This document shows, piece after piece, positions 1-64,000 of a stretch of 64,000 nucleotides of DNA. The DNA is from Apus apus (Eukaryota; Chordata; Aves; Apodiformes; Apodidae). The translations under genes were made by a program, and so were the position numbers. Position 1 is the stretch's first letter; every line of letters starts with the position of its first letter. The stretch lies in the NCBI RefSeq assembly GCF_020740795.1, contig NC_067291.1, positions 18,757,780 through 18,821,779 of the forward strand. Reading direction: 5' to 3'. The notes under the pieces are model-generated. The model did not search any database. It was given only the letters and a program-made list of their open reading frames with translations, and was not told the origin of the DNA.

Positions 1-730
1 TTTCTACCACTCTGAGTTGTTTGGGTTTTTTTACAGAAAGCTCCAGGCTGCTGCAGTTTTTCATTCTGTTGCTCTTGCAGCAGTGGAGGGCCAAAAAAGG
101 CATATCTGTTGATTTGCTGGACTCTTAAAATACTCAATTCAATGTTGTAAAGATGTTATGGTAATGATGAGGAATGCTGAGAGCATTGGACAAATCTAGA
201 TGAAAGAAAAAAAATTAAAAATATCTTAGTGAGCAAAGGGTGGAGTTGCAAGGGGATGGGTCAGGGTAAAACTACAGGGTTGAGAGTTAGAAACTTTGAC
301 TTGTTTTCTACCTCTGACAACTTTTGTGAGTGACTTTCTCCACTGAGGTAGGTGCTTTGTGTTCATCTGTGTCTGTGCTGGAGCTTGGCTCAGCACACCA
401 GGTGTCTCAGGGGGGCTGGCTGCAGGGGAAGGGATTATGCCCACACTGCTGGTTGCTTGGAGTGATTCTGTAGAGCACCAGCATTTGAGTTTGCTGGAAG
501 TATTAAATTTACTGATTAAATCAAATCACTTAACTGAATTCAGTAGCCTTTTGATTGCCAGTAATGAGGCTGAACTGGTAGCAGTGTGAACCTGCAGAGC
601 AGTGTTCTCAGAAGGTCTTTTAGCAGGTGGATGCTTGTCAGAACATTTGTCCGGGGGGCACTTTGCAGGTGGCAGGTTAACAGAAGCTGCGGCAAGTGTC
701 TCCATTCTTCTCCATTTCTAAAGTATCTGA

Positions 731-841
<111 letters not shown>

Positions 842-2100
842 ATACTGTCAGAATGGTCGCCCAAGCACACTTGGTTATTCCCTTTCCGATTGCCTCTGGC
901 TTCAGTCTGATCCTTAAAAGGCATTGGATCTATCTCGGATAGGCTACGTGATGAGGAACTTTATTAGCTAAATCAGATTGTGTATTTTATTGCAACATCC
1001 CGTTGATTCATTTGATGGACATTGTGGGGACTTGGATGGCATAATGTTCAAATATGAATTGTATATGACACTTGTTCAATTAAAATGTATAGCAAATAGA
1101 GCAGTACCTGGGTTGCTCTTTCTAGGAGCTAAACCAGCAATGCAGGTGCTGCCCATAGTTAGATTTTACAATAATGTTACTCTACAAATGGGAAATCAAG
1201 ATTAATAGTTCGTGGAGGGTGAGTAAAGGATCAGCTCCTCATACGACCCACAGGGGCTGCGTTCAGGTCAGTGTTAGATTTCTGCTGGTGTTTGAAACTC
1301 GGTGGGTGCTGGAGTGATTGTTACATTTTGGGGAAGGGGAGGAAGGGAAGTCCTTGCAACAGGATTTCGGGAAAAATGGGACGCACTCGGTGACACTGCT
1401 GGGAGATTTTGCTAAAATGTGACACTAGTTTGTTACAGTCGTTTGAATGCAATATCAGATAATAATACCCTTTCCTTCACCTCCTCTTTGGGAGTCGGTT
1501 TCAGTCACCTTAAATACTGCAATAGAAGGGGAAGTCAGCAATTTGCTCATTTTTCCAGAAAGTTAAACAGGATTTCTGGGAAAGTGATAAGCCATCTGAA
1601 TTGGGACAAAAAGTCAACATAAATTTTTAAATATTAATGTTCTAATATAGTACATTTTGTTTAACGTATTGGAACTATCATGCATCAATTTTTTGGTGCC
1701 AGGTATTTGCCCAGCCTATCTTAATAATGTTAAGAGATGAAAGAAGTAAATGTATAATATTTTTGATGTAATCAGTAGTGATTGTTCACATGACACAGTG
1801 CTTTTTAAGTTATATGCTCAAGTGCTAGTATTGCATCTTGTGGTTTTGTTGTTGATTTTCTTAGTCTCACTGCAAAGCAATCCTCCCTCTTCTGTTCTAC
1901 ACCAAACTTAATTCAATCCTTTAGGAAAGTCTATGTGAAAAACACTAAAGGACCTGTATGTCTTTGATTTGTTTCAGGAATTAAAAGTGTTGCTTACAAC
2001 TTTGTTTTGTCCTTTAGTGATACACGGACTTAAATTTCATGTTCACCTTTTTCTGAAATTTTAACTATATTTAAATAAAACTTTCCTCATTCTTTCCAGA
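842..2100 (+). other. CLPX: CLPX 3' untranslated region with polyadenylation signal
   Basis: The AT-rich, ORF-poor sequence after the CLPX stop runs to a canonical AATAAA at 2074-2079, followed by a T-rich stretch. This gives a 3'UTR of about 1.25 kb. The end is inferred from the signal and has no transcript support. The next gene's GC-rich promoter begins only about 600 bases later. Confidence 0.7.
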
Positions 2101-2739
2101 CCAGTGGCTGTTTTAGGACAGGCAGGAGACTGTAGATGTGTTGCCCCTATTTTGATTGTTAACTTTTGTCACGTACGTTTCATGGAATTCTTGTGCTTTC
2201 CTAGCAGTGATGTGACCTGCAGCTGTAGCCCTATTCCCGTAGGAATTCAGGGTTTTTTTTCCACATGAAATGACCCACTAATAGTTTGGGGGAAAAACTG
2301 CTTTCAGAATTGAGGGTATTTCCAAGAGAAGCTCAGTCTCCTCAGATTGGGAACCTGGGGTGAACTACGTGTAACTGCATCCTCACTTTCCTTTTTGTAG
2401 AGTGAAAAAAAACCCAAAGTAACAGCTTTTAATTCCTTTAATCCTTTTTTAAACGGATTGAAAAAAAAAAACAAACAACCAACCCACAAAAACCAACAAA
2501 CCCCGTATTTTAGGCCAAACTGTTCAACAACTTAGTTTTGAAAGTTGTTTGGAATTCTGTAACCGAGAACTGTTTTTAAGGAAACAAAATGCTGTGTAAC
2601 TACAGTTTGTACTTCACCTGCGGCGTTTGAATAAAACAAAGCGAAATATCCAAGCAGCAGCGCGTTGTCATCCCTGCTGTCATCCCGGGCGCTGCATTTT
2701 ATGGGTGTTTGGAGCTTTCTGAGCAAGAAGAGGGGGCGG

Positions 2740-2872
2740 GGCTGGGGGGGGGGGGGGCGGAGCTGGGGGGAGCTCCTCCCCGCCGCCAGGGGGCGCTGGG
2801 GCGCGGCCGGTCCTCCCCGCCGCCAGGGGGCGCTGGGGCGCGGGCGGCAGGGGGCGCTGAGGCAGCGCCAAG
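2740..2872 (+). promoter_or_regulatory. PDCD7 CpG-island promoter with three tandem CTCF-like motifs
   Basis: The sequence changes sharply from AT-rich to very GC-rich here. A 14-base G run (2744-2757) is followed by a tandem repeat of about 37 bases. CCGCCAGGGGGCGCTG occurs near 2783 and 2819, and a third variant, GCGGCAGGGGGCGCTG, near 2843. All three are in one orientation and close to the CTCF core consensus. The last is followed at once by CAAGATGGCG, a YY1-like element that contains the PDCD7 start codon. The promoter role is inferred from position and composition. Confidence 0.7.
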
Positions 2873-5800
2873 ATGGCGCAGCCGCCGCCCTTCCCCGGCC
2901 GCTTCCCGCCGCCGCCGTTCCGGCCCTTCCCGCCGCCCGCCGGGCCCTTCCCGCCCCGCGCAGGGCCCTTGGGGCTGGCGGCGGCGCCCCCGCCTTTCCT
3001 CCTGCCGCCGCTGCCGCCGGCCGGGCCGGAGGGGGACCCCGGGCCGCGCTTCCCGCCGGGCGGCGGCTCCTACTTCCCGGCGGCTCCGCCGTTCCCGCCG
3101 CGGCCTCCGCCCGAGGAGGAGGCGGCGGCGGCGCAGCGGCAGCAGGATGAGCTGTGGCTGTCGCAGTTCCTTGCCCGGCACCGGGCCGCCCCGCCGCCGC
3201 CGCCCCCCGCCGCCGCCAGCCCCAGCAGCGCCCGGGAGCTGTCGGTGCGGGCGCTGGGGCGGGTGGCCCGGCTGGCCGCGCTCTGCCGCGCCCTGAGGCA
3301 GCGGGAGGCCGAGGGGGACGAGGCGGGCTGGGCCCGGGCGCGGGCGGAGGCGGAGGCGGTGCGGCGGGAGCTGCAGGAGGTCGTGCGGCCCCTGAGGGAG
3401 CCCGGCTACCGGGAAGCGCTGCGGAGGAAGGCCGAGAGGGCGAGGAAGAGGAGGCTGCGCCTGCAGCGGAGGAAGCAAGAGGCAAAGGCGGCCAAAGAGG
3501 AGGAGGCGGCGCGGGCCGCCGAGCGGGAGGCCAAGATCGACCAGTGGCGGGCCAAGTGCATCCAGGAGGTGGAGGAGAAGAACCGGGTACGGCCCCGAGC
3601 GAAGCGGTCTTGCCTGGCCCGGCTGCAGAGTGGCCTCCCGGGGCCTCCTGCACGTCCCTGCCAGGCGCTGAGCTGGGGGAGACCTGTCGGTAACGGGCTC
3701 AGAGCGGGCTGTGCCTGCCTGGCACAGGCTTTTGGCCCCTCGGTTCAGTAGCTGCCACCTGGGTGCTGCGGGGGTTCCACTCACAGGAAGACACCCTCTC
3801 TCCATGGCCCACATCCTCCTTAAAAGCCTTGGTGGGCATCTCAGATTTGCCACACTCACTTCCTAGGCCTTGATAGTCGAGGTTTAAGTGGTTTCTGAAC
3901 ACTTAGTTGTGTGTGGAGGCCTTCCTTTCTGCTCCTAAGCTGCCTGCCTGCCCCTTGCTGCTCACAGCTGTGGTCAGTGCTCTTTCAGTAGCTGTAACCT
4001 TTGCCTGCAGGCTGCATCCTTTTGCAGCTGCTCTTTGTAAGCTTTTTGGTCTCACCAGGAAGTCAAAAAGATTCAAAGCAAAAAAAAAACAAAACAACAA
4101 ACCCAAACCCACAAACCACCCCAGATCAGGCTTGTGTTGGCTCTCTTCCAGATAGCTTCCTTCCTTCAGGTGCTGGGGTGGCACAGGGCAGCTGTTGGGC
4201 TAGGTTCTCTGTGCAGACTGGTGTGTTCATGGTCTTGGAACTCCTGAGCTATAGAATCAGGATTATTAATGCTTACTGGTCATGTTTTTCTTAACATTCT
4301 GTGGTTAAAGTTTATCAGCTTTTATGAATTCAGTAGCTATTTGGCCGAAACTTACGAGTTTCTCAGCCTTCTTTTTAATTCCCTGAAGTCTGTTGCATCT
4401 TAGCTTTTTTTTTATAAAAGGCAAGGTTGGATGGTTGACTTGCTTGCTAAGGATGTGCTAAGGAACTTGCTCTGTTCTTTAGTGCTTCACTTCTCTTGAA
4501 AGTACCGTTTCATTCTTGTCTACGTGGGAAATTTCACACATCCTGTCTGGTTTTTCTTTTTTTTCCCCTTGGTTTCCTAGGAACGAGAACTTAAGGCTGC
4601 TGCAGACAGTGTTTTGTCTGAAGTAAGGAAGAAACAAGCAGACACCAAGAGGATGGTGGACGTTCTGCGCGCGTTAGAAAAGCTTCGGGCACTGAGAAAA
4701 GAGGCTGCTGCCAGGAAAGGTTTGTGAAGAAATTTTTCCCAAACTTCTTCTAATTGTGCACACAGGAACTAGATGCGTGTGCCCTGTGCTGCTAGCAGGG
4801 TGCAGCCTGGAAAAACCTGTTTCTTTATTAGTGATTTTAGTGATGTTGTTATGCAGGAGTAACTATAAAATGCTGAATGCAGTGGTTGTGGTTCCTGAGT
4901 TTCCAGGCTCTTTCTTGACAGAAGAATTTTTCTAGTAAGATAGTTGTTAGCAGGGTTAGGTTCATGTTCTGAGATCTTGCCAGCTCCAGTTTGATAACAG
5001 ACCTGAGAGCAGAAAAATATAAAATTAATTGAATGCAAATTCAAAATTCAAAATTAATTCTCTTTCTGTTTAGGTCTTTGTCCACCCCCCTCAGCAGACG
5101 AAGCATTTGAAAGTCAGGTGGAGAGTCTCAAAACGTTGCTCAAAAATCGCACAGAGCTGTATGAAGCTGAGGAGAGAGCACTAAGGGTTATGTTGGAGGG
5201 AGAACAGGAGGAAGAAAGGAAGAGAGAAGTGGAAAAGAAACAGAGGAAGGAAAGGGAAAGACTACTACAGCAGAAACTCGAAATTGATTCCAAGCTTTTT
5301 GGGAATCCAGGTAAGTTCTGCAGGCCATTCTTGACAGAATGTTTTCACACCACACCCCCATCTCAGATACTTGTTTTCAAACGCAGGCACAGGAATAATT
5401 GAGAAAGAAATCATCCACTGGGGTAATTTACACTCTGAGGAAAAGGTGGGATGACTGTAGTGTGCTGTTAACATGTGATCTAAGAACTGTTCAGCTCTTC
5501 ACCATAGAGCACAGTGTGTCTGAAGCCAATGATGTTTTGCAAGAAGAGGTAGGTGAAGCTGAAGTGAGAGTAAACTGAATAGACTGAAGATTTCCAGCAC
5601 CCAACAGGTGCGTTAGTCTGGTGATTTGTTGAGTGAGATTCTGGTAATCTGAAGATTCAGTGTCCTTATGTTCCCTGTGTTCAGAGGATGGAGGCAGGAA
5701 AAGTTTTGCCAGTCTTGTCTGGCCTCTGACAGCTCTGGTAAGGATGAGGAGACGTGCAAAACATGTAGAGTCCTTAATATGTTCCATAGGGAAGTGATCT

Positions 5801-6515
5801 CGGGTGATCTCAAGATCTCAGGAGCAGCAAATGAATTTGCAAATTTGGGGCTTCTAAGACATTTTAGAATCAAAGGTCTTTCCAGTTTATGGAATGATTC
5901 CTATGTTTGTGTTTTGACAGATGAATTTCCTCTAGCCCACCTCCTGCAGCCCTTCAGAGAGTATTACTTGCAAGCTGAGCATTCTGTAGCAGCTCTAATC
6001 CAGATCAGGTAAAAAACAAAGTATTTTATTATTAAAGATGACAGGTATTGCTTGTTGTTGTAAAATTGTGATGTCTTTTGGTTCCTTAACTTCCGAATAT
6101 GTTTATGCCACAAGTTGTCCTGTTTCTTTTCAGCCAAGGATTAAGCTTCTTGCTTGATAGAGTTGTACCCAAGAGGTGGCTGTGTGAGGCTGAGGGCACT
6201 TCCATGCATAACCATCCCATTTAATAGAACAGTACATAGAGTTTTCACGTTTGTGTTTTGAAAAACAAGCTTCAGAATACAACTTATAGTGGTTTATGTG
6301 TTGATCAGTGTGGAAAAATACCTTAGTGGGTGTCTAATAAATCTGATTACCAAATGAATTCCAACTCTCCTCTCAAACAATGCTCTCTCTGTTAAAGGCA
6401 CGAATGGGATCAGTTCTTGGTGCCAGCTGACCACCCTGAAGGAAGCTGCATCCCTCCAGGATGGGTTCTTCCGAGTCTCCCCACAAATGACACTTGGGCT
6501 ACAGCTGTCAGATAA
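2873..6515 (+). CDS. PDCD7: PDCD7, U11/U12 snRNP 59 kDa protein (5 exons)
   Basis: The spliced coding exons are 2873-3586, 4581-4719, 5074-5310, 5921-6008 and 6398-6515. All have GT/AG borders and consistent phases (0,1,1,2), giving 431 residues (human 485). The N-terminus opens MAQPPPFPGRFPPPP and is extremely proline/glycine-rich over about 110 residues. A long Arg/Glu/Lys coiled-coil region follows (KCIQEVEEKNR, ERELKAAADSVLSEVRKKQA, EGEQEEERKREVEKKQRKE). The conserved C-terminus includes DEFPLAHLLQPFREYYLQAE and PPGWVLPSLPTNDTWATAV. PDCD7 is the 59K subunit of the U11/U12 di-snRNP, which recognises minor (U12-type) introns in the nucleus; it was first named for an apoptosis link. The start is the first ATG after the CpG-island promoter, in a CAAGATGG context. 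The C-terminal exons match human PDCD7 closely, so identity is secure; only the very GC-rich first exon is uncertain in detail. Confidence 0.95.
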
Positions 6516-6521
6516 TTTAGT

Positions 6522-6527
6522 AATAAA
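6522..6527 (+). terminator. Candidate PDCD7 polyadenylation signal
   Basis: AATAAA lies only 7 bases after the PDCD7 stop. Another AATAAA follows at about 6764, so the true 3' end may be further downstream. Which one is used cannot be told from sequence. Confidence 0.35.
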
Positions 6528-6529
6528 CT

Positions 6530-9500
6530 TTTTTAACATTAGAGGAATGTTTCTTTATAGTAACATGTAAATATGAGAGGATCTGACAAGGAAGTCATCC
6601 TCTGTTTCAGTAGCCAGGTACTGGAATGTCTTGAAGGAAAGTGCAAGAAATGTTTTTGCCATCCAACTCTGGGGGAAAATATCTGAGCAAGCCCAGAGCT
6701 GCCAAGCCTCTCATGGTATGGAATTACAGTCCCACTGCAAAGTTCTGTTAACAAATCTGTCTTAATAAAGCAGCATTGCTGACGAGGGTATTCGTGCCAG
6801 TATTAACATCCTGTTCTTAAGTGGCTTTTATCTTTCAAAGCCTAAATCCAGATGTTGAAATGTCCAGAAAGAAAGAAGTTTAAAAAAAGGGAGATCATTA
6901 GTAGACGTGTTTTTCTTCTTAAATGAAGCATGTGAAGCATCCCTGTCAAAATAGTTCCTGTATTTTAGTGTGTAGAAACAAACCTATTACAAGTTTAAAC
7001 ATATTCTGAAGTACAAACAAAATGGGGCTTTTCAAGCTGGATTAAAGCAGCTGCTGACATTTTACTTCTGTGGACTAATACTGGTACCAAAACATGGAAA
7101 AAAATCCCAGTTGTGGTGAAATAAGTCAGACAGCTGTGTGAATATATTGAGATTTGATGAATAAGCCTGCTGGAAAAAAAAACAAATCTGACATCTAACT
7201 GACTGTGATTTGTTTTTGCCTATATAGCTATTTTTGTACAGGGACAGATCATATATATAGTACTTGATGAAAAAGCACAGCTCTGTTTTGTAAGTTGTTT
7301 TTTGTTACAGAATAAATAGAGGAAAATGGATTTATTTATTTTTTTGTTTGAAGTGTTTTTAACTTCAAGGGAGAGATTTGGTTTAGTACTTGGCATCAAA
7401 CATGACTCCAAAACACAGGTTACAGTGAACTCCTTGGGAGGTAAAGATTCAGATTTGTGTGTCTGTACATCCTCCTGTTCCTGCTGCTGCTTCAGTACTC
7501 CAAGACCTGTGTCTGGGTTGGACCCTGGGGAGTCTTGCAACTTCAAATAACCCAGCAGCAACGTCAGACCCAGCGCCCTCAGCTCAGTGACCAGAGGATG
7601 CTCTACCTACGTAGCTGGGCTCCTGATCCCATCAGCATCTCTGAGGAGACAGGCTCACTGCCTAAGCTGTGATCATCTTCAAACTGTCAAAGTCAGCTGC
7701 TTGTCTTGACGCTGAAAGAGTTTAAAAGAGCTGAGCAGCAGATAAGCAGGCAGTGGAAAAGCAGCCCTGGTCTGTGAGAGGAGCTCCGTGGGTCTGTCTG
7801 AAGGTAAGGAGAACTTCATGTTGTCAAAAAGAACAGGACTTGAAAATGCCAGTGGGTGATGCACAGTTAGGTGTACTTCACTTTCCTGCTTTCTGTGGTT
7901 TGTTCTATGTATTTGCTCTTCTCTAATGACATCTGCATTAAAATATTACATTTTTAGTGAGGAAGTTGTTGAAGCCACAGATGGAAGAGGAATGTTTAAA
8001 GTCTTAAATGGTGATAGGGTATTAATTCTTAAAAAAAACCCCCGTGTATTCAGATTTAAGGTTCAAATATATTTGAGTATAGTGTTTCCTACTGTCTCCT
8101 ATGGTATCTCCTATTAGTTTTAAGTTTTTAAAAATAATTTAGGCCTGAAGAAAAGAGAGGCTGGTAATGAGTTTCCAAGAGTTACTTGCATCCTATTCCT
8201 TTCCAGCTCCCAGTGCCATTCAGGTGTCTTATGCTTGTAAGACACATCCTCTTCCTGATAGGAATTTGTTTGATTGCCAGCCTGTGTCTTTGATGTCAAA
8301 GCAGACAGGGATGGTGGGAAGCAGATGAAGTCAGGACCCTTGTAGGAGCTGCTTTCTGGTGTGAGATGGTGTTTACCACTGCCCCTCTTTTATCCTTGTC
8401 TAGTGGTGTTTTTGTTGTTGTTCCTCACCCCAATGTACTTTTTTTCCAAGTAGTGGATTTAGGTATTAACACCTGTGGGAACCTCTCTCAGAGCACAGTA
8501 TTTGTGCAGTGAAGTACAGCAAGATATGGTACCATAATCTCTCCTTATTTTATTCATCCTGGCTTCAGCTGCATTCACAGCCCATCCTCATCGCTTAAAG
8601 TCATGTTTAAAACCAAGTAAAGCCGTCCTAGGCAATGGATGACAGGATGCTCCTTTCCTTTGCACCCAATTGCCACCAGCAGTGATCAGTACTGACTGGC
8701 TCTTGGGAAGAGCCAGTTGACAGGCGGGGGCTGCCTGGCCAGGCAGAGGAGCTGGAGGTTGCTGGGGGAAGGTGGCTTTGCCTGCAGATACTTTCACGCA
8801 TTGTCTTTGTCAGTGCTGACGTAAGTGGGAACTTAGGCTGAGCCCTCTTAGGCTGGGGAGCAGGTGGCCTGGCTCCGTGTGGGCTCCCGACACGTTGCCT
8901 GTGTCTTGTGTTGGCAGCAGGACACGTGTGGCAGCAGCAAAGCTGGTTACAGCTCTGCTTGCCCTGCCGCCCTGGGTATTAAAAGGCTCCTGGCTTAAGC
9001 AGGAGAGCAACAACTCTTGTAATTCTGGTAAGACCAAGTTGCACTGAGCAATTTTGTGTGTTGCTCTTTGTGGTCTGGAAGCAGGTTGTTAGTCCTGTGC
9101 TGACGTAAAACTACCTTGAATGCCATTTCCTATTATAGACCCTTGATTTTGCCTTAAACAGGCAGCTTTTTCTTCCTTGCATACATTAATCTGTGTATTT
9201 TCTTTTAGTGGATTGCTTATCCTCATTGTCACAGAAGCTTTTTTTTTAAAAGGCAATAAATAGTAGAAGCACTTAGGGATGTCACACCAAGTAGTTACTG
9301 TTTGTCTTGAGAGTGACTGCTGAAGACTTTGAGGTGGACAGGCACCCCAAGTACCCAAACTCAGTGGAAGACTGATCATAAACTCTTGCCAGTTGACAAT
9401 GTATAAAGGCAATTATTTTGCACACTGGGAAGTTGTGGACTTGAAGTTTCATGCAGCAAATAGTGGCTTTTTATTAAATTGAGACATTTATACAGAGCTG

Positions 9501-10230
9501 GTTGCTACGCTATTGCAGTTAAGTTTTCCATGCCACCATTCCCAGCTCATCTGCAATTTTTCTCTCCCCTGCTATTCCAAATCTAAAAAACATCACTGCA
9601 GTTAAAATTACTCACTGGTTCTTGAAAGCTAATCTGACCTTAAAATGGCATTTTTGAGATCCACCTAACACAGAAGCTTGCCTGGTGCTCCAGCCTCCTC
9701 TGGCTCCTGGGAAGCTGCCATGGTGCTGGAGGGGCCTCCCTTTGTCCCTGCTGCATGATCACAGAGGTTGGCAGGTCACACCGAGAGGAGAGACCTGCGA
9801 GGTATCCTCCTTGGCTGCTGTTTCTGCCTCTGTAACTGCAACAAGTGCTCAGTCTGTCCCACACTTGGGAAAGGGAGCGTGCAATGGGTGGCAGGAGGAG
9901 GGATGGGAAGCAGTGGGGCATGCATGGAGATAGAAGCAGAAGAGAAAAACACTCAGGATCTTTGCCAAATGAAGCTCTAAACTTGGTCAGGTCCTGCTGG
10001 AGCAAGCTCAGAATAGCAAAGGATAGTTCAGAAAATCTTTCCAGTGTCAGTAATTAAGACTTCACAAACCTGGGCATTGCACACAGTGGTTTTTACCCGT
10101 CTGGCAGCATCCCTAAGGGCTGCCATCCTTTTACCAGCATCACTTGAAATGGCTCACCTTTCTCTCCTTCCCCCCACGTTAAAAGGTGCCAGTCCTGCCT
10201 TTTACAGTTCTGTTTCATCCCTTTCTCTGG
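6530..10230. other. PDCD7-UBAP1L interval, no gene recognised
   Basis: This 3.7 kb stretch holds only short, unrelated ORFs with no recognisable protein similarity. It probably contains PDCD7 3'UTR, and UBAP1L promoter or non-coding 5' exon sequence towards the right end. I see no repeat family or RNA gene here. Confidence 0.5.
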
Positions 10231-10253
10231 CAGAACAGAATCAGGCAGCAGCA

Positions 10254-17852
<7,599 letters not shown>

Positions 17853-20756
17853 CCAGCATCCTGGACCCCAGTCACAGCTTCTCCTCTCCAGACGAGACCA
17901 CCAAAGGCCTTGGGTGGGTTGACACTTGCTGACCACAAACCTGCAGAAAATCCACCGTGGTGTCTCAGCTCATTTCATGGACATTCATCACAAGTGTGTT
18001 CATCACTATACTAGGGCAAAGGCTTTCTAGCAGGAGTGTTTCTCTCTCCACCCACACTTCTCCACCCTTGATCATCTCAGCTGTTCAGATCAGATGCAAT
18101 TAAGATCTGAACCGCCTTCGGCTTAGATTTTGCAAAACTCAAACCAGAGTTTCTCCCCTCCATCTGGGGATATGGGTGTTGTGTTTTCAACTACAGTCAA
18201 ATGTGGTTTCTTAAAAGGATTGTATAAGTCCCCAGAAGAGATTGTTCTCACAAAAACTGAAAGCTCCTGCAGAAACATTTGGTGGTCCTTGCTTGGGAAG
18301 AGTCTCAGCTGACTTAGTCACGGTTGAATATTGTAACTGAAATCCAGCCTGATCACATTAGCTTCTCCTTTTAAACCAGAAACTTGAGCTAAATACACAA
18401 CTCTGTGAGGATGAGGAAAGAAAACAGGCTGCCCTTGCTCTAGAAATACATGGAATTTTATCCAGTGCAGTGAAAAATGTCTTACACAAGGATTTGTGCT
18501 CGGGAAACATCATGAAATCAGAACAGAGATGGGGAACGGCTTGGCTGCCCTCGTGCTCTGCCCAAATCAGGAATATTCAGGGGAGGCTTCCCTAAACTGT
18601 GGAGACAGTGGCTCCAAATGAGGTTAAGCAGGAAGGTCACAATCAGGAAAATCTGAATGCCTGAGGGACTTCTTGTACCTAACTGAAGGACGGAGAATGG
18701 GAGATGCAAATCACATGGAGTGTGTTTCTTGGCTTGGCAGTGGAACACTGGACAGGGTTTTCACATAAAAGTACATTATTTTCCTCTGAATTAGATACAG
18801 ATGTAATTTCTTTGAGTAAAGATGGTTGGAGGGGTTGTTCTGAAATGTATTTGTGTCTTTCCCTGTGAAAATGCCAACTGGCACAAGCTAGCAGAGAAAA
18901 TCCTTAATTAGTTACATTAGTACCATTTTTCCATTGTATCCTTCCAGACAATCTCGCAGCCCGACATATTGCCATCGAGTCACAATGCCAGGTCCCTTCT
19001 CCCTCTATCTCCAGACAGGTGCCAAACACCAGGAGCGGGGTACAAGCCTCCACAGCTGCCTTCATCCTCCTCTGGATGCAACAAGGACACTTGGCATCCA
19101 GGTTTTGAGGGACTTGACCCATCCATACCTAAGGATGCTTTATACCCTCTCTTTAATGGCATTTAAAAGGAAAACATGGCACCTTGTATGGCCAAGGGAA
19201 ATATCCATGGGGAGATATCTGGGGAGCTCACAGGCTCTTCTTGGAGCTCCCAGCCCTGTTTTTCCTCCAGCTTTTGCTTGGTTATACAAGCTTTTATTTT
19301 TGCTACGGCCCTTATAAGGCAAGTCCATTCTACAGACAGCTTTTCATTACGTTCCTCCTTGCCAAGATGATGTCACCTTAAAAAAGAAACTTGCAAAAGG
19401 TTGAATTGCAATTAGATAGATCCCTTTGCCTCAAACCCTAATCTTTGGCAGAGCAAACACCATGGAGATTGGAAAGGGGAGATGAGGGTGCTGTGCTGGT
19501 GCCAGAAGAGTGTGACAGCGAGGGCTGAATGTTGGTGGAGCCAAGCACATCGGCAGTGTTGTGCCCACTCACTGTGCAAAGGCTGAGTAGCCTCCTGCTC
19601 TCCTTAGGGATTTGCTTGGTCCTGACTCATCATTGTTTCCCCGTGCTTGCAGAGGTAAGAACTGTGTGTTTTTCCCTCCCTGTGCTCCTAAAACTATCTT
19701 GTGGAACTTTATCATGGTCTGGATTGATGGATGCTGCGAATGACTCCTCCCTTGGGAGCATCCATGCCATCAGCTGTGCCTGCCAACACCTGCTCCCAGG
19801 TGCTACACTTAAAACCTTCAAACCTTTTGCTTTTTGTCAGCAAATATCTCTGTAAAACCCTGAACTGTCAAAAAAACCCAGTGTGTGATGGTGTGGGGAG
19901 AGGTTGTATGGCTTGGCGGTCTTGGAGCTGGAGGGAAAGGGAGAGCCTGCCAAGTTCAGCTCTCCCTGGTGAGCTGCAGGAGCCCAAGAGAAATATTTTA
20001 GTAACAGAATTATTTTAACTTTCTTTTAATGGAGGGTTTAAGCTGCTTGTTCAGCTTGAAATGGTTTAAAAGCACCATGCCTCTGTGAGCTGCTCGCAGT
20101 TAGAGGAGGACAGCATGAAATGTTAATTGGCTTAATCTAGGAAGGGAACAGGGATTTGACTTGATGGACTTTCTGCTAACGAGGATAGTAACACTGCTCA
20201 GCTAATGCTGTGGCCTGGTGTGGAGTTGGGTGAGGTCCACCAGTGTCCTCTCCTGTGCCACCATCAGCCCTCACACCTCCACCGGCTGCTATCCCTATCC
20301 TGGGGGTGACAGCAGCGTGGTGGCCTGGCTTGGTGGCAGAGGGCACTTGGGGACAAGACACATCAAGTGGGTTTCAGTCTGGGCATGGATGTGAGCTGGG
20401 GTTTTCCTGTTTGGTTTGTGGTTGTGTTGTGTGGGTTTTTTCTCAAACGCAGGAACTGTTTTGAAAACGCTGGGAACTTGGTGGGGTCAGCAGTGGAGGC
20501 ATTTGAGGTGTCCCAGCTGGTGTTGCCTTCCGCTCCGTCACGGCCAGGACAGCACAGGCAGCCCGGACCCTGCCCCAGGGGTGGGAACCAACTCAGCCAT
20601 GGCTGGGTTTGCTGCTGTCCTGGTCCCCACAGATCTCCCAGCACAGGGGATCTCTGTGTTCTCCCGCTGTCCCCAGAGCTGGTGTTGAGGGCAAGTAACC
20701 TTCAACGGCAGGTGTTGAGAACAGCTCATCTGGTTACAGAGCACAGCTAACAGGGA
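17853..20756. other. UBAP1L 3'UTR and intergenic DNA, no gene recognised
   Basis: About 2.9 kb after the UBAP1L stop shows only short chance ORFs. Its first part is presumably UBAP1L 3'UTR; I could not choose a polyadenylation signal. No repeats or RNA genes were recognised. Confidence 0.5.
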
Positions 20757-20998
20757 ATCAGAAACACAGACAATTTGGGTGGGAAGGGACCTTTAAAGGC
20801 CACACTGCTCAGAGCCCAGTCCAACCCAACCTTGAATATTTCCATGGGTGGAGCTTCTACCACCTCTCTGGGTAACTTGGGCCAGTGTTTCACCACCCTC
20901 ATAAAAAATTTATTCCTAATATCTGGTCTCAATCTCCCCTCTTTTAGTTTAAAAACTATCACTCTGTGTCCTGTTGCTACAGGCTCTGCTAAAAATGT
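20757..20998 (-). mobile_element. CR1 LINE 3' fragment
   Basis: On the plus strand the sequence reads TTTGGGTGGGAAGGGACC, then CAGTCCAACCCAACC, GGGTAACTTGGGCCAGTGTT and CACCACCCTCATAAAAAAT. This is the reverse complement of a CR1 non-LTR retrotransposon 3' end, so the element lies on the minus strand. It is 5'-truncated, as most CR1 copies are, and carries no intact ORF. Divergence from the usual CR1 words suggests an old copy. Confidence 0.85.
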
Positions 20999-21433
20999 TT
21001 GTCCCCACCCCTGCAAGCTTGGCACTGCCATGCAGTGGTGGTCTCTCCCTTCCCTTTTGCACCTTCTGTATTTCCAAGGTTTGCCCTGTCCTCAAATCTT
21101 GGCTCAAAGGAGCCTCCAATGAGCACCAGCTCTTGCCACCCTGTTGGTTCTCTGCTGGGGCTTGGAGATGAGCCTGGAGGAGCCAGTCACTGGCTCACAC
21201 ACCCTGGGGTGACAGATGGTTTCCGGGTCCCAGAAACCCCTCAGTGCATTAAGCACCCAGAGATGCTTTCCTTCACTGCCCATATCCTCTCCTTGTCCCA
21301 GGACCCAGCTGTGGAGATGTCCCCAGGGAGTGCGGCGCTGTGTGGGAACTGTGCTCCCGCGTGTGGCTGAGCCGGAGCCGCAGCTGAAAAAGCATTCAGG
21401 GGTGAGCCTTGATGTGGGCCCCTGTTTGAGGTG

Positions 21434-21490
21434 TTTTACTTCAGAAGGGAGAAGAAAAACCCCTTCAGAAGGGGGAAGAAAAACCCCTTG
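21434..21490. repeat. Short tandem repeat of about 24 bp
   Basis: Two near-identical copies of TTCAGAAGGGRGAAGAAAAA plus CCCC lie side by side (about 21441 and 21465). They lie downstream of the KBTBD13 coding region and may fall within its 3'UTR. No function is evident. Confidence 0.6.
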
Positions 21491-21897
21491 AAACCCAAGA
21501 GTAATGAAAAACACGGAGGGTTTTTAGAGCTTTCCTTTTAATTCCAGGATATAATGAGCGATTTCCCATGGAGCAGAGAGGAGGTGGGATGCTGCACAGC
21601 TTCAGAGTGCGCTCAGAATAAATATAACCCATGTTTATATCTCTTTGGTATCTGTCCTCTGCAGAAGGCACCAAACCCTGCGTGTGGTTAGCTCATGAGC
21701 CCACGTCTTGTAGGACTTCACACAGCCCATGCAGTGCAGGCAGTGGTAGGCAGCAGCTGCCTGCAAGCCCTTTCCCTCTGGCAGGGTCTAGTGTCACCTC
21801 CAAGGTGACACGGCTCCGTGGAGGAGGCCAGGAAGGCAGTAGGTGCAGAGCTGAGGCCACGTGCAAGGAGAGCATCCTGACGTGGGATGGGGGCCAC

Positions 21898-23280
21898 CTA
21901 CGTTGCCATATTGTGGTCACGCCTCGGCAGCCGCAGGAGGAAGGTCTGCAGGGAGCCACTGCGCGGGAAACCTGCCCGCTCCTTCTTGGACCTCCAGGTG
22001 TCCTCTTCCACAGAGTAGAGGAGCGTCAGCATCTTGTTGACAGTGTAGACTGTGTCACCCCTGATGACAGCAGTGAAGAGGGCTCCTTTACTGTTGAGGA
22101 ACTGCCCAGGCAGGGCTGTCCACTGCCGTGACGTCAGGTTGAAGCAGTCGATGACACAACGCAAGAAGTCATCTGAGGGGCCGTTGCGCATGATGTAGAG
22201 GTTGTCACGGTGGGACACCATGCAGTGCCCGTAGCTCTGGTGCCGCTTGAGCTCGGTGACAGGGAGCCACACGTCTTGCTGGGTCTCATACTCGTAGATG
22301 ATGGTGGTGTCCAGCGGCTTCCACAAGCAAACGAAGATCTGCCCCAGGGCTTGGGCGCAGGGTGCCGCCGTGCTTGGCTGTGGCAGGTCAGAGACAAACG
22401 TCCAGGTGTTGGAGGACACATCATACCTCTCCACAGACTTCAGGGAGATCTTCTCGTACTCCCCACCAATAGCATAGAGGTAGCCCTCATGGCCCACCAG
22501 CCTGACGTCGTAGCGCAGCTGATGAGGGCTGGGGAACTCACTCCAGGAGTTGGCATCAGCATCGTAGCAGAAGCTGCTCTCCACCACCTGCTTGCTGGCC
22601 CCGTAGACACCACCCACAATGTAGATCTTATTATCCATGGTCGCCATGCCGGCTAGGAACGTGCTGGCACTCAGCGGCAGGCAGGAGAGGGTCCTCCATG
22701 TGTTGGTCTCCTCATCCAGGTAGCAGATGGTCCTGGAGAGGTCCTCTAGGAACTCGAAGGTGGGTGTGTGTGCTCCCACTGCCACAAAGGTGCTGGGCAG
22801 CAGAGTCTCCACATAGGCCAACAGGTCATCAGAGAGGCAGTCCAGGTACTCCTCCAGCTCAGTGTAGCTGTCCCTGATGTAGAGCGCCGCGCAGTGGAAG
22901 AGGTCCAGGAGACCAAATATGGCAGCGGCTTGGTAGAGGAGGATGCAGTTGTCAGAGTTGATGGAGTGGATCAGGTACTTGGCCAAGGACTTCACCTGCA
23001 GGAAGGCAGCACACTCAACTGCCTGTAAGGTCTCCTCACTGCCAAGGATGGGCCTCTCCCCTGCCAGCACCCGCAGCATGGTGAAGAACCCGGTGGCGCT
23101 CAGCTCCCCCAGCCCGATCTCTTCCTGTGTGCTCTCCTTCATGCCCGAGCGGAAGAGGGCTCGGAAGTACTCACTACTCTCCACCAACAAGGTCTTCTCC
23201 ACCCAGAACGACTGCTCTTCCACCCGGATACGCACCCGCTCCGGGGGCCCTACCCGGGAACCTTCCTCCTCCGGGGTCAT
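21898..23280 (-). CDS. KBTBD13: KBTBD13, kelch repeat and BTB domain protein 13
   Basis: A single uninterrupted 460-codon ORF, matching the intronless KBTBD13 of other vertebrates (human 458 residues). Residues about 16-107 form a BTB domain ([34 protein letters not shown]). A BACK-like region follows to about 170 ([16 protein letters not shown]). Then come kelch repeats with the usual GG and Y..W spacing ([41 protein letters not shown]). It is a Cullin-3 ubiquitin-ligase adaptor of striated muscle that also influences thin filaments; human mutations cause nemaline myopathy type 6. The ATG used begins [14 protein letters not shown], directly before the BTB domain. A TATA-like element lies about 110 bases upstream. 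The gene is transcribed away from RASL12, as in other vertebrates. Confidence 0.96.
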
Positions 23281-23390
23281 CCTCAGTGGGCAGCACCCAA
23301 AGCTCCTCCGTGCCGTGCCCTGGTGCAGCCTCCACCACCCTTTGAAGCCCTCGCTGCGCTGCCTGACACCGCCACGCCGCTGCCTTGGGA

Positions 23391-23398
23391 TATAAATA
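23391..23398 (-). promoter_or_regulatory. TATA-like element of KBTBD13
   Basis: TATTTATA on the minus strand (TATAAATA on plus) lies about 110 bases before the KBTBD13 start codon in otherwise GC-rich sequence. The spacing suits a core promoter with a short 5'UTR, and TATA promoters are common in muscle-restricted genes. It also reads as TATA-like on the plus strand, but no plus-strand gene follows closely. Confidence 0.5.
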
Positions 23399-23721
23399 CC
23401 TCGGGCTAAAGATAGCTGAGCTCGTGATGGGGCTGCCCGGGACAGCCACCCAGCTCAGCCCCCCCAGAACACGGCAGGGCTCTGGCCTCACCGGCCATGA
23501 GACACACCAGAGGTGCTGGCTCTGTCACATCTTGTCCCACTGGGGACGGGTTTTGCTCTCCCCACTCTCGGGCATCCTCCTTGTGATGTCCTAAAGGGAC
23601 AGTCTGCCCCGGGGAGGGCAACGTGTTTGCGTGGCTGGGAAGAGCATGTTGCCACACTATTTATTTTTTTTTCTCCTTAAAAAGTGGATTTCATGGCTCC
23701 AGGGAGGTAACCAATGTCAGT

Positions 23722-23983
23722 AAATCATGGAATGGTTTGGGTTGGAAGGGACCTCAAAGATCATCCAGTTCCAACCCTCTGCATGGGCAGAGACATGTTC
23801 CACTAGATCAGGTTGCTCCAAGCCCCATCCAACCTGCCCTTCAACACTGCCAGGGATGGGGCAGCCACAGCTTTCTCTGGGCAACCTGGACCCATGCCTC
23901 ACCACCCTCACAGTGAAGAATTTCTTCCTCATCTCTCATCTAAATTTAAATTTCAGTTTGAAGTCTCTGTGCTGTCCAGCCTG
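23722..23983 (-). mobile_element. CR1 LINE 3' fragment
   Basis: The plus strand shows AATCATGGAATGGTTTGGGT, TGGAAGGGACCTCAAAGATC, CTCACCACCCTCACAGTGAA and CTTCCTCATCTCTCATCTAA. This is the reverse complement of a classic avian CR1 3' end. It is a 5'-truncated LINE copy just upstream of the KBTBD13 promoter. Its close match to the familiar consensus suggests it is younger than the copy near 20.8 kb. Confidence 0.92.
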
Positions 23984-23999
23984 ACCGTGGGAAAGGGGC

Positions 24000-24840
24000 T
24001 TTGCCACCCCTGAGCATGGCCACAGGCCGGGACAGACTGTCCTGGGGCTGTTCCCTTTGCCAACATCCCTGGGGAGGAGACATGGAGCAATCTGGGTAGC
24101 ATCCATCCTGGGTGCAAGGAGCCATAAACCAGCCTGTGCTTCATCTGGGGATCCCGGGGTGAGGAAAATGACATGCAGGAACCTCTTCTCACCAAAAAGT
24201 CCCCTCTGGGCACTGGGCTCCCCCCACTCCCTTCAACACTCAGCCACAGGCAGAGACAACCCCCCCAAAACTCGTGTAGAGGGTGATGGTGAAGAAAAGT
24301 GTTACTTGTGGCATGCCACTCATTTGTGGGCTCTTCACAGCTTTTTCTGGCTAGAAATCCTGTTTTGTCTCTGCCACGGGGTGCCAAGGAGGGCTGGCAA
24401 TACAGCTCCCAGTTTTCCCCATCCCCACCTGCAGCTGGTTTTAATTTTTGATACATAATTTAACCTCCCTTGTTAAAGGTGTATTTTTTTATCCTTCCCA
24501 GCAGCTGGGAGCTCCTGGAGCACCGTGTGACAGCAAAGCCATTGCCCCAGGATCGTGGCCCCAGCAGGTTCCCCCCCTAAAATCTCACTTCAGGGGAGCA
24601 GGTGAGAGCTTTGCACTTGTGTTACTGATCCTAACAGGTACAGGGTTTAACATTCCACATGTAGTTCCGATTGCTTTTCATCATCCTTCACCTGTATCCA
24701 AAATGGGGCTGGGAGATCCCCAGGGGGCACTCCCACTGGGGAGAGATCCCCATCCTCCCAATCTCCGGGGCTTGTAGGCACTTCCACACTCCCAGACTAT
24801 TTTGATGGATTTAAAAATACCCTCCCTGCATTAACGGGCA
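24000..24840. other. KBTBD13-RASL12 spacer, no gene recognised
   Basis: No supported coding sequence. One CCCCAGGGGGCAC word near 24717 resembles a CTCF core, but this is weak evidence alone. The stretch leads into the GC-rich island of RASL12. Confidence 0.5.
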
Positions 24841-24849
24841 ATGATCCCA

Positions 24850-25705
24850 AGGGCGCAGCAGCGCGGCGCGGCCGCGGAGCAGCCTGCACCGCCCCCCACA
24901 GCCCCTATTAACGGCCCCCCCCGCAGAAACCCCTCAGGGCCGGCCCAGGGGCCGGATCCGGCGGTCCCGGGCGCTGAGCCCCCTCCCAAACGGCTGCGAT
25001 TGCCATGACAACGCTGACTTCAGCCCCCGCCACCTCCTCGGGCTGGGAGCCCGCTGGGTGCCGGCTGATGGCTGGGTGCGGGCAGCGGTGAGTACTCCCC
25101 GTGCGCCCCTTGCCCCCTCGGAATCGCGCTTTTTGGGTGGAAGAAGGTTGGTTGGTTGGTTTTCCCCCTTGCAAAGCCTTTGTCAGCAGCGGAAGGTGTC
25201 TGTGCTCAAATGGACCAAGCGAGCGGTGGGCAGGAGGGAGGCTGTGCCGGTAGCATCGCTCCCGGGTGCTGCTTCTGCCTGCGGGAGGTGTAATGAGTGC
25301 ACCGGCCTCAGCCAGGGGAGCGGGACCAGGGTTTTGCTCGCTGGGGACATGGCGAGGTGCTGGGGACAGGGCGAGGTGCTGGGGAAAGGGCGAGGTGGCC
25401 GCCGAGTGGATGCACGGTGGCTTTAGGGGCGGAGGGTCCCTGCCCGGAGCCCCAGGAGTTCGCAGGGCCGAGGTGTGTCCTGCGAGGGGACCGTCCTCGG
25501 GGTGACCGGAGCAGCGTGTCCGGCCGGCGCCGGGGCGGCCGCTTTCCTTACAAGGAGCTTGGCCGGGCCCCGAGCGGCGGGAGCCTCGCTCGCCGCCTCC
25601 TGCCTCCTCCTGCCTCCTCCAGCGGCGGCACCGGGGGCCGCTGCTGCCCCGGCCCCGGCTCCCGCACGCCGCGCCGAGCCCCGCGACTCCTCCGGAGGTA
25701 GTTTT
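24850..25705 (+). promoter_or_regulatory. CpG-rich promoter island of RASL12
   Basis: A strongly GC- and CpG-rich block precedes the first RASL12 coding exon, which itself begins after an acceptor (CCCCTCCTGCAG ending at 25983). At least one non-coding 5' exon must therefore lie upstream. A plausible donor, GCAGCG|GTGAGTAC, occurs at 25088; another possible donor is near 25698. The transcription start and first-exon borders are inferred only. Confidence 0.55.
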
Positions 25706-25991
25706 GAGGTGGGAAGCTGAGTTTCTCTTCTCTTTTCTGGGGTGCAAAGGGTGGACAGAGGGATGGGGGTGTCCCTGTCTTTGCTTGGGGGGGTGTGCTG
25801 GCCCTCAGGATGGGATGGGGATGCCCCGGCTCCAGGATGCAGGTGGAGGAGAGCAGATCCTCCTCCCCGGTGCTGCCGAGCCCCCATTTCCTCTAGGCTG
25901 GGGGATCCCAGCATGGTCCCCATGGGAAGGTCCCCATCGGGTATGGCAGCGGGTGTCCCATGTGTCCCTGTCCCCTCCTGCAGGACTGAGG

Positions 25992-28900
25992 ATGTCCTCG
26001 ATGTTTGGCAAACCCCGAGCTGGCAGCGAGCGGCCCCCCCAGAGTCCCCTCCCCGAGTGCAACCTGGCCATCCTGGGGTGTCGAGGGGCCGGCAAGTCAG
26101 GTGAGATGGACACCCCACTGCCACGGGGATGGCCCCACACTGGGGGGGTAGGGAGTTCTGGGGTGCTGGTGCCTGGGGGGGGACACCCACCTCACCCTCC
26201 TCTTTCCCCTCCTGCAGCCCTGACCGTGAAGTTTCTAACCAAGAGGTTCATCAGCGAATATGATCCCAACTTGGGTAAGATGCTTTCCCCACGGGTGTTT
26301 TCCACCCCCCCACCCCCCCCCCCCCCCCGTTGTCCTCCATCAGCTCCCACGGAGCATCCTTCCCATCTCCTGCATTTCCCACGAATATTTAAGGGGAACA
26401 AGAAACAACAAACAAACCACCACTCCAAATTACATGAAAAAACAACGGAAGGGCTGGATTTGACCCAAACCCGCCTGTAAAAACAGAGGTGAAAGCAGCG
26501 CTCTCCCCGTGGGCACGTCCCGTGGGGGAACCTCAGCTCCTCATCGCCCCCAAACACCCAAAAGCTGAATTATTGGGGGTCCTTGGGGAGCACCTTGTGC
26601 CTTTTGCTTGCTCCTGGGGGTGTGGGGCAGGAGAAGGGCTGGGGGAGCAAGCGGAGGCTGCAGGGCAGGCGGTCCTGGGGGGCTGTGCTGTGCAGCCAGC
26701 TGCTCTGGGCATTATTTTTTTTCCAGTCATTTGAGTAATTAATAACTATTTTCCTAGGCTTGACTCCAGGGCACGGGGAAGAACCATAAATGATTTATCA
26801 GGGACATTAGGGAGAGATGGACCTTGTCCAGAAACCAACTCCGGCCACTAATAACTCAGCGACTTAGGAAAGAAGGATAAATCCTTTCCTGCTCGGATCA
26901 TTTTTGGGAATGTGGTTTCATCTTCCCACATCAAAACCTTTCTGTAATACATCCGTTAGGACCCAGCTGGGAGAAGGCATCTTTCTCGTGGGGGAACTCT
27001 CCCTGCCTACCCTCCTTCCAAAAGAAAGGGGTGCTCCTTTTCCCTGATTTATTGGGAAACAGCCCTGGTGTCAAGCCCGCAGCTCACTTTATCTTGCCAA
27101 GTCGAGGCTTTTAGATAAGGGCTGAGCCTTGGGTGCAGTGATGGCCACTCATGGTTCCCTCCCTCCTTCTCCCATGGGAGCCCACGCTTGCAGGTGCAGG
27201 GAGAAATGACTGCTCCCGGCTGGGCTTGCCCAGTGGCATCACCGCCACCCCCTCCAGAAATGGTGTCTCAGGAAGGAGTGAGGTGGGAGGTGTCAGTGGA
27301 GGATGTTCCTCAACAGGGGATGAGCTTTTTCCGCAGTGCTCCATGTTTTGGAGATGATGTGACACCCCAGCCCACCCTCACAACCACCCTTCTCCTTGCA
27401 GAGGACACCTACACCTCAGAGGAGCTGGTGGACCACCAGCCCGTGCTGCTGAAGGTGATGGACACCGCTGACCAGGTGAGTCCCCAGGCCACTGCTGGTG
27501 CCAACCGTCCAGCATTGCATGGCTGGACCACAGTTGGACCACGGCTGGACCCACAGCTGGACCCACAGCTCAGCTGCTCCTCTTGCCCCTAGGATGGCCC
27601 CGGGAACTGCGAGCGGTACCTGCGCTGGGCCAGCGCCTTCCTCGTGGTCTACAGCATCGAGGACAGGAAGAGCTTCGAGGGCTGCCAGCGCTACCTGGAG
27701 GTGGTGGCCCTGCACGCCCGGGGCTGCCAGCACCCCTGCCCTCTGCTCCTGCTGGGCAACAAGCTGGACATGGAGCAGTACAGGTACTGGATATGGGGCC
27801 AGGCTGTCCTTTCCTGATGGGAGAGAGCTCACTGATCACCCCCCTTCCCTCTGGCTGGGATGCAAAAAACAAATCCAGTTTTTTTGGGGCGGTATTTCCA
27901 CCCCCATTGGTACTTGCCACGTCCTCCTACATCTCCGAGGTTCCTGCTCTCCTGCCTGGGGGATGATGTGTTTATTTTCACTGGGATGTTTTGGTAAAGT
28001 AGCGTCACTGTCCCCAGGCAGGGCTTGAGCCTGCTCCAGCTTCTCACTCCCCTCCGGATGTGCCCTTTCCCTGGAGTCCTTTCTCACCCTGTCCCCAGCG
28101 AGTCCCATGCTGCCAGGACTGGATGTCCCCCGTGTGTTTTTCTGGCCTTTCTGGGGCTGTGCTGAGTGTTTGTCCCACAGGTACCTTGAGTCACATGTGG
28201 TGCTGAACCCACCAGTGCCCCCAGCACAGAGGCTTCCCCCTCTTTATGGCCAGGGCCTTCCCCATCTCCTTCCCACTTCCCAGTGCTTCACCATTACATG
28301 CAGTCCTTGCACCCTGAGCACACATCCCTGGCACGAGAGGCTGCATGATTCTTCAGGGACCTGCACAGCCCCTTGCTCTGTTTTTTTTGGGAAAGGCAAA
28401 ATTCTTTTGGACTTAAATCCCCTGCTGTGCCAGGATGGAGACGAAGGGGTGCTGCCTCGGTGCTCACCAAGAAGCTGCCGTGGGATGCAGGGTCTGGGAA
28501 GCTGGTGTGGGATGCAGGGCCCGTTGCTCTCTGCCTGCACCCCTCCTTCCCCATTTTGGGTGGTGCCAGTGTCCCAGGGGATGCGGCCCCCATCCCCTCC
28601 GCTCTCGCCAGGCAGGTGCCAGCAGCCGAAGGGATGTCCCTGGCGAGCAGGTTCGGGGGCCTCTTCTACGAGGTGTCGGCGTGCCAGGACTTCGCGGGGG
28701 TGCAGCACGTCTTCCACGAAGCGGTGCGGGAGGTGCGGCGCCGGGCGGAGGGCAGCCCGCCCCTCCGGCCGCTCTTCATCACCGAGGAGCGACCCTGCCC
28801 CCCGGTGGCCACAGCGGTGGCCCTGCCCACCCGCCACGGCCTGGCCAGCTGCACCTTCAACACCCTCTCCACTGTCAACTACAAGGAGATCCCTTCGGTG

Positions 28901-28996
28901 GCCCAGGCCAAGCTGGTCACCGTCAAGTCCTCGCGGGCTCAGAGCAAGAGGAAAGCTCCCACGCTCACCTTGCTGAAAGGCTTCAAGATATTTTAG
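25992..28996 (+). CDS. RASL12: RASL12 (RIS), atypical Ras-like small GTPase (5 coding exons)
   Basis: The coding exons are 25992-26100, 26218-26274, 27402-27475, 27593-27783 and 28612-28996, with phases 1,1,0,2, giving 271 residues (human 266). It starts MSSMFGKPRAGSE. The P-loop is GCRGAGKS (about 29-36), followed by LTVKFLTKRFISEYDPNL, the G3-like DTAD (where Ras has DTAG), NKLD (G4) and SAC (G5). The C-terminal tail SSRAQSKRKAPTLTLLKGFK ends in IF. There is no CAAX box, so prenylation is not expected, as in the human protein. DTAD in place of DTAGQ implies unusual GTP hydrolysis, a family trait rather than a defect of this copy. It is expressed in muscle and stroma in mammals, but its molecular role is poorly known. 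It converges on SLC51B, with the two stops about 1.3 kb apart. Confidence 0.95.
26313..26328. repeat. Poly-C tract
   Basis: A run of 16 C bases, preceded by shorter C runs, lies in RASL12 intron 2. It is a homopolymer whose exact length is prone to sequencing error. No feature is attached. Confidence 0.7.
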
Positions 28997-29392
28997 GACG
29001 TGTCCCTGCAGGGTGCAGAGGGGAGAAGCCCCCGTCCCCCAGCTCCACAAGGACTCAGGCCATCCAGGACAGACTTACAGGGCACCGCAGCAGCCACTGG
29101 CAGTTCCCCCTGGCCAAGCGCTGCCACCATGTTTGCCCCCTGTCCTGCCTCCGAGACAGGGGGCCAGCCCAGCTTTCCATGTGGATCCAGGCAGTTCCCG
29201 GAGCAGCCGGAGCCACAGGCAGCACCCGGAGGGCCAGGGCTGTCTCCAGGGCCCCACAGCCAGCTTAGGTGCACAGGAACGGGAGCCCAGGAAGGGAATC
29301 CAGGGAATTAATCGTTACTGAAACACGGAGGCACCCATCTTGTTCGTCTCATGGGTCCCCTGACCAAGCAATAAGTAGGAGGAATTTCTATC

Positions 29393-29398
29393 TTTATT
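29393..29398 (-). terminator. Candidate SLC51B polyadenylation signal
   Basis: The minus strand reads AATAAA about 0.9 kb past the SLC51B stop. A plus-strand AATAAA at 29890-29895 could serve RASL12. If both were used, the two 3'UTRs would overlap by roughly 500 bases. Neither has transcript support here. Confidence 0.3.
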
Positions 29399-29789
29399 TA
29401 ATCCAGAAAGGTGCAGGTGCTGTTTCAGCCAACTAAAGGCCTTAGGTGTCCTGAACCAATTCCCATGCATGGAAACAAGTAATTCCAAAATAGCTGGGGT
29501 TTTTAACATTTTTTTACACTATAGCAGGGACAGATGCTCCCCTGACAAGGACCTGCTCTGAAAAGCTTTTGTTTAAAAGACTGATGTATTTCCAAAAATG
29601 TCTTAAGTTATTTCACACGTCTACGAGCGCCCAGTGCAGGGCGTGAAGTGAATCCCAGAGCAGACCAAGGCTCTGCCTGTGCCCAGGCCAGGGCCAAGGG
29701 CTCTGCTGTTGGTTTCATCTGCTGGATCAGGATAAATGTTCTGCTTCTCCCTGGAGTTGCAGTTACTCTGCAGAGCAAAATACCCACAT

Positions 29790-29831
29790 GTATATTTGTG
29801 CATATATATACATATACATATATATATATAT
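29790..29831. repeat. AT/CATATA microsatellite
   Basis: A run of (CA)TATATA units in the convergent 3' region between RASL12 and SLC51B. Simple-sequence DNA only. Confidence 0.7.
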
Positions 29832-30273
29832 GACCTCACTGACAGAGATTCAATACAGGATTTCAAGCAACCACTTTGGAAAGTATTTTAATAAAGACGA
29901 TTTCTGGAAAGAACCCAAGTGCCTCAGCCTCAGTGTGGCTGTTTCCGGATGGTGTTCCCTGGCTGACCGCAGGAACAGCTCCCGCTTCCCACCCTGCTCA
30001 GCTCCCACCCATTTGCAGAGGCAGGTGGCACCTGAGGGAGAAGGTGCAGCTGGTGCAGGAGAGGAGCTGGAGGCAGCCAACTGTCCAGCTGGGAGCTGAC
30101 ACGGGAAGCACGGCTGTGCCTCAAACCCAGAGCCACTTCTGCGGGTGCAGCTCTGCTGCTTGCTTCTTTTTTTTCTCTCTGTTTCCCCAGGCTAAACTGC
30201 ATTTTAAAACTTCCATCACCATGAACTGAGACATTCTGACACATTCCTTAGGGCTGAAATGGTTTGACCTCAG

Positions 30274-33200
30274 CTACAAAGCATCCTCAGATCTCTCTCT
30301 GTACAGAGATGTGACGGTCCCGTCCTTCCACTGGACTGTCACATCTCCTGATCGCTGATCCTGGGGCTCCTGCTTCTGGGGCTCTGGGGGGCTGTATCCC
30401 TGCATAGGCATCAGGGCTTGCTTGGCTTCCAGCTCAGCCTGCTGGGTGTTTTGCACTGCTTCTTTATACATCTGGATCTTCCTTTTCCTGCAAGGAAGGC
30501 ATAGAGAGGAAATGAGGAGTGAAGCAGCGAGCCCAGCCCGGGGAAGGTGACATCCCTTGTCACACCTGGGCCCTGGGGACACGCGAGGTGCTGCAGGACG
30601 AACCCCGCCAGCTGCTCTGTGCCATGGGAGTGCTCTCAAGTGTTGGAGGACACACAGCCACAGGGTTTCTGCTTGGAGAACATCCTCCAAAGCCAGGCAG
30701 TGACACCCAGCAAGTCATTGTCACCACGGGAGCATGGTGGACTTGTGACATTAGCTTTTTTTAATTGTAGAATCATTTAGGTTGGAAAAGACCTTTAAGG
30801 TCATCAAGTCCAACCTTTAACCCTACTCTACCATGTGAACCCCTAAAACTCATCCCCTCAAAGTGCTGCTCAGCTGCAGGGTTGCTGTGCAGCTGTATGG
30901 CCCAGGGGAACATCATGGGAACAAGATGGGGAAAGGCTGGGGTGGGCTCCCTACATGTCCCTGTGCTTATGGGAGAGCACCTCAGATGACACACATTTAA
31001 TGCCACCTCTCTCCCCACAGCCCCACTGGGCTGGGCAGAGCTGTTGCAGGTCCTTTACTGGTGAAAATCCTGGGCTTGGAGAAGTGAAGTGGCTTGTGAC
31101 ACATGAGGAGAGGAGGGAGTCAGGAAGGGCTTTACACTGAAGCTCAAGTCAAAGGGAGTTTGTCTTTGCTCTTCTCCCCATCACTGAGGGCTTGTCCTGC
31201 CCTTTGTCTCAGCATAGAATCATAGAATGGTTTGGATTGGAAAGGACTTTAAAGATCATCTAAGAAGATCAAAGGAGGTCAAGTAAGGTCAAAGAAAGTC
31301 AAGGAAGGTCAAGGAAGGTTAATGAGAGGAAGGTAATGGAAGGCAAGGAAAAGAGGGGCAAGGAAGGGGCAAGGAGCAGCAAGGAATGATGTCTCCAGCA
31401 GCCCCTAGGGATGCCCATCTCTCTGCTTGCTGAGCTATGTCTGCCTGAGGGGGTCTCAGCCCACCACCACACACAAAAAGGCTCCCAGATTTTCCTGACC
31501 CACCTGTTTCGCATAATGTTAAGGGCCAGGAGAAAAAGACCCAAAATCATGGCCACAAAGGAAAGCGTGAGGACCGAGTAATTCCATGTTGATGCTGGGG
31601 GAAAGCAGAGAGGGACAGGGTTAGCATGTGTGGAGCAGTGTGACCCACAGGGTCTGGCCAAGCATTTCCTGAGGATACTCAGCCCCAGAGTGCCATGGCT
31701 TGGCTGCAGGATGAGGGCAGAGAGGTTGGTGTCCACCCCAGCACCCAGAGCAGAGCATCCAGGTCACATTTTTTAGTATAACCTCAAGCAATTCTCCCTC
31801 CCTGGGCAGGAGACCTACACAACTGCCTTCTGTCACCTCCAGCCCCTGCCTCAGGCTCTGTGTCCCTCATGCTGACCACATCTGCCACATGTGGCTCCTC
31901 AGCCTTGCCCCAGAGCTGTGAGTGGCCATGCCCAAGGGTGGCAGCAAGGCTGAGGGCTACAGAGTCTCACCAAGAGCAAAGCTCCAAGGGCCCCTCTGCT
32001 CTGCAGCCCTTCTGGCCACTGTCACACTGCAGCAGGGAGATTTTGCCCTGGCTCACGGGCTGGGCTGTGCAGCACAGATGGCAGCGGGTGCTCTGGCCTT
32101 GATTCTTTATAGCTTTGAAGTTGATCCTGGGGCCACTGACCCCCTGACATCAATCTGCTCCCTCCACCCTGCCAAAATCATGGCTCATCCCAGACCTTTG
32201 CACTGTGTAAACCTGGGAAGAGGCTGAACCCCTTTCTGGGTGGAGACACACGCTCAGCAAAGCCTCGTGCCTGTCTTCACCCATGGTCTGCTTCTTCTGG
32301 AGGTGAGGCTGAGAGTTTATACATCTGGGGTAAATCACCTCCTGCAGTAATTCCTTTGGGCAGGAGGGAGTTCCATTAGGCAGGTGGGTTAACAGCCAAG
32401 GAGTGTCTTATTTTCCATTTTGGCTGAGGAACATCAGTGACACTTACCATCTTCTCTGCGGAAGAACCAGAGCAGCTCCTCCAGCTTGTCCTGATCCATT
32501 CCCAGCATGAGGGTGGCATTCCCTGCTGTGTGCTCATACACGTGGGTGCTGGCAAGGGCTGCAGCGAAGTACCTGCCCTGCTCTGCTGTGGAGGAAAAGG
32601 GCAGAGAGATGCAGTGGCTGCTCACTGCAACACTCCAGGCTACAAATGGCCTTCCCCTTGGCTCCCAGGGCTGCCCGGGACATCTCTCCAAGCAGGCAGA
32701 ACACAGCCATGAGGGCACAGCTCTAACTCCTGCACTGAGGTTTCTGTAGAGCCCATTAGGGTGAGCACCCAGGGCTGGGAAGAGCTGAGGCCGCTGCCGG
32801 GGGCGGCACTCACCTTTCTCCTCGCACACGCTCCTGCCTGCAGCATCTTGCCACTGGGCCTTGAGGCCTTGCACGTTAGTGAGAGCTACTCCCTTCCTGT
32901 TTGCCACCAGGTAGCCCTGGCTGCTGCCCAGAGGAGAGAGCAGGGAATTCCAGCAGTCCCAGCCCGTGTAGCCTGCGCTGCCGCAGGGACTCGTCTGCAC
33001 CGCGCTGGCTCCCGCCGAGAGGCAGCTCTGCGTGCCGTGATTCACCAGAGAATCGCCCTGCCAAGACCAGTCCTGGAAATCTGACTCTGGATCACAGTCC
33101 TCCAGCAGTAAATTCCCATTCATCGGGCTGGCTTGTAAACACAGCTTGACTCGAGTGTTTTTCATCAGAAAAGCTTCAGTTTCTGCAAAGAAACCAGCGT

Positions 33201-33996
33201 ATGAGTGTGGCCACCCCCTAAGCACAGGACGTCTCAGCACACATGGTGTATATGGCAGATGGGAATGGCACCTTATCCTGAACTGGGACATCAGCACAGG
33301 GCAAATGATATTCAAGAGACTCAGACCCTTCAGTAGCCTCATTGCTGGCTTTTGCTTTCCCTCTGGGGACAGTCACCCTGATGTCCTGCTCCAGCTGCAT
33401 GAACTAGGAACTGCCTCTGATGTCTTTGCTTCTAGGGAACCAAAGAGAAGGGTTTGGGGCTCAGATCTTGGCTGTCTAACCCTGAAGTGTCAGCTAAAAC
33501 ATCTCTCTGCACACTAGAGAAGTTAAAAGTCCCAGCAGACATTGGTACTGGGTTTAAAACAACATCTCCATGAGTCAGGGGTCTTCCCAGGTGCCAGAGA
33601 GATTGCAGGAGAGCTGTGAGCACAAGCTTAGCGTGCAGCTTTCCCTGTGGCTGAGCCAGGCTGCTGCTGTATGTTGAGGAATGTGGGCCCATGGAGAGGA
33701 AGAAACCCTGTTCCCAGAAAATGAAGGTCTTTAAAGCATGTCTTTGCCATAATACTGTCTGCATGTCTTTGCTCTCAGCCACTGAGGTGTTCATAAGGTC
33801 ATACAACAAACTCTAGCACATGTGCGTCCAGCTCCTGTGAACCCCTTGTTGTAGCCCCTGCTGAGCCAGGTGTGGGGCAGAGCCCACCGAGAGGCCCAGC
33901 CTCAGCAGGGGTGACCTACTTCACCCCCACCAGTATCCTCTAAGCCAAGATTCTACCTTGCAGCAGGAAAAATGGAATTATCCAGAAGAACTTCAT
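30274..33996 (-). CDS. SLC51B: SLC51B (OST-beta) with an N-terminal ricin-B-like ectodomain (5 exons)
   Basis: The exons, in transcript order, are 33957-33996, 32814-33182, 32448-32585, 31504-31594 and 30274-30487. All borders are GT/AG and the phases (1,1,1,2) fit, giving 283 residues. Residues 1-13 (MKFFWIIPFFLLQ) look like a signal peptide. Residues 14-136 form a six-cysteine ricin-B-like domain (KNTRVKLCLQA, EDCDPESDFQDWSW, GWDCWNSLL, RSVCEEK) resembling the N-terminal CysR domain of mannose receptors. Residues 167-283 match OST-beta: DKLEELLWFFRRED (human ELLEEMLWFFRVED), then NYS, one membrane helix (about 190-208), KRK and a cytosolic tail. OST-beta pairs with OST-alpha (SLC51A) as the basolateral bile-acid and steroid transporter. 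Human OST-beta has 128 residues and lacks the lectin part. Internal ATGs (Met163 or Met166) would give 118-121 residues, so a short form is also possible. The OST-beta core is secure; the fusion is inferred from splice sites and phases. Confidence 0.85.
30768..30850 (-). mobile_element. CR1 LINE 3' tail
   Basis: The plus strand reads AGAATCATTTAGGTTGGAAA then AGACCTTTAAGGTCATCAAG and TCCAACC, the reverse complement of a CR1 3' terminus. It lies in the last SLC51B intron and is very short, with only the tail kept. Confidence 0.85.
31213..31262 (-). mobile_element. CR1 LINE 3' tail
   Basis: The plus strand reads CATAGAATCATAGAATGGTT then TGGATTGGAAAGGACTTTAA and AGATCATCT, the reverse complement of a CR1 terminus. 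It is cut off abruptly at the start of the decamer repeat that follows, in the last SLC51B intron. Confidence 0.85.
31265..31390. repeat. Polypurine decamer repeat with AGGTCA-like hexamers at DR4 spacing
   Basis: A purine-rich tract (plus strand) begins with a 10-bp repeat, roughly AAGGAAGGTC. It places hexamers AGATCA, AGGTCA, AGGTCA, AAGTCA, AGGTCA and AGGTTA at 31266, 31276, 31286, 31296, 31306 and 31316. It then decays into AAGGAAGGGGC-like units. AGGTCA repeats with 4-base spacing match the DR4 element bound by LXR, TR or CAR with RXR. It lies in the last SLC51B intron beside a CR1 tail. Binding is not shown; it may be a chance microsatellite. Confidence 0.65.
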
Positions 33997-34009
33997 CTTT
34001 GTAAGTGCA

Positions 34010-37000
34010 GCTGGGATGGATCACACCTTCACTGGTGTCTCCTCAGTGTGCAGACACCTGGGAAAGGGAGAGAGATGGGAGGTGAGGGGTGACCTTGTGG
34101 TGTCCTCTGTCAGCTCCTGCTGTGTGGTACCACTGGGTTTGTCAGTGAGAGCCCTGGAAGTTGTAGGAATTACTCCTCAGGGGGACTGGAGACAGCAGGA
34201 CAGTGTGTTTCTCCTCTGGTGTCTATAGCCAATGAAAGGAGACAAAACCGCAAGTGATGCAGATTCCCCTGCTCCTGTGTTCAGAGAAGGACCCAGTGCA
34301 CCCCTGCAGCTGTGGCAGCAGTTTGTGAAGGTGGGTGTGAGCTGCCAGGACAGAGTACAGACATCCTGGGAGCTACTGAGGTGACAGCAGAGAGGGTCTG
34401 GCCTGCGGTGGAACCCCCTCCCCAGGTGACTTTATGCAGATGTGATCTCAGCTGCTGAGAGCCAACCCCTCCCCAGCTAACTTTGCTGCTCCCCTGACAC
34501 GATCCGCAGGGAATACATTCTTTGTGGACACTGATACCTGCTGCCAATCCATGGATGGCAGATTAAAGGCACAGAGATGAGGAAGTGGAGGGCTTAGCTT
34601 CAAGAGGAGGAAAAGCTGGCTTGCCATTGAGATAAAGGTATCTCCCATCCCTCAGGGAAGCAGAAAGCTCCCCTCTGACCTTTAGTCCCTCATTTGTCAG
34701 TGGCATCAATCCAGCATTTATGGCTTCTCCATCTCAGTTCTTCAGCCTCCTCTGGAGGGACCTGATCTGAGCAGAGGCTTTCCCCTCTCTGTGCTGTGAG
34801 CTGGAGATGGTCAGGCTGGCTCTCCCCAGCCCACTGCTCAGTCACTGCTCACCTGCCTCATCCGATCCATCACCCACTTGCAGGTGAGTGACACCACAAC
34901 ACACGTGTCCCTCAGACAGGCTGGCCCTACAGGCCAGCAATCATTACATGAAGATTTAAGACTTTTACAACTGTCTGATGCTCTTAACTTTTACTCACTT
35001 TGTCCTGGCACTGCCTGAAGCTGTCGTGTTCCACCATGCCAGGCGTGTCAGCAACACTGCTGCTGACTCCTCAGGGAAGCATTTGTCCTATCGGTTAGAG
35101 ACCTAATGATTGCTACTATTTTCCCCCCCTTCTCAATGTCTTCACAATTCAAAGTTCACATTTTATAGCCAACCAGGCATGCAGGCTTGCTCCCTGCTGC
35201 CAGAAAACCACCCGTTAGCAATTCTTTAAGGACAGGACTCGGAAATAAGTGGTCCACTTTGAGTCTGTATTGCAGAAAATATGGTTAAAGCTGCTCCCTG
35301 CAGTTAGGTATGCCAATTAGCTTACTGTGCAGGTAAGCTTTAGCTTATTCATGGGGATCACTCCTCAAAAAGGAGGAAATAAAGTCTTGGTGCCAATGAA
35401 ATCAAGTTCCAAGACTGCTACACCCTAGTAAGAAGTGCCACTTAAATGTGTTGAATCTTGCTGTGCGAGGTTTCTGTCTAATGATTTGCTTGAACAGGAA
35501 CAGCTGAAATTCATGTTGCTGATTTTCTCCTAAGGTGTTTCATAACTTGTGGGCCACCTCCTGGTGCCCGTGCTCAAGCTGCCATGCACAGCAGGGTGCT
35601 GGGGAGCTGCTACAGCTACTTCACTGCTTTATAAATCAGTGGTGGCCAAATCTCCCCCAGACGCGGGAGGCTGGAACTTCTCAGGTCCAACACAGCAGCA
35701 GAACAGATATTAACCTTGTGCTAACAAATAATTCAGGTAAAAGTTTTTCAGGGAAAACCCTGTTATTTTAAAGATCTTTTACATCTACATCAAACTACTT
35801 TGGAAATTTCAGGTATCCACAAAACAGTGTTCTCAAGCCAGGGTATCTACCCCAGCAGAAAGCCTGAGCAGGATCCAGAACACTGCCTGCGCCACCCGTT
35901 TCTCCAGCAAGGAAAGAGTGATTCCCACAATTGGATTGGACACGCTTTGGAGAGTTTGGATCTTCCAGCCTGGAAGAGAGAGATTTAAAGTCCTCTCCTT
36001 CAGCTTTCCCCACCCAGCTGCTCTGCCCTGCTGCCCACATTCTGGCTCTGCTCCACCAAACAAGCCCAGAGAGCATGGGTGATGCCTTCCCTGCTGTCCC
36101 CTGCCCACACGTCTCAGCATTAACTCTGGATGCTATTGGATGGGGATGAGCCCTTAGATCCAGGCTTTAGACAACTCTAAGCTGTGGACTTTGGTCTCCC
36201 AGCCCTCTGAAGACACCCAAGACCCTCCTGAGGTTGCTTCCCAGCTTGGGTGCTCCCAGGGGAGCTCAAAAGAGAGAAAGCTTGTGCATTTTAAGCTTCT
36301 ACAGGAGGAGGCAGAAAGCACAAAGAGGCCAGCACCTCCCCAAGAAACATTCTACCTGAGTTATTTTGAGTTTACATTCACATCTGAACAATTTTGTCAT
36401 TTTTGTCTTTTTGCAAATAGGATTTTCACATCAAAGGCTGCAAAGTTTATATGCTGTGTGTAGTTCAGGAACAAAATGTCACTCACCAGTGCTGTCCCAG
36501 ATCCTCTTGTTCAAAATCAAGATCTGTGGAGTTTGGTGGCATCTTATGAAATCTTATGAAAAAGTACAGAAAAATGGCAAGTGGCTGCTTTCTGCTCTGC
36601 ATATGGATGCCAGCACTTAAATGGTAAAATCCTTCCCCATGATGGAACCCTTTGGAGATATGAGACCCACCACCTGCACAAGGTGGAGCTGGGGGATCAG
36701 TGCTCTAGAGGTTGGCCATAAACTGGTGGGGGGGCCTGTCCTGGGCAGGAAGACACACGTCCCCAGCTCCACATGGACTCTTTCCAGCCAGGAAACAGCC
36801 CGTGGAGCTGTGAAACCACTGTGTGCTTTCTATGTTGGTTTTTATCAGGTCTAATACTCCAGGTTGCTTACCAAGCCAGATGTTGCCCTCACTCTGCAAA
36901 GAATTCATCTTTGGATACTCACCACATTGATACTAGTAAAGATGGAGGAAAAAAGTCTTCTGGAAAGGCTACCAAAGATGATAATGTCCCTCTGGACACT

Positions 37001-38180
37001 CTACTCACTACACAATATGGGGTAATGCACTTATAATGTCCCAGTCTTTGTAAAACAGTCTCCTCTTGTCATTCAGTCTCTCTCTCTGGTGGTTATCTTA
37101 TCTTAGCTGATTGTGTTAAAACATGCCAGTTATTCCAAATGTATTCTAGAAGTGGGATGCCCTGTCTTTGGAATCATACAGGATATACCAGACCACTGAG
37201 ATAGCAATGGGTGGGTTGGTTTATAGAGGTACATTAGGTTAGGAACCAAGCTTAGTTAAAGAACACAAATGTTTAATATTTAAAATATTAAAACAAGAAG
37301 GCAATCTGTACTATTTTTTAACCTTTGTAAAGTCAAAAGTTAAAGAGAAAATCTGAGTTATATTTAATATTTTCCTTTGATGGCTTTCCAGGCTGTTTCT
37401 ATGTTTATCCCAGCCTGCTTCTCCCCAGCCATCCAGTCTCTCCTTAAACAACTCATACAGCCTTTGCTTAACATTTCCAAGAATCCAAGCTTTCCAACTG
37501 AAATCACTGAATACAGAAGGCTACAAATTAACCCACCAGGAATGTCCGTTCGTCCCCGCTAACTCACCAGCAACACGCAGCTCCCAGCAGAAAGGAGGTT
37601 ACATTTCCTCTTCAAGCCCTGCTGCCTGAAGACGTCTCCTCTGAGCACTTTCTCCCACGAGGAGGTGGCCTCTCCTCCTACCCTGGGTATGCCCTGAGCT
37701 GTGTGTGATTCATGCTGCTCCTGAGTCATGTGTGAAGGCCAGTTCAACAGGTGAGGTTCACTCCAGCCCCTGAAAAAAACACACCTCTTTAGTGGGTCCA
37801 TTTACAGGAGGAGGTGAACGACCTTTTCCCGCAGCAGAACCGTAGGAACTTCCAGCTTATTTGCTCAAGCTCTTGGTACAATCAGCATTAAAAACAGGCC
37901 GAGCAGGGTGACACTCAGTAATAAGTTACCCTGGGGTTAAAATAAACGGTAACATTCACCCTGCCTGGCCCAGCCCTCCTTGCACAAAGGAAGCACGTCC
38001 TGATAAAGTAGATATTAGCCCCCTTTTTAAATTTTTTTTAGTGAGTGGTGGTGCTAAAGCTCCCAGAGCTTCTTAAAGGAGCGACTGACTTTGCAGGCAA
38101 AGCACAAAGCAGCCATCAGGGATGTTGCTGTGCCTGTTGCACAGGTCCTGGAGGCATTTGGCTAAGTCACTAGACTGTTA
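34010..38180. other. Gene-poor interval upstream of SLC51B, left part
   Basis: The first few hundred bases are presumably the SLC51B promoter and 5'UTR; an AGGTGA-GGGG-TGACCT inverted pair sits near 34082. It is not an IR-1 bile-acid element. The rest, to 38.2 kb, is AT-rich in places and shows no gene, RNA or recognisable repeat. Confidence 0.5.
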
Positions 38181-38289
38181 AGAGGCTTTGCAGTGTCCCA
38201 GGGGTGATGAGCTGCCTGTTGGTGCCAGCCACGATGGGAAAGGAGGAATCCTCCTCCCTGAGCTACCTGGTCCGTGGATGGAGCTGCGT

Positions 38290-38590
38290 ACCACAAAGCA
38301 AACTAGATCCCTCTCAGTGATCTGGGATGGGGAGAATGAAGCACCCCCTGCTGTAGGAGAAGACCTTCAGGTTCATGACCACCTAAAAAACCTGAAAGTG
38401 CACAGGTCTATGGGACCTGATGGGGTCCATCCACGGGTCCTGAGAGAGCTGGCAGATGCAGTTGCTGAGCCTCTGTCCGTCATATTTGAGAGGTCATGGT
38501 GGTCTGGGGAGGCTCCTGCTGACTGGAAAAAAAAAAAAGGAACACAGCCTGTTTGTAAAAAGGGGAAAAAGGAGGAACCAGGGAACTAGA
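38290..38590 (+). mobile_element. CR1 LINE internal fragment (reverse-transcriptase region)
   Basis: The frame encodes VHDHLKNLKVHRSMGPDGVH, PRVLRELADAVAEPLSVIFE and SGEAPADWKKKKGTQPVCKK, which matches the CR1 ORF2 reverse-transcriptase palm region. The fragment is short, truncated on both sides, lacks the usual CR1 3' tail and holds a 12-base A run. It is a decayed LINE piece in the only plus orientation seen here. Confidence 0.88.
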
Positions 38591-38639
38591 GAAAGGCACA
38601 AAGGAAATTCCCTCCCCACATAGCACAGTCTCTAAGTAG

Positions 38640-40250
38640 AGGGATGGAGATGCTAACCATGGTGAAGAAGGGGCTGTAACTGAAGAAGGGTGACTGCAAA
38701 GCCCCCAGAGGTCCTGTTTCATCCCAGGCTCCTATATGGCTTGATTTATGTATCTATATTTTCATTAAAAAACAAATAAACTCCCCAGCTGCTTTCTGGA
38801 GGCTGGACACGACATCACCCACCTCTCCCTCAGCTGAAGCCTCTGAAAGCAGGTGGAGAAACCTGATCAGGGGAGACAGCTTGTCAGGATGCAGGTAAGT
38901 GGCCGAGACACCTCTAGGCCTCAGCGTGGTGGACATGGAAATAAAACCAGTTTCCCACTGGTTCGAGTTGGCCCTTGTGCCCAGTAATCCTCTTCTTCTC
39001 CAGAGGACTGGGAACACACTCAGGAGCAACCTCTTCAGCAACACTGCGAGTGTTTTATTTCCTATTTCCCTTGACAACACTGGCACTCTGTAACAGGAGA
39101 TATCTTATTGCTTCTTGGAGACACTTCCAGTGTCTCTGGAGAGGCAGCACAGTGGAGACAGGACCTTGATTTGTGTCCTGTTTCCTCCTCAGATTTGTCT
39201 TCACTACTCTTAGGAAGAACTTGTCTGACCTTGGTGTTTTAATTTTGCTTATCTTTTTTGATCCCTTCTGTGTCTTTGACCCGAAATGCCTGGTTACAGA
39301 ATAACTAAACATTCTGGGTTGTTAGTTTGGATGTCGTTTTGTTGTAATTTTTTTTTTTCCCCCCCATGTACAAAAGCAGAGTTCAACTGCAGCAGGAAAG
39401 CAAGATTTGTGAGCTTTTTTGGGGTTTTATTTTGGGTGAGACAATCAGACTTTTCCTTTCAATCTGCTGGAAAATTTTACATCAAAAGAAATCTGCAGTT
39501 GAAATTAATGGACAGTGTGTCCCAGGCATTGTACTAAATAGCAGCCATAATCTGTTTGGACTCTACAGTCTTATCAGAGATGAGGAATTACTTGGGAGCA
39601 TGTGTGCTGGAGTGAACTTAATTCCGCTTCATAAACTCACTGCTAATTAAACATGAATTATTTCGTGCTTAAGCCTGGCAAAAACTCAGCACGGAGTTTC
39701 AGTGCTTCCAGAAGCCTTAACTCTGGGCAGGACGGAGACTCCATCTCCAGGGTTTCAGCCCCTGGAGGAGCAGCAGCAGGTGAAGCTCCTCAGCTGCAGA
39801 TGTGCTGTGGGAACAACATTCCACGCTTCCCGTGCCGGGAATGATGGGCAAACCTGATGTGAAAAAGGGAACAAACACACACCGTGCTGCTTAGCGTGGC
39901 ATAAAATTCCACTTTCCCCAGTGGATCCTTCCCTGGCACTATCTGTCTGACATTGTCAGCCCATTTCCAAGAGGTTTACTTGTCTTCACTGGCACGGAGG
40001 CAATTCTTCTAGATTCTCACACTCCACATTTTAGAAATTCCTGCTGCCGGGAGATGCTGTGAATTAAGATACGCAGGGGATTTGTGCATGTCATTTACGG
40101 TGAATTAAAAGATACACAAAACATCTTCCCATGGGGGAAAAGAATGTTCTTAGCAGAATGCTAGAATATTTTTATTCTTATGTTATGGGAGAAGACAGTT
40201 CTTGAAGCGCTTATTCTGACCCCACGGTTTACAAGAAAACATTCCTTCCT
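38640..40250. other. Gene-poor interval, right part
   Basis: This stretch lies between the CR1 fragment and the MTFMT promoter. Only short chance ORFs are seen. A part near 39.18-39.23 kb has CR1-like words on the minus strand (GAAGAAC, GTAGTGAAG) but is too weak to call. Confidence 0.4.
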
Positions 40251-40299
40251 CACTGTTCAAACAAAGCTGTCCAGAGACACAGAAATCAGCTTTTCGCAG

Positions 40300-40584
40300 C
40301 CGGGAGGGTCAGAGCCTGCGGTGTCAGCAGCCCCTCCTGCCCGGGTTGGTTCTGCGGGCCCGGCGCCTCGGGAGGCGGCCGGAGGGACAGGAACCCGGCC
40401 CGCAGCCCGCGGGCGGGGGGCGAGGCCGGGCCCGGGACAGAGGCGGGGCTGCGCTCCCGGCACGGCCCGGGGGGGGCCGGGGGTCCCGCTCCAAGATGGC
40501 GCCGCCGCCTCAGCGCCGCGCCCCCCGCGCCTCCCGCGCCTCCCGCGCCTCCCGCCCCGCGCGCCCCGCGCCGGAAGCGCCGCC
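40300..40584 (+). promoter_or_regulatory. MTFMT CpG-island promoter with YY1-like site
   Basis: A sharp rise in GC and CpG begins at about 40.3 kb. CAAGATGGCGCCGCC (40492-40506) is a strong YY1-type element, typical of genes for mitochondrial proteins. Its ATG starts a different frame from MTFMT, so it may be a short overlapping upstream ORF if the transcript begins before it. A 9-bp CTCCCGCGC-type tandem repeat follows at about 40530-40560. Confidence 0.65.
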
Positions 40585-43500
40585 ATGCGGGGCCGGCTGC
40601 TGCGCGCCTGGCGCCGGGCGGGCCGCGCGGGGCCGCCCTGGCGGGTCCTGTTCTTCGGCACCGACCGCTTCGCCGTCACCGCCCTGAGAGCCCTGCAGGC
40701 GGCCCGGTACGGCCGGTGGGCGGGGGGCTGAGCAGGGAGGGGGGCGGGGGGCTGAGGAAGGCCCAGGGAGCGCCCTCCCGTGAGGGGGGCCCGGGCAGCG
40801 GGGAGCCGGGATGGGGCTGGGGGGCTGGCGGGGGGTGATCTGGGCTCGGGAGGCAGGGGCTGAGCATTGGGCAGGGGTTGAGGGGGAAGAAGGGACCTGA
40901 GGGCGGGACGAAGACGGTGGTGTCAGGAGTGGAATCACAGAGCGGCCGGGGTTGGAAGGGAGCTCTGGAGATCATCTGGTCCAGGCCCCGGCTCGGGTGG
41001 GATCCCTGTGGCAGGTCTCACAGGCCACGTCCAGGTGGGCGGTGAATGACTCCAGGGGTGAAGGGGGATGGCTGGCAGGTCTGGGAGAGGGGGCAGGGGC
41101 CATGGGGCCGGGTGAGAGGGTCTGGGGTGGTGAGGGGGGTTTGTGGGCAGGGTGGGGAGGCTGGGGAGCAAGGAAGGGGTAGCGGTTGGAGGGGCTGGTG
41201 CCATGGGAGGGCACAGCGAGGGGTGGGGGGGACCCAGCTTTTGCCTCTCCCCTGCTCTGCCTGCGTGAGGCCTTGAGTGCCTTGTCCACCCCAGGGAGCC
41301 CAGCAAGGACTCGCTGGTGTCCAGGCTGGAGGTGGTGACCCTGCCCTCCCGCCTGCCCGGGGAGCTGCCCGTCAGGAGCTGTGCCCAGGAGCTCCAGCTG
41401 CCTGTTCATGAGTGGCCACACACGGGACCTGTGGGCCAGTTTGACGTGGGTGTGGTGGCATCGTTTGGACGTCTCCTGAGTGAGGAGCTTATTCTGCAGT
41501 TCCCATAGTGAGTGAGTTGACAGGACATCTATTGGTACTTTGTTAGCAAAGCCGGACTGTTTTTTGAGTCAGCCCCTGTGACTTGTAGCAGATGAGGTCA
41601 GCTGGATTCATCTGCTTAGCCTGAGCCCTACTTCTGTTGTTGTGAGGATCACTCTTGGTCTTTAACATGTTGATATAGATAGATATGTGCAAATATTCAG
41701 CACAGGGTGTTTGCCTTTATTCCTCTCATCTCCCTTTCTGTGTTCACTGGGAAACAGAAAGTTATGTATTGTGAGTTTTCCTTTAAATATACATTTAAAC
41801 CAGTAATGCTTCAGATAGTCTGAGGAGCCAATTCTTAAAGAGTTAACAAATAATTTATTTCAGTGTAATAAATGTTGTACAACCATTTACATATGCCTTG
41901 GGTACTGCTCCTATTCTAACTTTTAAATATTTCAATTCAGTGGGGTGCTGAACATCCATCCCAGCTGTCTGCCACGGTGGAGAGGTCCTGCACCAATCAT
42001 CTACACAGTGCTTCATGGGGATACAGTGACTGGGGTGACAATTATGGAAATAAGACCAAAAAGGTAGGTTAGATGTGCTTCCCAGAGCAACTCGCTGCTG
42101 CTTTTACCTCTCAGGTTTTCAAATCATGATCACGCAAGTCCTCACTCGAGTAATTCTAGGTAATCACTATTTTTTTAACGTGTTTTGGTGTTTAATATTG
42201 AAATTTGAAACTTAGAACTTTCTACTGACCGTATGAGACTTCCCACAAACAGTATTTTGCTGATTTGTACTCTAGACTCTCTTAGCATTATTACAGGGAG
42301 CAGGCAGAGAGCAAACACACAGCCAGATGGGTGGACAGGTCTGGTTTTCAGACTTCAGTCTCACCTGTAACCTCAAAGTGAAACAGAACAAGCAATTGCC
42401 TGCTTAGGGATGAGAGAGAGAGTGTATGTTTTAGTTTCAGCACAAACTGTGGCTTAAGAAGTTTGTGTAAACACATTGTCATGGTTGTCTTTTATTTTGT
42501 AGATGCTTGTCTGATAATAGATCTCAGGAAAGGGCAAAACAATTTTTTTTCCTGAATACTTTGGGTTCATTTTTTCTGAAATCTTGTGCTTCTGAGCTGC
42601 AAATTGTGCATTTGTAACATTCTCAGCTTGCGAAGATGAATCTTGCTTCCCAAGATGCAGCTGATGTTCTTTTCCCTGTCTTGTCTTGTGGGCCAAACAC
42701 TGTTTGATCACGAGGAAAAATAACATTTTAGAGGGAAAAAAAAAAAAGATAATTGGTAACTGAGTCAGTGTATTGAATGCAGACTTTGAAACTGCTAATT
42801 GAGTTAAGGGTTCTCCAGTGAGCTGGTGTGTTTTGTGCCTCACAGGTTTGATGTAGGTCCAATCATTAAGCAAGAAGAGTTTGCAGTCCCTCCCCGCTGC
42901 ACTGCAAAGGAGCTGGAGGTGATGTTATCAAAGATGGGTGCAGACATGGTAAGAGGATGCAAGCCAGTGCCTCTTCAGATCAGTACCTTGCTTTTAGCAC
43001 CCGTGGAACTCTTCTTAATGTTGTTCTGAGTTGACTGCAACTGTTGAGAGGGGAGTGAGCTGAAGCTTAGTGTTTGTGAGCACTTTGTCTTGCTGAGAGG
43101 GGAGCTGAGCAGCGTGTGATGAGCTGGCAGTGCTGCTCTGTGTGCTGCTGTTCTGCTTCTGTTCACTGAAGAACTCCAGTGCTTTGGATGGAATGGTGCA
43201 GGTTTTTCTTTCATTGAAGTGAATATCTGCTTTTGGTCTTATTAAGCAGCTTTAATTCTGTCATAGGATTAATAACAGTAAAGAGATCATCTATAAAATA
43301 ACGCTTTTTTAGAATTGTGGTTCAGGGGGAAGGATACCTTGGGTGTGTGTATGATACAGGTCTTCAGAATATACTGACACAATTTTCTAAAAGCTCACAA
43401 GAAAGTTTCACTGATTTAAAAATTAAGCGCTGTAGTTGTATGTCTTGGATTTACTGTTAATAATTATACTCTACTTACCTTTGCTTATGCTCTGTACAAA

Positions 43501-45923
43501 CTCTGATTTTGCAGCTGATGGCAGTTTTGAAAAACTTGCCTGAAAGTTTAAAAAATAAAAAAGAGCAACCAAAAGAAGGAGTCACTTTCGGTAGGTACAC
43601 ATCATCTTGAATAGAATTTGTTCTTTTTTGTTTTGTCAGCTATATATAGATATATATAGATATAGATAATTTTCTCAGTGTGGCCTCTTCACTGCTTTCT
43701 CTGGCTTAAAGTCATACTGAGGGAAAATGCTTTAGAATACTTCAGATTTACTTCATCAGTTGTTCTTTTTTTCCAGTTGTCTGTGCAATATCAAAATTAC
43801 TAATGATATCACAAAATCTGAGTGAGTTTGTTACTCTTCATGGTTGTAACACAGAAGTGTTACAGCTGTGCTTGTAAATATGTGTTAGCAGTTTGTGGTG
43901 AAGTGGGTAAATAAGAAAACAACTGAGAATAAAGTATAAACAATCCAAATGGAGGTTTTAATAAAATCTTTTCTCCAGTTGTTGTCTAAAGCACCCTGTG
44001 GCTTGATGGTAAAGCTGCCATTGGTCAGGAGAACATCAGGTTTAAATTAGGATGAAGTAGTACAGATACTTGTTTGCAAAAAGATGCTAAACAACACATG
44101 AAGTCTTCTTGTTTCTTTTTTTTCCTCCCAGCTCCTAAAATATCTATAGAAAAGAGTTGTATAAAATGGGAAGAGCAAACAGCTGCACAGATAATTCAGC
44201 TGCATCGTGCAATAGGAAGTATGGTAAGGTGCTGGCATTTTTTTAACCCTTTTCTATCCCTTAGCATGTCTGGGTTTGGTGTAGATATTTTAACTAATGA
44301 CTAAAGTTCAAGTTTAATTGTTTTAGCCACTAAAACCTAGTGGTGCTTTTAAACCCCAGCATAGTTTAGTGTTAGAGATGGAATTACAGTAGAGGAGAAT
44401 TTTATTGAACTTGATCCCAAGTGTGGAATCAGCTGAGTGGTTTTGGTTCCTTGGCTCTGAGCTTTCCACTGATACATTTGAGAGAGTTTCATGACACTCT
44501 GTCATCATGACATCTTTGCATGACATGCAGCTGAGCGGCCACTGCAGTTGGCTGCTTAACTCATTACTGCACATGCTAATGGTTTTCTTGTCAATGAGAT
44601 GAGGAAGAGCAAGGAAAGTTGGATAGAATCATGAATAAGGAAAGTATTACCTGGACATAGACCTAAATTTTCCTATAATTTGCATAAGAAAAAAACCCTA
44701 GACAGTTGTCTGGAAATTATGAAAACATTTTCAATGTATCACCTGCTTCTGTTTCCAGTTTCCTTTACAGACACTCTGGAAGGATACTACTGTTAAACTT
44801 CTGGATTTTGTGGAAGTGGATGATATCCCTGGTGTTGCTGGTATTTACTTTCAAATCAATCTGTTAAGTTAAATTTTCCTGTCTGGAAACATTGACTTGA
44901 AGATAGTAACCAGTTGTGCTAAATAACAGCTCTGAGTACTGAATTATGAAACTTGAGCTAAGTCAGTCTTTGTGATGGTGTCAAGTGAGCAGCAGGTTCT
45001 GAGAGTGTAGGATTTTAATGCTCTAAGTGGTCTGGGGGTCTCTCAGGAGGAAAAGCTGTCTTTGGGTATTGTCACTTAAACCACTTTCTGTCATAGCCTG
45101 TGAGTCTGAGAGGCCTGCAGGCCAAAGCATGCAGGGCTTGCTGGTGGTCTATGGAGGAGACAGGGAGCAGTGCCAGAGAGTGACCCTTCTCATTCTCCCC
45201 TACTTTGGGTGTAAGAAAACACAGACCACAAGGAAATAATTTTGAGAAAAATCGTTCATCAGGGTGATTATCATGCTTCAAAGAGCAGAAGTGTTTCAAA
45301 CTTTTTTGTGCTTGTTGACCTAAAAATGCAAGACAATGTTGCTTTCCTTTTAGATCAAACGTTAAATGACTGTGGAGCTGTCCCTGGTTCACTAATATAC
45401 CATAGAGTGTCCCAGACTCTGATAGCTCGTTGCAAGGTGAGTTTTCTCCATTTATTTTATGTTTACTGTCTGAAATACGAGTTTTTTAATGTTTGTGAGT
45501 TAGATTAATTATCCATCGTTATTCATTGAAGGTGTTTAGATCAGCATTAGACTTTTTATTGATAAGCTGACAGACTTTTCACTTGGAAGCAAGAATTTGA
45601 CTTGCAATTTAAACATGATGACATTAAATGTGTTCTGTAAGCCAACCTAGTGATGCCTAAAGATCATAATTTTAAGCTGTGGAAGAAACGTCCTGCCATT
45701 TATTTTTTGTTTTTATTTTTAGGAAGGTTGGGTTGGAATTAAAACAGTCGTATTGAAGAAGAAGCTAACAGCAGCTGACTTCTACAATGGATATATGCAC
45801 TCTTGGTTCCAGCAGAACTCCAGAGCAGTTCATCAGGAATGCAGGTTTCAAACACTCAAACTTAGCACAACAAAAAAGACTCTGAAAGGGAGGGAAATGT
45901 TGGCACAGGATGTAAAACAATAG
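40585..45923 (+). CDS. MTFMT: MTFMT, mitochondrial methionyl-tRNA formyltransferase (9 exons)
   Basis: The exons are 40585-40706, 41295-41507, 41941-42063, 42846-42948, 43515-43590, 44132-44223, 44759-44840, 45354-45436 and 45723-45923. All are GT/AG with consistent phases, giving 364 residues (human 389). The Arg/Ala-rich start [16 protein letters not shown] is a mitochondrial targeting sequence. [19 protein letters not shown] begins the formyltransferase fold. [17 protein letters not shown] (about 114-130) carries the catalytic Asn and His. [11 protein letters not shown] (about 153-163) carries the catalytic Asp. The C-terminal domain ([19 protein letters not shown]) binds tRNA. It formylates Met-tRNA(Met) from 10-formyl-tetrahydrofolate to start mitochondrial translation. 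All catalytic motifs are intact. The start fits the targeting peptide and lies just past the island; the whole protein aligns with human MTFMT. Confidence 0.96.
40931..41070 (-). mobile_element. CR1-like LINE 3' fragment
   Basis: The plus strand reads GGAATCACAGAGCGGCCGGG then GTTGGAAGGGAGCTCTGGAG and ATCATCTGGTCCAGG. It shares GGGAGCTCTGGAGATCA with the copy at 56.2 kb, so both belong to one CR1 subtype. It lies in MTFMT intron 1, has become GC-rich and looks old. Confidence 0.75.
43640..43670. repeat. TATAGA microsatellite
   Basis: A run of TATATAGATA units in MTFMT intron 5. Simple-sequence DNA only. Confidence 0.6.
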
Positions 45924-46132
45924 ATGTATGTAAAAATGTGGAAGATGTCTCTAAGTTCACAGTAATATAAAATATTTCAACGCCTACCTAGAACATTCAA
46001 CTTATTTAAGGACTTTCCTCCCAAAGTGGCTGATCTTGCAGTCATTTGCATGTTTTCATTGTGGGTTCCCAGTGATCCTCATTTCTCTTTCCCCATCAAG
46101 GAAGAGAATCTCTTTGAACGCTGAGGATAGTG

Positions 46133-46138
46133 AATAAA
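46133..46138 (+). terminator. MTFMT polyadenylation signal
   Basis: AATAAA lies 210 bases past the MTFMT stop. A second AATAAA follows near 46162, so two close poly(A) sites are possible. Confidence 0.55.
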
Positions 46139-46199
46139 TTCCTGTTTCCACTCTTGGGTAATAAATTTATTTTTAATACAATGTTTTCAGTTTGCCTTT

Positions 46200-49100
46200 G
46201 AGGACCTCTGGTATAATTTTCTTCGAGCACAGGTTGTGCAGTTACTGGAAATGTTAGAAATCTGTGCTTCTCTAACTCCTGTGGCTTCACAAAAGTGAGA
46301 TTCCAAGGACAGAAGCCTGTTGCATTTCCATATAATTTGTCAACTGTCTTCTCGCCTTTGATAGGATGTGTGGCAAGAGTATCTGTGCAGTGTTTTCTTA
46401 CAGCTTTGCAATACTTATCCATGGAATATTGTCTAGTGGTGGGATGGGATTTGTCTGGGATATCTGCCCTACCTTAGAGTGTCATGCTCACTGAGATTCA
46501 GGTTGCCCAGTATGATTTCCTTCCAGTTCTTAATCCCTCTGAAGAAATTTGCAGTTGACACTGAGGATGGAGGGAAATCTTGTCATGTGGAATGTTAGAA
46601 TCATTCTTGGTTAATGGAAAGTTAAATAAAATTTATCTTTTTTCCTTTTTTTTTCCCTGTGCTCTTAATCCAATGATCCTTGCCAACTGCTTAATTACAT
46701 TTGTCTTCCTGCATGTTCTCATTGTATTGTCTGAATCTACTGGCATTTTCACTGTGCTGGAGCTCAGTTTCAATAAGTCTCAGATTTAGAAAGTGACTAA
46801 ATGGAATATTCCCATTTTATTCTACTCTGAGGTACTATTTCAATCTCCCATGAATGTCAGGTGTTTGGTTTTAGTCACCTGCATGTGATGTGAGCACATT
46901 GTTTTGCCATCTTTTACATTCAGAAAAGAAAAATTTACTTGGTGTATTTGCTATTCAATGCAGGTGACTTGTTTTAGTCTCATTGATTGTGTTTCTCATC
47001 TAGAAACTTGTCATTCACCTTGTTCCGTAGTTTCCTACCTTTCCTATTGAATCCTGTCAATTGCCATCTCTTCCTGGTTGTTTTCCTATCTCAGGATGTA
47101 TCCCACTTAGTATTTGTGAGCCATCCCTCCAGAAGAATTGTCCTACTCTCATATTTTCTCTCAGATGAGAGAGGTTTTTACCTGAGATCTAATCCAAGCT
47201 TTTCCTCAACCTGCTGTTGGTTAATGGCGCAAATAGAAAGGAACATCTCATGGGGAGAACCCCAAAACTGATGACTCTTACTTTCTTGTCTTAGAATTAC
47301 TGTAGCACTGAGAGGATTACAGCAAAGAGAAGACTGGTCAGATCTTAGGAGCTGCCCCAGTGTTACTTGCTCAATTTATTCTGAACTGTAGTAGTATTTT
47401 TCTGAACACTAGTGTGGTCAAAGCGAAGCCACTGAAGCTGTTCACGCGTGGGGAGGCACTGTTCTGTTGGCTTCATATTTGCAGCATTATCACTGAAATT
47501 TTGGAAGCCTCAAAAGGAAAAAAACAAGGAACAAATTGCAGGAGTTGTGTAGGGGGGTGTTACACTGGTTCTGTTTTGCTCATGGCTTTTCCGCTCTTCC
47601 TTTTGGCTCTTCAGGCTTTCCTGTCTTTTCAGGCACTCACGTCTGGAACTTAAAATTTAAGTCAGGTGTTGAATTGGTGAGACATACCAAGGTGACAGGA
47701 GCTTGATGTGCTTGAGTGTGACTCAGTGAATGGAAGCAAACAAAAAGATCTAGAAAAACGTGTTACATAATGGGCATTAAAATGTTTCTGAAGAAGCATC
47801 TGTTAAAGCAGATGCTGCTGTATTTTTCTTTCTTTACCATTGGTCCAACAATTAATCTGCCTCTGACAGGTTTTTCAGAACACATGATCCTCCAAGAAAT
47901 CCAACCCTATGAATCAGCATCAAAAACTGGAACCAAGAGTAAGGTGGAAGTCAGGCTCCTGTGGTGCATTCCTCTTGTCTCTGACCGCAGACCCAAGGGC
48001 GCAGTTTGTGCTGCAGAAGCTATAAAACCAGCAAGTTTGTTTTCCAAGCACAGGATGTATTTTTGTGCTTTGCTCTTCCACCTACTGCTTGCCAAGGTTC
48101 TGAGGTCATTTTGGTTTTGCTCAGATCGCTCTGTGAAAGGTTTGTCACCACTTTATGCCAACTGAAAGGATAATGGGTGGGGTTTTCATGGGGATGGTGG
48201 GTGGGTTTGGGGGGTTTCTGGGGTTTGTTTCATCACTGGTCTCAGTTGCATGGCTGCTTGCCGTGTGTTATCCCAGCTGGAGCTTCTGGGAATCAGTTAT
48301 TTTTAAAGAACACTCATAGGCATCACCAGAATTCAAATATGCAGTGTTTGCTGAGATTAAAAACATTTTCTCTAAAGTTTCTTCTCCGTAGACGGGATTT
48401 TTTTGACATGAATCAGCTGCGTGGTGGGAGTTTGGCCTCAGGCATGGGTTGTATCAGAAGCTGAATTAGCAGAGAAATGAGTATACAAAAATAGAAGGCC
48501 ACTCAAAACCCCATCACCACAATTTATAGATAATTTTAAGCAGAAATGACAGAGAATGTTGGACTTCGGAGACATGTTAGTCATGTTAGCATGGGTGGAC
48601 CCAACTTTTCTGAGGCACCAGGTCCCTGGGCACCAAAGAGACCTTGCAGGGTAATTTGTACATCTCGCTCACAGTTCTAGATTGCAGCTTGTGTGAGGTG
48701 TGTTGCTGTTGGTCATTGCTGGCAGTAATTTCAGTTCTAATTAAAGCATAAAGCAACAGTGAAGAGTGTCTTTGGGGGAGTTGAAGGTGGCATGTGCTCA
48801 GCAACCCTGTAGGTGGTGCTCGCTGCATCTCGTCTAGGGGAAAACCAAGATCAGCTGGGCAGCAGATCGTGAAAATCTGGTACAGAGCATCTTCAGTTCT
48901 TTAATACCAAATAATCTCTAAACCATATTGTAGCCAGGATACCTATACTTGTAACTTAATCCTTTGATCTGTGCAGAGTTTGCTTTAAGGCTTCTCAGAA
49001 TTGCTTTCTGTGTGAGAGGTTATCAAAGATTAGACAGTTCTTCATTACTTAACAGTTAATGTCCTAGCTCTGAGTAGGCACAGGTTTACTCCATTTGTTT

Positions 49101-51800
49101 CATGGAAGGAAAAAGGGTAAGATTGAATTACTTTTTTATGGAGGAAATATTTGGTATGCTATTTTTTACATGGTGGAGAAGCTTTAAAGGGAATTGGTGT
49201 TCCCCAGGCAGCTGTTAGCCAAAATGTCTCTTTGGAAACTTTGCTTTCACCTAGCTCTGTAGGGATTTAACTCAGTAGGTAATGAAAATCTTGATTATTT
49301 TTGCAGAACAGACAAAACAAAATTGGGGCTTTCACTGATGAGGTGTGGAATAGCATGTCAGGGTTGACTCTGGAACATAGACATGGTGACTCAATCCCCA
49401 GTGCTGCTGCTGAGGTCAGGTACAGCCACGCTAGCAACTTGAAAGTAATACTAGCAAAATAAACCAGCTGTTCCCCTCTTGGAGGAGAGACGGAAAGTAG
49501 CAGAGGTGTTCAGAGACCCAGCATCTGCTGTGGCACAGTTTAAGATAATTGAAGACAATTTACTGATAGAACTGCGAAATGTTTGGGCACCAGAAGGGCT
49601 GTGGTGTTGGATAGGGATTTCAAATAAATGTTAGAGGGAGTGATATTTCCTAGGTTGCTGGTGACTCGCAGTTAGATGCATCTGTTTCATGATCTGAAAC
49701 ATCACTACTCTGCCTGCTTCCTAGGAAACTTCTTTATTCCTGTTTTTTGCGGAATAAATTACAAATAAACAAAAAGTGACTAATGTAGGAGTAGCTGAGT
49801 CTTTAAAAGGTTGATTGCAAAATCATTGAATAATTTGAAGGTTGAGACTAGACAAGAATATCTCTCCTTTTGTTTATCCCAACCACTGATGGCTTGTTAG
49901 CTTCTGGGAAGTAATATTTTCCCTTTCTTAATAACAGGAGGAGGGGTAGGTCACCTGATTAATGTGAATGTTGGAGACTCGGTGACCTTAATGGAAGATG
50001 GATGTTCGGGAGCCAGGTCTCCTGCTTCAGCCTGTTTCTCAAAGTTGGTGGTCCAAAGGCTAAAGCAGAGGGAGGAGCTGAGTCCCAGCCTTCCTGCATT
50101 CCTGTAGCTGATGCTCTCTTTTGAAATGTGGGAGGGTGGGTTAGGTTTCAGGTTGCAGAAAGGACACTGCTGTACACTGACTGCAAACACAGGCTGGAGA
50201 GGTCAGAACTGGCAGTGAACTAGAGCATAAAACTTGTGCGAGTGGTGGGTGCCAGGGCCTGCTGTAGTTTTTTCTCCTGTATAAGCATTTCTGAATGTAT
50301 TTAGCATAGTGGCATATCAGTAATGACCAAGTGTTAGCACTGAGTGGTGGTTGTTTTCTGTTGACAGTGCTTAAGCACCCGTGTTTGAAACCTCTCTGTC
50401 TTGTTCTGTGTCCCGTGTTCTCTGCCAGCAGCCTCCTCTGAGAGCTCAGGGCCTCGTCCTCCAAGTTGGAGTTAAGCTGCAGTGGGGGACAGTTGGGGAA
50501 ACTTGGAGAGCTTCTTTCTGTTCCAGGCTGTAGGGCTGTGACCATTTAATTCCAGTTAAACAGACGTGTCTCTGCAAAAGGAAGAGCCCTGCACTCTGCA
50601 GTGTTTGGCCCTGGCAAGCCCACAGACAGCACAGGGACGAGATCCCCAGCCTGCTTTCATCCATGTACCTCCTGGGCTTGTTTGGAGAAGTCATTTGTGT
50701 TATTTCATCCTCAAAGTGATGAAACTAAGTTTGGGATTTGGCTGTCTGTCTGCAGAGGAGGAGGGAAGCAGAGGGAAGAGACATTTCTCTGCCAGCATAA
50801 GCCAAGAGCTGTGTGGGAAGGCCCAAGCTAATGCTCCCCACTGGCTGCCTTGGCCCTGGCTCACGCCAGGCTCTTGCTGCAGACTAGACACAAAAGAAAA
50901 CACACAGAGTCTAAATTCATCGGTATGAAGAAGATGTGCCAGAGTATTCCACAGCTCTTCCTTTTCTGCTTCTCTTTGATAACTCAATTTGCATAAATGC
51001 ATGGATTATTAAGACCTTTTCCTGCCTTTTAAAGTATGATTCAGGCTGCAGAGGCACTCCATCCCATACCTTCATAGCCGTAGGAGAGGGAAATCCATGT
51101 TTGAGCATGTGTTTGAATTCCAGTTTTTATCCAGTTGCATGCCCACCTTTTTGTGATCTTTTGGTGGCAATTATGGTGTTATTGCTAGTGGTGTGTTTGG
51201 ATATAAATACTGCTTGTTTTCTGTGCTGGTGAGGTCCTTAGTTCTGTGCTAGAAATAGTGGGGGTTTGGTAGGGCAACTTAATGGGTCACTGCCTGTCTG
51301 ACCCCTTCTGTGGCCATCCCTACCTTCAGCTCAGGGCAGCTTCTTGCCCAGCAGTGTCCTGCTCGCTGCTCCTGAGTGTGAGCCTGTCCCCTCCCTGTCT
51401 TTGCAGCTCCCAGCCTTGCTCTGCATAGCCTGGTATCCCATCATCCTTAAAGCAGAAGTTTCCAGCCCTCTTCTCCCCCCGCTGTGTCCTTCTCTGGGAG
51501 GTTGCCATCTCCTTCATTCATCCCTTGCCCTGACCTGCTCACCTGCTTCTCCAGCACTGTTGCTGCCTGTCCAGATCTCTAGCTGGGGCCAGATTTCCCA
51601 ACGACTGCAGCATGCCATGACCAAGCCCAGGACCTGGAGGAGCACCACCTACCCACCAGACCCCTCCCCAGACCTAAGATCAGGCTCACATTGATAAAGC
51701 TGTGACCTGCTTGTGAACAGAAAGGTGACATTTTGCAGGTTGTTTGGTCAGCTCTACCCATTGGGCCTGTCAAACACAAAAGCAACACAGCTTTTTCAAA
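46200..51800. other. MTFMT-CILP interval, no gene recognised
   Basis: About 5.6 kb between two convergent genes. All ORFs are short, frame-mixed and without recognisable similarity. No tRNA, clear repeat family or CpG island is seen. By comparison with the human order it should hold one edge of the gene-block inversion described in the findings. Confidence 0.5.
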
Positions 51801-51816
51801 GTTTAAAAATGACTTT

Positions 51817-51823
51817 TTTTATT
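51817..51823 (-). terminator. Candidate CILP polyadenylation signal
   Basis: The minus strand reads AATAAA (TTTATT on plus), about 630 bases past the CILP stop. A closer minus-strand AATAAA lies near 52072-52077. Either could end the CILP mRNA. Confidence 0.4.
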
Positions 51824-52454
51824 AACCTACCCTATCATAGAGCATGGATGTTCTTGTCAAATAATACAAGGAGCAAGAGAAAACTTAATTTTATCCATGT
51901 GGAGCCTACAAAGCCTCTTGGCTTCTCCGTGCTATCAAGCATGTGAGTTTTTAGAAATGCAGCAGCCAGTAGTTTAGCTTGAATATAGTCATTCTAAAAC
52001 AAGCTAGAAATAAATAAAATACTTACATTTCAAGTACAAAACCTTGCAGTTGAATTCAGTATGAGGGAATCAATTTATTCCTGTTCATGTTACCAACTAT
52101 TGTACAGGTACTTGGGCTGGCAAAGTCTGCAGATGCAGAACAGAAAAATGTTTATGCACATGACTTGAGTTGTGTGTTTAGTCTTCCCTTCAGGCTATCA
52201 CATGAAGCTCTGTAATGTCAGGCAAAAAGAAGATTTTTATGGGGGCCTTTAATAAGACACCAACCCACCACGGCTGCTGGCCCCCAGTTTTTCTCTATGT
52301 CTTTCCTTTCCGGTGTGTGGGGGGGAAAAAGTGCACTTTATGTCTCAAAATAATGACACCTACCAGCTTTGAATTGGGTTATGAGCAGGTAGATGATACT
52401 TTCAAATGACATTTAATCAAGTGTGACTGACTTTACCGAGGCTCCTGTGCAGCT

Positions 52455-55400
52455 CTAGTATGGGAGGGGACGTTGACCTCTGATGGGGGTCCTGCCTTGG
52501 GTGGGCTGGCGGCTCACTGGCCTTTGGTACACAGGGCTCTGCCCTGGCAGAACCAGCATGGATTGCTGACCCGAGTTCCTCTGAGACTGGAAGATGCTTT
52601 GCTCCGCTGCGCTCCTCTCTGAACAGGTGAAAGTCAACCCAACGCCGACGTTGCTCTTCATGGTTCTGGAGGTGCCATCAGACGTGCCATCGAAACATCT
52701 GCCCAGGGCAATTTCCTTGGCGATCCTGGGGTCTTGGTCGGTGACGGTGTAGATGCCGTAGTTGTGTCCCAGGGGGTCGAGAGGAGCCAGCATCGTGTAC
52801 TCGCTGGAGTCGTTGTTGGTAGCCATGGGGAGGTGGTTCACCAGGTACTCATGGAGCATGCTGTTGACGCTCTCTCGGCGGCAGCTGCCTTGGGGCACCA
52901 CTTTGACGAGCGTGCGGTCCACGCGGTCTTGGTCGAAGAGCATCCCACTGCACTTGAACTCCAGGCAGGCTGCTGACACGTCCGGCTGCTGGAGGTCACG
53001 GGTGCTGCGGACATCCCGGATGCCGTAGAGCTTGCCAATGGTACGTGGGTGCGTCCCACCCATGTTACGAGACCTCACGTTCACCTCTTGGGGTCCGTTT
53101 ATTTTTACTTTAATGTAGCAGGCCCTAAATTCCATGGGCTTCGGCCACCACGCCAGGTAGTCATCGGTCCAGCTCATGAGGTCGTCTTCACTGAAGGGGA
53201 CAGTGTTGTAGTCATACCTGTCTCCTTCTATCCGGTAAAACCTGAAGTGAGCAGCGCTGTGTGGAGCTTCCTCACATTCTCTCAGGTTTTCATAGGCATA
53301 AATAGGGCCATTGTTCTCATCTGGGGAATTAGGGCTTGGTTTGGCCATGTTAATGCTGAACGCTGTTTTCTTTGTGCTGGAGTCCTCATGGTCTGTTCTC
53401 CTGTAGTTGAGCTTGTTGAGGTATGGCTGTGGGACTCCGATAGCGTTAGGGTTGAGTTTGGGAGCAGAGGAGACAGCTTCAAGCTCTTCGCCCCCCAAGC
53501 TGGCCAAGATATAAGCTGCATAGGCCTTGGGGTTTTGGTCATCGCAGAAGGCGGGCACGCAGGCGCCGTTGGGACCAGTGACCACGCTGTCAAAACGGCC
53601 CCATGCTCTGGGGTTGGAGGAGAACCCTGGCTCTGGCTCTGTGTTGATAACAGAAATCACAACCCCTTGGATCTGCTCACTTTGCAGAAACCTCTCACTT
53701 CTGTAAGCCCGGATTTTGATGTAGCACCGCCTGCTCTCAGGGACATCCAGGTTAAAAAGCCGCCTTTCTTTGATCTCCATGTTCCCTACCAAAAAAGTTC
53801 TCTCCTCCCTTTTTCGCCGTCTGCTTTTCTCAAGGTTGAAGTCCCCTTCTTCCTCCCATAATCCTGTTTCTGGGTTCAGTGACCAAAGCTTCATCTCTTG
53901 CAGGTGCTCTGGCATCTTGACCTGAGCAGCATCCAAGTGAACTTTCACTGCCTCTGCATTAAGAGACTCGGATCCCTGTTCGTCAGTGAAGTCCACAGAA
54001 AACATGCCGTACGTACGGAGCGGAAACACGTCTCCTTCCTCATCTATAAAGTTCAGGTCGCTTGGTGTCACAGGGGCTGTGGAGATGTTTCTTGGGTCCA
54101 GAAACGTCACACTGGCTTTCACTTTCCCTCTGTAGGCCTCTCCGTTTTTCCTATAAAACGCATCAGGAGGGATTTCTAATTCAGCAATGGGATCATCTTC
54201 CGTTTCTCCCAAGGAAATCACGTTGGTTTCAGCGGATTCCAGCGTAACAGGGGCTTGCTTTCTCAGTAGCTTGATCTCATGGAACACAGCACCTCCATTT
54301 TCCTTGAAGGGCAGAACTTTTGTTGTGTTCACAAACTTCTGCAGCCGATCAACAAAAGTTAGAACCAGCCTCTCCGTGTCTGCTGGGACTTGGATGGAGA
54401 AGGTTCCCTTGTAGCCGGTCATACTCACTCTCTTGTTGCCCATGTAGATGTGGCCAAACCTCAGTGGCTCACCATTATCTGCTGCTGTGGCTCTGCCTCG
54501 AACCGTTATTTTGGTTTCGGTGCATTTTTTGCAGCCACATTCTATGACAACTTTAGTGGGGAGCACATACCCATTGCAGGAGATGTCTCTGGTTTCCATC
54601 CTGGACACCCCACAGCAGTAGGAGACGTTGTCCTTACACCGGAGTCCCTTATCCAGCTTCCCAGCACAGGTCTTTGCTGGGCACTTGCCCACGTCGTAGT
54701 AGAAGGAGTTGGTTGCTTTTTGGAAGCAGTCGTGGGGAAGTCGGATGAGGTGGCTCTGGGGCTGGGAGTTGCAGGCTGCCTCCTGTCTTCCTGTTGAACA
54801 GGATTTCTTAATGAGCAGCATGAAATAATTGTACAGTCACTGCTATGTGGTCTGAAACACTCAGTGCTAAACTTCTAATAGTAGCAAGGTTTTTGCAGCC
54901 ATAAACCAGGTGTTTGCAGGATTTGGGTTAGCTGAATTCATCTGGCCTCTGTTTGGAGCAGCAGGTGCTCAGCTTTGACTTTTGGTACCTGATAAAGAGC
55001 AGTGCTGCTTGCTGGAGTGTCCCAACTCCTGCTTACCCACCACTGCCATCCAGTCCACCCACAGTTAGATGTTCTGCAGCTGCCCAGCTTTTTGGCTAGG
55101 GACAGAGCAAAACGTGTCCCAAGGTTTAAAAAAATCACCCTAAACAAACAAATATTCATGTCTGGCAGCAAGGGCAGTGAGAAATCTGATGAAACCAGCA
55201 GCCTGAGCTTGGCAGGTCACCTGCAATCCAGAGCTCCAATTTGTAGAGAGCATCTGGTTCATAACCAGCTCACGCAAGCTTATCTGCAAGCAGATGCATG
55301 AAATAAATGCCAAATATTTGTCTTGCGACTTTTCTTTGCCACGTGTATCACCATTTCTGGTTTCTGGCCCCTGCTGCCTTCCCAGCTCCTTGGGGAGCAT

Positions 55401-58102
55401 CACACACACTTTCTCCTACCTATGACAGCAAGCTTGGCAGAGCGGGACTTTGCCGATCCCCCGGCGCTGCTGGCCTTGCAGAAGTACTCTCCAGCCTGGT
55501 CTCTGTTCAGGTTCTTCAGAATCAGGTTGTTTTTGTATTTGTATAAGGAGGGATCCAGCAGGGAGCCGTTGTGGTACCTGCCAGGAACAGGCAGGGGGTT
55601 AAGGGGACAGAGGGTGACTGCCTGGCTGGAGCAGAGTGATGGCCTAATCCTGCATCCTGCCATGTGGATCTTGCCAGGCCTCTTGACTCAGTTTCCCCCT
55701 TGGTAGTCTGGCAAGTTGGCATCACCTAAAAGTTACTCCCCTTCCCCTGGCAGTACTGAGATGTGGCTGCCAGGCAGCTGGCAGTCAGGCAGAGCTGCCT
55801 CTTGTGCCTGCTGAGGATTTTTATGCTCTTATTTTTATGTTTTTCTAGTAAATCCCTCTGCAGATGACATCATCACACCAGTGAGAAACACCAGCTCTGT
55901 GGATCTTGAGGAAACTATCATTTCCAGCAATCAGTTCTTGGCGTATTTAGCTGTTTTATAGCTAAAAATACACCTTTATGGAGATGATAAGGAGATAAAA
56001 ATGGAATATATGGGACAGATAAGAAGACTTCTGCCTGATCCAACTGGAGTTCCTTACCAGAGGTAGCGGTCAGGGGCTGGGCTCCCAAGGGCATCGCAGC
56101 AGAGTGCCACGCTCTGTCCCACTCTCCTGGCTTTGTCCTCAGGGCTCCTGAGAATGTAGGGTTTGCCTGCAGGAGGAGGAAAAGGCCATTTTGTTACTCT
56201 TTTCTTCCTAAAATTACGGCTTATTTCACAGAATGGTGGGGGTTGCAAGGGAGCTCTGGAGATCACCTAGTCCAACCACCCTGCTGGAGCAGATCACACA
56301 GGAACACATCCAGGTGGGTTTTGAATGTCTCCAGGGATGGAGACTGCCACAACCTCCCGGGGCAGCCTGTTCCAGTGCTCTGTTACACTCAGAGTAAAGA
56401 AATACTATCTTTATCTAGGTTAAAAGGTTCCAAATTACTGTGTAAAGCCTCCTTCTTCCTTCCCCTGTTTTGGGCTACCTGATCGTTGCAGCTGCACTTG
56501 GATCCCCAGGTTTCTTCTGTTGCTCTCAGGTATGGTGACAGTCGAGGTTGCATACTTGGCTTTTTTTATTTTAAGGGTGTTTTTGCCATCAGGACAAACC
56601 CCTGGGATTCTAAACATGCCCCTGTTATCAGCCATTGTCAACAGTTTGAGTGTCTTTGCTTGCAGGTAGACCCGAGCATCAGCAGCAGGTGACCCGTCCT
56701 CCAGAGAGACCTTCCCGTGCAGGGTCGCATCCTCGCACATGCAGGCGTCGCAGTCAGCGTTGACACGGCCCATGGGGCAGGAGATGTTGCAGGCTGGAGG
56801 AGAGGCAGGCAGGTCAGAAAGCAGCCCCAAGTCCCCCTAACACTCACGGCACAGTCTGGCGTCTGCTCTCAATTTAGATGCAATAAGGCAGATCTTGCAT
56901 CAGGAATATATTGTCTCCAAAACATATTTTTACTGATTCTCAACAGCTGCTTATTAGAAGCACAGGGACGATGTCATTTTGAACCTGACAATTAGTAGAA
57001 AGCAGCCACGTGGATATAATTACAGCTAGGAACTGTTATTTACCTTCCCCAAAGGGCTGAATTTCGGGGAAATTTGAATCCAGATCAGCATGTGAGCTCT
57101 TAGCTCAGTCCTGGCAAAATTACAAATCCAAACGCCTTAAACTTTCTAGGTTTCTATTACCAACTCATGCCCAAAAGTCATGACTTTTGTCTTATCTTAA
57201 AAGCTCTCTCCCCTTATTCAAAAGTATCCTGGCATGGGCAGGACCTAGGTTATTTGCCAGAGGATCATTATGTGATGGGTTTAATGAATGGTCTCTCAAA
57301 CAGTGATTCTGAAACATTTTCATTACCTACAGTGATTAATCCTAAATAATAATCTGTCTCTTTCCAAGGCAAGGGTTTAGGTCATTTCTGTTACAGTCAC
57401 CCAGCATAGCTGGAAATAACTGGAAGAAATCAGGGAAAACCTAAAACAACTTTCCTGGAGAAAACATAGATTATTTTCAGAATAATTTGTTTGAAAGGAG
57501 ATTATAAGAATAATATAATGAATTCTGAGCCCCTTAGCAGGGGCTGTGGCTATTTGATATTCCCAACTCATCTCCTCCTGGAGACTGCATGGAGGCAGCT
57601 GCCAGCAATTGCCAACTCCACCTAAAGAGCTGCTGTTGTAACAAGATTAATGAGATTTTTCCAATATCCCCAGGATCTTTATGGGTCCCTGATGATTCCC
57701 CATATTTGAATCCCACCCTCATCTTGCTGTTTAGCTGTAAATCCCCCATGCTCTGCTCCCTGAGCAGTCTCCAGCCCTGCTCAGGGAGGCACCGGTATCA
57801 TGAAATTCTGGCAAGGGACAGGAAGATGGTAAAATGACAGTGAAAGGATCACAGTGCCTATGCAGTGGGGAGGTCAGGACATCATCCCCTGCCCGTAAGT
57901 GAGGTTATAGGAGCACCTGAGCAGACATGTCCAATGCAGAGCCGCCCTTCCTCAGTTGCTTCATGACAGTGCACGCCCCAGAGGTGCTCAGCTAGGCAGG
58001 ATCTGGTACGCTTCTGCACACCGGTTTGGCCACACTTTCCTGAGCACTCGCTCCATTTCGACCATGGAGACAAAAACCTTTTTGAATCTTGCACCAGTGG
58101 AC
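52455..58102 (-). CDS. CILP: CILP, cartilage intermediate layer protein 1 (partial, 5 coding exons found)
   Basis: The exons, in transcript order, are 57917-58102, 56479-56793, 56058-56166, 55420-55577 and 52455-54790. All are GT/AG with matching phases (1,1,2,1), giving about 1034 residues. The first is a thrombospondin type-1 domain (SPWSKWSECSGKCGQTGVQK). Next comes CPMGRVNADCDACMC with a carboxypeptidase-regulatory-like fold. Two exons form an Ig-like C2 domain (GQSVALCCDALGSPAPD, DQAGEYFCKASSAGG). The large last exon matches human CILP throughout (YLIRLPHDCFQ-like start, RFGHIYMGNKRVSMTGYKGT, NKLNYRRTDHED, WTDDYLAWWPKPMEFRACYI). SRRRKREERTF keeps the furin-type site that splits CILP into two chains. 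CILP is a secreted matrix glycoprotein of cartilage and fibrotic tissue that binds TGF-beta1. The roughly 150 N-terminal residues (signal peptide and WxxW domain) were not found between 58.1 and 63.7 kb. Confidence 0.95.
56226..56445 (-). mobile_element. CR1 LINE 3' fragment
   Basis: The plus strand reads TTTCACAGAATGGTGGGGGT then TGCAAGGGAGCTCTGGAGAT, CACCTAGTCCAACCACCCTG and CTCCCGGGGCAGCCTGTTCC. This is the reverse complement of a CR1 3' end. It sits in a CILP intron, ending within about 35 bases of the donor of exon 56479-56793, and is in the same orientation as CILP. Confidence 0.9.
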
Positions 58103-61100
58103 CTTGAATAACATCAGGGGTGTGTTACTGAGACGCACAATAGCATGTACAGCTGCCCCAAAACGGGCAGTTGTTTTCTTAGCAGCTTCTATACAGCTCA
58201 GACTATGAATTTGGGTATTACACACCACACGGATTAAACACACTCAAAGCATGTCCAGGGAGCTGGGAAATAAAGCATGAGGAGGTGCCTGAATACTTCT
58301 GACTTAATTCCCCCCAGGCTACCAGGTTCAGGATGATTAAGATAAACTTGAGGGCAGCAAAGTGCAGGCAGCTCATGCTTACTGTTGAATAACTTTGGCT
58401 TACAGGAAATCAAACACACGTTGTCATTTAAATGCTGTCTGAGGGGCAATGCTCTCCTGCATTTCAAATGTGGTTAAAAAAAAGAAAAAGGGGGGGGGGG
58501 TAAAATTGTTGGCATGAGCATGTTGAATGTCTTTAACCATACTCCAGCATATGTTCTCTATTGGGGAAGTGTGTGTCTGATTGTGTGCACTGGTTTTACT
58601 GGGTGCAAACACAGTCCTAAGATGCTGCTGAGCATGTTAGGGGCCAGCTGATTTGTAAAACACCAAGAGGGTTTATTGAGAGTTTAATATGTGGTTAGAT
58701 TGTTAAAGGGATTTTTTAACCGGGCTCCTAGATGGTATTAATTTAAGCTGCTTTGAATGGATGAGACCCACTCCAAGTCTGTGGTTTGGGTTTCTTTTTA
58801 AATGACAATGTTCTAATAATGTTTACGAGGGTACGTGTGACTAAAGCTTCTAAAAATGACATCTCTTGGAGACGTGAGCCATGTCATCTCCCACACCTAC
58901 TCTTCCACCCAATTTGTAATAAACCAGGTCGGGTTATTTCCTAGAAAGGCAGACGGGCACATGGCTGGACTATTTGAGTAGTGATAGTTGAAAACAACCC
59001 CTTGGCTTACAAAAGCAGGTGGCTGGAAAAGACTGTTTAAATGCAAGCGGACACGGAAGCGTCATGTCTGGTTTGGAGTGGGTGCTTGGTTTAGATGGGC
59101 AAGTTTTTAATCTGTTGGCACCTCAGCATCTCCCATTCAGCATCCTGAGTGGCACATCCATGGACCTTATTTAGTAATCTGGGGGATGGGGATGCAGAAG
59201 CAGATGGGCTTGGGGACATGGTCCCTTCCCAGGCAGCACGCGGATAAATGCCTGTGTTTGCCCTAAGCAAAAATGAAATGTGCACCACACTGAAGTGGGG
59301 TCTCGGAAGGAGCCTAAGGCTGCTTTAATCTGCAGGGCTGGAAGTGCTAAGAATGGAGTAGGGAAGTTCTGTTTAGGGAAAGGACATTATATGGCTCTGG
59401 GTAGCAACCTTGACAGCAGGAAAAGCAGAAAGCAGAGGAGAGGGGAGCAGCTGAGGGGCTGGAGGGCTGGCAGGGACATGGGGAGGGACAGGGCTGCCCC
59501 CGGCACCGGCCGCAGGAACGTACTGCGTCTGACGTAGGCGAAGGTTGGGTCTCGCCGGCGAGAGCTGCTCCTCGTACCTGCAGGCAGAGGATGGGCCTGG
59601 GGTGGTGTGGGCAGGGGTTCCCTGCTCCCCCAGTCTCCTCCCACAAACCTGGTTGCACCAAGCCTGGCTGCTCAAACTGACCAAGACTGTCACACCCTCT
59701 CCTGGAGGGAAAAGCTGAGGTTACAGCTCGCTGCTGCCAAGGGCAGATGCTTTAGTTTCCAGTTGCATTGGTCAAAACCTCAATATCTTGTGTCATTTTT
59801 CCCCAGAGAAGCAGGAGTGACCTCCTGCTCTGCAAGCCCCAGCCTCAGCGTCACTGCCTTGTGCCATCCACTTTGAGGGGAAATAAATTTTCCTGGTATT
59901 TTCCTAAAAATACCTCTCAGTGGATGGATGGGGCCTTTCTGAGCGTCTGTTTTCAGTGCTTTGATTCTCTCCAGCGGCTTGGAGAGCTGCTGGGAGTGGG
60001 ACAGGAGGCTGGGAAAGTCCCTTAATCCCTCAGCTATGGCGTCGGTGTGTCCAGCCCTTTCAGTGCCCACTGGAATTTAAATCCTGAGTATCGGGCAGTA
60101 AAGCTTGACGAGTCGGGGTATGTCCTGGGGATTAACGAGCAGAGCGGTCATTAATGTCCCCTGGGCTTTAATCCTAAAGCAGTGGTGTCTCAAACTGCCC
60201 TGGGCGTGGGGACAGGCTGGGTAGGGGAAGGGCAGGTCAGAGCATGTGCTCGCCCATCCCTGGGCTCTCCTGGCCCTCCCATCTTGTGCGTGCCTCCCGC
60301 GGGAGCCGGGGCTGTGGACACGCACTTGACCTTCACTTTTCCAGGAGGGGAGCCAACAGCCTGTGTCAGCAGTAGCCAAAACCCTACAGGAGGTCATGGA
60401 TGATTAACATTTATTCCATTGCCTAAATGTCCTCATCTACTTAAATAATATTGTTTGGTTATACATTGAAGATGAAAAAAATCATACATGTGCAAACACC
60501 CCTTGTCCTGGCGGGGGAAGGACCCCAGGCTGGGAAATAACTTACTCTCCAAGCTGAGCGTTATCAGTGGGCTGAAGGTTTTCTGTCCTATCTGGATCCT
60601 GCTGAGGGCTGGTCTCAGAAGCCTTTGACCTAAGGGTCAATAAATTAGAGATTAAATTAGATGAATAATAAATTAATTCAGTTCAAGGGATTAGGCATCA
60701 TTAGGCTCAGGGGTTTTTTTATATTTGCTTTTGGGATTTGGCTGGTTAGAGCTCCTGTGTGATACAGTGCAGGAGTTGCCAAGTGAAGGGAGTAATGGAG
60801 ATGTCCCACAGCATCACTGTGGGTCAGCTGTGATGCAGACTTGCCATTTCCCTTATCACCCTAGAAAAACTTTTTTTTTTGCACTTTCTGTGTTGGAGCA
60901 GCTCAGATCAAATAATCTTTTTATAGCTGGAGATACAAAAGACATCCTGCCCCTCCCTGCACAGGGGGAAACGAACCTGAGGTGGATAAAGTTGGTTGTC
61001 ACTATGAGACATGGACTGGTGGGTCGTGGACTGGTTTCTGTGCTTGCTGGCTACCCAGGTGCCCAAGGAGAGCTGGTTGTCGTGGCTGGTTCCTGAGGTT

Positions 61101-63560
61101 CTTACTGGGACTGGTCCCATTTAAACTGAAGTGCTAAGCTGAAGCTGCCCACCACCAGCTCTGGCCCATGCCCAGCTGCAGGGGCTCAGCAGGGTTTCAA
61201 GGCATCTCCCCAGTGACAATTTGACTCTCCCTGTTCTTATCCCCAGGCATCCAGCCAGAGCACTTCAGGATAAAATTCCTCTATAGTCTCAGAAAGGAAA
61301 TCCAAAGGGCGTGCAAGCAGGTTTTCTCTTTGAGACCTGCTGGAGCAGAGGGGCAGGTTGCTATTGCTCAGTGCTATGGTATTTGCCACCTGCCAGAGCC
61401 AGCAGTGGACACATCCTGCTGCTCCTGAGAAAATTCTCCTGGAGAAGAGCCATGTTGCTGCTTCACCAGGGCTCTGCTGGGATGCTGAAGGCGGTTTGTG
61501 CTTGGGCGATGGGTAAGGCACTGGCCAGGGTGGGTCTGGTTGGAGCAGAAGGGAGCTGGAATGGGAGCAGTGTGTGGACTGGACACCATGGGGGCTTGGG
61601 AGCAGCAGGCAGGGATGGTCCCAGCGTGGCCAGTGGGCAGGGGGGCTCATCCCTGGTCAACCAGGGGCTGGCTGGCTCACAGATGGGCTTTGCCAGTGCT
61701 CTGGGGCCTGGACAGGTGCCAGCTATTGTTTGGGCAAAAGCCACATTGACTCAGGGCAGCATCCAGCAGGGATGTTGGGCCCATGTCTGCTGGCTCAGCG
61801 GCCACTGGTAGATGTGCCTTCGTGCCAGCATGCTTACAGGCAGGGGACATCATGGTGGTGGTGGGAATAGCAACATTTAACCTTCACCTAAAATGGATGT
61901 GACTCCCAGGAGGAGGGTGAGGATTAATCCTTTTGTGATGATCATTGTTTCCAGAGGTGACCAGGTGCTTCTTGTAGTACCCACAGCCTTCTCACGCCTT
62001 CCCCAGACCTGTGGAGACAAGCCTGGCCATGTTAAGGCTCACCCAGGGTCTTGCTGCCTTCAGGAAGCTTCTCCCAGGCTGAACCAGTCCAAAACATGCT
62101 GAGAGGCTGCTCGTATCCCCTGCCCACCCACCCCTGGCAGCCCTCCACTGACTCCCAGGGGGGAGCACCAGGGACTCCACATCTGCACTCATGTCCCCTC
62201 GGCTTCTTGCCGTCACTTCTGAGCCCAAATCTATTCTGCAGAGCACTGCTTTGGAATGATGTCTCCTTAAAGTGCCTTTTAACAGCTTAAATACTTCTGC
62301 AGGGATGTTCTCGCAGCCCACGCGGCTCCCTGTCCCCCCAGCACCCTGCTCTGCCCCCAGACATGAGCAGGAACATCTCTTGTGTCTCCATCCCTCTGCC
62401 TGGAAACTGAGCTTAGTGTGAGGATAGCATCTTGCCCCAGGACATCCTGGGAGTGTGGGGAGGAGGAAGGCTCCCGAATGCCTCTGAAAGCAGAAAATCC
62501 CACATACAAGCCAAGTCAACTCTGAACGTGAGCAAGAAGCCAAATACTTTCCTTTTTCTGCACGCAGAAGTGAGGGACTGAGGCTTTTGTGTTGCTCTTG
62601 CTCAGTGACTTCAGGTTTTGTTTTGAGTGAGTCCCTCAGCCCTGTTGCCTCGAGCATTTGGGTACTTAATTTTTGAAGGTACCCATGGAGCTGATGTTAT
62701 CCCAAGTGACACCAGCTGGAATTCCAGGGGCTTTATTTTATGCATGCAAAATTAATGAACTTGGAGGGGAAAAGGTTGCCTCAGCCTTTCAGTGCCTCAC
62801 TTTATTCATAAAATGAGGCTGACAAAAAGCAGCCAGGCAGCAAGAACACCCTCTTATTTGTAAGTGGTATTAACCATCCCCTCCGAGACCCGGGAATGTG
62901 GGACTAGGAAATACTTTGATTATGGCTCAACAAATCCCAGTCAAGCAGGAATAACAAGCAACACATGAGCCGTGTTTTGTGGGTTTACGGTGGGGTCGTG
63001 AACTCTCAGCCAGACAATAACCAGGAAAAATTAATCCAGGCTGAAAGCCCGTTTCCCACTCAGCTGCTATTTTGGGAGCTGGCTGCGACTTGTTCGGTGC
63101 TGGGTTTGGGATGGGACGTGTCCCTTTTTCCCTGGGGGACACAGTGCTGGGAAAAGGGGGGGGTTCAAGCAGCCGGATCGTGGCAGTTGGAGGCTTTGGC
63201 ATTGCCGTGTCCCCTCTCTAGCAGGGGGAGCTGCTGGTGTGGGATGCAGGAGATCCAACAGCCCCGTGTGAGCAAAGCACCGTCCTCCCCGGAGCCCCCT
63301 GCTCCGCTGTCCCTGTAACCCTGCCGCGGACCCGTTAGCTGGGATGAGGAAGGGAGAAGCAGGATGCAAAGAACCGTGTCCCCGCTGCTGTTTTCCAGCC
63401 CACGCCTTCATCTGCCCATCAATTAATTTCCACCTCGCCCTCAATCACAGCCACACTTAATTACGCTGCCTTAACAACACAGCAAAATTATATAAGCACT
63501 AGCTGCCTCGTCGGGGAAAAACTTCACAGAGTCGGGTTGGGTTGTTTTGTTTTTTTTCCC
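58103..63560. other. CILP upstream or intron 5' region, no exon recognised
   Basis: About 5.4 kb. It contains an 11-base G run at 58490-58500 after an A-rich stretch. I looked on the minus strand for the CILP signal-peptide and WxxW exons and found none. No other gene is supported. Confidence 0.45.
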
Positions 63561-64000
63561 CTCTTACCTACAAAGCCCATAAAGCCCCCAATTAAGGAGC
63601 GTCCCGTCCTCTCCCCGCCGAGCTGTGGTCCGGGAGCGAGGCGAGGGCTTGTCAGCAGCGGGTCCAGGGATTTGCAGGGGGTTGGGAAGAAGAGAGAGCT
63701 GCAGCTTACCGGAGCCTCCCCGCGCCGCTGCCGCCGCGCCTCCCGCAGCCCGGGCGGCGAGGTGGCTTATATAGCCCGGCGTGCGGCTGAGGGGAGGGCA
63801 GCCCGCCGCGGCGCCGGGCGAAAACAGCTCGGGCGAGCGAGGAAACCGCAGGCTGAATAATCCCTTGACAAGGTGATGGTAAACACGAGCCCGCCGCGGA
63901 ACGGCAGCCACCGGGGATGGTGGCGATGCCACGGCGGGGCAGGGCGTGGGGTGGGGACCGTGTCCTGGGCACTGCATCCCCGGTGTGGGCACTGCCTTCT
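63560..64000 (-). promoter_or_regulatory. GC-rich island with TATA box, possible CILP promoter and non-coding exon
   Basis: CpG-rich sequence with GGCTATATAAGCCACC on the minus strand (about 63763-63778). A strong donor, GGCTCCG|GTAAGCTG, lies some 55 bases downstream near 63711, and another, TTTGTAG|GTAAGAGG, near 63569. This arrangement fits a TATA promoter and a non-coding first exon on the minus strand, the strand of CILP. TATATA is nearly symmetric, so a plus-strand promoter cannot be excluded. With no CILP exon found between here and 58.1 kb, the assignment is tentative. Confidence 0.4.

What the first reader, a model, noticed from the sequence alone, without database searches (positions are those of the whole stretch)
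32814..33996. OST-beta gene with a signal peptide and mannose-receptor-like lectin domain spliced onto its N-terminus
Seen: a 40-base exon encoding MKFFWIIPFFLLQ, and a 369-base exon (phase 1 in, phase 1 out) encoding a six-cysteine domain with FQDWSW and GWDCWNSLL. These precede, on the same strand and in matching phase, the exons of OST-beta (LEELLWFFRRED, one membrane helix). Known: human OST-beta is about 128 residues, single-pass with its N-terminus outside, and has no such domain; the CysR domain normally sits at the N-terminus of mannose/PLA2 receptors, and phase 1-1 exons are the classic shuffling unit. Inference: exon shuffling made a transporter subunit with an extracellular glycan- or ligand-binding module. 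The topology fits, because a signal peptide would place both the lectin domain and the OST-beta N-terminus outside. I know of no description of such a protein.
Basis: partly seen in the sequence, partly recalled or inferred. Interest (0 to 1): 0.88.

Follow-up and report, generated by a model that had tools for sequence, protein, structure and literature searches.

The report
Bile-acid transporter subunit with lectin-like domain
In this (probably bird) genome the gene for the small beta subunit of the bile-acid exporter OST is preceded, in one matching reading frame, by a signal peptide and a mannose-receptor-type cysteine-rich domain that the human subunit lacks, so the animal may make a larger transporter subunit with an extra outward-facing module; no RNA evidence was available to prove it.

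Summary
On the minus strand five exons (33996-33957, 33182-32814, 32585-32448, 31594-31504, 30487-30274) join in phase into one 283-residue frame: hydrophobic leader, six-cysteine domain, OST-beta (PF15048 E 2.5e-22). The cysteine-rich exon is a CysR-type domain: a profile of eight CysR exons of this genome finds this ORF at E 6e-10, the next of 940 at 1.4. It lacks the sulfated-GalNAc tryptophan, so "lectin" names a domain type, not a shown activity. Fusion is favoured over a separate gene: the CysR frame has no stop before OST-beta exon 3, the 228-base intron holds no AATAAA/ATTAAA, phases match, and exon 2's donor is near-consensus. No FN2 pattern lies in the window. OST-alpha exons exist in the genome. 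Weak points: poor exon 1 donor and a mediocre exon 2 acceptor score, a possible shorter start in exon 3, sub-threshold Pfam scores for the domain, no transcripts, no other vertebrate genome to compare, unusable structure model. At 20-27% identity to the CysR relatives compared it is no recent close copy. Open: expression, ancestry, ligand.

The parts
33957..34057 (-). first coding exon: 61 b putative 5'UTR after an acceptor at 34057, then ATG at 33996 and leader MKFFWIIPFFLLQ, phase 1 out
   Evidence: acceptor score reached by 0.2% of AGs; the leader ATG is the only ATG of this exon; donor GTAGAA weak (1.06 bits)
32814..33182 (-). CysR-type (six-cysteine, ricin/mannose-receptor N-terminal type) domain exon, phase 1-1
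   Evidence: donor AAG|GTGAGT reached by 0.07% of GTs, acceptor by 7.5% of AGs
32586..32813 (-). intron 2, 228 b, in-frame open, no AATAAA/ATTAAA nor the nine other variants searched
32448..32585 (-). linker plus OST-beta extracellular segment (LEELLWFFRRED), NAT sequon, phase 1-1; possible alternative start codons at MLGM and MDQD
31504..31594 (-). OST-beta transmembrane exon
   Evidence: 19-residue hydropathy peak 2.52 at residue 189
30274..30487 (-). OST-beta cytoplasmic tail exon with TAG stop
   Evidence: the PF15048 match extends to residue 273 of 283

Best explanation
The SLC51B gene of this animal encodes, from its 5'-most coding exon, a 283-residue type I membrane protein: a cleaved signal peptide (inferred cut near A17), a CysR domain (three disulfides and beta-trefoil-like fold inferred from relatives), a linker with one N-glycosylation sequon, and then ordinary OST-beta (extracellular OST-alpha-contact segment, one membrane helix, cytoplasmic tail). 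It pairs with OST-alpha as usual; the CysR domain stands on the outer, basolateral side of the bile-acid/steroid exporter. Shown: the exons, phases, homology of both parts, and OST-alpha exons in the genome. Inferred: splicing, cleavage, pairing and place. Most likely work of the module: an outside protein-protein or ligand-docking or quality-control arm that helps assembly, retention or positioning of the transporter, not binding of 4-sulfated GalNAc by the mannose-receptor pocket.
For: In-phase 283-aa frame over five exons. OST-beta 79.7 bits, cut-off 27; human OST-beta 9ljg_B E 3.2e-12. CysR profile E 6e-10; eleven invariant columns in an alignment of seven, all six Cys among them. Each of the eight CysR exons found by PF24562 has a phase-1 acceptor and a phase-1 donor at the domain ends. 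Exon 2 donor reached by 0.07% of GTs and exon 3 acceptor by 0.2% of AGs; the 228-b intron has no in-frame stop and no AATAAA or ATTAAA. No FN2 pattern in six frames of the window. OST-alpha exons on C9, E 8e-68 to 9ljg_A. Human N-terminus extracellular and needed for OST-alpha pairing (PMC4924846, abstract and passages).
Against: No RNA or protein data. Weak exon 1 donor and mediocre exon 2 acceptor score (7.7% of GTs, 7.5% of AGs do as well). A short human-like start exists in exon 3: MDQDKLEELLWFF in the context GGAATGG, 118 aa, though two out-of-frame ATGs precede it in exon 3. The dileucine motif ELLEE of human OST-beta reads DKLEE here. The CysR domain is below both Pfam cut-offs, and PF24562 searched over the genome did not report this exon. 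The single-sequence AlphaFold model was poor (pLDDT 36.2), so there is no structural support. The resemblance of the upstream linker to the human N-terminus (EHTAG/EHSEG) is not significant: 562 of 5000 shuffles do as well.
Confidence: 0.7

Rival explanations
1. Two starts, one gene: the main SLC51B product is the short human-like subunit started in exon 3 (MLGM or MDQD), and the signal peptide-CysR form is a minor or tissue-specific isoform. (Not exclusive with the best explanation, so the odds do not sum to 1.)
For: An in-frame ATG in a good context in exon 3 gives 118 aa, near the human 128. Weak exon 1 donor.
Against: Two upstream out-of-frame ATGs in exon 3 with frames that run past the in-frame start. 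An FXR-type IR-1 scan marked neither promoter: 2 matches in the window at up to 2 mismatches (7581 and 37812), 3.74 expected by chance.
Confidence: 0.35
2. Separate neighbouring gene: exons 1-2 belong to a small secreted CysR protein, and SLC51B starts on its own.
For: Same-strand neighbours can be separate genes; a transcript that keeps intron 2 would read on through exon 3 to a stop at 32434. Exon 2 could also splice to an exon I did not recognise.
Against: The CysR frame has no stop before the OST-beta exon, no AATAAA or ATTAAA lies between them, and exon 2's donor is near-consensus.
Confidence: 0.12
3. Relic: exon 2 is a dead or unused leftover of a mannose-receptor-family gene.
For: Exon 1 donor is weak and exon 2 acceptor mediocre; the domain scores under both Pfam cut-offs.
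Against: All six Cys and the core Trp are kept at 20-27% identity to the relatives compared, the frame is open, exon 2's donor is strong, no FN2 pattern is nearby: this looks like long constraint, not a recent broken copy.
Confidence: 0.08

Closest known systems
Human OST-beta (SLC51B; PDB 9ljg chain B)
   Same: OST-beta segment with LEE(M/L)LWFFR.ED, one membrane helix, basic residues after it, cytoplasmic tail; 49.5 bits over 57 residues
   Different: Human is 128 aa and starts MEHSEG, with no room for a CysR domain; ELLEE there, DKLEE here
CysR domain of the mannose receptor (PDB 1dqg, 1fwu) and of its family (MRC2, PLA2R1, LY75; family names of the own-genome loci are my inference)
   Same: Six cysteines in order, core tryptophans, phase 1-1 exon; place behind a signal peptide recalled
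   Different: 20-27% identity to the CysR exons of this genome; Trp117 of the sulfated-GalNAc site is Lys; followed by OST-beta instead of FN2 and C-type lectin domains
Clonorchis sinensis OST (PMC5942847, passages)
   Same: A fused architecture in the OST family
   Different: There OST-alpha-like and OST-beta-like parts are in one chain; no CysR domain is mentioned in the passages seen

Membership tests
OST-beta (PF15048) | profile match above the curated cut-off | tested here: met
   79.7 bits, cut-off 27, residues 160-273
OST-beta (PF15048) | single membrane helix following WFFR.ED | tested here: met
   best 19-residue hydropathy windows all start at residues 188-193 (six best shown)
OST-beta (PF15048) | acidic dileucine ELLEE (conserved in the 8 species of PMC4924846; not part of the Pfam definition) | tested here: inconclusive
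   aligned segment is DKLEELL: one of the two Leu and both following Glu kept
OST-beta (PF15048) | pairing with OST-alpha for transport | not testable with these tools
   only OST-alpha exons in the genome shown
CysR domain (ricin/mannose-receptor N-terminal type) | six ordered cysteines and core Trp | tested here: met
CysR domain (ricin/mannose-receptor N-terminal type) | Pfam curated cut-off of PF00652 or PF24562 | tested here: not met
   20.7 of 29 and 15.0 of 27 bits in the full protein; 23.3 and 16.2 as the exon alone. The domain call rests on the genome's own profile, so it is 'CysR-like' by Pfam's standard
CysR domain (ricin/mannose-receptor N-terminal type) | beta-trefoil fold | tested here: inconclusive
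   model pLDDT 36.2, not usable
Mannose receptor family (MRC1/MRC2/PLA2R1/LY75) | FN2 and C-type lectin domains after CysR | tested here: not met
   exon 2 is followed in phase by OST-beta; no FN2 pattern, strict or loose, in six frames of the window (patterns recalled). The C-type lectin pattern was too loose to decide (11 matches, 2 on the minus strand)
Mannose receptor sulfated-GalNAc lectin | Trp117 stacking residue | tested here: not met
   chain position 117 of 1dqg (Trp) aligned to Lys; role of Trp117 from PMC4635314 passages

The most novel reading that the evidence does not exclude
OST-beta carrying an N-terminal CysR module is an old, conserved form in part of the vertebrates (for example birds and other reptiles), with a docking or ligand function at the basolateral face of the bile-acid exporter, and mammals have the stripped-down version with a new start codon.
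Probability: 0.35. Interest if true: 0.8.

Novelty: new variant of a known kind. Interest (0 to 1): 0.6.

Why it matters
[quoted passage not shown] A version with a folded outside domain would show how a transporter helper subunit gains an extracellular module, would give a handle on what the OST-beta N-terminus does, and would warn against carrying the mammalian gene model over to other vertebrates.

Tried and rejected
Rejected: that the CysR exon is part of a resident mannose receptor gene (no FN2 pattern; the eight CysR exons over the PF24562 cut-off lie on C26, C7, C3 and C1); that it is a recent close copy of one of those (22-27% identity to all eight and the longest branch of the tree, 1.60; it falls between the four C3 exons, split support 0.937, and the other four, 0.808; fast change of a younger copy is not excluded); chance similarity. 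Led nowhere: single-sequence AlphaFold (no fold search made on it); one genome contigs and two viral-contig scans (the one viral hit, L015, is 24 residues in a roughly 40-residue open stretch between stops; one search had read the wrong frame); FXR IR-1 scan; the EHTAG/EHSEG resemblance to the human start (not significant). The bacterial promoter scan has no bearing on a vertebrate gene. Literature: ten searches of the held PMC library, among them SLC51B+ricin (0 papers), SLC51B+mannose receptor (2, macrophage transcriptomes by title) and SLC51B+lectin+chicken (1, caecal transcriptome by title). No title or abstract start listed describes such a protein; one search listed 10 of 14,241 papers and one search listed 8 of 9, and most subscription papers and the vertebrate sequence databases were out of reach, so a database may already hold this gene model.

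Full report
What is there. The window is 64 kb of contig C11 of a 1.1 Gb, 110-contig genome. I take it for a bird from genome size and gene content; no tool named it. On the minus strand, exons 33996-33957, 33182-32814, 32585-32448, 31594-31504 and 30487-30274 join to an 852-base frame, 283 residues. The order is leader, six-cysteine domain, linker, OST-beta. Pfam finds OSTbeta at 79.7 bits over residues 160-273, and the PDB search human OST-beta of 9ljg at E 3.2e-12. Over the whole genome the OST-beta profile passes its cut-off at one place, exon 4 of this gene (1 of 8 places over the cut-off; exon 3 of this gene is another of the 8, under it; the other six, all under it, lie elsewhere). That search goes exon by exon and is weak.

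Is the cysteine-rich exon real? Pfam alone is short of its cut-offs (20.7 of 29 for Ricin_B_lectin, 15.0 of 27 for CysR_MRC2_N), and mannose-receptor CysR 1dqg comes at E 0.0012. PF24562 found eight CysR exons over its cut-off in the genome, this one not among its matches (10 matches, 8 over). I built a profile from those eight (L002-L009). It scores the window ORF at E 6.1e-10, the next of 940 ORFs at 1.4; the exon itself scores 37.6 bits against at most 11.8 in 2000 shuffles. In an alignment of seven (the window's and six of the eight) eleven columns are invariant, among them all six cysteines. Each of the eight has a phase-1 acceptor and a phase-1 donor at the domain's ends, as here (L008 has a second AG in another phase, L004, L006 and L008 a second GT in another phase, and I took the more usual-looking sites).

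Is it joined to OST-beta? First, exon 2's donor AAG|GTGAGT is reached by 0.07% of GTs on the strand, exon 3's acceptor by 0.2% of AGs, and the phases match. Second, exon 2's frame stays open through the 228-base intron and exon 3, to a stop at 32434, so a CysR protein that ends of its own in this stretch cannot be made without taking in OST-beta sequence. Third, no AATAAA or ATTAAA lies in that intron; from exon 1 to the OST-beta stop the minus strand has no AATAAA and two ATTAAA, both in the last intron (31001, 30765). No FN2 pattern occurs in any frame of the window. The weakest link is the 5' end: exon 1's donor scores 1.06 bits, reached by 7.7% of GTs, and exon 2's acceptor is reached by 7.5% of AGs on a crude pyrimidine count. 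In favour, exon 1 is the only signal-like phase-1 first exon in the 4.8 kb upstream (in all 64 kb, 2 on the minus strand, itself included, and 1 on the plus strand), and a strong acceptor lies 61 bases before its ATG. A short form from exon 3 (MDQD, 118 aa, good context) cannot be ruled out; two out-of-frame ATGs precede it.

How it would work. Human OST-beta has its N-terminus outside, where it contacts OST-alpha; the ELLEE motif there is needed for pairing and surface delivery (PMC4924846, abstract and passages). Here the same place reads DKLEELLWFF. OST-alpha exons are on C9, E 8e-68 to 9ljg_A, with a second OST-alpha-like set on C1 at 108.6 Mb, E 2e-26 (exons joined by eye; in the family search one C9 exon was over the PF03619 cut-off, and the C1 108.6 Mb exons were under it). 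So the likely protein is a type I OST-beta whose CysR domain stands on the basolateral outside, behind a linker with an NAT sequon (residue 159; a second, NYS at 187, lies at the membrane). The mannose-receptor Trp117, on which the sulfated sugar stacks (PMC4635314, passages), aligns with Lys, so I expect no such binding; Endo180, which has Ser there and also lacks the sulfate contacts, does not bind (same passages). A docking or assembly role is my inference.

Age and novelty. The domain is 22-27% identical to all eight relatives in one alignment and 20-25% to six of them in another, while the four C3 copies are 50-59% alike. In a quick tree it falls between the C3 four and the other four on the longest branch (1.60; split supports 0.937 and 0.808). 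It is thus no recent close copy, though fast change cannot be told from age here. Age would predict the exon in other birds or reptiles. I could not test that: no other vertebrate genome was at hand, and the scans of viral contigs (2) and genome contigs (1) gave no usable relative. None of ten literature searches listed a paper whose title or abstract start describes it (see Tried and rejected). I rate it a new variant of a known kind, fusion probability about 0.7.

Against my reading, in full: no transcript, weak exon 1 donor, mediocre exon 2 acceptor score, sub-threshold Pfam domain, poor structure model (pLDDT 36.2), altered dileucine, a feasible short start, and a non-significant linker resemblance to human (562 of 5000 shuffles).

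Noticed in passing
L009 (G000:C1:168780922-168781254, + strand); L013, L036: A CysR exon (40.9 bits, phase 1-1) outside the C26, C7 and C3 places; on the same strand a Ser/Thr-rich exon-like frame follows (L013 near 6500-6750) and about 20 kb on a fibronectin type III-like frame (by eye). Possibly another CysR exon joined to a different receptor.
   Followed up: partly
L034 (C9:16191000-16200900) and L035 (C1:108585000-108592000): Two OST-alpha-like exon sets in one genome: one close to human OST-alpha (E 8e-68), one more distant (E 2e-26).
   Followed up: partly
window 32434-33182, minus: The 228-base intron 2 is in frame and stop-free, so keeping it (and the exon 3 donor unspliced) would give a CysR protein ending just after exon 3, without a membrane helix.
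   Followed up: partly
C3:20911129-21095816 (L005-L008): Four CysR exons within 185 kb on C3, 50-59% identical to each other: perhaps a small cluster of MRC1-like genes.
   Followed up: no
window 2861-3748 (+), 27142-28976 (+), 52458-58124 (-): Frames that look by eye like PDCD7, RASL12 and CILP (names recalled, not searched) flank the gene, an order that differs from the human one as I recall it.
   Followed up: no
PMC8088581 (passage): SLC51B is listed as 8.7-fold up in the oviduct magnum of laying against non-laying hens, a tissue useful for choosing RNA-seq to test the junctions.
   Followed up: no
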